The notes below the pieces were generated by a model. It ran no database searches. It saw only the letters and a program-made list of their open reading frames with translations, and was not told the DNA's origin. From Romanomermis culicivorax (lineage: Eukaryota; Nematoda; Enoplea; Mermithida; Mermithidae): DNA of 64,000 nt. Location of the stretch: the NCBI GenBank assembly GCA_963922205.1, contig CAWUHX010000035.1, positions 496,001 through 560,000 of the forward strand, in the 5' to 3' direction. Positions 1 through 64,000 of the stretch are shown piece after piece. The stretch's first letter is position 1. Each line of letters begins with the position of its first letter. A program made the translations under genes and the position numbers.

Positions 1-444
1 ATAAGAAAGGTATTACGACGCATTAGTTTCATTCTGATTTATTTTCATTGTTATGAAGATTCGTTTTCCAGCCTTTCAGAATGTAAAGACCTGAAAATTT
101 TTCTGGCACTGGGCGCCGGAAAATTTTTTTAGCTAGTTTGCGGCCCTGTGAATATACAGTCCAATGCACAAACAACGCCTACAAACTTCAAACACTTCAA
201 ACACAAACAGTTTGTGGATTGTTTGAGCTTTGTTTGATAAAGGTTTGAAGACGAAAAATACTCTCAAACACTCCACAAACATTTCTCAAACATTTACTAG
301 TCATGGCTCAAACAATTCACAAACATTTCTCAAACACTGTTTGTCCTTTATAGCCTAATCGAAAAACGTATAAATGTCATCTGTGTGTCATAAATCATGG
401 TAACAGCTTATATTTGCCAGTTTCCCACTGAACAAAGTGTAGTC

Positions 445-522
445 CATACTGTAATTCTTTTATCTTATCAACCAGACAAATTACTCTTTGTCTGGTTGAT
501 AAGATATAAGAAGTACAGTATG
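445..522. repeat. 78-nt near-perfect hairpin
   Basis: CATACTGTAATTC near 445 pairs with the end of the stretch near 522. The strongest part is TTATCAACCAGACAAA against TTTGTCTGGTTGATAA, with a loop of about six bases (TTACTC). It lies inside the 157-1327 element and may be a nested palindromic insertion. Confidence 0.75.
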
Positions 523-604
523 AATGCATAATTTTTTTGAAAAATTTTACTGACACAAGTTGATTTCAGATATAATGTTCATTGATACTACAGAAAAGTT
601 TATT

Positions 605-780
605 TGTACTGTGCTCCATTCATTTCAAAATGATCAATGCATTGGAAAGAGTTATTATCAAGGAGTCAGTACCATGAAGGAAAAATTGATTGAATAGAGC
701 CAACAAGCAATGCATAATTTTGGATGGTAGTTTGGCAGCGATTCTGCTGCATCGATCATTCCGAAATAAATCGTGTATAA
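605..780. repeat. Small foldback repeat, copy 1
   Basis: The two ends resemble each other in inverted orientation: TCCATTCATTTCAAAATGATC on the left, and GCTGCATCGATCATTCC on the right. The inner part matches the reverse complement of about 21176-21290, including the shared string TTGAATAGAGCCA. It sits inside the larger 157-1327 element, so it is nested. Confidence 0.55.
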
Positions 781-1542
781 TTCAAGCTTTCAGTTAAGTA
801 AATTTTTCTATAAATTGTTGATCCACAAAATTTTCAATTACAGTATGAAACTTTTTTACAAATTTTTCATTTAAAATTGTTGGATATCCAGGGTGTTTTT
901 CTGCAGGTACACACGTATGATAGGTATAGAAGCAGCACATAAAACTACAGTAACCCACAATTGGGCCGCTCGATTTGCATATATAACAATAATTTTCCAG
1001 TATGTAGATATATATTCTTCAATAAGGGAATGTACGCACAAATTCCCATAACCTTTGGCATAATAGGGTCAAAGGTTCGTTAACATTGTCAAGTTCTGAC
1101 AGATGCCACCAGCTGTTCTTCTTTTATTTCTGGCACCACAAACAATTCACATACACTTCGAGAAAGGGTCACAAACATTTTTCAAACACTTTTCAAACAC
1201 CGGACAAACAGAATTGCTTCAAACACTGTTTGTGCTGTTTGAGAATTGTTTGAGCAAAGTTTGTCCAATTGTTTGAAAAGTTTTCGAATCTCAAACACAA
1301 ACGTAGCGTTGTTTGTGCGCTGGACTGTAGGTTGGTACGTTTTAAAGAATGCTGTCAAAAAATAAGTATACAATATCACATTTCTCAATAATGCTTAATA
1401 CAATCATTAATAGCTTGATCACTATTGTAAAAGAAATAAACTACTGTGCACTAATAAAATTTTTTTGCGCTAATGGAGTCAAACTGCCATAAGCAGCACT
1501 ACTGATGGGTGTGCCACTAAAAAAACACTGATGAGTAGCAAT

Positions 1543-1760
1543 ATTACTAAATCCAAGAAGACAGGAATCTGCTCAGAGACACTGAAATTGAAAGGTCTCT
1601 TTGCCAAAATGTATTTGGCCAATGTTGGTCCTTATCAGACTGATTTTAGCCTTTTATGATATAGGCAAGTTAGGGCCAAAGAAAAAGTGCCTCAATAGAT
1701 GCTGCAATATGCTAGTATGGATGCATATTTCTCACTGGCCATCTTTATGGGAACTTTTCA
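1543..1760 (+). pseudogene. Relic of DEDDy exonuclease domain
   Basis: Read in frame from 1543, the DNA encodes a stretch containing ETLKLKGLFAKMYLANVG. The intact second ORF of the LTR element has ETFKLKGLFTELYLADVG at the same place in its exonuclease domain. After a frameshift near 1651 and a stop at 1696-1698 the similarity resumes with QYASMDAYFSLAIF against RYSALDAYYSLLVF, which keeps the Tyr and Asp of exonuclease motif III. Only the C-terminal half of the domain is visible, and motifs I and II are not found upstream. It is either an old copy of the transposon ORF or an exon relic of a related cellular exonuclease. No reverse transcriptase or LTR remains were seen beside it. Confidence 0.7.
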
Positions 1761-2159
1761 CTGGGGGTACATACGGTTTTTTTTCATTTTTCCTCGACAG
1801 GCTATTTGGCTCCTAGGGTCAAAATTTTACATGCCAATACGAATTTCAACAAGCCGAAACTAAAAAGTTTTTAACTAAATAGAGTAGTAAAAAAAACAAT
1901 GTTTTTTCAACAAATTTAGTCAAAAACACTCTTCAAAATCACAGTAGAAGCCCACATAGTGGATCGATCATGTTGAATACATTCTTAATCATACTCAGAA
2001 TAATAAGGCTCACATATTAGATCAGTCATTATTCAAATCAATCATCAGATTTTTTCGCACAAGCCAGGTTGATCTGTAACTTGGGGAAAAAATCTGGTTG
2101 CACAGATTAATTTTTAGTCCCTCACTCTAAAATTGATAGATTTGCTTAGTTTTATTCAA

Positions 2160-2985
2160 AAAACAAGAATTTACGGAAATATGCTTGTTTACACCAGGGA
2201 TATTTTTTTGTGTAAAGTGATCGCATCTAATTGAATTCCCCGCAGTCGGAAACTCGTTCCATAATCGCAGAAATACAGTTGTTTACTCATGAGATAATTT
2301 TTGTGTCAAGGGATCGCTTCTATATTCACTGTCGTCGAAAACCTTCTCCGAGGTAAAATCGCGGAAATAATTTCGTTCACACTTGCGATAACTTTTTTGG
2401 GTAAAGTGACTGCATCCATTGAATAACCCCCATTCGAAAGCCACTTCCACCAAAAAATTATGAAAATATACTTGTTTACACTCGGCATAATTTTGTTTTC
2501 TGTTAAGTGACCGTGTCCATTAGATTCCCCTGGGTCCAAAACCCCTTCCACCAGAAAAGTGGGGAAATTCGTTTGTTTACAATCGGGTAGATTTTTCATG
2601 TAAAGTGATCGTGTCTATTGAATTCTCTGTAGTCGAAAACCCCTTCCACCGAAAAGTCAGGGGAATTCGTGTGTTAACACGCAGGAATTTTTCGAGTAAA
2701 GTGATTGCATTCATTGAATTCCCCACGGTCGAAAACCCCATCTACCAAAGTCACAAAAATACGCTTGTTCACAGCCGGTATAACTTTTTGTGTAAAGTGA
2801 CTGCTTCATTGAAAAAAAATCACGAAAACACGCTCGTTTACATCTGGGATTAATTTTTGTGTAAAGTGATCGCATCTATAGAATTTCCCCGCGGTCGGTA
2901 ACTCCTTTCGCCAAAAAATCGCGAGAATATGCTTGTTGACACTCAGGATTATTTTTTGTGTAAAATGACCGTTAGCTTTGTTTTA
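2160..2985. repeat. Tandem array, about 96-bp unit
   Basis: Eight to nine degenerate copies. Each carries a TGTAAAGTGAyCGCATC core, then TTGAATTCCCC, GTCGAAAACCCCTTCCACC, and GCTTGTTTACA before the next core. The cores fall near 2214, 2308, 2403, 2505, 2602, 2697, 2793, 2861 and 2960. The short open frames in it on both strands are by-products of the repetition. The same array plus its right flank recurs at 41.0-41.95 kb. Confidence 0.8.
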
Positions 2986-3335
2986 CACGCAGGATAATCA
3001 GATAACACTACATCTTTATCACCGAAAAAAATATTTTTTTTGAATCCAAAGGTAGGGGATTTTCTCCAATTTGGTCACTCATAAAATTTGACCAAATCAA
3101 TATTTTCAAAAAATAAAGAAGCGTTGCGAGTGGACACTTGATGGATAGATGCACGCGGTAAAAGTATCAAGGTACAGAGATGCACACCCATTGAGGAACC
3201 TGATGGAACTGGAGGTCCTAAAAAGGCCATTTTTTGCATGTTTTTGGCGCCTCACTGAGTATCATTTGATTTTGGCCCCCAATGACCTTTGCCACTCCTA
3301 TGTTTGCCCATATGCAAAGTTTTCGCTTTCCAGCA
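2986..3335 (+). repeat. Right flank of dispersed repeat, copy 1
   Basis: From ACACGCAGGATAATCAG onward, about 340 bp matches 41635-41955 in the same orientation. Shared strings include GATAACACTACATCT, TTTGACCAAATCAATATTTTC and AAAAGGCC with TTTTTTGCATGTTTTTGGCGCC. With the tandem array it forms a dispersed unit of roughly 1.1 kb. No protein was recognised. Confidence 0.75.
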
Positions 3336-3767
3336 ATAAAATTAACAATTTTTTGACCAACTTCTGCTTTTAAAGTCATTTTCTACCACGAAGTTGGATA
3401 TTTTACTGTGGTTTTCACACCGATACTCATAAGATACGACCTATACGACTGAAGGGCCGAGGTAACTCCCCCTTCCAATCACTCCCACGCCAGGTACTCA
3501 AGGTGATTTGACGAAAAAACTTGAAATGCGGAAAAATTCTGGGCTCCCATCACAAAAGTCAAATGCCTCAGCCTCGTTATACTGCTAATAGAAAAAGGAA
3601 AATCAGTAGTTGCTGCTCAATCCAGTTCAATTCTTATAACATTTTGTGGTGTATCCTTTGCATAACTCCAGACAGCTGCGAAGAGCTCTTTTTAGAACTC
3701 AGAGAAGCAAGGCTGGCGTGTTTTGAAACACAGAAAAAACTAGTGGACTGAAGGAGGATTCATGCTT

Positions 3768-4741
3768 CATCCGGCGTCCGGCATCCCAAAAAAGTCTATT
3801 TTCAGATTTTTGATGCGGCAAGTCGTTCCGTCGTACCGCGTTCGGGCACTGGATGACGTCATTTTTTCGGATTCCCACGCTGCCGTCCGATTTTCTCGCC
3901 GGTATACTGGAATTTTGCCGGATCGGAAGAGTAGAAACAGCTTGTACATTTCTGGATGCCGGAAAGCATATTTTGTATGTAATTTTTGAAGAACCACGTG
4001 TTTAATTGGTCTTGCATATACAATGTCATACCCGTGAGAGGTCCGAACAGTTGGGGAGGGAGTAAACCAAAAATTTTGGGGTGGAGATCCCGAAATTTCG
4101 AAAATTTTGGGGAGGGGGGTCGAAACGACCTCAAAAGGTCGAAAAAATTCCGGAAATTTTCCCAAAAAAGGCCAAAAAAAGCCACTTTTTTCCTAATTTT
4201 TTCCGATTTTTCCTAGTTTGGGGGGTTGTGTATAGGGTTGACCTGGTTGGGGGTGGGGGTGCCCCAAACCCCCCTCAATTACAGGTAGTATGTAGAATGT
4301 ATGCAGGAGATATTGACTTTTTCGTTAAGACGACATTTTGTGTTTTTAATCATGACGTTCGTTTAATTTTTGATTGCTGAATATTTTGAATGTTTTTTTT
4401 CGTTCTTGAAAGCATATATGAGCAAGGTAGTCATATAAAAACTTTTTTATTGAAACTTTTCACTTTTTTAAACTTTTTAAAAATATGTATATATTTTTTT
4501 AACATTTTTTATGAAAACTTTTTACTTTTTTATACAAAATATTGAACAGATTTCATGGTATTTAAACATAGTAAAATGAAGAATAAACTGTTCCGGCCTT
4601 TCCAGCACCAGAAGAGGTATGAATTGTCATCCAATCCAACAACTTATTGCAATCCGAATTCGGATGCGGGATTGCCGGATGCCCGACACTGAATGCCGGA
4701 AGCTAAAAATAACTTGCCGGGCATCAGACACCGGATAAATT
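3768..4741. mobile_element. GC-rich terminal-inverted-repeat element
   Basis: The left end reads ATCCGGCGTCCGGCATCCC and the right end is close to its reverse complement (GGGCATCAGACACCGGAT). Sub-terminal stretches repeat the word CCGGA/TCCGG. The interior contains a G-rich insert (about 4015-4290) running from ACCCGTGAGAGGTCCG to GCCCCAAACCCCCC. The overlapping ORFs on both strands have no recognisable protein and look like composition artefacts. Confidence 0.5.
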
Positions 4742-5044
4742 ATGAATCTGCCTCAAGTTACTTCAATGTTTGCTCAAGTTTTGTTCGGCAGTGTGTTGCG
4801 TGTATTTTCTGAACAAAAGAAGAAGCTTGACACGTACATTAATTCTGCTCTTATTCAGACCTTACTGCCATTAAAGAGATTCCTCGGAATACTGAAGCAA
4901 TATTTTTGTCGGAAAATCGAAATATTTTCGCTGAAAACTGCTTTTTGGCTTTGCAATCATTGTGAAAGCAAGTTTGATATTTTGCGTTTTATGAACAATC
5001 GTTCACTGTAATGAGAACAGTGCTGTGACGCTAGTATGCTCGCA

Positions 5045-5170
5045 GGGTTTCACCCCTATTCAACGAAACACACTACAGCGAAACTCAAAAGAGCGAGACT
5101 CAATACAGCGATTCCCAAAACAGCGATGTCTCAGTCTCAGAGCAGATTCTCAAAATAGCAAATTTTCAAA
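5045..5170. repeat. 15-bp-period degenerate array
   Basis: Units such as CGAAACTCAAAAGAG, CGAGACTCAATACAG and CGATTCCCAAAACAG follow each other at a spacing of 15 bases, with looser copies on both sides. Because the period is a multiple of three, the overlapping frame (5025-5213) shows a five-residue rhythm, but nothing suggests a real protein. Confidence 0.65.
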
Positions 5171-5329
5171 AAAGTTATTTTTAGAATGGGAAAATGGAGA
5201 TTGGGTGGGATAGACATTTTGACGTAATAGACTTATTTGGTCCTCCATTTCGATCTGGTGAATGCTGGTTGTGACACATTTTGGTAAGAATCACCAGATT
5301 TCTGACATTATAGCTCTCTAGCATGTGTT

Positions 5330-6330
5330 TTCATGCATGTTTTTTGTGTCACATTACTGGGTGGGAGAGCCCGACTAAGCCACTGTAGGTGAACTATGGC
5401 CCCATGTCCCTGTAGGAGAGATAGGTCACCAAAGTAGGCGCCGTGGGCCCAGAACTGAGGTGAAGGCTGTTCCTGGTCGCACCTAACCTTACTGGCTATA
5501 GAAGAAACTATAGGTACTGTGGTGCTGCTCTGGGGTTACTACTGTAGAATAAGGACAATGCAACCAGGTTAGGGGTGACCAATATTGGTCCTGTTCAGTA
5601 TGAACGATGGACAGGGCCATCTGTAAGATGACCTTGGAGCTGGGATCCCGACTGTGAACCAAGAAATCCCTACGACCTGATCTCAGGGAGGAGGAATTAC
5701 TGGTAACTAGGGGAGAAGCTAGGGAGGAAAACCTGCTTAAAAGCGAATGCCCTCAACTAACCCTAGCACTGATATGCTACCCTGAAACTTACCTAGTCCG
5801 GCTGGGGAGCAGCTACGGCAAACAATTGAACAGGGGCCCAGGTCACAGTGGACGGCAACATTGAATTCGGATAAATCGGCTATGTAGGGCTAAACGGCGG
5901 CCAGTAGATGATTTTATTCCAAACAATAATTGACACGGGGGATTAGAAATGATAAATGATGGGAATCCGGTACAAAGACGACAGAGGGAGGCGAAATATG
6001 CAAATAAGCGTGATGCAAAGGGCACGGGTAAGACTGGGAACTGAGATGATGCTAATACACAGGTGAACCAATAAAACGAAATATAAAATCGATGCCATGT
6101 TAAAACAATGAAGACGCTGGAAACTCAGAAATGAGCAAAATCATAGCACAACACGCCCTTTTGAGCACTCTCTTGGCTACAGTAAGACTTGGGCAGAGTT
6201 TACGACGCCCAGACCAAATTCTGCAGAAATGAAGCTAAGGAAAGGGCCTGTGTGCACATAGGCCCATGCCCAGTTCAAATATGTTTAGCATTGGGGCCGA
6301 CTTAGTGCCTGTGCTAAACATATGAACGTC
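5330..6330. other. GC-rich island, possible mobile-element fragment
   Basis: Base composition changes sharply from the AT-rich flanks to roughly even GC. No long frame is open in either direction and no RNA gene was recognised. A short inverted repeat (about 6273-6327, GTTCAAATATGTTTAGCA against TGCTAAACATATGAAC) lies near its right edge. The texture suggests an untranslated region of a non-LTR retrotransposon, which is a guess. Between its edge and the LTR at 6631 nothing else was seen. Confidence 0.3.
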
Positions 6331-6630
6331 TTTTAGCTAAAGTTCCCACAGCCATTGGTTTGCATCAGCAGGAGCAAAGCTCACTTTGTTGATAGAAGGG
6401 GCATGTAATGCGACCCAAAATAGCTGTAAGCTGTAACGACCAGTTTTGAGAAGCACTTTACTTTATCCTGAATGGATGGTCGAAATGACGTGCAACGGAA
6501 TGGGTATTACGGGGGGCGATACAGATAACAATCGACGGCTGCTTTGAGACGTTGACAACAACAACAAATAGGAACAATGCAGTCTCAGCTTGCAAATAAT
6601 TAAGGGCGTCGGTTTAACTGCTTTCGTATA

Positions 6631-7108
6631 TGTTGAGGTGGGCTCAGGTGCACGTGTTCAGCTTCCGGCGTCGGTGCGCAGGCGGTTGGACGCGGCGAAA
6701 AGTGGCGAGAAAGAAAGATAAATTTGCATAGGTTATTTCTGCCACTGTTTCGCGTTTTTGCTGTCTTTTTATTAGTGTTAAAAAAGACTTGTTTATGGAG
6801 CGTCGCCGTCATCGTCTTTCTTATAATATTTTTATTTATTATTTGTTATTGGCGTCGCCCTTCGTCACCCAATACAACTTGGACCTGTAAGTTGTTTTGT
6901 TTTGTGAGCGTAGTGGAAGGAGTCTGTAAGATTAGGAGTGGAGACTTGGGTAGGAACTCCTGAGGTACGTGCCAAGGTGTTCTGCCTGAGGTTTAGTGAA
7001 AGTTCTGGCGAGTATCTGGTGAAACGTCTGGGAGAGTTTGGTGTTTATTGTTGTTGTTAGCCTGTGGTTAGAACTGTTGCTTAATTGTGACCCCACAGCA
7101 GCCTAACA
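6631..7108 (+). repeat. 5' LTR
   Basis: Begins TGTTGAGGTGGGCTCAGG and ends GCAGCCTAACA. It carries the run CTTATAATATTTTTATTTATT (about 6819-6839), a possible TATA-like region, and further on a strong splice-donor-like site. It matches 20216-20694 nearly base for base. Confidence 0.93.
6883..6892 (+). promoter_or_regulatory. Splice-donor-like site in LTR
   Basis: ACCT|GTAAGT is a near-consensus 5' splice site inside the LTR. The same site exists in the 3' LTR. If transcription starts upstream of it, the leader could be spliced to acceptor-like sites at 7191, 14260 or 15156. This is inference; no transcript data are available. Confidence 0.4.
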
Positions 7109-7110
7109 AG

Positions 7111-7128
7111 TGGTGGACTCTTAACGCC
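7111..7128 (+). other. Putative primer binding site
   Basis: Two bases after the 5' LTR the sequence reads TGGTGGACTCTTAACGCC. A TGG at this place is what a tRNA primer's CCA end would pair with. I could not match the rest to a particular tRNA. Confidence 0.45.
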
Positions 7129-7180
7129 TCTCACGACGGATAACCGGAGAACCACCAGAAAAATAACTAAACCTCCTGGG

Positions 7181-7192
7181 TTTTATTTGCAG
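7181..7192 (+). promoter_or_regulatory. Splice-acceptor-like site before Gag-Pol
   Basis: TTTTATTTGCAG just ahead of the Gag-Pol ATG (7217) resembles a 3' splice site. Joined to the LTR donor at 6887 it would remove a leader of about 300 nt. Inference only. Confidence 0.35.
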
Positions 7193-7216
7193 TCACATAC
7201 CGGAAAAGTAAAGAAG

Positions 7217-10200
7217 ATGAGTATTCCGGTAGGAAAAATGTTGAGGACTCCTCCTAGGTCACACGAACCTAGTGTTTCGAATCTCGACTCTGCTGAAGAA
7301 CACGCAGCAGTAGAAAAGGTTCAAGCACAGGCGCCTGAGACTGAAGGAAGGAGAGAGAGTGGAATTGCCGAAATGGCAAGAGTTGAAGAAGATTTGAGGA
7401 GAAGTGGTTTTGAGATGGCTAGGAGAGCCGAGATTGAAACTACTGTAAGTGGTAGTGTCGGAGGTCAGCAGACCTTCGAGAAGGAGAGACCGACGTCGCC
7501 CTCGAAGTTGGTCCATCCGATGGCCGAAACGCTGGAGGAGATTAGACGGAAATCGAAACCGGCGTTGAGGTCAAATTTGGTGGACATGAATTACGATGAA
7601 TATTACGAGGACGCGCCGGCCGATTTATACGACGACAAATATTCGAGGCGATACGACCCCGAAATGGCGAATTTTATTCGGCGAGAGGAGCAGAGGGATC
7701 GAGTCGATCCCAAGGGCGTACGAATTAACGCGCTGGAGAAGAAGGTCGAGTTATTGATCAAAGTAATCGAAAGCGCGCAAGTCAAGGAAAAAGAAACGGA
7801 GGATGATCAACGGAGGAAGATAGGTGAGTCTTCTTACCTTGAGAGTAGAGTTGAGAGAGTTAGTGAACCTAAGAGAGAGGTTCATTCAGAAGTTTATGTC
7901 AGGTCTCAAGAGGACAGAGACAAATATTTGGGTAGAGATAGAGGTTGGACTGAAGAGCCGCAGAGTTCGAGGAATGCTGAACAAGCACAATCGAATGCCT
8001 ACGGTTACTCAGAGAATAGGAGATCTAGGGAAAGGAAAGTGACTATTTGCGACGAATCGTCCCAGGGAGAGGATAGGTTTTCTCGTCCTACTCCTTGGAG
8101 AGATACCGCAAATAGAGCTGACCTTAGCCCTGAGAGGAGAAGAAAGAGAAAGTCGAAGAGTCGAAAGAGATCTCACAGATCAAGAGCTAGGAGTAGACAT
8201 TACTCGGATAGTGATAATACTAGTTCATCTACGTCGAACTCTAGCTCAAGTGTTGAAGTTGATGTGAGAGATGTGGTAAAGGCCTTGAAACATAGACCTT
8301 TACATGATAGTATAAAGCCAACGGAGGCTTTGAAGTTTTTTACTGATCTGGAAAGTGAGTTTCTGGAGAATACGGCTGATAAAGTGAAAAAGGAGTGTTT
8401 GAGAAGGTTGTCTCAGAACACGGCGAGGAGGATAGCGAGAACTTCCTCAAGTTATACAGAAGCGCGGAGAAATATTTTAAAGTATCTCGCGCCGACTTAT
8501 GATTTGACGATGCTCAAAAGAGAGTTGTTTAATATGAAACAGGAAGAAGGCGAGTCAGCCTTAGAGTTTTTAAAGAGATTGAGTAATCATGTGGATCTGG
8601 TCTATGCAGATCAGAGTGATCAAATAAGGCAAGAGAATATTATTAATGCCTTCATTTATAAGAGTAGTCCGTTGTATCAGACGGAGTTGCAGGATGTATT
8701 GCCATCGATGAAAACTTGGCAAGACCTTGCATACGCCGTAACACAGATTGATAAAAAGTATAAGAATGTGTTTACTACTTTTGGAGCCAAAGATAAACCG
8801 ATTGTAGTGAATCAAGTTGTAGCGGAGGAGGTATGCCCGGAAATTGCTTTTGTCGGGAATGCTCCGTATGGAAGTACTAAAAAGTATAACCAAACGAAGT
8901 CAAGACCACAAAATCAGTTGCAAAAGGCAGTGGAAGAGGAGAGAAGTGAGGAGAATGCGGAAGAGATGATACCTGGTCCGTCGCCTCGTGATGTCAAAAA
9001 GTCTAACGAGGAGCAGGCCAAGGAGTCTTTTCTAGCTATTCTCTCAAAGGAATGGCTACAATTGGTTCAGAAAGTAGACAAATTACAAGTTACTCAGAGT
9101 GAAGCCTTAAAAGAGTTGACTACTGTGAAGGCTGCGTCTGCTGAAAAGCAGAAGCAGTTGAAGCAGCAGAGACCCTATTGCATTTATCATAAGAATAATA
9201 CGCATGCTACGGAGGAGTGTAAGACATTAGCATACCGGCGTCAGCAACAGCAATGCGGTGGATTTAACCGTGGCATGTCCAATCAGTATTATGGTGGTGA
9301 TAGAAATGCTTCATATAGAGGAAGTTTTAGAGGTAGAGGTGGGCCTCAATTTGGATTTAGAGGAAGAGGAAGAGGTGCCTACTATGTAGGATTCCCCGAA
9401 GAAGATCAAATGTACGGGTATGACCCAGAGTTTGAGAGATACAGGGAATTCTGCAGACTTAGGGAACAAGGCATCCAGTTGCAGAGGCAACCTCAGTTGA
9501 TGTTACCTGCACCAACTAGTCAACCTGCTATTCAGGCTAGTACCGTCCAGGATCAGTCTGGATCATTTGTTTCGAACCAGTCGCAACCTAGTTCGCATAA
9601 CGTAATGGTGACAAGCCGTACGGATGTGGATGATGAAAGTGAGCAGAGTAGAAACAAATTTTCTAGTTTGGTTCTCGGAAGTATTATTCACCTGGATAAG
9701 GTGACACCTCTAGAGAAAGTGAAAGAGAGAGATTTGGCTCATGTGAAATATGGAAGGAAAGCAACGGACGTAGAGAGAAGGTTGTTGGAAAATTATCCGA
9801 AAACGGTTCCTTTCTACATAAATGTGGTTATTAAAGAAACGGCTACCAGAGCTTTAATCGATACAGGAGCTCAGTGTACGGTCATGTCTTCTAAGCTCCT
9901 GAAAAGGGCATTAGACGTTGATTATACAGTGTACCCTCGTATCCTTAAAGTGACTGTAGCTGACGGAAAAGTTGTGCATGCCTATGGGTATGTACCAGTT
10001 TGTATGAAGACTGAATTCGGAAGTTTTCCAGTCAATGCTATAGTGTTGCCAGATGCAGGTGAGGACCTGATCTTGGGCACAGATTTTTTGGCACACCCAG
10101 ATCTAGGTGTGGTGATTGATTTCAAAAGAAATGCCATGACGATACAAGGCATTGAGAGAAAGATTGACGTAGTTCAAGTTCCTTCTGTAACTACTGTGCA

Positions 10201-13200
10201 AACGGTAATGGAAGAAGTAACTAAAGTCAGTGTGGCGTCGACTGATTGCATAAATCAAATTGTTTATCCAAAAGTCTGTCTGCTAAAGACAACTGTTGCA
10301 ATTGTTGCATGTAGTAAAACCTACATTCCATATGGAACAGATGTTTTGATGAAGGCAAAGCTTTGGGATCAACATGGAGATGCCACGTTGAACGGAATTA
10401 TTGTCGAATCAAAGGATTCTGAAAGGAAGTTCAGAATGGAGAAAGCGGTTGTAGACGGATCACAAGAAGAGTTTGTAGTACTAATCTCCAATACCACCGG
10501 TTCTGGATGTCGGTTTGAGAGAGATCAAATCATTGGCTACACAGAATCTATGCTTATTGAAGATGATGATACGTACAAAAAAGTGAAGGAAATGAAAAAG
10601 ATAAAGGAGGAAGAGGAATATCAGACCTGCATGGTAAAGGAAGGAATGCCTGCATTATCAAAAGCTGATTCTGTAGAGTTCTATACTTCACTATGCAAGA
10701 TGATATCGAAGGCAAAAATATGGGAAGAGAAGAAAACGGAAGCTATAGAGTCTTTGTTGAAGTACAGAGATGTCTTTAGCTTGCCTGGTGATCCGGCTAC
10801 TACAACCCCAGCTCTGACATGCAAGATAGATACAGGAGATGCAAGACCTGTAGCAAAGAGATATTACAGAGCTTCAATTAATAGTCGGCCAGGAGTAAGG
10901 CGACACATAAAGGAGATGTTGGATCAAGGAGTGATCGAGCCCTTGAAGTCACCGTGGGCTGCACCCTTGTTCCTGGTTGGAAAGAAAGATGGAACTACGA
11001 GACCCGTAGTGGATTTTAGAGGTATAAACGAAGTGACCAAGGATGATAAATATCCCATCCCGAGAATGGATGACTATTTAGATTGCCTTGGAAGAGCGAA
11101 GTTCTATACGACTCTAGATTTGAAGTCGGGATATTGGCAGGTCCCGATGGAGGAGGAAAGCAAGGAGAAAACGGCTTTTATATGCCAAGAGGGCTTATTT
11201 CAGTTTAAAGTGATGCCGTTTGGGTTGAAGAATGCACCTGCTGAATTCCAAAGGATGATGGAGAGAATCCTTGGGGATTTGGTATGGAAAATTTGCCTAG
11301 TGTATATAGATGATATTATCATCTTCTCGAATACGTTCGAGGAACACTTAGAGAATTTGAACTTGGTGCTAGAAGCGTTGAGGAAGGCAAAGTTGACTCT
11401 TAAGCCAGAGAAATGTGAATTTCTTCCCGAGAAGGTGCACTTTTTAGGACACATCTTGGATGCGAATGGAATTTCTCCGGATCCTAAGAAGGTCAAGGCG
11501 ATAACGGAATTTCCATTCCCGGATTCTGTTAAGAAAATGCAGAGATTCCTAGGTATGCTACAATGGTGTAAGAAATTTATACCAGACCTAGCAGCACTAG
11601 CTGAACCTTTGTACAAATTAACAGGCAAGAAGGGAACATGGAATGTAACGGAGTTACATTACACAACTTTTGAGAAGCTCAAAGTAGCATTGACCTCAGT
11701 ACCTTTCTTAAGACATCCAATTTTAGATGGATCTGCACGATTCATTCTTCAAACGGATGCCAGTGGAATTGCATTGGGAGCAGTGTTATGTCAAGAGACT
11801 GACTCGGAACGTTGGGTAGTTGCCTACAATAGTCGGATATTGCGGGCGGAAGAAAGGAAATGGTGCGCCACCGAAAGGGAATGCTTAGCTGTGGTTTACG
11901 GCCTTAAAATTTATAAACATTATCTTTTGGGCCAAAAGGTCAGGATTCAAACTGACCACAAACCATTATTATCAATGAGGGTGAATACACAGACTAATGA
12001 CAAACTCAAGAGGTGGTACGCATTCATTTGCCAGTTTAATCACAAGTTGGAGTACGTGCCTGGCAGACAGAATGCCATGGCAGATTTCCTCTCAAGGAAG
12101 GAGGAACCGGATGAGCAGAAAGAGAAGTTGCCACCAAAATGGGAACTTATCTTTCAGAAAGAAGATGTGAAATCTCTTACTGAAGACGAAGTCCTTAACC
12201 AAAACCACAAAGTTTTAGTGAAACAACTTCGGGAACTCAGAGGAGATGAAGTGGATGAGGCTGTAGGAGTCTTCACTCCGGTGAAGATGGCCACAGCTTC
12301 AGTGGCTTCAAAGTATAGTGTTAGTGATGAAACTCAACTTAATATTTCTCCAGAATTTGATAACTATCGAACGCCTGAGAAATATGAAATTGAGGCGGTA
12401 GTCACTAGACAAATGTCAAAAAACTTGCAGCAGGAGGAAAAAGGACATCCTCCTGGGCAAGCAAAACCTAAAGAAGAGGTGAAGAGAATTTTTGAACCGA
12501 AGGAGAAGGAGTTTGAAGAAGCCCCAGAGATTGAAGATGGTAGACCGAAAGGGCTTATCTCAAACGCCTTGATGTCAAAGTTGCAAAGAAAGGATAAAGA
12601 TCTAAAAGTGATCTTCGAGAAACTAGGTGCTAATAGTGGCACCAAGTCTCAAAGTAACTTTTATATCGATCAAGGGATACTATATAGAGAGACTTTTGGC
12701 GAGGCAGAGGATCAAGTTGTTGTCCCCTCTGTTCTCAAAAAAGTTGTCCTGCATCAGTATCATGGAGCAGTGATGATGACGCATCAAGGGTTTAAGAGAA
12801 CCCTTGCTATTATTAAGAAGCGGTTCTGGTGGCCGAGCATCGAGAAGGATGTTCGGAGCTGGATCAGTTTTTGTCCGATATGTCAAATTGCGACTCCAGG
12901 AAAGGCTACAATTCCGCCATTGAATCCAATCATTCCTAGAGGACCATTTGACATAGTTTCGGTAGATATTGTGGGAATATCTCCCATGAGCGAGAAAAGA
13001 CCGTATGTGATAGTATTTCAAGATTACTTTACAAAATGGGTGGAAGCAGAAATGATCCCGGATCAATCTGCTGTAACCATTGTGGACAGTTTTCTTCGGA
13101 ATATTGTGTTTAGGCATGGAACCCCAGTGAAATTGTTGAGTGATAACGGTTCATGCTTTACAGCTGATTTGATGACGTCAGTCTGTAAATTGTTGGAGTG

Positions 13201-13867
13201 TCAGAAGATTTTCACAACTGCCTACCATCCACAAGGAAATGGAATGGTTGAAAGGTTTAACCAAACCTTGATCAAGCAGTTGCGAAAGGTTGCTATAGAG
13301 GATTCAGATAAGTGGGACAGATATTTGCAATCTGTCGTTTTTGCGTATAATGCCACACCTCATACCTCAACAAAATGTTCTTCATTTGCCTTATTGAGAG
13401 GTCATGAGGCAAATTTCGGCATTAGTATTGGAGTTGCTAGAAACATAGTTCTGCCGATGAACTATGAGGCTTATAAGCATATACTAACCGAAAGCTTAGT
13501 AGAAACTTATGAGACCATTGCTGAGAATATCAGGAAGGCTGCGGAGAGCAGTAAAAAGTTTTTCGACCGTAAAGCAAAAGCTCATGATTATTCCGTCAAT
13601 GATTGGGTTTTGCTGAAAGTCGATAAACAGAAAAAACTGGGTCTGCCGTGGCAAGGACCGTATGTTGTTACTGATAATAGTAGATTATCAGAGAATGTGC
13701 TTGAAATCGCTCACTGGAGAGAGCCGCTGAAAAAGCAGGTGGTATCCGTGAGCAGGTTAAAGCACTTTCGCTACGAGACCGGCAGATGGCTGCAGTCTAA
13801 CGACGTGTCATCTAAGGACACGCAGTTTACTGTAGATTCGAAAATTGACAATTATAAACTGCCGTAG
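7217..13867 (+). CDS. gag-pol: Gag-Pol polyprotein of Ty3/gypsy-type retrotransposon
   Basis: A single unbroken 2216-aa frame; the first ATG is at 7217 (the frame is open slightly further upstream without an ATG). Residues 1-345 are charged and end in an RS-rich stretch (about 300-345). Residues 346-520 resemble a Retrotrans_gag capsid domain. A zinc knuckle of CHHC form (C-x2-H-x4-H-x4-C, about 655-667) is followed by an RG-rich segment. Protease has ALIDTGAQ (Asp 882) and the later ILGTDFL. Reverse transcriptase has YIDD at 1363-1366, RNase H has TDASG (Asp about 1514). Integrase has an HHCC zinc domain from His 1846 and a DD35E triad (D1917, D1976, E2012), then a GPY/F-like end (WQGPYVV). 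No chromodomain and no frameshift between gag and pol. All catalytic residues are present, so it may still be active. The RNase H-integrase linker is unusually long. Confidence 0.95.
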
Positions 13868-14335
13868 CGCGTAGCGCTGTGTTTTTGTGTGTGTGTGCGT
13901 ATGAATACCCCCCCATATTTTTTCGTCCCCAATTATGTATTTAAGTACAAATTGTATTTAATTGTAATTATTTATGTATTTATCGCGTATTTATCGTGTA
14001 TTTTTAAATTTTTCTCGCGTAAATCTTAAAATTTCTCAAAATTTTTGGTAAAAAACCACTCATCGCAAAAACCTAAATTTTTAAAACTTTTTTCGCCGCC
14101 AAAATTTTAATTTTCCCCGAGTCCGATTAATTTCGGAGGAAATAGGTAATTGTTGCCCCCCAATTCTGTGAATATTGGAAGAATTGGGAAAACCGCTGAG
14201 TTTTAGAGTGAAAATAGACAAAAAGTAGCGAAAGCGGAAAATTTGTCGATTTTTCAGCTCATATTAAACAAATTTAAAAATTTTGCAAAAATTGATAGCG
14301 CCGAATTATTAGAATTCGAAAAAGAAGCGGAAGGA
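13868..14335. other. Non-coding spacer after Gag-Pol
   Basis: AT-rich, with GT-rich bases just after the stop codon. Near its end GATTTTTCAG (about 14249-14258) looks like a splice acceptor. Nothing else recognised. Confidence 0.5.
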
Positions 14336-14569
14336 ATGTCCAGGCCCCCCAATGGACGCCGGACGAAACAGTATTTGGTCACGGACCCCCACGTGACCTA
14401 CGGACAGCCGCAGGTGCGGCAAAACAATCGGTATTTTTTAGTCGATGGTAAGCGACCTAAGTTATTAAACTTAGTTAATTTAAAAATTAATTGGGCAAAG
14501 CAGGATGTTATAGCCCACGGGTGTCTAGACGAAGGCCTAGACAATTGTAAAAGTTTAGTGGGAACATAA
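14336..14569 (+). CDS. Small ORF of unknown function in the retrotransposon
   Basis: 77 codons from the first ATG; the frame stays open upstream to about 14243. The product is mildly basic and has no motif I recognise. It lies between Gag-Pol and the long second ORF and follows a splice-acceptor-like TTTTTCAG, so it might be translated from a spliced mRNA, or the open frame may be chance. No signal peptide or membrane segment is seen. Confidence 0.3.
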   Translation: MSRPPNGRRTKQYLVTDPHVTYGQPQVRQNNRYFLVDGKRPKLLNLVNLKINWAKQDVIAHGCLDEGLDNCKSLVGT

Positions 14570-15145
14570 TTGTTCTGTCAACTTGAAAAAGTGTGGCAAA
14601 GCTGCCCGTAGCGCAAAAATTTGGACTTTTTGCGAAACTACATTATTCCTCTACACACATAGCGAGTTGAATAAATTCGTCTATGTGATGGGGAAGAAGT
14701 GGAGTGTAGCAACTAGTCGACTAGGGGTAGATAATTTCAAAATTATTTAAAATTTTCAAATTCCATCTTAACTTAATTTTCTACGAATTTCCACATTTTG
14801 GGTAAATTAGTAAATATATTTTCAAATTTCTTCTTGGAAATTCTTAATTTATTAGTTGGATAGGCCGTTTTGGGCGTTGGATTGAGACGGCATGCAGTCG
14901 ATTGATGGAAGACGCAGGTGGTCTGTGCGTGTACTCCCGTATAAGGTAGAAGTCGGGGCCGCACTTGTGTTTAACTATCTGCCAACACTAACCCAATATA
15001 TGTTTGGTACCTTATTTTCCCCTGCTTGCAATTTTCTTTTCTTCTTTCCTAATTGTGCTTACTATCTGTGGTGAAGGTAGAATTTAACCGATGTTTGTCC
15101 GCTTTGGGAAAAATTTTCATTAAAAAGTTGTAAACATTTCGCCTG
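14570..15145. other. Spacer between small ORF and second ORF
   Basis: Mostly AT-rich with a GC-richer patch (about 14860-14970). Short frames on both strands have no recognisable features. Confidence 0.45.
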
Positions 15146-15155
15146 AATTTTTTAG
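15144..15155 (+). promoter_or_regulatory. Splice-acceptor-like site before second ORF
   Basis: TGAATTTTTTAG precedes ACTACAATG. The two nearest ATGs downstream (15162 and 15199) are in other frames and stop quickly, whereas the frame of the second ORF is already open from 15134 without an ATG. A spliced mRNA that brings its own start codon, or initiation at 15278, would both fit. Confidence 0.4.
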
Positions 15156-15277
15156 ACTACAATGTTAAACGCATTGTCAGAGTCGGCGAATTAGAACGAT
15201 GGTTTGCCACGACATTCGGGAGATTTCCGTTGGAACTAACAGAACCGAAATTGGTCGAAATAGGTAAGGTGGCTGAG

Positions 15278-18200
15278 ATGATCGAAACTCTGAAGGTGAG
15301 CAGGTTTCGAGGACAGCCAGTTATCGGTTTTGATACCGAGAAAGTTACTCAAGAGTACGTGAGTAAGGTTTTCGCGACTTCTGGGGTTGATAACCCAAAA
15401 GGGAAGGAGTTCGCGAGAGTCATTAGCTTCTCGACGGTGACTGGAGACACCTTTGTTGTAGATACTACGACAATCATGCCGAAGGAATGGACGCTCATTC
15501 ATGAGCTCTTAGATTCGGACATGCTTCTCGTTGGATACAACTTGGTTACAGATCTGGTTGCCGTCTGGAATGTTAATGGCGCAGGCAGAAATCACCAGGA
15601 TGTTGATCTGACAGCAGAGATCAAGTATAGAATTACATCTTCGTATGGCCGTTATTATGACGTAGCCAAGGTAGGAGATCAATTGAACGGAAGATTTTTG
15701 GCAATGTCCAGGAAGTTGGGACTTTGCCCGGAAACTTTTAAGCTGAAAGGGTTGTTCACGGAGCTGTATCTGGCGGATGTTGGTTATTTCCAAATCGATT
15801 TCCGTCAGAGAGCGCAACGTGAACGATTCTGTAGGCACACGTTGACGCAGTTTGAAATCAGGTATTCAGCACTGGACGCCTACTACTCATTGTTGGTTTT
15901 CTTAGCGTTTTTCCACTATGAGTTAGCTATGGAAGTCGAGGTCGGATTCCAGTATTTTCCGCATGATTTGATGAAAGCGGATCAAATCCAGATAATGTCG
16001 TACAGGTTGTACAGGTTTTTTAATATCATACATGGAGAGAATTTTCCGCAGACTTTTTGTGGAAGTCCGGAAGTAGAGGAGCCGCAGTCGTCGGCTATTT
16101 ACCACGTAATGAGACAGGAAGCGTATGCCCGTATGGCTGCCCAAATGGACACCTCATTTGGAGGCTATGTGGAGTACAGCTTCCCTCATTACGAGGCAAA
16201 TCCGAAGAGAGGAAGAGACGTAAGTATACCTAAAGGTATTCATCCTGATTATACCGTTAAAGAAAAAAGTAAGAATGTAGACGGTAATGATACGGTAAGT
16301 GAGGATGAAGAGTTCGAAGAAGCTTTGTCGGAAAAGCAGATTAGAACTCGAATAATGAACAAGGTGGTAGATATGGTTAATCGAGGGAAGAGTTTCAGTA
16401 GACTCGATGAACCAGTATCTATGGTTTTATACGAGAATTACCTAAGGTATAGGAAGGAAACGAAGCAGTTATTGGAGATACCATCTCTGGAAGTTGATTA
16501 CCACGAGTATGAACCGGTCAGAATTTCGAACGGTAAAGACTCGTATGTAAGACAACACTGGAGTATGGATATCGCTCCTTATTCTGAAATATTGATCGAG
16601 GACAATTTTAAGAATTTGGAGTCAGTGTGTAATAAAGTTCCGCTCACGTTTCATTTGTTTTGGCCAGCTTGCAGAGAAGAAGCGGAGGAGTACCTTACCT
16701 CTCTCCTTGACCACAACTATTTGAGATCCTTTAGCCCTGAGGGAAAGGAACAACTCTTGAAGATGTTGTGGAGGGGAGATAGGTACGGTCAGTACTTATC
16801 ATTTTTGAATAGTCTTCCAGTAACAGAGGTACATACGCCAACCAAGGGCGATTCTATTACATGTTGGGGAAATCGTTTCGGATTTCTGCCGATCCGATTT
16901 TGGCCCAAGACAAAGTCATGGGAGCAAAGACCGGAAGATAAAAGGAAGCATTTGGCGGAGTGTCCGCAGTACAAAGATAATCCGTACTGCTATCAGAGGT
17001 TTTACTTCCGCCAGATAGCTGTTAGAGTTCCAGGTTTGCGATACCCAATAGATATGAGTGAGGACGCAACGAAGGAGAACCAGAAAAAGAGCGTCTCAGC
17101 CTATCAACCGGAATACGTTCCAGGTTACGAGCCGCCATTTTTTGAGCCGATATTGCCGTCCGATGCTCCAGGTTTTACGATTACGCATATTGGCGATAAG
17201 GTTGTAGTGACGCCGACAGGTAAGCAGCCAGCAGTGCCGGTTACAGGCACTGAGGTAAGCACAACGGTGAGTCAACAATCTGGAGTTGATATGAGTAGTT
17301 TGGATCAGGTGCAGGGGATGCAGGCTGAGCCTGTTGCGGCGAAAGCACAGCTACAGGTGATACCTGCAGACCTCAACACCCCCATAGACTTGAATCAGGT
17401 AGGAGACGATTTAGAAGTGGACAATGAGGTCACTGTTGAATCGTTGATACAGCCTGATCAAGAAACACAGGTAACTTCATTACTAGATCAGACAGAGAGT
17501 TTACTTTCTGGAATGGATGTCAGGGCAGAGCCGATGTTGGATGAAAGCAATCTGATAACGATTGCTGCAAGTCCAGCAATAGAGGAAATTGAAGCAAGGC
17601 TCAGGGAGCAAGCTGAAAAGGAAATCGAGAGACAGAAAGAGATTTTTACTAAGCAGCTTGCGGAGCAGAAAGCGAGATTAGATCAGCAGCAGAAGCAGCT
17701 GGAACTAGTATTGGCTGGTTTTACGGCGCAGCCGACGCCTCTGGCAGCGCCTACAGTCGTGCAAGCTCCAGCCAAGCCGCCTACTGCTTATCACATCCCG
17801 AAATTGCCGGTGCAGCCTGCTAGTACGCAGGTCATCCAGCCTGCGGTCAGCAAGGTTACGCCGACAGTTCAAGTAGCGCCCAGAGATCCAAGTATAGACG
17901 GTGGTATACCAGGTATGTATACTGCCGAAGAGGTCAGAAAGTTCAGAGCAGAAGGTCGTACGGACGATCAAATTAAAAGATTAGGAAGACGAAAATTAAC
18001 CCGAAAGGCCAATAGGGCTAAGAAGAGAGAGGAAGAAGATGTTATTGAAATCAGTGATGGTGAAGGAGAACAGACAGGGAGTTCTACGTCTGTGGATTTG
18101 AAGTTTGCAGGATCTACAACTTTATTGACGGATTCAACCAAATCCAGGACGGGAACTACGCCGACGAGCCTGATGCCTGGAACCAAAAGTTCTAGGAGTC

Positions 18201-19471
18201 AGGTGCAGTCGACGGTTGCTTCGGCTAAAGTACCTAGTAAATCGTCTGCATCTCAGGTAAGTGCAACGACGAAAAGTACTTTGGCTAAGCCCGTGTCTAA
18301 GGTTGATAAAACTTCTCAGCAGGACCAGAGCAGCGCTTCAGGGAAAAAAGTTGTTTCTAAACCCTCTACGTCGGAACCGACAAAATCGGTCAAGAGAAGT
18401 AGAGATAAGGAAGTAACTTTGGAGTACCTAAGTTCTGTTTTGAGAGACTACTGGGACGTCCATAAGAAGTTTCCCTTGGTGAAGGGAAGGATAGATTTTT
18501 CGACACCGGAGGTGATCGAATTCTTTGCTCAGGATATGCCAGATGATAATAGGAATCAAATCATCTGGGCATTAGTGAATAATGGAGTAGAGGAGCTTTA
18601 CGAGAACTACGGGGATCACTTTGATGTTCAGGGTGGTTTCCTGTATGATCATGTAAACGTTCCTGAGCCCATTTGGGAGTATATTTGGCTCAAGTTCATG
18701 CCAAATTGGTTTCATCATTTTGATGCGGAAATAGTGATGGCAGCCGTGAGATACTTATGTACCATGGTGTTGCTAAAGTTAGAACAACAGCAGTTAGGCC
18801 CAAGACATATTGGTGCAATTGATGCACGGGCCAAGTCATTTGTCACAGAAAGGTATTATTCTATCTACCTGCGGGGAGAAGGTAGTACTGCATTCAGGGA
18901 AGCGTATGCCAACCGAATGCAGGAGCACCAACAAACTGCAGTAGATATGGCAGCGAAAAGAAGGTTGTCGGACATGGTTCAGAAATTTTCTGGTAAATTC
19001 CAGAAGGCAGAGGATGAGGAGGGGCAACCCTTCAAGATTCCAATGTTAACGGAAAGACAACCTAGGGATGCATCCAGGACTAGGAGCCAGCACTCGCGAC
19101 AATCGTCTCACTCGCAGGGTCGGCACCAGCCTGGAGTATTCAAATTACCGTATGCGAATCAACAAAGTCAAGGTAGGTCCACTACCTCAGCTTCAGGAGT
19201 ATCTTCCGTAAGTTCCACTCAGGGCTCGTACCAGAGGGGAACTGGAGGGGGATATGCCCGGGGCTGGGGTCAGGGACAGGGTCAAGGTAGACCCTTCAAA
19301 ATGGTTAATCCGCAACCGTATAGAGGTCAGGCGATGGGCGGACCCCCTCGTGTGGCCCAACCTCGAGGAGTTTTTGGGGGATTCCTCAGGGGTTGTGGAG
19401 CTCGGGGTGGTCCCTACCCTCGCCGTGGTAGCTTTCAATACGGCGGTTATGGTGGCGGCGGGCAACAATAA
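15278..19471 (+). CDS. Second ORF: DEDDy 3'-5' exonuclease plus RNA-binding-like tail
   Basis: 1397 aa from the first in-frame ATG; open frame reaches back to 15134. The N-terminal 230 residues carry the three motifs of the DEDDy (RNase D/WRN/EXD2-like) exonuclease superfamily: motif I VIGFDTEK (Asp 19, Glu 21), motif II LVGYNLVTDL (Asp 92), motif III RYSALDAYYSLL (Tyr 196, Asp 200). Known members remove nucleotides from 3' ends of DNA or RNA using two metals. Downstream come an uncharacterised region, a Gln/Pro-rich part, a coiled coil (about 767-814), a basic NLS-like stretch followed by VIEIS plus acidic residues (SUMO-interaction-like, about 922), a helical domain (about 1041-1238) and an RGG/GGY-rich end. 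It occupies the env position, on the same strand as Gag-Pol. The exonuclease assignment is strong; substrate and role in the element's life cycle are unknown. Confidence 0.88.
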   Translation: MIETLKVSRFRGQPVIGFDTEKVTQEYVSKVFATSGVDNPKGKEFARVISFSTVTGDTFVVDTTTIMPKEWTLIHELLDSDMLLVGYNLVTDLVAVWNVNGAGRNHQDVDLTAEIKYRITSSYGRYYDVAKVGDQLNGRFLAMSRKLGLCPETFKLKGLFTELYLADVGYFQIDFRQRAQRERFCRHTLTQFEIRYSALDAYYSLLVFLAFFHYELAMEVEVGFQYFPHDLMKADQIQIMSYRLYRFFNIIHGENFPQTFCGSPEVEEPQSSAIYHVMRQEAYARMAAQMDTSFGGYVEYSFPHYEANPKRGRDVSIPKGIHPDYTVKEKSKNVDGNDTVSEDEEFEEALSEKQIRTRIMNKVVDMVNRGKSFSRLDEPVSMVLYENYLRYRKETKQLLEIPSLEVDYHEYEPVRISNGKDSYVRQHWSMDIAPYSEILIEDNFKNLESVCNKVPLTFHLFWPACREEAEEYLTSLLDHNYLRSFSPEGKEQLLKMLWRGDRYGQYLSFLNSLPVTEVHTPTKGDSITCWGNRFGFLPIRFWPKTKSWEQRPEDKRKHLAECPQYKDNPYCYQRFYFRQIAVRVPGLRYPIDMSEDATKENQKKSVSAYQPEYVPGYEPPFFEPILPSDAPGFTITHIGDKVVVTPTGKQPAVPVTGTEVSTTVSQQSGVDMSSLDQVQGMQAEPVAAKAQLQVIPADLNTPIDLNQVGDDLEVDNEVTVESLIQPDQETQVTSLLDQTESLLSGMDVRAEPMLDESNLITIAASPAIEEIEARLREQAEKEIERQKEIFTKQLAEQKARLDQQQKQLELVLAGFTAQPTPLAAPTVVQAPAKPPTAYHIPKLPVQPASTQVIQPAVSKVTPTVQVAPRDPSIDGGIPGMYTAEEVRKFRAEGRTDDQIKRLGRRKLTRKANRAKKREEEDVIEISDGEGEQTGSSTSVDLKFAGSTTLLTDSTKSRTGTTPTSLMPGTKSSRSQVQSTVASAKVPSKSSASQVSATTKSTLAKPVSKVDKTSQQDQSSASGKKVVSKPSTSEPTKSVKRSRDKEVTLEYLSSVLRDYWDVHKKFPLVKGRIDFSTPEVIEFFAQDMPDDNRNQIIWALVNNGVEELYENYGDHFDVQGGFLYDHVNVPEPIWEYIWLKFMPNWFHHFDAEIVMAAVRYLCTMVLLKLEQQQLGPRHIGAIDARAKSFVTERYYSIYLRGEGSTAFREAYANRMQEHQQTAVDMAAKRRLSDMVQKFSGKFQKAEDEEGQPFKIPMLTERQPRDASRTRSQHSRQSSHSQGRHQPGVFKLPYANQQSQGRSTTSASGVSSVSSTQGSYQRGTGGGYARGWGQGQGQGRPFKMVNPQPYRGQAMGGPPRVAQPRGVFGGFLRGCGARGGPYPRRGSFQYGGYGGGGQQ

Positions 19472-20199
19472 TTTCATATAGCCGCATACTTTTTGGACCA
19501 AAATTCGTTATTTCGTACAAATTTTATTTCAAAAACACAAAAATACAAAAACACAAATAAAATACAAAATACAAAAAAAAATATATTATCTCGTTTTATT
19601 GTTGCTTTAAATTTTAAAATTTTCTCGTTTCCGGTGCCCAAAAGTTGCCCGGCAAAATTCGTTATTTCCGTCCATCTTATTTCGGGCGTGTATATAGCCC
19701 TCGTATTTTTCTTGTTTACTTTCAGGGCCTGAAAAAGATGAAGACGTGAAAATTTTATTTGCCTTTATAAAATTATTTCGTAAGTAGATATTTGAAGTAT
19801 TTTATAGAAAATATTTTTTACTGAGTAGATTTGTATTGGACGGAGCGATGTGGCGAGCGGCCGACCGGGGAGGAAGCGCACCTGGGGCACCTCATCACCG
19901 AGGTTGTAAAAACCAGGAAATGGGAGAAGAGGAACGGCGACGCCCCGGATCTAGGCACAGATCGACGTCAAAGTCCAGGCCGAACTACGTTCGTGATCGT
20001 TTCCGGTAGCCCGAAAGGGAGTGCCCTGCCGAATGGATTGGTCAAGGTCGCCGTCACCTGAAGGACCTGGTAGGGGCTGGATCACATTTTGGAGGGGGTA
20101 GCCCCAAAAATTTGTCTTCCGAGGGGAAAACTGTTATGCAGTCGGGGCCTCAGTATGAGACTCAGGCTGCAGAAAGGTTTTCACCTCCCGTTGGTCGGT
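19472..20199. other. Non-coding tail of the retrotransposon
   Basis: An AT-rich part (19490-19810) is followed by a GC-rich part (about 19835-20150). One 76-codon frame (19831-20061) lies in the latter with no recognised motif; it is treated as chance. Confidence 0.45.
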
Positions 20200-20215
20200 T
20201 TTGAGGGCTGAGGGA
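20200..20215 (+). other. Putative polypurine tract
   Basis: The bases just before the 3' LTR, GAGGGCTGAGGGA, are mostly purines, as expected for the plus-strand primer, though broken by CT. The match is imperfect. Confidence 0.4.
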
Positions 20216-20694
20216 TGTTGAGGTGGGCTCAGGTGCACGTGTTCAGCTTCCGGCGTCGGTGCGCAGGCGGTTGGACGCGGCGAAAAGTGGCGAGAAAAGA
20301 ATGATAAATTTGCATAGGTTATTTCTGCCACTGTTTCGCAGTTTTGCTGTCTTTTAGTCAGTGTTAAAAAAGACTTGTTTATGGAGCGTCGCCGTCATCG
20401 TCTTTCTTATAATATTTTTATTTATTATTTGTTATTGGCGTCGCCCTTCGTCACCCAATACAACTTGGACCTGTAAGTTGTTTTGTTTTGTGAGCGTAGT
20501 GGAAGGAGTCTTTAAGATTAGGAGTGGAGACTTGGGTAGGAGCTCCTGAGGTACGAGCCAAGGTGTTCTGCCTGAGGTTTAGTGAAAGTTCTGGTGTATA
20601 TCTGGTGAAACGTCTGGGAGAGTTTGGTGTTTGTTGTTGTTGTTAGCCTGTGGTTAGAACTGTTGCTTAATTGTGACCCCACAGCTGCCTAACA
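20216..20694 (+). repeat. 3' LTR
   Basis: Same limits as the 5' copy (TGTTGAGG to CTAACA). Differences include CGCG/CGCAG in the middle, TCTGTAAG/TCTTTAAG, and GCAGCC/GCTGCC near the end. Confidence 0.93.
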
Positions 20695-21054
20695 CGGTTT
20701 TTAGTCGTATAATTAGAATTTATCCTTACTTGGGAATGGGATCACCTGTCCGTATGGCATCTATGATCAGCTGTTAAATGTAATTATAGCGATCTTACAT
20801 CCACGTGACCAAATTTTTGAGGACGTATGTACAAAATTTTGACACGTAAAAAAAGTAAATCCTATCTGAAAAGTACAATTATGGGGTTTATGTGAAAATG
20901 ATAGTCATTCGATGTGAAAATCAAAATTTTGGTAGTTACAATAGACAAAGTTTGAAATTTTGACTTTTTACTTTTTGACAACCTACTTGGGGCGAACATA
21001 GTGTATGAGATAAATATTTCGGTAACTTTAACCCGTATTAGACAACTGCTCTTA
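20695..21054. other. AT-rich DNA, no feature seen
   Basis: Immediately downstream of the LTR element. Nothing recognised. Confidence 0.4.
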
Positions 21055-21520
21055 GAGTACTTTTAAATAATAGGAAAGCAAATACTATTTAATATTTTTA
21101 CAGTTATTCTGCCTAATCATATGTCATATAGAACTGGAATTTTGTGAGCGCACTAAACTATACACTTTTCAGTCTAGAATGATCGATGCAGCGAGGTCGC
21201 AGCCAAACTTTTATTCAAAAGTATGGAATGCTCACTGGCTCTATTCAATAAATTGTTCCTTCTTCCGTTCATGATAGATACACCATGATGCTCATCCATT
21301 CCAGTAATTTCAAGATTATCTAAATTGATTTTCTGATCTCTACTAAAGCTGCGTTTGCTGAAACTCCGACAGCTGCATCGATCATTTCAAAATGAATGGA
21401 GTACAGTATTAAACATTTTTTGAGTTAAAAGTCGTAGTAAAATCTTAGTGTAAGCGATTTTGGTGATAATACTAATTTTTGTTGCTTTCAAATTTATAAG
21501 AATTGTATAAAAAACGAACT
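21055..21520 (+). mobile_element. MITE family A copy split by a foldback insertion
   Basis: The two outer parts match the family seen complete at 33.78-34.02 kb: GGAAAGCAAATACTATTT and GTCATATAGAACTGG on the left, then TGTAAGCGATTTTGGTGATAATACTAATTTTTGT-like sequence on the right. Between them (about 21176-21410) sits copy 2 of the small foldback also found at 605-780, with ends AATGATCGATGCAGC and its inverse. Confidence 0.6.
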
Positions 21521-22100
21521 ACTAGTATTTTTCTTTGATAAGTACTCGGGTTGCACATATTTTGCATGGAAATCATAATTTGCGTAACTACATGCAGTAT
21601 TCAAACTTGCTGAAATTGATATTTTGACGTTTTTTGATATGTCTGAAAGATTGAAAATGTACACAATAGTGCCATCATTCAATGACATCATAAGGGAACA
21701 AGGCAAAATTGTAGATTGCTATAATTTTAGGGGAAAATCAGGATCAGAATTTCCTCTAAGATTAATACGATTTCTGCGAGGCGTCAAAACAAATCTTCCG
21801 AGTGAACCAGGATATAATGAGTTAGGATCCCCAGCAATGCCATCTCGTACATTTATGGAGGGTATTTCAAACAAAACTGATACATTCTGCGAAAAATTAC
21901 CAAATCGTATGGTCCAACTACACCATCCATTTACCTAAAAAAACTTAATTTGATGTCGTCTGCTGCACTATATGGCACGACAATATGCTGTGTCGCCGAA
22001 TTTTTACCAGCTAACTTTGTTGTGAAACAGGGGCTATCGTAAAATAACTTTCGACGATTAAGAGAATAAGAAGTGAAACTCAAGTGAACGAAAAAATTCG
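21521..22100. other. No gene recognised
   Basis: AT-rich DNA. A 104-codon frame (21624-21938) has no recognisable domain or splice context. Confidence 0.35.
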
Positions 22101-22104
22101 TAAC

Positions 22105-22225
22105 ACTATAGTCTATTTTTTCTTCCAAATAGGCCTCGGGAAAAATATACCTACTCATATGCGAATAACGAACAACCTGCGTACACTGCCGTCTTTTTTC
22201 TAAGACTGACTGTAGTAGTTATGAC
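22105..22225 (-). repeat. MITE family B copy
   Basis: CTATAGTCTATTTTTTC then GCCTCGGGAAAAA, ending in sequence like AAGACTGACTGTAG. It matches, inverted, the repeats at 37.1-37.3, 46.05-46.2 and 55.36-55.48 kb and in parallel that at 54.88 kb. Confidence 0.5.
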
Positions 22226-23590
22226 TAAAACTTGAGAAAACTAAATGTTGCATAATACATTTCCATGAGCTGTCCACGGATTTCTTTGATTTTTTGCATT
22301 CCTAGGCTCATTGGAAAATGAACGGGCAAAACGACAGCTCCAGATTCTTTAGTCATATTTTTTGGAAAAAAGTCTTTACACTCTGAGAAACTTCGCCTAC
22401 GCCTATAGTGCGGAGTTTACATTCTTGATTAGTCCAGTTAAACATCATTTCGATCTCGCAATCATGTCGTTGATTACAGTTTTTGGGCTGATTAATTTAT
22501 AGATATTGATATTGATTAATATTGATAAAACTACCAATAAACATGCAAGACTTGATTGGAAATCATTATGCGTCTCTGGTCTTCTATGGGAAGAAATGCT
22601 AGGGCAAAAGCAATACTTTTTGCTCCGAACTTTGACGTCTTGAAATTTTGTGGACAATATAGTAGAAAAGCAGTATTCCAAAGCAAGTCTTAGAGCACTG
22701 TCTGGTGTACATGAGGACATTATGTACCATTTTAGGAGAGGCCAAGGCACGCGTTCATCAATGAGACTAAGCTCCAGCTGAGCAACAGCAAGCTGTAGCT
22801 TAACTCTATATATTATACTATTACCGATAAAGTGCAGCTCAGTTGTGGATACCGTAGTTTTTGTTTAAAATTCTCAATTTTAGACCACGCTTCGTTCTGG
22901 ACAGATATTATATGTGTAAACAGCATGAAAAATTTTTGGAAATAAAGGATCAAGATTTTTTATTTTTTCCACGCTTATGCATTACCCTAAGCAAAAACAA
23001 AACGGGGAAAAATGTTCTTGAGTTGTTTCTGGGGCCAAACAAATATCGACGTTTTCGATTTTTGGATTTAACTGCTTACTTTCTTCTTTTTCCTACCCTC
23101 TTACAAAATCTTAAATACGAAAAGAGGACTGACGAACTTTTATAATATGCATCATGAGCAAAAGTGTTCTCAACCTTGTCAATGCTCTAGAACGCTATCA
23201 AATCCTGAGAGCAAAAAGGATAAGGTACTATATCATATGACCAATTTTCTGACAGCAAAAGTCGGATCAGATTTTTCCAGACCCGCAACTGCTTTGAAGC
23301 TGTAATCATTAATCAGGATTAGTATTTTCCACCCCCGTTTCAGAATGCTCAATAAGACACGAATAAATGTTCTACTTTCACTATTCTGCACGTGAAAGTG
23401 CCTCTTTTTCTTCGACATCATGACTTAAGGTTGATATCGTTTTCTCCGGCATTAGCTTGTATAATCGCATAATGATTGCAATGCATGCATTTAGAATAAC
23501 TAAATCTGACACGCCCACGGAGTCCGAATGTAATTTCCCTTAGAATTGGAAATGAAAATCGGATTCTGAATCTAGAGATGATTGTTTTTA
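22226..23590. other. No gene recognised
   Basis: AT-rich with scattered short frames, none with a recognisable domain or coherent exon structure. Confidence 0.35.
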
Positions 23591-23594
23591 TACA

Positions 23595-23700
23595 TGTAAC
23601 GGAGCTGCGAGGTCTCGGGGAGGGTAAAACGACTTTTTTGATGGGAAGGTCATCGGGTGTACAAAAGTTTAGGGGGGGTCCTTGGAGGAGAAAAAATTGG
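23595..23700. repeat. Dispersed repeat, copy 1
   Basis: GTAACGGAGCTGCGAGGTCT and the following GGGAAGGTCATCG match 57236-57295 (GTAACGGAGCTCTGAGGTCT, GGAAGGCCATCG). Confidence 0.5.
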
Positions 23701-25440
23701 ATTTTTTCACCAAAAAATCCAAATTTTCTTGTCTAAAATTTTTTTTCCAAACTTTTTTCTTCGCGACCGGCGCAAAAAATTATAATTTTTGTCAAAAAAT
23801 TATGAGAATAATTATTTGATGACACGATGAGCCGAAAAATAAATATTTTTGACCGTTTTTGTTTATAAGTGACCATTTTATACTACAGTTGACATTTTTT
23901 AGTTTTTCACCAAAAGGATGAGGTTCCTATGGCTAGCCCATTTCAGTCATATGATTCGAAATATTGGGGGTCACCTTATGGTTAGCCTTATGGAGAACGA
24001 TTTCCAAGGAATTCTTAAGGCACGTCCTCAAAATTATATATATGGTTTATGCACTTCGGTCCATCAGGGAAGACTCCAGTTAATTCAAAAATCAAACAAT
24101 TTACAAACGTGTAGTACGAGAAAAGGTTATCACAGTGTGCATAATGCATTTTGTATTCAATGACTTGATTAAAGTTGCGCTGCACACTAAACTGCATGGT
24201 AAGTTCTCCTAAATGTGATCATCAGCAATTGGTAAAGCATGGAGGTAATACTGTGCGCTGCGTAATGCAGAACAATTCGCAATAAATAGTACGTGGTGTA
24301 TAGTTGATCAATAAATATGCAGTACGAATATGGGTGATGAAGAAAAGGATTCATCGCTAGAAAAGTATTCAAAGATACGTTTCAAATTTCTTTCCAAGAA
24401 TATCAAAGTATGCGTTTTTTCATTTTCTAAAATTTCATCCAATTGAAATTCAGCTGTCATTAAAATGAACACTAAAACAATCAACGAAGTAGAGGTTGTT
24501 GCGTTTTTATGCACAACTCTATGTACAGATTACATAATACTCTCAGAATTTAGAATTTTAACATTGATTGTGAGATAGATATGTTGAAATTGATCATGAT
24601 CAGAAAATTATTATTGCATAGCTGCTTATTATTGGGGAATGTTGGTACTACCCCAAACACTCTAGACAAAAAGTCACTTTTCATTTCTGCATTCATTCCT
24701 GAGCAACTGAATGTAAGGTTTCCCCGCTTATGTCATCAACCTGAAGTCATATCACAATAGGCCCTAGATTGTATCAGATTAACTCATGTCATACCACTTG
24801 ATGATCACACGAGTTGAATGTTTATAAGCACCAAGTCAGTAGAGAGAAAGAGATGAATAATTTTAAAAAAAGTCGGCTCATAAATTTTGAAGCTCTCTCA
24901 GCTGGTACTGACCCAGCTATTGACGCTCCTCGTTTCTTCCTTTAATTTTTCTCAATAAAAATGCGAACGTAATTGGCAACAACACGAAGACACAATCGAA
25001 TAATGATTTTACTTCTTGGTGTTACACCGATCGAAAAATTTTTGCAAGTGTACACAATACTGTGAGACGCTCGTAGTAGTTAAACGGCGCAATATCAGTT
25101 TCTAACACGATGGAGTTATTTACAGTTCTAAGCTTCACGGTAGGTAGTAGCTTGCTACCCGAACTGTGCAAATCTGATAAAAACATGTCCGAAAAACACA
25201 TTCTAAACGTGAAATTTACGTGTTGTCTGAAAACTTGTTGGCTGTATAATTTTGTGACATCACTTTTTCTAAACTCAAAAAAGTTCAACAACACTCGCGT
25301 GCTGCGATTTCGTACATGAACTAGACTTTTGCACGGGTAAATATCAATAAGTTTTCACTGGTCATAGAATAAAAAACATTAACTACCCGATTGAAATTCG
25401 AAGCAAAGATCGATCATGAAAAAACCAAAAAACTAGTTAA
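23701..25440. other. No gene recognised
   Basis: AT-rich DNA. Frames at 23918-24163, 25022-25294 and 25110-25319 show no domain, and the last two shadow each other. Confidence 0.35.
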
Positions 25441-25446
25441 ATTACT

Positions 25447-25695
25447 ATAGTCTGTTTTTCTTGAAATTCTTCTGAATAATAACAGTGGAAAGCAAGTAGT
25501 ATTTCACATTTTTATGATTTTCTGATAAACAATACGTCATATAGGACCAGAAATTTGTGAGCATACTCAACTAACCCTTAGCAATTTTTCTAGTGAAAAG
25601 TCTTACTGTAAACGCTCAATGCAAACGATTTTGACGGCAGTGTTGATTTTTGTCACTTTTTAATTTGGAGGCATTTTATAAAAAACAGACTGTAC
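25447..25695 (+). mobile_element. MITE family A copy
   Basis: Starts CTATAGTCTGTTTTTCTTGAAATTCTTC and ends near GGAGGCATTTTATAAAAAACAGACTGTA, a terminal inverted repeat. Internally GGAAAGCAAGTAGTATTTCA, ACGTCATATAGGACCAG and TGTAAACG match the copies at 33.8 and 34.3 kb. Confidence 0.7.
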
Positions 25696-26740
25696 TCGTA
25701 TATGCTAAATTTCAAACCAATGTGGACAACAGAACGAGTAAGTTGTTCAGAATAATTTTCGAACATGCACGTTTATGGATCATTTTGAATTGGGATTCTC
25801 ATGAGATATTATGCCATGAATTATGTTCCAAGTATGTAACTGGAAATTTGTGGCTTACTGACTTTAATGCATGATAATGTCACCGCATTTGTCGCGCAGA
25901 CATTTTTTTATTTCAGTCATCTTGATGCGCAAGTTGAACCATTCACTTTTAATGTTAGTAATGCGAAAGATTTACTGTAACAAAAATTAATTTTTTTGTT
26001 GTTCTTTATTTTGATTTTTTTATCATATTCAAATTCTTTCATCATTCTGTTTCTCTCATCGACTTTGGCTGTTCGAATAGACCTATTAACATGAGCGAAA
26101 TTGGGAAAAGGTCGTCTTATCTACTATTCAATGTGAAGAGGTGAAGTAAATTCAATTTTGGCTGACTTTCTGTTCTGCTCTCGAAATTCGCCAAACACAA
26201 AAACCGAGCATTATACAAACAAAACAAAAAAAAACCAGACCAACATTACTCGATCTAAGTAATTATATAAATGATGAAAATTGTAATTATTTTATATTGT
26301 TGTAGTATCCAATAATTGTTTAAAAATTTTAGGGGCGCGTATATGTTTTTCTTAAATGGAAATTTTTTGTGGAATAAACGAGACCTTGTCTCTGCTTTTT
26401 AAGTGCATGTCTTGGATGGACTTTTTGTGAAACATTACTTGTATCTGCCTTTTAAGCGTCTGTCTTGTGTTTTAAAAAGATTATCATATCAACTTTTAAG
26501 AAAGCCTCACATCAAACATATTTGGTTTACCTTTCTGGTCCCTGGCATTTTTTCCTGGTATCTCATTTTTAAGCATTCGAAGAATCATGCCATCAATCTT
26601 TTTCTTTGTTAAGAAATCGATGATGAGCTAGTGTTACAACTATTAACGTATAGCAAAATATCGTGCTTTTTATTGAACTTGACTATCACGGTTCCGCCAC
26701 GAAAATCTCACATTTTACTTTTTTCATTTACAAAATTACA
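25696..26740. other. No gene recognised
   Basis: AT-rich DNA with several short frames and no recognisable protein. Confidence 0.35.
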
Positions 26741-26749
26741 TTTCTGTCA

Positions 26750-27625
26750 TGAGCACACGTGTTCCTCATCAATTTTCACGAAAAACACCCACTGATGTAC
26801 TACCTTCTCTATTTCCAGATCAAGTTGATCTAATTCGGCTCAAAAATTTTTTGGCATCAAACCATGCTTGAAATATCATCAGGCAACTGATTCTCATCGC
26901 TTTTCATCAAAAACAGCCGTTGATATGCTAATTTTAATACTTCCTGATCAACACTATCTGATCCAGGTAAAAAATTTGCCGACATCAGATCACACTGAAA
27001 ACAATACCCAGCAACTGCTCTGCATCAAATGTCATCAAAAACAACTGTTGATCTACTAATTTTTACACTTTCTGATCAACTTGATCTGATCCAGATAAAA
27101 AATTTTCCGACATCAGATCACAATGAAAACACTACCCAGCAACTGCTCCGCATCGAGTTTCATCAAAAACAACGATTGATCTGCTAATTGTTTATACTTC
27201 TCGATCAACTTGATCTGATCTAGATCAAAAATTTGCAGACATCAGATCACACTGAAAACAATACCCAGCAACTGCTCTGCATCGAATTTCCTCAAAAACA
27301 ATTACTTATCTATTAATTTTTATACTTCCTGATCTACTTGATTTGATCTAGATCAAAAATTTGCCGACATCAGATCACACTGAAAACAATACCCAGCAAC
27401 TGCTCTGCATCGAATTTCATTAAAAACAAACATTGATCTGCTAATTTTTATACTTCATAATCAATTTGATCTGATCTGAACCAAAAATTTGCAGAAACAT
27501 CAGATTACACTGAAAACAATACCCAGCAACTGCGCTGCATCGAATTTCATCAAAAACAACTGTTAATCTACTAATTTTTTACTTCCAGATCAAGTTGATC
27601 TGCTCTGCATCAGATCAACAAACTT
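26750..27625. repeat. Satellite-like tandem array, 128-bp unit
   Basis: The string ACATCAGATCACACTGAAAA recurs at 26982, 27110, 27239, 27367 and 27497, a spacing of 128-130 bases, followed each time by ACCCAGCAACTGCTCTGCATC and CATCAAAAACAAC, then GATCAACTTGATCTGATC. Shorter, more diverged units flank the five clear ones. Confidence 0.88.
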
Positions 27626-28430
27626 CAAGTATCATGCACAAAAACTCTGAACTATCATGACATATTATTTTGTTACAGGAACCATAACCAAGTCGTCCGA
27701 TAAATATATAACACGCTACACGGCCAATTATTTTTTATGTAAATTAAGTTTATGCAAATTTTTCACTTCCGGTGACTTTTTTCGAAAAATGAAAAAGCTT
27801 TTCAAGAAATTTCCGCTACGTCGGATCGATTGGAATCGGTCTCGGAAGCTGAACCTGAGAAAAAATTTTTTTGTCTGTTTTTTGGCTGGTGTAAAGTCAC
27901 TTTACACCATCATGATTCCGTTGTAGCATGCGTATTCGAGTTTTTTATTCTTCATCCAACAAAAAAAGAATTACGTTCCTGGCCCTATTCTAGCCTGAGA
28001 TATTCATATGATCATCAAAAAATCATCTTTACACCATATTACAACGAGGAATGATTTTTTCCGAAAATCCCAAAAGGCATTTTGCATTTAGGTCCTTACC
28101 ATCACATTAAACACCAAAAACCGCTAATCCGTTCTAATAGCCGCTAATTAGAGGGCGGGTAAAGTTCGATCATTTTTTCGGCCACATTTTGAACCACAGT
28201 ATACGCTACAGTATCCCGATCGTGCTGTACTTTAAACTGTTGGATAGAGGAGATCGACTTACATATGTTTCCCAAATTTCACCTGCAGGTGTCTCTTGGT
28301 TCGTTAGAAAAACAATCTCATAGTCAAGAGGGGTGATGCACCAAGGACAAACATATGGTAAAATCACTGCCGTGCTTTCTACGATAAAAAAACAAAACAT
28401 GAAGAAAGTGTTATTACATGATCGCTGATT
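27626..28430. other. No gene recognised
   Basis: Two overlapping frames (27657-27926, 27830-28054) contain GGTGTAAAG-type repeats and carry no domain I know. Confidence 0.3.
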
Positions 28431-28435
28431 TGGGA

Positions 28436-28575
28436 GTCCCTCGATCGAGAATTCGCTCATTTGAGAATGCACTCACTTAGGCGTCGCTCACATGAGAATT
28501 GCTCACTTGGGAATTTGCTATTTGGGAATCGCTCACTCAAAAATTGCTCTCTTGGGAATCGGTCAAATGAGAATA
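28436..28575. repeat. 15-bp-period degenerate array
   Basis: Units such as GCTCACATGAGAATT, GCTCACTTGGGAATTT, GCTCACTCAAAAATT and GCTCTCTTGGGAATC succeed each other with a 14-16 base spacing. Confidence 0.75.
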
Positions 28576-28769
28576 CCCCCTTGTATCTCTGCGTGCAAAT
28601 TCAATGCAAGTAGTAATCAGGTAGAACGCTTAAGCAACACGTGTTATAACATAGGATAAGGGCGGAGATTTGTGCGCACTTTGTTTGCATAAGGGATTAG
28701 GTGTGTTTGCACAAGGGATTAAAGTGAGCGACTAATGCTACAGTAAGACGCACCCATAGTTACAACACA

Positions 28770-29215
28770 AAACCATTTTCGACAATTTTCGGCAATTTTT
28801 AAAAACTTTTTCAACAATCTTAGAACTTTTTCGGCAATTTACGGCAATTTTTAGACAACTTCACAATTTTTGGCAACTTTTTAACAACTTTAAAACCTTT
28901 TTTGGCAACTATTAGCAATTTTACAACTTTTTCGACAACATTTTTGGCAATTTTCGACAATCTTCAGCACACTTTCGACAACTGTACAATTATTGGCAAC
29001 TTTTTTGGAAGTTTTACAAATTTTTTGACAATTTTCAGCAATTTTCGGCAATTTTGACAGTTTTTTTAACAATTTTACAACTTTTTCGGCTACGATTTAA
29101 CAACTTAACAATTTTTTTCGCAACTTTTAGCAACTTGACAACTTTTTCAGTAACTTAACAATTTTCTGGCAAGTGGCAACTTTTTTGGCAACCTTACAAC
29201 CTTTTGAATATTTTA
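28770..29215. repeat. Low-complexity array of GGCAACTTTTT-type words
   Basis: About 430 bases built almost only from variants of ACAACTTTTTCGGCAATTTT, with spacing mainly 10-20 bases. No coding potential apart from an antisense by-product frame. Confidence 0.75.
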
Positions 29216-29414
29216 GTAAATCTACAAAAGATCCAAAAATGCCTGTGTCTTTATTTTTAAAATGTTGACGTAAAAATGCAAGCTTTTGCTACTGGATTTC
29301 TAGTCCTGTGACTGGAAATTTGTGAGCAGGTTAAACTATCCTTCAATAAACAACAGAAAATCGTTTGTTGCGTTCTATTTTTATTACTTACAAGTATACG
29401 CGCACAGCATAGAA

Positions 29415-29790
29415 ATTCTGCTGGGGGTCACCCGGGACAGGGGGTGGAAGAGAATATTTTTTCCGTTCTTGATAACGAAAAAAAGGTCTTAGAAAGGTCT
29501 TCTGACGTCCAAGGAGCATATTCTTCAACCTATATTAGCCATATATGTGAAATTATTTGCTTAGACAGCACTTTTGAAAGTTACTGTTTTGGAATCAAGT
29601 ATACTTTGTTTGGAAAAATTGTTAAACTATGGCATCATTTTCATTTTTATGATGACTTTCTCTTCTCTTTTGCTCATTTTCCTCCGCCATCTTCTCAATC
29701 ATTGCAGCGGGAGTCAAATCTGCTGGGGGTCAGCAAGAATCTGCTGGGGGTCAATCAAAGTCTGCTGGGAGTGAAACCCCCAAACCCCCA
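29415..29790. repeat. CTGCTGGGGGTC repeats in an open frame
   Basis: TCTGCTGGGGGTCAGCAA, TCTGCTGGGGGTCAATCAA and TCTGCTGGGAGTG lie in tandem at 29718-29780, and a lone CTGCTGGGGGTC is at 29419. They fall in a 196-codon frame (29444-30034) that shows LLGV repeats but no recognised domain. The block ends in GAAACCCCCAAACCCCC. Probably a decayed mobile element. Confidence 0.45.
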
Positions 29791-30034
29791 CGTGCATGCT
29801 TGTTTACAAGTATTTCAAGGAAAACAGATTGTAGGTTCACCTTTCCCAACAGCAAGTAGTCCTACGACAGTCGTGCAACACGTGACTGAGTTAGCTGATT
29901 ATAAGATTGATGAGGTGATGGTAATGCTTATAAATAGTGAAACGGGAAAGCTTACTATTTTCATTATTTTATTATTCGCAAAACACATAGGTCTGTCGAG
30001 AGGGGTGGCATTAGTTATTTTCTTTTTTTCATAG

Positions 30035-31915
30035 ATTTGAAAAAGTGGAAAAAAAATTTTTGAAGAAAATGTCATAAGGGCTTAATGTGGAATGGAAGTT
30101 TCTAATAAGCAATAGTTATTGCTACGCTGCCGTAGTCTTTCACTGCAATCGCAATTTCCAGCATCATCCACGCTGCTCATAGTAACCGTAACTGGATCTT
30201 TTAGAAATTGGAAATTTTTAAAATGGAAACGCTATTTGAGACGCAGTAATTCAGCATAACGCCTGCATTGTATACTACGTCTTTCGAGTTTCCGTGTTCA
30301 GTAACTATTGCTTAATTTATTAACTTTTTCGTGTATCCGGATCGGAAGAAACTAGGCACCCTTTCGACAGATACCAATTTCCGGACATTTTTCCAATATT
30401 TTTCCGCTGATACTCATATTCAGACTTGACATATCTTGAAGACAGATCTTGTCATCCTTCTTTACGAATATTGATGAGCTCGAAAGACAGTTAAAGCCAA
30501 ACTGGGGTCTGTGCCCTTCTATCACGCATTCGGATGAAGTATAGATGAGTCTAATAGACGAGTGCTAACATTATTTGTCTACTGTTTATGAAGCTCATTT
30601 TTTCAAAAGCCTTTTTATTCCAATCAAATATGGACTTTCACTTCTGCTAAATTAGAGCTGTAGACAGTTAAGCACTTTCCATGTGCAGACATAATATATG
30701 GTTGCGATACTCAAAAATGCTAGAACATGTTAGATCTTTAAGTTCGAAAGATACTGAGACGAGCATTGAGGGAGGCGTTTTTTGGAAGGCATCCTCGGCA
30801 AGCACAGTCTGATATGCTATGATATTATATAGCAAAGTCACTAATGAATAGGATAAAAACAATTTCCAAGATTCGATCAAACACATTTCGAGCCTGAAAC
30901 ATTAGTGGGCAGAAAATAATCATGCTACAAAGCTTTCGACTCAATTACCATAAGTAATAAAAGCTAGACGCGATAAGAGTTTTTTACGACTGAGGAAGCG
31001 AAAGAAAGCTGACTGTACAGAAAAGAGGAAGCATAAAACATATATTTCGATAATGTTGATCGGATAGGATGTGTGACGAGGGAAGAACATGTATTAATTA
31101 TAACATGCACTACTGGTTTTAGTTTAGGGAAAATGAGTTGAGAATTACGGAAGTTTAATTGTCATCAAATTTGTAATAATAGAGATGGATCTTGTTGACA
31201 TACGAACCGTTTTTCACGTGTGCCTTTTTCTGTACGTTTTCTATTTACTACGAAATGAAATTGGCGAATTCACACTTATTCTTCGCTTTTAAGGCTTCAG
31301 GTCGCCATAAATTTTTCTGTATCAGAAATACATGCCATTTAGAATTACAACCTCGCAGTTATCATTATGTTCAGCTGACTTGTTTGAATTCCTTTAAAAT
31401 GCACATGATTTATTAGAGTACAAGTACCTATGTGAATTCACATAATATAAATCGTCAAATAAGTTAAAACAAAGCTTCTACTACAGAACTTTTTACCAAA
31501 AAATAAGGTTCACAAAGTGTCAGTCACATGGTTTGACAGAAAATCGCAAGAATATAAAGTTCGTGCACACTAGTTAGAAGCACAAATATCTGCGCTCAAA
31601 TGGATATGATTGAGCATTGGTGCGCGGCTCGTATACCCTCGGCAGTCCTTCTGCCGTTTGTGGAAAACTTTTACTGGATTGTAGCCCTGACACAATAACG
31701 ACTGACACGGGAAAACATCACCTCAAATGGTGAATCCACAGAAAGTTGGAATACACCGAGAGTTGGCTTCAAATGAAATTCGAAAGGACATAATGCAAAT
31801 GAAAATGCACAATTTTCGCTCTAACTGTACATTTGCGTTTCTATGCAAAACAAACTTCGTCAAAGACTTTTTGAATCGCAAGTAGAACTAACATAAATCT
31901 TACAACGAAAATACC
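30035..31915. other. No gene recognised
   Basis: AT-rich DNA with only short unrelated frames. Confidence 0.35.
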
Positions 31916-31919
31916 TTAC

Positions 31920-32150
31920 CTATAGTCTATTCATTTTCAAATGAGCCCCCAGCAAGAAATATAATTCGTAGAAATCGTTGACCAGGCAATGAACCCGCAT
32001 TGTAGGCCGAAATCTTTTTTATCTCAATTTTTTCGCATAAATGCTACAGTCAACTCGAGAAAAAAAGGTGTCCGTGTACGCATGTTGTTTATTATTATTA
32101 TGAACAACTTTCTGCGCAACGAGGTTCATTCTGGAAAAGTAGACTATAAT
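31920..32150. mobile_element. MITE family B copy
   Basis: Left end TATAGTCTATTCATTTTCAAATGAGCC and right end TCATTCTGGAAAAGTAGACTATA are inverted relatives. Inside, GCTACAGTCAACTCGAGAAAAAA, ACGCATGTTGTTTA match the copy at 37.2 kb. Confidence 0.55.
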
Positions 32151-32381
32151 GATAACTAAACCTTATTCTACACGACAAAATCTAGAAGATGAAAAAATAA
32201 TGACGGAGTCAAAGATCAGAGGAATTGACCCACATCCTCCTCCTAAAGACAAGACTTTCCTCCTAGCGAAAGTTAATGTCATGAGGTACCGAAAGCCCTC
32301 TTTCATCGTGCCTTAGGCACACCACGATCATTTGGCGCCAGCGTGGATCTTCTCCGACAGTGCATTGACACTATCGTTGGA

Positions 32382-32855
32382 TCAAATACAATAAAATGGG
32401 TCAAAAAATTGCTCTTCGAACAAATCGATAAATGGCGGAATGGCCGCTGTAAAAACTTCACGATGCCCATAGCCTGTCATCGTTGTCTCATTGCCGTTAC
32501 AACGTCGATACATAAAATTTTGGTCTTCAATCAATAAAAAAACGTCTTTCGATGGCCGAGGATTCCAAAATAGAAAAAGATCGAAGGGCAGCCACTCGGA
32601 TCCGCTACTAAACAGACCATCGTGCTTGACCGATAATCCCCGTGAGTGTTGTCTTTTGAAGTATAACCGTCTGTCACCGGCAAAGATATAGAGACTTTTC
32701 GCTGCCAAACCCCATAACCGCTTTTGGCCTGTCCGCTCCGGGATGTGGAAAGAACGGCGAGAAGACAGACCCTGACATGCATTTGACATTATCATGACAT
32801 TAATTACGCCTTCGGTAGATCTCACCTCAGAGTAAAAGGATGCCAAGAAGGACAA
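32382..32855 (-). CDS. Candidate exon(s), weakly hemopexin-like
   Basis: The minus strand is open for 157 codons in a patch of higher GC. Two segments, SLYIFAGDRRLYF and DVFLLIEDQNFMYR, lie about 48 residues apart and resemble the blade cores of hemopexin-like repeats (aromatic/hydrophobic run, Gly-Asp, aromatic). That likeness is weak. The N-terminal part before about 32690 in coordinate order may be intron or spurious. No signal peptide, and no neighbouring exons were found. It could be a relic or a real exon of an unrecognised gene. Confidence 0.25.
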   Translation of the reverse strand: MSFLASFYSEVRSTEGVINVMIMSNACQGLSSRRSFHIPERTGQKRLWGLAAKSLYIFAGDRRLYFKRQHSRGLSVKHDGLFSSGSEWLPFDLFLFWNPRPSKDVFLLIEDQNFMYRRCNGNETTMTGYGHREVFTAAIPPFIDLFEEQFFDPFYCI

Positions 32856-33650
32856 ATCCTCAGGCTGCTTTGGACATTCTCTTAAGTATGTGTCTTCTCT
32901 TTAAAGCCCCAAGTTTTCAGTGGATATTGCGCACTGTATTAAGGACAACGAATGAAAATAACATATCGTAGTCAAACGCAAGCATCGTTATATGAACTGT
33001 AAAACCGCTAGCAATGCTGTTACTCATTAGTTTTTATCATCATTGAGTAAAGAATAACGTTACGTGTGAAAAGCGCCTGTCATAATAAAGGTGTGGAACT
33101 GCACATGGACGATTAATAGACCTTCAGAAAAATTAACATCAAATTTTTTTGAAAGTGTAAATTTTTTTATGACAAAAACAATAAGCATAAATTGAAGAGT
33201 AACGAACACCTTGTGTTTCGTCGAACAAGTTCCTCTCATTCCCATAGTAACCGCTTCCCTCTAAAATTTGAGTATACAAAATATAAAGCATCGCGGAAAC
33301 TCATAAATCATTTAATTAATTCTCCACTAATCAGCATACTGTCCTTTTTCAGTGTTGGCAATGAGAACTTTCCTGGAAAACTATTTGCAGGCAGTTATTT
33401 TAAGGAATGCCATACTGAAATCTTATCAGAAAATTAGCTCCTCAACAATCTAATGGAGTTTCTACGACTATGTATAGTGTACCCAAAAAGATTAAGTAAT
33501 GTACGTAAGCACTATTATGGTCTACTTTTTTAAATATTCAAGTTGGTCAAATTCAAAAAATACTCAAGTTGACCAAAATTCAGGGAAAAACACAATAATT
33601 AAAACGTGAAAAGAAAGCAAAGAGTCGACTGCATTCTATGCGAACTTAAA
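32856..33650. other. No gene recognised
   Basis: AT-rich DNA, short frames only. Confidence 0.35.
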
Positions 33651-33657
33651 GATAGGC

Positions 33658-34490
33658 ATATAGTCTCTATTTCTTGTAACTATTAAGATTGGAAAGCAAG
33701 TATTATCTCATATTTTTCCTATTTCCTGATAAACCTTTTGTCGCATAGGACTGGAAAAAGGTGAATCTTTAGTCCGTTTTTCTTGAAATGAGTCTAAATA
33801 ATGAAAGTGGAAAGCAAGTAGTATTTCAGATTTTTACGATTTTCTGATAAACGGTACATCATATAGGGCTGGAGATTTGTGAGCGCACTGACCTAACCTT
33901 TAACAATTTTTTGAGCGAAAAACTTAACGGTAAAACCTCTATGTAAACGATTTTGACAACAGTACTGATTTGTGTCACTTTTAAATTTGGAAACATTTTA
34001 TAAAAAACACACTATAGTCAGTTGAACCTTAAACTTTTTTGAGTGAAAACCGTACAAAAAGAATTTTGTATGGACAACTTTGAGGGCTGTACTTCTTTTT
34101 TTGCAATATTTCAATTTTCAAGCATTTTATAAACAGACTCAGACAAACGAGGGAACGTTTTCCGGTCGGAATTTCGAAATCACTCATGTTATATATGCTC
34201 TAGTGCATTCGATAGTCCTTAGCAAACTGAGTAGGCTACACTATAGTCCGTTTTTTATATAATGCTTCCAAATAAAAAAGTGAAACATTAGTACTGTCGT
34301 CAAAAACATTTACATAGAGCTTAGTGCAAAATTTTTTACTCGAAAGATTGTTAAAGGTCATATCAGTATGCCTGCAAATTTCCCGTCATACATGATTTAT
34401 TTTTTATCAGCAAATCGTGAAAATCTGAAATACTACTTGCTTTCCACTTTCATTATTTAGAAGCATTTCAAGAAAAACAGACTATATAGT
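33658..34490. mobile_element. Cluster of MITE family A copies in both orientations
   Basis: A partial copy (about 33660-33755), a complete forward copy (about 33775-34018), a diverged one (about 34018-34140) and a complete inverted copy (about 34240-34488). Complete copies are about 245 bp, with ends like TATAGTCTGTTTTTCTTGAAATGCTTC and its reverse complement, flanked by TA, which suits Tc1/mariner-derived MITEs. Confidence 0.75.
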
Positions 34491-34585
34491 TGTTCTTTAG
34501 TGGATCTTATTTGGACAATTTGCATAAAATTCAGTTAATACTAGTAAGTCCGGGTAAGCCTGATGTCAGCAAGCAAACGAACGTA

Positions 34586-34775
34586 AAGGCCCTGCCATAC
34601 TTCGTCGGATAGCGTGGGCCGACTTCGACCGGTGTCTGCCGACAGTCGGACAGAAATCTTTTGTCCGACGCTGACTCAAGAAAATCCTTCAGTTTTCTGC
34701 ATTTAAGCCTCGCCCCGTTAATCAACACATATAATGAAGCCGGATGGTGTCAGATGCCCTGCTATGGCAGGGCCC
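34586..34775. mobile_element. MITE with AGGCCCTGCCATA ends
   Basis: Left AAGGCCCTGCCATACTTCG; right CTATGGCAGGGCCC. Internal CGACAGTCGGACAGAAATC and TTTGTCCGACGCTGAC are also inverted partners. The ends relate it to the larger element at 35.19-35.76 kb. Confidence 0.6.
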
Positions 34776-35188
34776 ATGTGAATGCGTTCAATCGGCATTC
34801 AACCGTAATATTGTTCGTGTAATTGATTTTTCACGTGTAATATTTCCCGAGATGCGTAAGCCTGAATTTCAGCAAAGTTTGAACAGCTTTGGATTGGGAA
34901 CGACATGAAATCTGGTTCATTATACAAACTTACTTCTAGAACTCTGCATGCTCTATCAAATGCAATTTCCTACGTTATCGTATCGGTCGTGGTTGATGAA
35001 ATCAGGTATCGCTCATATACTATTTCAAGCCACTTCCACGAAAATTTTAGTGTTAACAAATTCCACTCTGGAAGAAAGAATTATTTAACATTAATCAGTC
35101 TCCTTCGGACTATGGAATGCAGTATAGCTTGTCCCATATTAGAATTTCTACCGGTAAACGTTCCCTCGTTAGAAATAATATAAACATT

Positions 35189-35762
35189 AAGGTCCTGCTA
35201 TACTTCGACGGCCGGCGCCAGATTAAATATTTTTAAACCGGCGTCGGCCGGCGACAGCCGTGCAAATTTTTGCTGCTATACTTCATCCGGTGCCGGCCGT
35301 GAGATGCCTACTGCAAACCTACGAAAAAAATGATAAAACACCAAGAGGCATTTTTCGCACCATAATTTATATGTTATAACATATGCGCCGGCTAGCGCCG
35401 GTTCAGAAATTTCGATTGAATCGAAATTGACAACCGGCGCCGGCCGTCATCAAAAAGACGAAGTATAGTAGCTGGAAACCGGCGCCGGCCGGCACCGGCT
35501 ATGAGCTGCTATACTTCTAACAGTGACGGCCGGCGCCGGCCGGCGAAGTATAGCACGGCCTTAATTCATATGTTATAACATACCCGACGGCTAGCGACGG
35601 TTCAGAAATTTCTATTGAATCGAAATTGACAACCGGCGCCGTCCGTCATCAAAAAGACGAAGTATAGCAGCCTGAAACCGGCGCCGGCCGGCGCCGGCTA
35701 TGAGCTGCTATACTTCTAACAGTAAGGGCCGGCGCCGGCCGTCGAAGTATAGCAGGGCCTTT
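35189..35762. mobile_element. Palindrome-rich GC MITE with internal tandem duplication
   Basis: Left end AAGGTCCTGCTATACTTCGACGGCCGGCGCC, right end its reverse complement, with TTA on both sides as a possible 3-bp target duplication (PIF/Harbinger-like by known habit). Inside are two copies of a unit of about 197 bp (from about 35366 and 35563), each containing palindromes such as CCGGCGCCGGCCGGCGCCGG. GC is far above the surroundings. Confidence 0.7.
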
Positions 35763-35849
35763 AGACTGGATCCATCAGAGAGACAAGCTTCACCTTAAGT
35801 TGCACCTTAAGCCGCAGCTAAGCGAATTGGTATATAAACATCGTAGACC

Positions 35850-35970
35850 GTAGTCTGTTTTATTAAATGCTCCCAAACAATGAAAATAAAAGCACGTAAA
35901 ATTTTATTCTATTATTTTCTGCCAAATCAAACGTCATATGAAAATGAAAATTTGTGGGACTTGAAAATTC
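35850..35970 (+). repeat. MITE family A fragment
   Basis: CGTAGTCTGTTTTATTAAATGCTCCCAAACAATG, then ACGTCATATGAAAATG and TTTGTGGG, matching the left half of the family. Confidence 0.5.
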
Positions 35971-37115
35971 TGCACCGGACACAATTGTGGAAAGCATTGA
36001 ATGAGAGAGCACGAAGATCAGTGGAATTGAAACTCTAACACTATCCTTAGACTGATGCGTTTACTGAATTTCATGATGCGTAGCGAAATAATTACAGTTC
36101 ACGCTTAGTGGTTAATTTTCTGATCACTTTCAATTTCGAAATACGGAATCATTAACGCTCGCTAAAACCCAAGGCATTATGAATTTCACATTTTATTTTT
36201 CTGATAGATCAGTTAGCTCAAATGCCATGATGATTAGATTAGTTATCAAGTAAGCTTGCTAGCTTCGTGTAGTGTTCTACAACGTGCCTTCTGCAAGCTT
36301 GGTCTATTGTCTATATACGCTTCAGCTATAAAATCAGCGGCAGTGATTGGCCGCATTTGCACAATCATCCTAAGTAGCGCTGGAGATTTGTCTGTTCATC
36401 ATCTTTGAAATTGGCTCAATAATACGAGTATAGTAAATCTTCGTAAACAGCCAAGTCAAAAATATTTTTTCTTGAATAAAATCGTGACAGGGGCAATGCT
36501 GCTTTTTCGGCAAAGCTTGTGACAAAAATCATAATTAATGGCTCCAATAAAACTCGTGTCCTTAATTTTATATAATAGTTTCGTGAAATGGCATGCCCCC
36601 AGAAAATGTGTGATTCACTTGCCAGGCTGGCGATGATAAAATATTACCAATACTTGGGTGAAGAATTGCAGAGGTTGCTGCAAGATGCAGTTTAGATGGC
36701 ATGCCTGGAAAACAAATGGCAATCGACCATTTTTTGCTTTCATTGTTTTGGCTTTTATTACATTAGCAGTTTGTTAACACTCCCTAATATAATCCAAAAA
36801 TGACATAATTGTATCTGAAAGTTGCAACTGCTAATTTAATAAAAGCCGAAGTAACATTCAAGCATTCTCTTTCTAATAATTCACACCTTCATTGGATATC
36901 CAACACATCACGAAACCTATTTTGCCGCAAATAAATGCATTGTCTTGCAAAAAAGTTTTCAAATATTAATTGAGAGCGCATTGCTTGGCCTCCTTTCTTT
37001 AGCATTACTTTGTATATCTATTGCAAAAAATATAAATCTCCAGTTCGCAATAGTTTATTAAATGCTGGATTCAAATCAGCCCAAAACGCAAAAAAATCGA
37101 AACAAATCTGTAGGC
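35971..37115. other. No gene recognised
   Basis: AT-rich DNA. A short frame at 37010-37225 runs into a TA/TTA microsatellite (37151-37210). Confidence 0.35.
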
Positions 37116-37119
37116 AGAT

Positions 37120-37315
37120 GATAACATTGTACTGTAGGCCAATATTTTCTTTTTTCTTTATATATATTATATATTGTTATTTTTACTTTTACTATTATTA
37201 TTATATTATTCTGCAGTCAATCTGAGAAAAAACTTAAAAACACATGTTGTTTACTATTTGCATGAGCATCTTTTTTCTTTCCGTGGCTCATTTGAAAAAA
37301 ATAAACTGTAGTTTT
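37120..37315 (+). repeat. MITE family B copy with TA-rich expansion
   Basis: GATGATAACATTGTACTGTAGGCC, then an expanded TATATTATTATT stretch, then CAGTCAATCTGAGAAAAAA and CTTTCCGTGGCTCATTTGAAAAAAAT ending at AAACTGTAG. It parallels 46.05-46.2 kb. Confidence 0.5.
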
Positions 37316-38100
37316 AGCTATAGTTCTTCGCTGGATCTTTCCGAAAGTCCACATACCTCTACTGTGCTATTTTAGAAACACCTTCGACAAAAAAATATCT
37401 TATTTAGAAATATTTCTTGATAGCATTATTCAACTTCAGTTAACGTTATGAATTGGTTCACATTCCATCAATCAGTAAGTACAGTATCATTTTCGAAACG
37501 CAAAAAAACAAGTTTTGAAAACATGCAAAGACAATTAGTCAAAAATCTATAAACCGATTCCGATGATTGCGTCGAAATCTTTTTGAGCATACATCATCAA
37601 AGAACATACTCATTCTTATTAAAATATAATAATTTTATCGAAACTGATGAACTGAAACGAAAATTATAGAGCGAAACTTCGATGTATGTTTTTTGCACCG
37701 CCACTATCAAAGTTAGCATCAAACATATTGCAAACAATGGTAAGGTCATGTTCGCCTCTAAGAGCTCTAAAACCAAGTTATCAAAGTTGAACAGTACACA
37801 CTGCCCGTTTGCGTGTTTTGCATACGTAGACAAAAAACAATAAAACGATCGTGACTAAGTACTGATAAGTCATGTAAATACACCTTTCATTCTATCTGTC
37901 GCCCATTAATCAAACAAAACGCAAAAGTTTTGGAATTTTGCTCGTATTTGTATACAAAGTCGACAAGAACTCTATACTGGTTCATTCTCAACCGACTTGC
38001 GCCTATCGAAAAGTCGCCGCATTTATCCAAGGGTAACTTTTTTGTTATTTTTTAACACCGAAAATTGTATTTTTCGTTTTGGAGAGGACACGATGACGGC
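37316..38100. other. No gene recognised
   Basis: Nothing recognisable on either strand. Confidence 0.35.
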
Positions 38101-38102
38101 TT

Positions 38103-38312
38103 TATAGTCTATTTTTCTTCAAGGCCTCTAAAAAGATTGGAAAGCAAGTACTATTTCAAATTTTTTTCGATTTTCTGCTAAGCCGTGTGTCGCATAGCTT
38201 TGCAAGGTTGTGGGCCTACTCAACTGACCTCAACAATCATTTGGATGAAAAATTTAATTCAAATTCAATTTGTATCATTTTTCAATTTAGAATTTAAAAA
38301 ACAGGCCATAAA
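38103..38312 (+). mobile_element. MITE family A copy, diverged
   Basis: Starts TATAGTCTATTTTTCTTCAAGGCCTC, contains GGAAAGCAAGTACTATTTCAAA, ends TTTAAAAAACAGGCCATA. Confidence 0.6.
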
Positions 38313-38605
38313 TTGTGTTGCGAACAATGGAATGATTTTATCGAGCTTGTGTATAATTGTTCCTTAGCATGTTCGCGGACCAGAATTATTGCAATCTTCT
38401 ACATTATGGATTCATTATTTACTTCATTTAGATAACGCTCATTTTTTCCATCTGTCCTATGTAGAGATCGTTCTCTCTTAACCTGATCAATGATTAAAAT
38501 TTTTCGCTATTCGGCGACAGAGACATTACAGTTTATGCGCTACATGCTTTATGATGCCCGCGAACTTATATGTAGTTTGGAAATTTGACAGATGAGATTT
38601 ATTAC

Positions 38606-40748
38606 TAGTTTATTAGAAAATGCCTCGATGGGGCAGAAAAAAAGAACGATATACTTGCTTGGATAGTTGCAAGGCTAGAGAAAGGATTGAACTATATTTT
38701 TGAGAATTTGAGTTGAAGTTTGAAAAATTCACTTTTGTAACATTGGATTTTTATTCTTTCTCATTAAAAATTTTTCATGTCTGTGGAAAAGTATATTCTG
38801 CAGCTTCGTACATTTTGTCCTCCCATAACATTGTGCCAACCACAGAAAAAATTTTCTGGATGAAAATTATATGCAGGCTAATGGTTGACCTCACTCAAAT
38901 GTGGAGAAATGCTAAACCAATAGCAATGTAGCATTGTAAGCCCAAACTGATCCGAATATATGCGTGTAACTCTAGCTGAAAAAATTGTAAGTGACTGGCA
39001 TATTATAGTAATTTTATTTTTTCAACCTATGCCCGTGATCGAAAAGGCGTCATTAAGTACTATAAACCTATGATTAGTTGCACTAACCCAATCTGCGAAT
39101 AATCTGAACGTCTGGAAAAAAATGCTGATCCTCAGTCGTGCTTCATACTGCGTACCCATGTATTTTGGGTACCTGGGTAGGTCACTTTAAAAAATGAAAC
39201 CTGAGTCCTACCTAGGTTTTCGGGTGACCTGTTTGCCCGAATTTCTTACAAGATATTGTATGGGTAAAACATGTATATACTCCAATGTTCAAGTACATAG
39301 ATATAGTACTCAGGTTGGGTATGCAAAATCTCTGGGTAACATGAGTACTGTGAAAATTAGGTGCACAGGTCATAAGATTTTCGAAGTCTTAAGCACTATT
39401 CCTTAGTTTCAGCTAATCACAATGTCAAGATTATTTTCCTGCAGAACTAAGAATGACCCTACCAGGCTTAAGGGTAGCTAATGCTGAGGTGTAAACCCAG
39501 GTTCAGGAATTGCAGTCTAGAAATAAAAAAATTTAAGAAAATAGTACAGCCCAACAGCTCGAGATGGAGATAATCTTGAAGACATCGAGATTATAGCAAA
39601 CACTTGATGTCATTGACATGTTAATGCAACTGCTGAAACTGACGTGGTTGCTTTTTTGTTCGAGATTATTTTTGAGCTATAGTTTAAACCTTTAGTAGAT
39701 ATTTGCCCTGGTTACAGTCATTGCGCACTACCTGCAAACAGTGCAACAGGGTAAAGCATACAAAAATGCCTTTAAAGAGCTTCTGATTCAGCCATGCACA
39801 TGCTACTTTGACACAATTATCATCGCCAAACTTATGTCTCTAAATGGATGCATTTTTGATTTTACATAAAACAAAATTGCTCAGGCACTCTCAAATGAAA
39901 CACTGTTCAATAATTAATTACTAATCTCTATCTCTGTTAATGTGGTGGGCAAACTTGCTCTGCTCTCTTGGTCAACCTCTGCATTGAATTGTATGTCACA
40001 TTGAATAAAAAGTATACATATAGCGCCTGTTGAACGAAAATGCCATATTTGTAAGGCAATATTTCAAGTCAATCTTATTTTTGAATTTCAGATTTTTTCC
40101 TCATCTGATAATGCTCAGTACAGTTGGAAGCATATATGAGCAGGGGTGATATGGGGGACCCAAAGTTTTGGAATTTGAAGTCTTCTACTGTATGAACAAA
40201 ATTTTTAGTAAACTTTTTGGGATTTTTGTCTCAAAAAACCGGTATCCATCCTTTCTGTAACCACCCTTCCCCAAAATTCATAGCTGCATCTATGGTTGAA
40301 AGTAGAGATGCATGGGGAGGCATTTCAAGGGAAGAGTTAGAAAGCAAAAATGGATTTTCCAAAAAATTTTCATTTTTTACTAATTCTTGTCAAAAAACCT
40401 ATTTTTTTATGTATTTTTAGATTTTGAAAAAGTCCAGGGGTAGTCAATTGAGTTTTTCTAGAGGCCAGCCGGCTGTATCCAGAGTCTCAACGTAAGGGTT
40501 TACTCCCCCCATCCTATGTGCATCAATGGTTGGTAGGTATGTTGATGCACTCAGCTGCAGAATATACTTTTCCACGGACATGAAAAATTTTTTAATGAGA
40601 AAGAATAAAAATCCAATATTACAAAATTGGATTTCTCAAACTTTAACTCAAGTTCTCAAAAATCTAGTTCAACCCTTTTTCTAGCTTGGCAACTATCCAA
40701 GCAAAGATTTTTTTTCTGCCCGAACGGGGAATTTTCTAATGAACTAGT
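38606..40748. mobile_element. 2.1-kb region bounded by 200-bp inverted repeats
   Basis: The left arm (38606-38805: TTAGAAAATGCC, GCAGAAAAAAAG, CTTGGATAGTTGCAAGGCTAG, then GAATATA-type end CTGCAG) matches the reverse complement of 40552-40748. A third part-copy is at 43380-43455. No coding interior was recognised; 38.9-40.4 kb holds only short frames. It could be one element or two separate insertions of the same repeat in opposite directions. Confidence 0.5.
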
Positions 40749-40979
40749 CCACCTCTTTCTAGTGGACTTCAACCACCTATAAAAACCTTCATAGAAGCAC
40801 ATTGGAGTTTTAAGTTTGGTCATCTTCACATCAAACAAACAATAAAAAACAATCCTAAAATTACAAATTCTCACATTGGTAAAATTAAAAGATGTGTAAA
40901 CTGCATAGTAAAACACGTTGTACACAGAATGCAAAGTGGCCATATCTGTTAAATTGTCCATGGTCAATAATTCTCAGCC

Positions 40980-41640
40980 TAAAAAACTCGCAGAAATACA
41001 TTTGTTTGCACACATAACAATTTTTTGTACCTTTGTTTGTTTGCACAAATAACAATATTTTGTGCAAAGTGGCCGTATCCATTGGAAGCCTTGCAGTCGA
41101 AAACACCTTTCAACAAGAAATCCCGAAAATACACTTGTTTACATCCGGGATAGCTTTTTGTGAAAAGTGACCGAATCCATTGGATTCCTCGCAGTCGAAA
41201 ACCCTTTCAACCAAAAAATCACAAAAATACGCTTATTTACAGCCGGAATAATTTTTTTGTGTTAAATGACCGCATCCATTGAATTCCCGCAGTCGAAAAC
41301 CCCTTCGACAATAAAAATCTTAAAAATACGCTTGTTTACACTCGTCATAATTTTTTTTGTGAAAAGTGATCGAATCCATTGGATTCCCTGCAGTCGAAAA
41401 CCCCTTCTACCAAAAGATCACAAAAATACGGTTGTTTACAGCCGGGATAATTTTTTGTGTAAAGTGGCTGCATTCATTGAATACCCCATGGTCGAAAACC
41501 CCTTCCATCAAAAAATCACGAAAACACGCTTGTTTACATCCGAGATAATTTCTGGTTTAAAGTGACCGCATACATTGAATTCACAACAGTCGAAAGCCCC
41601 TTCCCCAAAAAGGCCACGGGAATACCTTTGTTTCACACGC
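40980..41640. repeat. Tandem array, about 98-bp unit, copy 2
   Basis: About six units with cores near 41061, 41161, 41262, 41360, 41458 and 41553, of the same sequence as the 2160-2985 array. Confidence 0.8.
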
Positions 41641-41958
41641 AGGATAATCAGATAACACTACATCTGTTTCACCAGAAAATTATTTTGTTTTTGAACCCAA
41701 ACAAAGGGTATTTTCTCGAACTTTGGTCACATATAATTTGACCAAATCAATATTTTCAAAAAATAAAAAAGTGTTTCGAGAGTACTTTTGATAGATGCAC
41801 TGGTAAAAGTATCAAGGATGCATACCCATTGAGGAACCTGCTGCAACTGGGGGCCCTAAAAAGGCCGTTTTTTGCATGTTTTTGGCGCCCCACCGAGCAC
41901 AATTTGATTATAGACTCCCGATGACCTTGCCGCCCCTATGTTTGTCCATATGGCGGAT
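41641..41958 (+). repeat. Right flank of dispersed repeat, copy 2
   Basis: Matches 2986-3330, beginning ACGCAGGATAATCAGATAAC and ending near TGACCTTGCCGCCCCTATGTTTG. Confidence 0.75.
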
Positions 41959-42139
41959 ATTATGCAAAAAAACTATAACCGTTTTTGCTCTAGGGTGAGA
42001 TGGTCAGATTTTAGGGGGCCAAGTATAATATAGGTTGACGCTACCGCGCCACCTATGATTCCTGCCGCTGGTCGTCGAATATCCTACAAGATGCGAAAAA
42101 ATAGGCCAAGATTAAAAGCAAGTTAAGTGTGTTCTTTTA

Positions 42140-42215
42140 CTCCAAGTATCCCGTTACACCAAATGTCCCGTTACTCTAAATGTCCCATTACCCTAAGTGT
42201 TTCGTTACTCCAAGA
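42140..42215. repeat. 17-bp-period array
   Basis: CCAAGTATCCCGTTACA, CCAAATGTCCCGTTACT, CTAAATGTCCCATTACC, CTAAGTGTTTCGTTACT: four consecutive units of 17 bases. Confidence 0.85.
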
Positions 42216-43055
42216 ATGCTATAAATTTTTGAAATTGCAGTAAGATTGAAATGATCATTTTGCAGCTAATCATTTAAAATATTTCAATATGCAAATTCAA
42301 CTCTATGGCACAATATCTCGTCTGAATATTTTATACATTGCCATTCCAAAACTTCATGTGACAGGCACGTTTATTCAGACAACAGGGAAAGCAGGTGTCC
42401 AAAAGTTGTTCCAGTTTTTTATCGAAAATTTTTTTTATAGAATGATGTAAATTTCTCAACTCACAGTCAAAGTTTTAATCTTGTTATTTAGATGACCTGT
42501 AATAAACATTATTCTGTAATTAATGTATAATTATTTTCACTAGATCTTTAGCTAATTTTAAAAATAACTTTCGACAATTAGAAATGTATTAGAAAATTAC
42601 GGCAAAATGCTGATGATTTGACTTTTTAAAATGATTTTGTAAAAGTTTTTATTGCACAAAAATTTCACCACTTTTGCATTCCTTGGTTTCCCGCCACCGC
42701 GAGATTGTAGAGCATACCGTCCAAAAGATTACGACAATTTTCGGAACCATACTCAAAAAATGATTTTTTCAAGGTTACTCTGCGATGTAAAATAATGTGC
42801 AGGTGATGTAAACACAATATGCATTGTTCGATAGCATATTCAGATGGCTATCATGTATAACAAATTTATCTTGTAAAGTGCGCTACAGAGGAAACTATGG
42901 GTCCTGCACCCATGTTGCGTCAAAAAATCAGGGTGTTTCATTTGTTTGAAAACTTATATAATCAGATTAGGGAATATATTCTTGGTTCTCAATTTTCATC
43001 ATTGCACACCGATTTCCCGTAAGGAAAGACTAATGCAATGCAAAGTATGGAAAGA
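42216..43055. other. No gene recognised
   Basis: AT-rich DNA with no recognised feature. Confidence 0.35.
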
Positions 43056-43059
43056 GACG

Positions 43060-43195
43060 TTTCGGTGCCGATATTTCGGCGCCGCTGTTTGGGCACCAGT
43101 CAGTCCGGCACTGGGATATTTCGGCACTGGCCGTTTTGGCGCCAATTATTTCAGTGCCGACCACTTTGGCGCTGGCTGGTTCGGCACCAAACTGC
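43060..43195. repeat. 15-bp-period GC-rich array
   Basis: About eight units such as GCCGCTGTTTGGGCA, CCAGTCAGTCCGGCA, GCCAATTATTTCAGT and GCCGACCACTTTGGC. In one frame (42946-43212) this gives a pentapeptide rhythm of the form x-x-F-G-A. The rhythm follows from the period and is not good evidence of a protein. Confidence 0.75.
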
Positions 43196-43600
43196 TTTTC
43201 TTTTCTGTTTAGTTTTTTCTTCAGTTTTCTATATTTTATTTTTTTCTTAATTTTTTCTTATTTCAACTAGTAACTTTCTTTGTATTTATCTTTATTTTGT
43301 TTTCTGTCTTCGTTTATGTTTTGATTTATGTTCATGCTGTCCTTTCTTTATTTTATACCTTTCTTTTTTTCTAATGTACTTCTTTTTCTAGCTTGGCAAC
43401 TATCCAAGCAAGTATATTCTTCTTTTTTTCTGCCCTATCGGGGCATTTTCTAGTAAACTATATAATATGAATCGTATTGAATCGTGTGGGGTCAAATATT
43501 TGGTATAGAAAACTTATTAGAATTTGCGACATTGGGGCATAATCCCAACGTCAATTCTTCTTTTGCCTGAATGGATTTCATTCCACATCATACTTATAAA
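43196..43600. other. T-rich DNA with a repeat fragment
   Basis: A pyrimidine-rich stretch, then 43380-43455, which matches the end of the 38606/40748 inverted repeat (CTAGCTTGGCAACTATCCAAGCAA). Confidence 0.5.
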
Positions 43601-43742
43601 GCCCGGTTCATACTTTTGCTCGTTGCTCGGCGAGCATGCTCGCCGAGCATACTTGGAGCTGTTCTCGGAGATGCTTGCCGAGCGTGCTCGGCGAGCATGC
43701 TCCGAGTAAAATTGCTCGCCGAGCAGAAGTATGAACCGGGCT
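43601..43742. mobile_element. 142-bp palindromic MITE
   Basis: Left AGCCCGGTTCATACTT, right AAGTATGAACCGGGCT, an exact inverted pair. The interior repeats GCTCGGCGAGCATGCTCGCCGAGC-type palindromes. Confidence 0.8.
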
Positions 43743-44398
43743 CAACAGATAAAAGAACACACTATACTTCTCGTTTAGTGTGTTGTAGTTTGCAATATCC
43801 TGTAAATTTCCACAGTTTCAGATGGCCCATGAAAAGCTTCTGCCGGACCTTTGAAGGACGGATATTCTGATTTTTTGGTTCTAGATCTTTCCGAAATGTT
43901 GTGATTGTCTCGAATAAACCTCATCCTTAAGGGGTACGATTTTGTGAATCCTATTTTCTAAATGATAAAAGCTTTTTGGAATAAGAACTTGAAGCGACAT
44001 ATGAAAAGTTTACCTTTCTTTCGACTTTAAATAAATTTCCAGAAGAAATAATGTAAGTATTAATCAAAGCCTATAGATATTCTGCAAAATATTTCGAGTT
44101 CTTTGCGGCGGTCCATGATGTGCACATTTAATTTTGATCTGTGGTATGAACTATCGAATATGAAAAAGCATGCTAAATTAGTATCATCAGGAAAATTCCT
44201 CTCGGAAATACTGTTTGAAACGAACAAGGTACGCTTTTAGTTGAAGGATTTCGTTTACATAAACTTCTTCCCTAAAGCTTCGAAAGACTGTGCCTCAGCC
44301 AAATTTTGTGATTCTGTATTCGAGTGTGGGTACACACAAGAAGTCTTTCTCGTTGCAATAGAACTTTTTTCCAGGAATTGACATTTTTTGCAGCAAAG

Positions 44399-47300
44399 AT
44401 GGCTTTCGGGAACGTGATTTTACCAACAACCGGTAAGACTATGTCGCCTTCCAATGTGCTAGTTACCGTAAATTGTTTCAAATTCTTTTCATTTCAGCTC
44501 GTACAAAATTCACTCGATTTCTACGCACAAGTTTTCTTCTATGCTCATCTTGCTTGTGTGTGTATTTTTTCGTGGCAAGTATCGATTTTTTATCCGATTC
44601 GTTCCGACTGCTAGGAGTTAAGTGTTTGGCGGACGCGGTTTCCCGAACGAATAAAGATTTTCGTCCTTTTAGGCAAAGAAATAGCAAATATTTTCAAGTC
44701 GAATGAAATTCTAAAAAATCCGATTGCCGACGTCATGATCGGTCTATTATTTACGACTGTTCTGCATAGCTCTACAGTAACCACGATTTCTGTAGTAATG
44801 GTAAACGCTCAAGGTATACTCTGTATTCCATTAGTAGATTACGCTCAAGATTTTTTTCGAATAGACTCGGGTATATGTATTTATTATGCAATGAGATCGG
44901 AATGCAAAGAAATGCTGAAATACTCTTGCATGTGAAGAACCTGAAATGCACGTGGAAATTTTTTCTCGAAGTTTGCGATTCCTATCTTATTCAGGAGACT
45001 TCTAGAAGTAAAATATTCGTGAAAACTGTACTAAATTGATGCAACTTGATCACTGCCCGTTCGCTATGAAACATTTCAAGTTGGTGGTGTGAAGCACAGT
45101 GAACAAAGAAACCTTGAAAGCAGGCTATTCACCGATAAATTGTAGATAATTTGTGAACACCCAGTGCAGTTATCTCTGAATTTCACAGCATTGACAGTTC
45201 AGCAAGGTGTATACATTGCGATGGGTGCCAATGTGGGCACCGCAGTTACCACAATGATAGTGGCTTTGTTCGAAAGCAGTCAAAATCAAGAATTCGGCCG
45301 GGCATTTTCCGCTGCGACGATTCATTGCATTTATAATTGGATGGGGTTAATAACATTCTTCCCTATCGAATGGATAATGCAACTTAGTACAGGAAAAGGT
45401 AAACTGATTTATACGTACATATGCATTTTTGTAGAATCAGTGTTTTAGGATTTTTAAACTGGTTTAGTCAATGGTTGGTGGGCAATGTAGCTCAGTTGAA
45501 TAGTTCGAGTAAATTCCAGTACGATCTCATAGGGAAAATCGTCGATCCTTTCACCACACGTATCATGCAAGTACAATGATCCACTATTAACCAGTCCTGT
45601 GGTCTACAGTAATTTCTATGATCAGGTCGACAATGAAGTGATTTCAGAACTTTTGCAAGGCAAGAACGTCAGCAGGACTATAAGAAAAGAGCTTTGTGTG
45701 TACGGAAACGGTACCGCATACAAATGTACAGTGCCAGAACTGGCCGTAAAAACACGTTTGAAATCTTGCGTGCTTTTAGGCTCTTTCCTTTTGAATATCA
45801 ATTTATCGGACAAAACGTTAGGTGGAATATTGCTCGTTGCAGCTCTTATCATATTGGTTTGCTGTATGGTCGGAAATATCAAAGTTCTGAGTGAACTTCT
45901 GGGTGGTCACGTGCAAACGACGGTGAAAAAGCTGTTGAATTTCCAGGTGAGCACCTTGACCCTATTTGTTCTTTTCAACTACATTATAAACTCCGTTTCA
46001 TACTCAAACAAGCCTCAGTATACAAGAAATGCAAATGAAACTGCGGGCAGATGATGACTATGCATCGGAGGCCAGCATTTTCTTTTTTCAAGTTACAGTC
46101 CTGACTGCTACAGTCAATATGAGAAAAAAGATGGCCGCGTACACAGGTCCTTTGCTTTTGCATAACAAAATTTTTTTCTTTCCGAGGCTCATTTAAAAAA
46201 TAGACTAAAGTAAGCATTGATATTGGGTCACGATTTCTCCTAGTCGATAAAAAAGTGTATACTGCATTAATCTTGAAATGATCGGGACAGTGATCCCATG
46301 GATGTAAGTTCAAAAGGGAAAAAATAGTAAATTTTATTACTGTAATACATGAACAAAATTTATTGTCCATGAGTGGTAAACAAAACAGCTGAAAATATCT
46401 CCCGTAACTTGTTTAAACGGCCAAAATTTTTCCTGTAACACTTAGGTGTCAGGCACTGTTCTATCCAAATCGAAAGTGTATAAATAGCGTAGTAATTCGA
46501 TGATTCTGACGTTCCTATTGTGTACGAAATAATTCCGCGTTTTTTCTATGGCATAACTTTTCCACACCCCGAAAATTGCGTGTCAAATATAGCTTAATTT
46601 TTCGGTTATCGCTGGATCTATCATTTCAAAGTAAATGGACTATAATAACTGCGACATTCGAGGATTTGTTTCCAAAATTAATGAACGGATCAAGACCATA
46701 CATGTTCTTGGTGGTTCAGGGCTTGACTTCACACGGACTACCCAGCTTACTCTGTGCGAGTGTCTGGCTGACTCCCCGATGATTTCGCCCAAGAATTTTT
46801 ACATAGAGCATAAGCATCATTGAGCTTTCAATCGTAACACGACGTATAAAATTTTCAAGCAAAAATATTAATCAAAAACTTATTGACTAAAAAGCCCAAT
46901 TTAGAAGTGTATCGCTGATTGTCTGCCGATTGAATCGTAGGAATCGACGACAGTCACCGACTGTCGTCGATTGTCGGCGACAAAAATCCCAGGGTTTTTC
47001 ACTTCTGAATTGGGCCCAAATCATAAAGTCTTGGAAACCGTTCACATAAACAACCACATGGCAAATGATTGACCACCTGCTATATATAACGTGATGCGAC
47101 ACATTTATTGCATGTGTACATCTTGCGGTGGTATAAAAATTGTTCATCTATTTCCCATAGAGCCTTACGTCGTATGCTGAAACCTAGCTTGTGCTTAATC
47201 TACCCTATAACATATATATTTTTGCACAATTAGCAGATGGTTGATATGCTTAGAGTCTAGATGATGATGCTTTGTAACAGGTGTTTCATAAGTAATTGGG

Positions 47301-50300
47301 AAGGCTTGATCATGACTTTCTGGACATCGATTTGCTTCTGTATAATCCTGTTTTTCAATAATTATAGAAAATTATCATAATTAATGTTCTATTATAATAA
47401 TGGCTGGAGCCCGTTTATCACTTGAATAAAAAATAAAATGTGTTCACCTATACTCAATTTCGAACAGAACAATGCAAAGCAAGTAGTCTGAGATTAGTCT
47501 TGCGACAAAATCGATCAAACCTAATACTGTTTTGAGCTTCAATAGGAACTCTGATGAAACAGGGAGAGTGGTAGACCTGTTAGGATTGGCCGACTCACCA
47601 TCACACGTTCTGCAGAAAATATTGAATTTGGTTCTTGCTGAATTCACTGAACAGACAGAAACCTCCATTCAGAAAGCTGCTGCTCATTTACATATTGATC
47701 AAATAGCTATTCAAAGAATTGTGAAGGAACATGAATTAAAGGCCTATTGCGCCACATTGGTTCATAGCTTACCGGAAGATGATTATGGTCATCATATGGA
47801 TATTTGAAAAACTGAACCTTGTTGCTTGAAAAACTGAACCAGCTTTGGAGGATAAAGTTTTTTGGTCAGATGAGTCCGATTTTCATTTGGACGGCCATGT
47901 AAATCGGCACAATTGCATTTACTGGCTCGGGAGAATTCACACAAATTAATCGAATTGATCCTTAGGTCTTCCAGACTTCGCATTTGGGTCGGGATATGTT
48001 CCGCTGGAATTTTTGGTACTTATTTTTTGATAACACCATGATAATTTCGAAGTTACTTGGCTGCGTTTGTGGCCCAATATTCCACATTAATTGATGGACC
48101 ATGTGGTTCATTCGTGATGGGGCTCCAGCCCATTACTGTGGAAATGGTCACAAGTGGCTGGACTTAAAGTTCCCAAATTGATGGCTAGGTCGTCGAGGAC
48201 CAATTGAATGGCCACCATATTCCCGTGCTTTGAACCCCTCAAATTCTTTCATTTGGAAAGTTTTGAAAGAAATAGCATTTGAGAGACATCGAACGGACCT
48301 TATTGAATTGCGCCAGTTTATCACTGAAGGCTTAGCTGAAATCTAGTCAGAGTTATGTGCAAAAGCTTGCCGTTCAGTTCACTCTCGCTTATGACATTGC
48401 ATTGCATGGCATAAAATAGCATTCAAGTCGAATGACATTGAGATATGATAATGTTCGCCATATTTCTGTACGTTATTATGCTACAGTAATCCAAATATAA
48501 TTTGCTTTGAAATAAATAATTGGCTTTGCGACATGAAGAAAACCTTCTCAATTACTAATGAAACACCCATTATATATTAAGACACTATTTCTCACAGACC
48601 TTCCCCATAATAAGTTAAAACTTAATCTTATCCCAAGATAAGAAAGTTTGGGTAGTTTCGTGCGCTGAGTTTCGTGGTATCATTGCTTTTGCTTGAAAAC
48701 CAAAATTCACACCGCTACAGTATCCCAAAGTTTGAAAATTGATGTACTATTGGCGTTGATATTTCAGTGGTCTTGCCAGTCAAGCGATATTTCAGGATCG
48801 GATTGATCTCATTCGATAAATAAAAATTCATTTTACACAAAAGAGAATAACATATCTTTTGATGTAAAATTAATTGCATATTAGACTTTTTCAGACAGCT
48901 TAAAGTGTCGAAAATGAACCATCAAAATTGAAAAAATGTTGCAATTTTTATATTTTTGTTAAATTATTTGCATCGGCATACTAACGATTTTTTTTAATTT
49001 AGAAAGATTAGACACAAAAAAATATCAAATAATCGAGCCGATTAAAGGATTGCATTTATTTTCAATTAGAAAATTGTACTTATTTCTTAGTCCGGCGCGA
49101 AGCGTCGGAAAAATTTTTGGATTTTCACTATCTAAAACGCTGGAAAATGAACCTTCACAACGTTGAGAAATAAGCGCCGGAAAAATTTTCAGGTTATTAT
49201 ATTCTAAAACGCTAGAAATTGAATCTCTGCAACAAATATCCCTGAATAGAAGCTCTAAAATTAAAGTCCAGAATGACGACTTCAATCTTCGTCGTCTATA
49301 AATGCGAAAGTTCATGTTGGAAACGTTTGGAAAATTCCAAGGCCCGAGAGAGAAAATTGATAGAATCGATAAAAAATCTCAATTTTCGGCGAAATACTGA
49401 CTGTTATTGATTACAAAATGAGACGAGACGAGGTCTTTCGATTGATAGAAACTGTTGACGGTTAATTAGTAAGTGGAAGGAGATATGCTAACGCCCACGC
49501 CTGACAGAATATAATTATTACTACCCATGATCGGCGCGAAGCGCTGGAAAATTTTGACATTTTGACCTTCTAAAGTTCACCAAAATGCACCTTTTCGGTT
49601 TTTAATTCCTTTTGAGCCATAATTTTAATAATTTTCATTTTTGGAACTTGAGTTCTGGGGGAGGCCCTCCCGCCCCCCTGTGTCCGCCACTGGCTGTGAA
49701 GAAGGCATACTTCGGGAAATTACTCAGAAATCATTGCCTTTTCAGGTGAACCTTGTCTACTCCTTATGATAAATTTATTATCTGAATCGAAAACTTTGAA
49801 TATTCTAATCAAATTTCAGAAATCGAGTGATTCTTTGAAATCCATTCACAAGTGAATGGCAAGAGATATTCGGATGCTCTTTGCTGCATTGAAAAGGCAA
49901 TGCAATCTACTATCACTTGGTCAATTTTTGTATGGCTGACATCACGTGGTGTGAAACAGAGCGCCTCCAACTATAGAACATTTTCTCACAGCTTAACATA
50001 GGCCAGAGTCAGCCAGCCGACATTTTATTTTGTAACATTAAACTCCCAGCTTCGATTTTTTTCAATCAAATTCCTTGAGAGAGGAACTTTTGTTGCATCT
50101 CTTTTGAGGCATCCTGTTGCACAACCATTGTAACTAGATCGATGAGATTTTAACACTGATTGGACTTACATCTTTTCTTTTTATTCGTCAAATCTGTACG
50201 TTTCCAATTTTTCTGCATCTCGTTGATGGCATTTAGCGGAATTAATCAGCATTTTGGTACTAACTTCAGGATGCGCAGATCTCAAAAGTTGCCAAAAATA

Positions 50301-53300
50301 GCTCCCAAAAAGGTACATTAATCTAATTGAAATTCTATCACAATAATGTTGAACATCAGTGACCACAGATATGCAGAGAAAATTCTGCGTCATCCTATGG
50401 GAGGATGCCCAAGTAAGGCTTCAAATGACTTTTTTCGTTTTATTTCGAATTACTTTTTTGTAGTTTAAAACAGCATAAAAAGTGTAAATTAAGGAATTGA
50501 AAATTCTTCTTCATATCTGAATATGGAGCATTGTCTTCTGCATGTAATGAATATTTGGGTACAAAGTAACACTGAGAATTCTGAGCTGTGATATTTCGAA
50601 ACACGTATACAGACTGAAAATGCCAGAAAATAAAAATTGCAAATTTTGGAGTACTGTAGCCATACTCAGCGTCTTAAACTAATCAAAGTATATCATTTTC
50701 AGGTATTTCAACTTTCAACTAATCATAGGTCGATTTAACAGAAGGTCGAATCTCTGGGAAATTGTATCTTAAAGTGTATGGGTGTATGGTAAAATCTCTG
50801 ACAACATTTACCCTGGAGGTGTCTACCTAGCAATCGCTACCTTTTCACATATGTCCCCTGACTCCTAGCAGACGAATAGCCGAGACTATAGTAAAAATGT
50901 GAAATTAGTGAATTTTGTACTTTTATTGTGATGTTTTGATCATATTCCAAAATTATTCACAAATTTCATATACAGTATCTTTGAATAATGTCATTTTTAT
51001 CAAAAATCCTAATAAGATTATCCTATACAAGGATAAAATTTCTGTTTGTTTTAGACACATTCCTGATCCATCGGTTGCTCCCTAATGAACGATAAATGGA
51101 AAATTTTGTAAAACAATTTTACTGAGAACCGTAATTTTACTCTTATACAAATTGGATAATTGCAGTGCAGGAGCCCGGAGTGCAATGCTTTGTCCGTTCA
51201 ATCTCCATTGATAGTACGTATTTTACAGTAAGGCTTATATAATAATATTCAACATTGCTGATGATCGCTTACTAATCAAGTAATAATGTAAAAATTGACA
51301 CCAAATGGCTATAATTAAAAAATATGGGCGACTCTTCAACACACTCATTCAGAATTTGGTAGAATAACTACGACAACAATCTTTCAGAAATCTATGTTTG
51401 ATGTGCATAGTCATTGATAAGTACAGCAAGGTTGATAACAAAAAACTTACAAATGCATATGTTTGTTTACTAAGTTTATGTTTTGCTTTGACGAATTCTT
51501 TGTTGCAACATGACTAAAAAAATTGCACAATCCAGATGAAAGTTTTTTTATTCTAAAATTTTGCATTTATAACAAACAAAAGACGCGAAACATAACATGA
51601 GAGCTAGAAACTGAGCTTCAAAATTGAAAACATTTTTACCGTTTATCCGAATTTCTAAAGCAATATTTTGCTCCTTACAGGTCGAGTGGACCAAGTCTTT
51701 TTTCTTCGAATATTACTCGTGTCATTAGTTTCTGATTGTGAGATTGAACTTTTCCATAAGTTCCGCAGATATTTTACGGCATTATCACAATTCGAAAACT
51801 ATCTTCAATCCGCTTCCACATTTTGCAATACAAAAAAAATTTTCTTCGAAGTCTTCTCCTGAGCTTTGAATTTTCAACGCATAAAGAGCTCAAGGAGTAA
51901 AAAGAAAACTTTTAGTAAGCTGTAAGCGCACTCTTTTAATTTCCTGTACCACTGAATTGGGACAACTTTTTAAAATGAATAACTCATCAACATTGGAAGA
52001 AGCAGCGTCCGTGGCTTTCATATCCGTTTTCAGAAGAGTTCAAGAAAAACAAACTGAGCGTTACAGTAGCACGGCAGCCCTCGTGTTGTATGTCCTAGAA
52101 TTATCTAGCCCAGCTGTTTTTGCTACGGCACTACTTAGGGGTCCCTAAACAACGGCACTACTTAGGGGTCCCTAAACACTGAAGCATGGAAGCTCAAGAT
52201 CTAGCCTTGAATTCCCAGTGATTTTTCTGTAAGATGCCATTCTATGTTTGGATTGTTTACCTGCATCATTCGTTCTTTTCGTTCGTTTGCAACACCTGTT
52301 AAATCTAAAAGTGAATTCTAGTTGTGAGTTTGTCGCCCTGTTTGCTGCACCATGGTGCCAGTATATTACTTGTCACTTCAGCTTCCAGGTCACTTGTCGT
52401 TTCTCACCAGTTACACATGCATCATTTTCGGAGCCACTGTTGCGTTCGTCATTCAAAGCAGCTCGATTTTCGTGGCCACATTAGTTCCTCTGGTAGCCAT
52501 GGATGTCATAGAATTAGAACGATTCTGGGTTTTCGAAGTTGGCGCCGATGTTGGCACAGCATGTAATGTTCAAAAAAATTATTTCATGCTCGTATATGGG
52601 ACTTATATGCTTGGTCTGATCGAGTGTCTAAAAGAATGTAGTGAAAATTTTTAGATTCAGTCAGTGGAGATTTTCAGATGCACTTCATTGTACAAAATCT
52701 AACATGAAAAACTTTAGTTTACTCATTCAAACGTTCCACATCGAATGATGTATGGAATAGTCTACCCCAATATGTTATCACTACTTCAAATATTGATGCC
52801 TTTTAAATTAGAGTGATAAAATCATAAGAGTTTGATTTCAGGCAATAATATTGCCTATAAGCTCATCATTATTATGCTGTATTATTTATGTGCTCCCGTT
52901 CGTAATTAGCGATAAAACGTTTTTGCAAGAATCAATTATTTTCAGGCGTTTCGGTTCTGGCCGCCCTGTCCACCGACACTTTTGTGGCGCCCCTGCAGCT
53001 GGCACTCTGCCATTTCTTGTTCAATATCCTCAGCATACCTTTGTTCTACAGTTTTCCTAGGATTCGACGATTACCCTTGACGCTTTCAGCCTTCATCGGT
53101 CGCACGACGTCCAAATACAAATGGTTCGCAGTGGTTTTTATGCTTTTTGTATTCCTGTTAGGCCCTTTGACCTTATTGGCATTGTCTATTGCCGGCACCG
53201 AATACGTGGTCACGTTCGTGGCTTTGTTTATTATTTCCCTAATTGTATGGATATTATTGAAAACTATACACGAACGAAGGCCGGATTTTCTACCAGAATT

Positions 53301-53454
53301 TACCCAAAATTGGAACTTTTTACCTAAATTTATGCGGAGTTTGCGATTTTGGGACGAACTTTTTACGAAATTTTTAACCAGAAGTAGAAAAGCAAATGAA
53401 ACTTCAGGAAGTGCCAATGAAAAGAAGAAATCGGACGAAGAATCGAGAGTATGA
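44399..53454 (+). CDS. Sodium-dependent phosphate cotransporter, SLC34 family (8 exons)
   Basis: Exons that keep phase throughout: 44399-44432, 44498-44623, 44673-44813, 45189-45398, 45449-45570, 45626-45946, 52382-52562, 52946-53454; predicted 547 aa. SLC34 proteins import phosphate with sodium across the plasma membrane. Both inverted halves are recognisable. The first has [11 protein letters not shown] (usual QSSS replaced by HSST) followed by [14 protein letters not shown]. The second has FVIQSSS followed by GADVGTA. Between them lies an extracellular-type loop with NVS and NGT glycosylation sites and two cysteines. [15 protein letters not shown] and LPKFMRSL match the C-terminal family blocks. 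The junction 44623/44673 is the least certain. A TTTTTTGCAG at 44384-44393 just before the ATG may be a cis or trans splice acceptor. Length is slightly shorter than vertebrate members. Confidence 0.88.
46050..46208 (+). repeat. MITE family B copy
   Basis: GATGATGACTATGCATCGG, CCTGACTGCTACAGTCAAT and CTTTCCGAGGCTCATTTAAAAAATAGAC match the copies at 37.1 and 55.4 kb. Confidence 0.55.
46894..47016. mobile_element. 123-bp palindromic MITE
   Basis: GCCCAATTTAGAAGTG at the left pairs with CACTTCTGAATTGGGC at the right. A central hairpin CGACGACAGTC/GACTGTCGTCG and repeated ATTGTCTGCCGA/TTGTCGGCGAC words fill it. Confidence 0.75.
47276..48570 (+). mobile_element. Mariner-like DNA transposon, inactive
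   Basis: Terminal inverted repeats: GGTGTTTCATAAGTAATTGGGAAGG on the left, and on the right the inverse of GGGTGTTTCATTAGTAATTGAGAAGG. About 1.3 kb, the usual size for mariner. A TA lies near both ends. Confidence 0.8.
47532..48400 (+). pseudogene. Mariner-like transposase, broken
   Basis: The N-terminal 91 codons give a helix-turn-helix region ([20 protein letters not shown]). After a stop, [20 protein letters not shown] gives the central catalytic block, and further on RDGAPAHY and [12 protein letters not shown] are visible. The expected third catalytic Asp (in the usual SPDL motif) reads SRAL here. Several frameshifts and stops make it a pseudogene. It lies on the same strand as the host SLC34 gene, inside its intron. 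Confidence 0.85.
49655..49692. repeat. Solitary transposon end, hAT-like terminus
   Basis: CCCCCCTGTGTCCGCCACTG closes a GC-rich stretch. Its reverse complement, CAGTGGCGGACACAGGGGGG, resembles widespread DNA-transposon termini. No partner end was found upstream; 49080-49560 contains related GGCGCGAAGCGC words twice. Confidence 0.45.
52124..52176. repeat. 27-bp tandem duplication
   Basis: CGGCACTACTTAGGGGTCCCTAAACA occurs twice in a row inside the large SLC34 intron, with the inner palindrome TAGGGGTCCCTA. Confidence 0.8.
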
Positions 53455-53514
53455 TTTCTATTTTTCGAATTGAAGTTGTTCGCCCATTTTTGTTACAGAA
53501 ACGAAAAACCTTTT

Positions 53515-53705
53515 TGTATAGTCTATTTCTTTTGAAATGCTTGTAAATAATATAAATGGAAAGCAGTAACTTTATCTTTTTTCAAATTTCTGTCACATCC
53601 GACTGAAAATTTGCGAACATTGTCGACTATTGTCTGTTTTTCTTGAAATGCTTTAGGAGTGGAAAGCAAGTACTATCTCACATGTTGATTATTTTGTTCA
53701 AAATC
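53515..53705 (+). repeat. Two MITE family A fragments
   Basis: TATAGTCTATTTCTTTTGAAATGCTTG at 53517 and CTATTGTCTGTTTTTCTTGAAATGC at 53627, each followed by the GGAAAGCA word. Right halves are missing. They lie just after the SLC34 stop codon. Confidence 0.6.
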
Positions 53706-54744
53706 ATATGCCGCTCAGTCACTAAAGTTTTGTTAAAGTACTGTGAACGCATTAAAATAAATTTCAGTGAAGCGCATTATACTTTAAATCATTCTCCGAA
53801 ACAGCGTCTGATTTCTCATTCGAATAAAATTTAGCAATTTCGTAGAAAATCGTAAAGAGAACTCAGTGATGAGAGTATTAACTAACGTTTAGATAGTCAA
53901 AAAAGTCTGACACACAGCCGTCTTCTGAAAGGTTAACAAAAATAGAGAAAAAATTAACCGTCATTCAAATTTCAAAATGCATATTTTCCGGAAGATTTTA
54001 CGGACTATTAGGTAGATTAGGGTCAAAACTAGGGATTTTCTTTTTCATTTATGTAAACGTGTTTTCTGTTTCATTACATTACGTCCTTCTTTCAGTATAG
54101 GCTTATTTCTGTTTCATTTAATCGTCTCTCTGCATTTTCTTTTCCGTTTGATTATTGTGCTTCTTTTTCCGAGTAACTACAGACCTTGACGTGATCAAAA
54201 TTTTGACATTCTATGCAAAAAATATGTATTTAAAGACTGTAAAAAAGTACTGAAAGATATTTAAAAAGGGTGTCCCCCGGATATGCCTATAGTCCAGTAT
54301 AGAGATGTACAAAAAACAAGGTAAATGACAGAATTCGAAGCTTCCACATTCATGACGTTAATATGTAATCTTCAAAGCACCCTGTATCATAAACAAGTAA
54401 GTCTGAAGGTAAAAAACTGACTATACACCTGCTGCACTTTTGAAAGTTTTTGCTGTGCCTTTGACGCACTTGCTGCGCTTTTGAAAAGACTGCTGTTTTG
54501 ACATTGGCTGCACTTTTGATTCCCATTCGTAGTGAAGCAGGCCGGCTGAGGAAGGGTCTCCAGTTATATATTTGAATGATAGGCTCATCGGAAAAAATCA
54601 TTTTGAGACACTAATTAGGTCACTATAGTCCATACATTTCGAGAATGACAGACACAGGAGCAGAATCTACAGCTGCTCTTAAATCAACAAGTCGGTTGAG
54701 GATACTAACTTTACTGTCTGGTACACAATAACATCATCGTTGAA
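53706..54744. other. No gene recognised
   Basis: AT-rich downstream region. A minus frame at 54350-54601 includes CACTTTTGAA-type repeats (54434-54520) and no domain. Confidence 0.35.
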
Positions 54745-54990
54745 CTCTAGTTTGTTTTTCTTGAAGTGCTCCTTAGTAATAAAGTTGTGAAGCAAGTATT
54801 ATTTCAAATATTTACGATTTTCTGCGGAACCATTATAATAATATGGGGATAGAATATCGCGAGAGCACACTAGTCTATCTTTTCTCAATAAGCCCCGGAA
54901 AGAAAAAAATGCTTATGCAAATAACAGGCAACCAGCGCACGTGGCCGTCTTTTTCTCCGATTGACAGTAACAGTTAAGACTGTGACTATG
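54745..54990. repeat. MITE family A fragment joined to inverted family B copy
   Basis: CTAGTTTGTTTTTCTTGAAGTGCTCC begins the A fragment. From about 54872 CTAGTCTATCTTTTCTC and GCCCCGGAAAGAAAA begin the B copy, which ends near GACTGTAG-like sequence in inverse order to 46.05 kb. Confidence 0.5.
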
Positions 54991-55359
54991 AAAAATAAAA
55001 TGTCGGCTTGCGATGCGTGGTCATCATCAGCTTTGTTCATCCTTTAATATTTTTTTGAGAAAAAATTATACAGTAATAGATTAGTGTAAAGCATTTCGAT
55101 GACAACATCAACCTGCTGCTTGCGAAAATTTATGCTTATTAACAGAATCTACATTAAAATCGACAATATCATGAGATTGTTTGCGGAGTAATAATCACAA
55201 ACAACGGTAATATCAGAGGTGAGAATTAACGGAAACGACACATTAACAGAAAATACATTTGCTGCGTTGTGCTATAGCATTGCTTATACTCTTCAGAGTG
55301 GAAGCATAAAAAATATAGTTGATTGCACTCATTTACTCCATTCAACAAATCCGCAGACA

Positions 55360-55690
55360 AGTGATGATCATGCATCACAAGCTGACATTTCCGTTTTTCA
55401 AGTAGTCCTGACTGCTACAGTCAATCTAACAAAAAAGGTACACAATGAGCATATTTTTTCTCTTTACGAGGAGGGCATGAAAAAACAGATTACTGTGAGA
55501 TGCAGAAAAATCATTGAAAAAAGGAAAGGAATGAATACTTCCTACCTGTCCATGAAGTCTTGTGGAAAGAGGCTTCAAAGATTTCTCAAAAGCGTCATGC
55601 AGATTCAACTTGTACGATTGTTATGTTTAGATCTCTGCCTATAATCTGTTTTTTATAGAATGCTTCTGAACTGAAAAAAGTGAAAATCGT
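55360..55690 (+). repeat. MITE family B copy followed by family A end
   Basis: GATGATCATGCATCACAAGC and CCTGACTGCTACAGTCAATC match 46.05 kb; CTATAATCTGTTTTTTATAGAATGCTTC at 55639 is a family A terminus. Confidence 0.5.
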
Positions 55691-56035
55691 CGGAAAACTC
55701 GTTCACACAAAGCATTCACAGCCGAATTTTTCAACCAAAAATCTCAAAAACCAATGGAGTTCAACTAATTAACATATGTCACTCAAAGGTGATTCTTATT
55801 GATAACAGGCTGAGCACAGTGCAACAGTTTCTTTAGCAGAAGTAAACACAACCTTCAGTCACTAATTAGTTACTGGAATGACACGAGTTTGCAATCAAAG
55901 AGCAATCAGGGTCGCCCCAGATGCTTCCTGCAGGCTAACACAAAATACTAGAATTCATTAACAATGTCCGAAAAGGCCAGGGACCTACCTTGGTATGGGG
56001 TACAATAATTCAGCACCCACTTCCACTTAATGCAC

Positions 56036-56095
56036 GAGTAATAATAATAAATAATAATAAATACAAATATGTATATATATATTTATGTAAATTTG
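56036..56095. repeat. ATA/TAA microsatellite
   Basis: ATAATAATAAATAATAATAA followed by TATATATATATTTATG. Confidence 0.8.
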
Positions 56096-56139
56096 GCTAT
56101 TACTGTCGATTACCCGTTACGGGATTGACATGCACTAGA

Positions 56140-57015
56140 GGGGTATAGCCCATTGCGCCCTTTTCATATGCGCTCTTGCTAATTGCGCTGATCCAAATGC
56201 GCCACATGTTATATGCTCCATTGTCATATGCGCTATTAGCAAATGCGACATGTGTTAAATGCGCCATTTGCAAATGCGCATTGTTCATTTAGGCCATAAT
56301 TCTAATTGGACATTGAAAACATAGTATCAAATGAGAAACATAGTTATTCTTGAAGACCACACAAACTAGGCAAAAACAACATTGTAAATTATTACACAGT
56401 CACACAGGACCACACAGATAGTCACATAGCCAGAGTTGAAAATTATTAAAGTGCAATTATGTTGCATTTGGAACTCTAAAATTTTTTACACTCAAGCTAC
56501 AGTATGATCAGGGTGAAATTAATGCTATTGATTTTAAAACCAGCATAACTTATAATTTGGCTGATCTGTTGGTGTATTAAATACTGTAACTCTATGCATT
56601 TGTGTCTTGCCTATTTTGACTTTTGAACTCAAGTGGTAAGATCAGGAGTAAATGTTTAGTTTTGCTGCTTCTGAACAAGTTCGAAGTATGAAAGTACTGG
56701 GTACAGGATTATCTGATCATAGAATCATGATTAGATCATAGAATCATTTGCAATACCTAATCTGTGATTTAGATTAACTACATAAGTCTGTGAAAAATAA
56801 ACATACAGCAAACATTTTCGGCTCGGAAAAATTTTGTACAAAAAATGCTGCCCAAACAATTTCTGGAGATTGCAAAAGGCGCAATTGCAGTTGGCGCATT
56901 ATACACATGGCGCAGATGGATAGGGCACATATAAAAATGGCGCACTAGAAAATCGGCTGGCGAGGGCGCAAATGGGAAAGCGCAATTGTCATTGGCGCAT
57001 ATGGCTACCCAAGAA
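56140..57015. mobile_element. Element with inverted arrays of ATGCGC words
   Basis: The left block (56140-56290) has nine units with the word AATGCGC at a spacing of about 15-17 bases. The right block (56870-57015) has the reverse word GCGCATT at the same spacing. Outer edges GGGTATAGCCCATTGCGCC and the inverse of GGGTAGCCATATGCGCC mark terminal inverted repeats. The 580-bp interior has no recognised gene. Confidence 0.65.
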
Positions 57016-57232
57016 AGTATAATGAATGAAGAAATCATCGTGCCCAATTCACCAATTTTGTATAGATGTGAGCTACCATAAGTACATCCCCAACACGATT
57101 ATCTGCACGAATTGAGCCGATTGACTGTAAATTTTCATCCATTCAAAAGTTCGGTTAAAAATCCATATCCACCTATTTTCAGTCAAAGTAGTTGTCAGGA
57201 TTTTCTGCGGGATTTTTCAACCCATCCATGCA

Positions 57233-57295
57233 AGTAACGGAGCTCTGAGGTCTGAGGGTCGAACGCCATATTCAGGGTGGAAGGCCATCGATATG
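57233..57295. repeat. Dispersed repeat, copy 2
   Basis: Matches 23595-23660 (GTAACGGAGCTCTGAGGTCT, GGAAGGCCATCG). Confidence 0.5.
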
Positions 57296-57791
57296 GAATA
57301 CGAGAAGAGCCACTTGAAAAAAATGTTATCTCTTAAAAAAAATTTTGCCTTCGAACGTGATGTACAACATTTGTTCAAGATGTATCGCAAAAACAAGATG
57401 TAAAAGTTCTTCCATTTTCGAGATTGTTTTCAAATGCATTGCAATTTTTTGAGTGCATCACATTTTTTTCAAGATAATCTTGAAAAAATCAAGATATTAT
57501 CTTGAAAAAATCGAGAAGCAATCTTGAAAGAACATCAAAAAGATCCTATCTTAAAAAAAATCAAGATGTCATCTGGAAAAAATGTGATGCACATTAAAAA
57601 ATTAAGGTACACTTAAAAAGAAAGTCAAACTTCAAAAAGCTCTTGCATCTCAAAATTTTTGCGGTGCATCTTGAAAAAATGTTGGGCATCATGTTTGAAG
57701 GTAACGATTCTTTAAAAGTGGAAACAACTTTTTCAAATGTTAAATCTTTTCGAATTCCAGCGAATTTTTTCAAGTGACCTTCTCGTATTTC
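57296..57791. mobile_element. Inverted-repeat element, about 495 bp
   Basis: GAATACGAGAAGAGCCACTTGAAAAAA at the left pairs with TTTTTTCAAGTGACCTTCTCGTATTTC at the right. The interior repeats ATCTTGAAAAAATCAAGAT words, themselves palindromic. CATCGAT lies near both outer edges. Confidence 0.7.
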
Positions 57792-58187
57792 ATACATCGA
57801 TTACCCAAATGTTGAGGGAGGTCTTTGAAAAAAAAGTTATTTTCGCACCGTAAAAATATAATAAAGATAGACACATTCAAATAAACGCACTCTCTCAATT
57901 AGTTGCACCTCTCGGATAGACACACTCCTTCCGAGGTATGTGAAGTAATAAACACATTTGCTCAAATAATCGCACGGGTGTGTTTATTTGAATTTTTTAA
58001 TTTCAACAATGCAAAATATGATCAAATATGTCTTGACGGGATTTATACAAATTAGGCACGACAGAAAAAGCTAAAATTACTACAATGTGTGTTATTTTTG
58101 AAATTTTCTAGGTAACATATTTTATCTTTTCTTCTTTCTTAATTGATTCTGTCGTGTTTAGTCGTTATAACATTTTTTGTTCCACAA

Positions 58188-59983
58188 TGAAGCATAAATA
58201 TTCTTATACAATCGCGAAAAAATTAGCAGTTATCGATTACGCCAAGCTAAATTCTAATCATGCTGTGGTTGCTCACTTTAAAATCGATCGAAAAAGAGTA
58301 ATCGAATGCGACGAAAAAGAAAAAAATTCTTTTGAGAAATGTGGAAGACACGGGTGTAGCTATTTTACATTTTATAAACCACCTAATGTTGTTGTTTCAT
58401 GATCAATCAAATGATTAAAGGTGGAAAAGACCGCAAACGTTCGACGGATGGTGGTGGTAAAATCATGTTGGAAAATTTAGAGGAACAACTCTTTCAAAGT
58501 ATTGCCAATCAATGACAACAAAGGCAATGCATATCACGAAAATTGATCATTAAAAAAGTGTTGGAATTATATTAAAATTTTCCTGAGTAATTTTACAATT
58601 TAATAGTGTAATAATAAGTAAATTACCTAGATAATTTTCATTGGCTGATTGTGGCCGTTTATGTCCAGGGGCCAGTTTCACCACAAAACTCCGTAATAGG
58701 AACAAAATGTAACGAGTTATGAGTCCCTTGTTATAAGAGCTGGGAATGGCCATCTCACTAAAAATCAGAGTTTACGAACAAGGAATTACGAGTCTATGAC
58801 TGCTACGAGCGACCATTTCACCAAAAATCAGAGTTTACAAGTATGGGGCCACAACTTATGAGTGTTATGAGTGACGGTTTTTCATAATTTACCACTTTTC
58901 AGTTTCACCAAGTGAATTACTCTTCACTATGACAATGAACGGGCTCGTAAATTTGATTAGATTTTCACGGAGCAAAGGCCTGTAGGACTTGTCGCTTAGT
59001 CGTGTTTAAGCATTTTTGTCATTCCTTTTGTTCCTTCTCTCGAATTATTACGGATACTAGTACAGATAGTGATAGTAGTAATTGTGATCAAGCTCCACCA
59101 ATGTGTCGACAAAAAATTTTTCGGCAAGTGATCAATTTCCACCTTGATGATTTTGTAGCTCGTTTTCGCCTTTCTCAAACAATTGTAGCTGGAATGTATA
59201 TTGTTTGATTGACATCTTCTATTTCTTGGAACCAACTGCTGAAAAGTCAGTAATCGGTTGATCATGCAATGTTATTCGAGTAGAATTGATGTAAAATTCA
59301 AAAGAATTCAAAAGAAATCCCAACATAGTCACAGAATAACTGAACCAAACAAACAAAATATTTCCCGATTACAACATCTGATCACAAAAAGATTATATGG
59401 ATTTTAGTATAACGAGTGCCAAAAACAGTCATTTTAAGAGTCCTACCAAAAATATGCTGAAACACCCTTACTAAGGACTCGTAACTCAGAGTGTGTCATC
59501 CGTAGCTCAAATTATCACTCCTAGTTGTCTGTTGCCTGTAGTTTGTAGCTCGTCATCCATAGCAAGAGTGAAGCTGGTGAAACTCCTTTATTCATAGAAT
59601 TTGACACTCCTAGTACTCTTAAGACTCGTAATGTTGTGGCGAAACTGGGCCCAGGATGAATTTGACAGTGCGGCACGAAACAACTGATCATATGTTCAAA
59701 ATATGTTCAAAAATTGGTTTCGTTTGTTGTTTTTATTAGCAATCTGCGCAAACGCCATAGATATCGAGATTTATCAATTTACGCATGTGATGAAACGGCT
59801 GTTTGGCTAGGCTACGTTTGGCTGTTAGCTGTTGGCTGTTTGGCTTTCATGCTGTTAAAGGAACGAGTAGCATCAGGTGAACAATTCATCGATATGATTG
59901 ATGTTGAGGATGAAGATCAAATGTTGAGAAACGTTGATCATGATGAAGACTTTGATAATTATGAAGTTGAATTGGAGTTCTGA
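58188..59983 (+). pseudogene. Pogo-like transposase, broken and internally deleted
   Basis: From the ATG at 58188 the CENP-B/pogo-type DNA-binding region reads SYTIAKKLAVIDYAKLNSNH and FKIDRKRVIE. After a frame change the family's GGGRK-like segment appears as STDGGGKIMLENLEEQLF. Beyond the inserted MITE, YACDETAVWLG corresponds to the block of the first catalytic Asp, and the frame then jumps to an acidic C-terminal tail that ends at 59983. The central catalytic region is missing, so the copy cannot be functional. Confidence 0.65.
58670..59650. mobile_element. MITE inserted in the pogo-like transposase
   Basis: Ends GGCCAGTTTCACCAC and GTGGCGAAACTGGGC are inverted partners, flanked on both sides by CCAGG (58665-58669 and 59651-59655), a possible target duplication. 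Sub-terminal words such as ATTACGAGTC, GCTACGAGCGAC and inverse GACTCGTAAC are repeated. Confidence 0.7.
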
Positions 59984-60150
59984 TGGTTTTCTGATGAAAT
60001 CTTACGAATAAATTTTTACAGTATAATGGCATATTGAATAATCAACATACCTTTTTTTCTGATATTTGGTATTATAAATGCACTCCCTCGATTAAACGCT
60101 CTCCTCCAATAGACATACCCTTTAAAAAATTAACGCACTGTGCTAGTAAT

Positions 60151-62400
60151 TGAGGTAGTATGCGTGAAGCGCCAAAAAATTGGAATTATTTATTTTTTCA
60201 ATTCTGATGGATGTCGCCACGTCCAACGATTTATGGGTGCTCTTACGGCACTTTCCTTTCCCAGTTAAATGTATGAAACCACACATTTCGGATCATTCGT
60301 GTATAGTAGTGTAGAGAATAAAACGAAGCCATCGATACATTTCAAATATCAATTGATATTGAAATGCATCAGTAGTAACAACGAAAAACAACATTAGAAT
60401 TAGAGCCTTCTGTCAACATTACTATATGTTCTTTGCGATATTGTTTTTTGTTGATAATGGAGTGAAAAAGAAACTCTGTTATGGTCATTTGTTGGGCATC
60501 TTTTGCCCAGTAAATGAAATTTAATTCAATTATTATTTATTTACTTTAAAATGGAAGACGCAGCGACAACTAAAAAAGTAGGCTTAATTTAATATGAAAT
60601 TTCCATGGAGTGGAAACGAAAAAGGCAATTCCAAAACATAAAAAACCTTATGCCTTTTTAATTTGAATAGGAATGTGTTAGACACCTGAGTATTACTTCA
60701 GAAATTTTGACCATTTAACGAGATTATGGGAAACAAATTTCAGTAAAGTTCAACAATAAATTCTCTTCACACATTACAGTAATGAACATTACTAATATTT
60801 TCGGTATTAAACTTAGTTTCATGATGGGACTGCTGGATCCATCCTTTTGAAACGATTGGAGAATAGCTCTTTATGTACATCATTGTGTCTGCATCATGGT
60901 GTCCAAAACTTGGCAGTAGTACGTTTACTGATTTTCGGTCAATGCCTCTTCTCAAGTTTCAGTATTTTCAGACCTTATTCCTAGAGCAAGCCCCTAAAAT
61001 TTTATTATCAAGGAATCATTCCCAATAACTTGTACATCAACGGTAGACGGTAAGGTTATGCACAATTCGATATCAAAAAAATGTAGCTCTATACTAAAGT
61101 GCCAAGTTATATCATCGTTATAATTGAGATGATATTGGACAAGCATTTGATTCTTATGCACACATTTCTATCTATAGACTATCATATGATTTTTCAAAAA
61201 TATTGACACACCTGATGGACATGCAAATCGATTTATCACGAAAAACTGATCGTTTACTGAGAAAGCTCTCGATATTGGTGCTATTCGCATTTTTTTCCAA
61301 TATTATAGTTGGCTGCATAATTTCGCGCTCGGGCTGGTTGATGGCATTCGTGGGTTGATCACATTTATGGCTTGTTGATCACACCCGTTAAATTAAATGT
61401 CTATAACTGAGCACTATGAGCATTCTGCTTCATAAGGATCGTGTTGTTGTACACACTGTCATTATCTTTCTTCATCACGTACCATTATTCTCTCGATTGT
61501 ACTTTCATATGAAACTCAAATAATCTTGTAGTTTCATTTCTACAATAAACTTATGCAGTTAGCGTGTTCTAGGAAAATGTAAACCACGAGAAGAGGTCGA
61601 TTATGCGATTTCTCTTTTTCTTGAAAATTCAAAATTGATTCGTCTGGAGACGGCTGTTCTTTTTTGACTGCAATAAGTTTGGTTTATTGAATCCAGGTAG
61701 TATAGAATAGCGTTTATGTAAATTCATAGACTTTAGGGTGATAAATTTTGCTGGATCGGCAGCGTAAAAATTGCAAATTCCATAATTTTTATTCTAACAG
61801 TTGTATTCATATCAACATAGAAGACCGTTAAAAAGCAGCGTGAATGTCGCCAAAAAACTCCTATTTGCTCTAACATCACTGACTACAGAAAGACAATTTT
61901 AATCATAGCATCGGTTAAAATACGATAGTAGTGAAATAGAATGGTGAATCCTATTAGGAAAATAGTCGTGTTTAGTGGCATTCTCGAACAATGATTGGTG
62001 GTGAATACGGCCCTAAAAGATACTAGTCATTCTTCGTGTGCTCTGAGATGTTCATTAAAACATGATCAAAGAAACTTTGATCATGCCAGCATTGCAGATT
62101 ATTTAGAAGATTCTGGATTCGATTCTCTAATCGCAAAATTTTGCTCAACAATCACAGGAATTCTAAAATCTTTCACGTCAAGAACTTTTTCGGTTCTTTT
62201 TTTTGTTCTTCCTGAGCCAAAAGGCATCACTACTACCGTGATTCTGATCAAAAATGATATAATTTTGTGTACAATATACATTTTGAGTTGTTGATAGGAA
62301 TTGAGCGAATATCTTCATTTTGCATAAACGAAACTCGCAGCAAATTTTGGCTGCTGAACGTGTATGACTTCGATTTCAAAGTGAGCGCATCTTACATCAA
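60151..62400. other. No gene recognised
   Basis: AT-rich intergenic DNA. A 99-codon frame (61995-62294) has no domain. The upstream control region of the esterase gene is presumably in the last part, but no motif was identified. Confidence 0.35.
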
Positions 62401-62401
62401 T

Positions 62402-62415
62402 CTTTCTTCTTTCAG
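62402..62415 (+). promoter_or_regulatory. Splice-acceptor-like site before esterase start
   Basis: CTTTCTTCTTTCAG lies 12 bases before the ATG. With no obvious upstream exon, a trans-spliced leader is possible, as in nematodes. It could equally be the end of an intron in the 5' untranslated region. Confidence 0.4.
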
Positions 62416-62427
62416 TTAATCACAATC

Positions 62428-62627
62428 ATGGAAAAAGTGCTAACCTGTTTACTAATTTGCCTACCGATTTTATTATGCCAAAAAAGAACACCTATCGTAC
62501 AACTAGACGACGGGAGTAAGGTTCAAGGCGCCGTAGGTAACGCCCAGGACGGAAAATTCGTTTCTGAATATCTTGGCATTCCCTACGCCCAACCACCGGT
62601 CGGCGATCGCCGTTTCGAAGTGCCACT
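62428..62627 (+). CDS. Carboxylesterase/cholinesterase-family protein, first exon
   Basis: The 66 codons start with a hydrophobic signal peptide (MEKVLTCLLICLPILLCQ), then read into the N-terminal strand pair of the alpha/beta-hydrolase type-B carboxylesterase family: G-x-V-x-G, then SEYLGIPYAQPPVGDRRF, a highly characteristic block. The exon ends at the donor GTGAGT (62628). The family's next block, with the first disulfide cysteine, and the catalytic Ser-Glu-His triad are not in the window; 62628-64000 would be intron of at least 1.37 kb. The product is likely secreted or membrane-anchored. Whether it is an acetylcholinesterase or a general esterase cannot be told from this exon. Confidence 0.82.
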
Positions 62628-64000
62628 GTGAGTAACACGCCGTTTTTAATTGCTGCATTGAAGATATTTCAAGAACTTCGATTCATACGCTGATTTAAAT
62701 CTATCATTGAAATATCAACTTTTAAAAAGGATGTTTGAAGATCAGATCACTTTCCTAATTGATGCTACATTTGAAACTAACGGACTCGGACGCTTGAAAC
62801 CGGGTCCCCGAGAACCTCAACTTGAATGTCACTTGATGTATAATTTTTTTGAATTGCTACACACGTTTTTCATGCAATTATCACTGAAAAATACTTGCGA
62901 CAAACTTTTCAGTAGCTAACGTGTAGGTCGTTATGTGGCTATATCCATTAGTATTCGTGTTTCACCATTGATCAGTTTCACTGTTCGCAGATTACGCCTG
63001 CTTTAGGGTAATAAGAAGTTAACTAAAAGTCTGCGACGAGTTCAAATATTATGAACTCAAATGTGAATCTTTCATCCGAAAAAAATGAAAAAAATGTGCA
63101 AGTTCTCTGTTTTTACAAGTGTTTAAATAATGTTTTTTAATTTGAACGTCTAGGATTCACAGGAAAGATGTCTCGAATGCTCATGTCTTCATTTTTCATA
63201 GAACTCGGCTGATTTGAATTTCTATGTGGAAACTTCGAACATGAAAGACAAGCTTTGAGAACTTTTCAGTGAAGCTAAGATTTATTATCCTGACTTCTAT
63301 AAATAACTATACCTGCAAGTCGTGTGTTCTTTGAAATTTGAATAAACTCGTCAAAATGTGATAAAGCAGCAATATTTTTTATTTATTTATTTGTTTTATA
63401 TTTGTTATATATTATTATTTTTTTTTGTTTGTATATAATATATTTGTTATATATTGTATATAATATATTTGTTATATATTATATACATCACATAATTAGA
63501 GTTTTAGTTTCATAGATTTCGGAAATATAGACGTATAAAGATTCTCACAAAAAAATGATCCCGAAGCTCTGCGTGTCTTCTACCGTACGAAAAAGTATTG
63601 AATAATCAAATTCGCCTTTTACACTGTGATATATGCATACAGTAATTCATTATATGAGCATGTTTGCAATTGCAAATCAGTACAAAAGCCGACATTGCGG
63701 ATAACAACAGAACAAAATGTAAAGTTTTAGAGCCAGTATGCAGGAGGACCGATTTTCAAAGTAGCGGGACACTCAATTGAAATTTTTATTTTTTATGATT
63801 GACAATCCTTGGCATGAATTTTTGTAACGGTTTTGAGATCACAGTAATGATTTTCTGGATTGTAACTAGCTGTCACGTTTACTCTCGCTACATGTGTCAC
63901 TTTAATAGATGAACTACATACAGCGCATTCATGTCGGTTGAATCTTGGCGCAATCGTTGAGGCATGCTTTCATGAGCTACTTGCCCTGAACGTTTTATCC
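62628..64000 (+). other. Presumed intron of the esterase gene
   Basis: No further esterase exon was recognised. A TA/TTTA low-complexity stretch occupies 63375-63490, built of ATATATTTGTTATATATT words. Confidence 0.55.
63375..63490. repeat. TA-rich low-complexity stretch
   Basis: TTTATTTATTTATTTG followed by repeated TATAATATATTTGTTATATAT. Confidence 0.85.

Follow-up and report, generated by a model that had tools for sequence, protein, structure and literature searches.

Results

A third open reading frame in the env position of an LTR retrotransposon

Why would a retrotransposon carry a gene that resembles a 3'-5' exonuclease, and is that gene truly part of the element? These questions are raised by a locus of the mermithid nematode Romanomermis culicivorax, which we analyzed within a 64-kb stretch of DNA, here called the window. 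Two LTRs on the + strand, a 5' LTR with TG...CA ends (6631..7108) and a 3' LTR (20216..20694), were delimited by BLASTN comparison of the pair and are 97% identical in this copy. The 18 bases read directly 3' of the 5' LTR, TGGTGGACTCTTAACGCC (7111..7128, + strand), form a predicted primer-binding site that is identical in 15 of the 17 copies spanning it (20 bases compared). Gag-Pol is a single ORF of 2226 aa on the + strand (7187..13867, first ATG at 7217). Its protease, RT, RNase H, and integrase profiles follow one another between the LTRs in the order of a Ty3/gypsy-type LTR retrotransposon, and a Pfam scan of the Gag part gave no significant match. A purine-rich stretch read from the + strand before the 3' LTR (20203..20215) is probably the polypurine tract. 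Neither Rfam nor a tRNA scan gave a hit in the window. An SLC34 gene also lies in the window; its best named match is from R. culicivorax (86% identity over 56% of a hand-joined query), and a bdelloid host was rejected on the SLC34 matches.

Between Gag-Pol and the 3' LTR, and thus in the env position, lies a third frame, ORF3. The first-pass annotation had described it as uninterrupted and on the sense strand, and our analysis agrees: it stays open on the + strand between about 15134 and its end at 19471. The annotation had also set its limits at 15278 and 19471, of which the end is retained. Position 15278 is the first in-frame ATG, and conserved splice-site sequences place the probable start upstream at 14336 instead. 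The predicted upstream exon (14258..14447, + strand) is preceded by the acceptor TTTTTCAG, which ends at 14257, contains the ATG at 14336, and is followed by the donor GTAAGC at 14448. Among the 27 copies covering these sites, the acceptor is kept in all and the donor GT in 26, and in a sister family (L074) the peptide RQNNRYFLVD is likewise followed by this donor. The predicted intron (14448..15155, + strand) ends in an acceptor AG that is present in 28 of 28 copies and also in the sister family. Its mean identity to the window drops to 96.9%, against 99.0% for the coding part of exon 1 and 98.1% for exon 2. The main exon of ORF3 occupies 15156..19471 (+ strand). Because these splice-site sequences are conserved, we consider a start at 14336, an intron at 14448 to 15155, and a spliced product of about 1475 aa probable. 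A donor-like GTAAGT also occurs inside the 5' LTR at 6887, and its GTAAG is kept in all 17 five-prime LTRs that span the site, among 20 pieces. A leader acceptor at 7192 was dropped from the model, as the AG is absent in 7 of the 17 copies covering it. Searches for the canonical SL1 leader gave no exact 22-mer match in the genome, a result that is little informative for clade I worms.

The predicted protein would begin with a DEDDy 3'-5' exonuclease domain. The middle and C-terminal regions that follow are both conserved, the latter ending in a Gly/Arg-rich tail, and between them lies a linker that evolves faster and contains a basic cluster. The tail (approximate limits 19335..19468, + strand) was recognized by composition and RG dipeptides. 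Outside the exonuclease domain, a Pfam scan of ORF3 found nothing significant. A C...H...C...C block after the domain was considered as a zinc knuckle and rejected, since the sister family does not conserve it.

Sequence evidence for a DEDDy exonuclease domain

The candidate domain (15281..15961, + strand) contains, in order, the D.E of ExoI, the D of ExoII, and the Y...D of ExoIII. All three motifs are intact, as first reported: FDTE at 15329, GYNLVTDL at 15533, and YSALD at 15863. The set exceeds chance expectation, because even the loose pattern D.E / G.N..D / Y...D arose in only 3 of 20,000 shuffles of the ORF3 protein. The first-pass annotation had suggested a profile search, and its outcome is divided: the trimmed domain matches Pfam DNA_pol_A_exo1 significantly (E = 2.6e-4), but its 21.3 bits fall below the curated cut-off of 23.6. 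The aligned stretch spans ExoII and ExoIII, with ExoI outside it, and the whole ORF3 protein reaches an E value of only 0.04. When copies were aligned, each of the 23 members matched the same Pfam family, against none of ten controls (the reversed sequence and nine shuffles). NCBIfam yielded a single match, to a 3'-5' exonuclease/DNA polymerase model (E = 0.0027).

More distant comparisons returned little. A genome-wide search with PF01612 gave 116 matches, none of them among the 33 places of the window family. Against the PDB, the trimmed domain found EXD2 at a nonsignificant E of 2, and neither a 441-aa query nor the alignment of copies had a match. ORF3 residues 1 to 420 had no protein match at E = 1e-3 among 3439 candidates of about 777 to 2473 aa, a size range that places the short rotifer ORFs discussed below outside this search. 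No relatives were found among viral contigs for residues 1 to 457 or among phages for 300 aa, and PHROGs gave nothing significant. Two AlphaFold2 runs had mean pLDDT values of 33.6 and 35.5, and the models were not usable. Overall, ORF3 has its motif set in common with the cellular proteins EXD2, WRN, MUT-7, and Rrp6/RNase D, whereas similarity to them is very low and the matches are weak.

Other elements in the genome carry the ORF

The ORF is not the one-off capture against which the first-pass annotation had cautioned, since related elements in the same genome also carry it. In addition to at least 33 near-identical copies of the window family, there are at least 42 copies of L074, whose ORF3 is 30% identical to that of the window and whose domain scores 19.6 bits against DNA_pol_A_exo1, again below the cut-off. 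A distant LTR family, L073, has a 608-aa ORF that lies well above it (41.8 bits, E = 1.3e-10). This ORF also weakly matches structures of WRN (E = 0.0059), a MUT-7 homolog (0.073), and Rrp6 (0.1), and no RT profile was found in the pol ORF of the family. The residues D, E, D, Y, and D are invariant in an alignment of the three families. By these sequence criteria, three LTR element families of one genome carry a predicted DEDDy ORF after pol.

The exonuclease domain is under purifying selection in a recently mobile family

Stops are absent from 31 of the 33 scored copies of the window family, and none of 28 sequences examined has lost a catalytic residue. In these 28, the exonuclease core has a pN/pS of 0.051 (0.024–0.092), a value to be read with the choice of the set in mind, as the sequences were picked by ORF3 protein score and such picking lowers pN. 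With the window copy and 11 others picked by Pol, the domain gave a less extreme 0.117. Of the 12 members of this Pol-picked set, one has only part of the domain, another contains a stop, and a third has a change at the catalytic E of FDTE. For RT, pN/pS is 0.067. The exonuclease domain of ORF3 is thus under purifying selection about as strong as that on RT.

The family has also been recently mobile. Of 20 copies examined, both LTRs were found in 15, of which 14 have 4-bp target duplications. Identity between LTRs is 98.3 to 100% among the copies examined, with nine at 100%. No target duplication flanks the copy in the window.

Discussion

We conclude, with a probability of roughly three in four, that this locus is a Ty3/gypsy-type element whose third gene encodes a DEDDy 3'-5' exonuclease protein, a reading of its anatomy and predicted enzyme class. 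Such a gene is not without precedent. The first-pass annotation knew of no described Ty3/gypsy lineage with a domain of this kind, a claim that is superseded by Rodriguez, Kenefick and Arkhipova (2017), who reported that Juno and Vesta, LTR elements of bdelloid rotifers, have an ORF3 of the RNase D-like DEDDy type (PMC5408684). A 2019 paper, citing that work, counts a DnaQ-like 3'-5' exonuclease among the well-known accessory domains of LTR elements (PMC6338049). Compared by description in the available text, Juno and Vesta resemble the nematode elements as LTR retrotransposons with an RNase D-like DEDDy ORF3 in more than one lineage per genome. They differ in host phylum and in the catalytic set, which in the rotifer ORFs has turned from DEDD into DEED (PMC5408684), whereas DEDD is intact in the 28 sequences here; the nematode ORF3 also has a long conserved C-terminal part and a predicted exon structure. 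The Athena/Terminon Penelope-like retroelements of bdelloids likewise bear a DEDDy exonuclease, although they are not LTR elements and belong to another RT class (PMC6431247, PMC5408684). The available portions of three further papers (PMC13269885, PMC10989877, PMC3985635) do not mention an ORF of this kind. A retrotransposon-borne DEDDy ORF3 as such is therefore already known from bdelloids; what is new is the nematode host, the intact DEDD, a protein of about 1475 aa predicted to arise by splicing, and the occurrence in several families.

The role of the protein is a more tentative matter. Like an env gene, ORF3 is probably translated from a spliced subgenomic message, and its domain may well have nuclease activity. 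Inside or close to the nucleus, the protein could then work on RNA as a 3'-5' exonuclease. It would either trim the element's own RNA at the 3' end or attack host small RNAs or their templates, by degradation or trimming, and would in this way shield the element from small-RNA silencing. Among the roles considered we favor this countersilencing one, as a working proposal at less than even odds.

A role in reverse transcription, by trimming or proofreading of cDNA 3' ends or removal of the tRNA primer, is possible but rather improbable. The DEDDy enzymes include DNA-acting members such as WRN and the proofreading domains of polymerases (PMC5408684), and ORF3 matches profiles of the polymerase A exonuclease family. 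However, ORF3 is separate from Gag-Pol and predicted to be made from a separate spliced RNA, which implies no default co-packaging with RT, and L073 keeps its DEDDy ORF though no RT profile was found in its pol ORF. It is unlikely that ORF3 is mainly an RNA-binding regulator of nuclear export or assembly, its nuclease fold serving as a binding module. The closest parallel would be Cer1 of Caenorhabditis elegans, a nematode LTR element with a spliced gene in the env position whose product, CERV, is needed to export the genomic RNA (PMC10309623); the Gly/Arg-rich tail and two regions outside the domain that also have a pN/pS of 0.051 fit such a role. CERV itself has 517 aa, with exons 1 to 3 in the gag frame, and an exonuclease is not mentioned in the available text (PMC10309623). 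A pure binding module, moreover, would not need the five catalytic residues that are kept throughout the ORF3-picked sequences and across the three families.

DEDDy genes of cells are widespread, and a host exonuclease might have been captured as a passenger that does nothing for the element. Selection like that on RT, together with retention of ORF3 in a sister family as diverged as L074, makes this very improbable. Least credible is an env-like entry protein, as the position and predicted splicing of ORF3 would allow, given that no Pfam env profile matches ORF3 and its highest 19-residue hydropathy mean, in the C-terminal region, is a borderline 1.58, the next peak being the helix after ExoIII.

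Beyond this element, a broader and doubtful conjecture is that DEDDy exonucleases are a recurrent weapon of retroelements. A pool of such ORFs, independently recruited by or exchanged among distant rotifer and mermithid LTR lineages, might counteract or reshape host small-RNA silencing. The exonuclease would then be in effect a MUT-7 counterpart borne by the element, retained even where, as in L073, no RT was found. If our reading is right, possession of a 3'-5' exonuclease by LTR retrotransposons would be no mere bdelloid oddity, and the exonuclease gene would be one that selection keeps about as strongly as RT, in several families of one genome. The use of such an enzyme to a retroelement becomes testable in a sequenced worm whose insertions are young and retain the catalytic residues.

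Anatomy of the element and of its third ORF

The LTR retrotransposon occupies positions 6631-20694 of the window on the forward strand and comprises two LTRs, Gag-Pol and ORF3. The 5' LTR (6631-7108, +) and 3' LTR (20216-20694, +) are 97% identical, and inspection of the sequence places a primer-binding-site-like sequence on the same strand from 7111. Profiles for protease, RT, RNase H and integrase match the Gag-Pol ORF (2226 aa), which is followed after ≈1.3 kb by ORF3. No stop interrupts the ORF3 frame between ≈15134 and its end at 19471, and its first in-frame ATG is at 15278. The three exonuclease motifs reported in the first-pass annotation are present on the forward strand: FDTE at 15329 (ExoI), GYNLVTDL at 15533 (ExoII) and YSALD at 15863 (ExoIII). 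Because the LTRs are only 97% identical and the flanks differ (TATA in 6601-6630 vs CGGT in 20695-20724, with no target duplication), the window copy is an older insertion or a recombinant.

Elsewhere in the window we noted a tandem array with a unit of ≈128 bp (26682-27579), exons of SLC34, a sodium-phosphate cotransporter gene of the host (44300-53460), and a frame at 62368-62631 that presumably encodes an N terminus like that of a carboxylesterase-type protein. The closest matches to SLC34 are one at 79% along the full query, one from Romanomermis culicivorax at 86% along 56% of it and one from Trichinella at 44%; the host is almost certainly R. culicivorax (Mermithidae).

Predicted splicing of ORF3

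An upstream acceptor, TTTTTCAG, ends at 14257, and an ATG follows at 14336. The predicted intron opens with the donor GTAAGC at 14448 and closes with a second acceptor, TTTTTTAG, ending at 15155; once joined, the predicted exons form a stop-free frame of 1475 aa. Among the copies covering each site, the first acceptor is kept in 27/27 and the donor GT in 26/27, and the AG of the second acceptor is kept in 28/28. The 5' LTR carries GTAAG in all 17 copies that cover the site among 20 fetched pieces. Copies average 99.0% identity to the window over the coding part of exon 1 and 98.1% over exon 2; the averages are 96.9% for the intron, 94.5% for the preceding gap and 96.0% for the untranslated 3' part. 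The sister family L074 has the identical donor after an identical peptide, RQNNRYFLVD, and the identical acceptor. The ORF3 message is probably spliced. At the donor-like site, the 5' LTRs of these pieces (L029-L048) fall into two subtypes, GGACCTGTAAGTTG in 8/17 and the GAACCCGTAAG form in 9/17 of those covering it.

Assignment of ORF3 to the DEDDy exonucleases

The Pfam search proposed in the first-pass annotation gave a divided answer. Whole ORF3 matches DNA_pol_A_exo1 at E 0.04, and the trimmed domain does so significantly (E 2.6e-4), but its 21.3 bits lie below the curated 23.6. The aligned stretch holds ExoII and ExoIII, with ExoI immediately upstream. Of 39 copies examined, 37 were usable (one partial copy and one with a stop were omitted). 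The window was aligned with 22 distinct copies, and all 23 members match the family; none of ten controls, the reversed sequence and nine shuffles, matched it. The sole NCBIfam match is a 3'-5' exonuclease/DNA polymerase (E 0.0027). Against the PDB, the trimmed domain returned a single, non-significant match up to E 10 (EXD2, E 2), and neither a longer piece nor the alignment of copies returned any.

The best support for the assignment comes from relatives, above all a 608-aa ORF in the LTR element L073, which matches the Pfam exonuclease family at E 1.3e-10 (41.8 bits). In the PDB this ORF matches an uncharacterised protein (E 0.0028) and WRN (0.0059), followed below significance by a MUT-7 homologue (0.073) and Rrp6 (0.1). 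Residues D58, E60, D131, Y235 and D239 are invariant in an alignment of this ORF with ORF3 of the window and of L074. The exonuclease identity of ORF3 rests on sequence.

Copy number, mobility and selection

The genome holds at least 33 copies of ORF3 at 98-100% identity, a lower bound with 33 of 4566 first-look candidates scored, and 31 of the 33 are stop-free; Pol is present in at least 56 copies at 98-100%. Twenty copies were checked at both ends: both LTRs were found in 15, the 5' LTR was missing from its expected position in three, and the 3' LTR in two. LTR identity in the 15 is 98.3-100% (nine at 100%), and a 4-bp target duplication flanks 14 of them. With this copy number and with relatives in other families, the one-off capture that the first-pass annotation had set against its own reading does not hold.

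In 28 sequences chosen by protein score, pN/pS is 0.085 for the main exon, 0.051 for the exonuclease core and 0.218 for the linker, and the five catalytic residues are retained in every sequence. Variants found in a single copy of this set number 90 non-synonymous vs 127 synonymous, and those common to at least three copies 27.5 vs 108.5; the weaker bias in the former is what one would expect of constraint operating on replicating lineages. When copies were picked by Pol instead, all 12 had at least part of the domain; it is partial in one, contains a stop in another and has the E of FDTE altered in a third. Since pN/pS of the exonuclease is 0.051 in the protein-score set and 0.117 in 11 Pol-picked copies plus the window, vs 0.067 for RT in 12 ORF3-picked copies plus the window, the exonuclease core is about as constrained as RT. 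Judged by its residues and substitution pattern, ORF3 is a conserved, selected and catalytically complete DEDDy ORF downstream of Pol.

DEDDy ORFs in other LTR lineages of the genome

When the genome was searched with PF01612, 119 candidates were scored and 116 matches listed, of which 95 exceed the cut-off, six of these only jointly with neighbours in frame. Some of the 95 may be host genes rather than element ORFs. For thirteen of the listed matches the surrounding frame is free of stops and 608-614 aa long; none of the listed matches falls at the 33 places of the window family. Three matches on contig C158 of the searched genome (G000:C158:182213, 187991 and 193769), each with a stop, are spaced by 5778 bases, perhaps a tandem duplication.

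Four places were examined in detail. L074, a sister family, is 65-67% identical to the window element in Pol and 30% in ORF3 over 1148 columns. Of three ORF3 regions compared at length, the exonuclease is the most conserved (118/289 vs 29% and 25%). The family numbers at least 42 copies, 32 of 42 stop-free. L073, a distant LTR element, has a Pol 22% identical to that of the window in the RNase H-integrase part. It spans L073:581-8138 (within G000:C58:59500-68000); its 628-bp LTRs are 100% identical, and GAGC is present at either flank. Ahead of its 608-aa DEDDy ORF lies an ORF of 1156 aa that matches CCHC, RNase H and integrase zinc profiles. Neither an RT nor an integrase core profile was found in the 1156-aa ORF at E 0.01, and the only [YF]xDD in that ORF lies in the integrase region. 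In L075, a decayed relative, the homologous pieces follow one another in unchanged order; because it shares this order, the lineage, if moved in trans, may be old. In L076 the relative of the 608-aa ORF is 550 aa long, and no LTRs were found within the stretch read. DEDDy ORFs thus lie downstream of pol in no fewer than two LTR lineages of this genome that are distant from each other.

Known systems and possible roles

The first-pass annotation knew of no described Ty3/gypsy lineage with such a domain, a claim that has to be corrected. Rodriguez et al. (2017, PMC5408684) describe DEDDy ORF3s in the bdelloid rotifer LTR elements Juno and Vesta and in Athena elements, with DEDD altered to DEED; as possible functions they discuss processing of RNA 3' ends or a role like that of mut-7. 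Among open-access papers retrieved by search and judged by title and abstract opening, we found no report of a DEDDy ORF in a nematode element. The extra gene of the Caenorhabditis elegans element Cer1 is spliced, and its product, CERV, is described as an RNA-export protein (PMC10309623); ORF3 is likewise predicted to be spliced.

Among the roles that we considered, trimming during reverse transcription is a doubtful second choice: ORF3 protein is encoded apart from Gag-Pol, and a DEDDy ORF is retained in L073, where RT was not found, both of which argue mildly against a strict RT partner. The protein also contains a cluster of basic residues and ends in a tail rich in Gly and Arg. Less probable again is an RNA-binding regulator. 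An env role is unlikely. We tentatively favor, with a probability of about 0.35, trimming of RNA 3' ends or interference with small-RNA silencing: ORF3 would be produced from a spliced message, and its product would be an active enzyme that acts on RNA.
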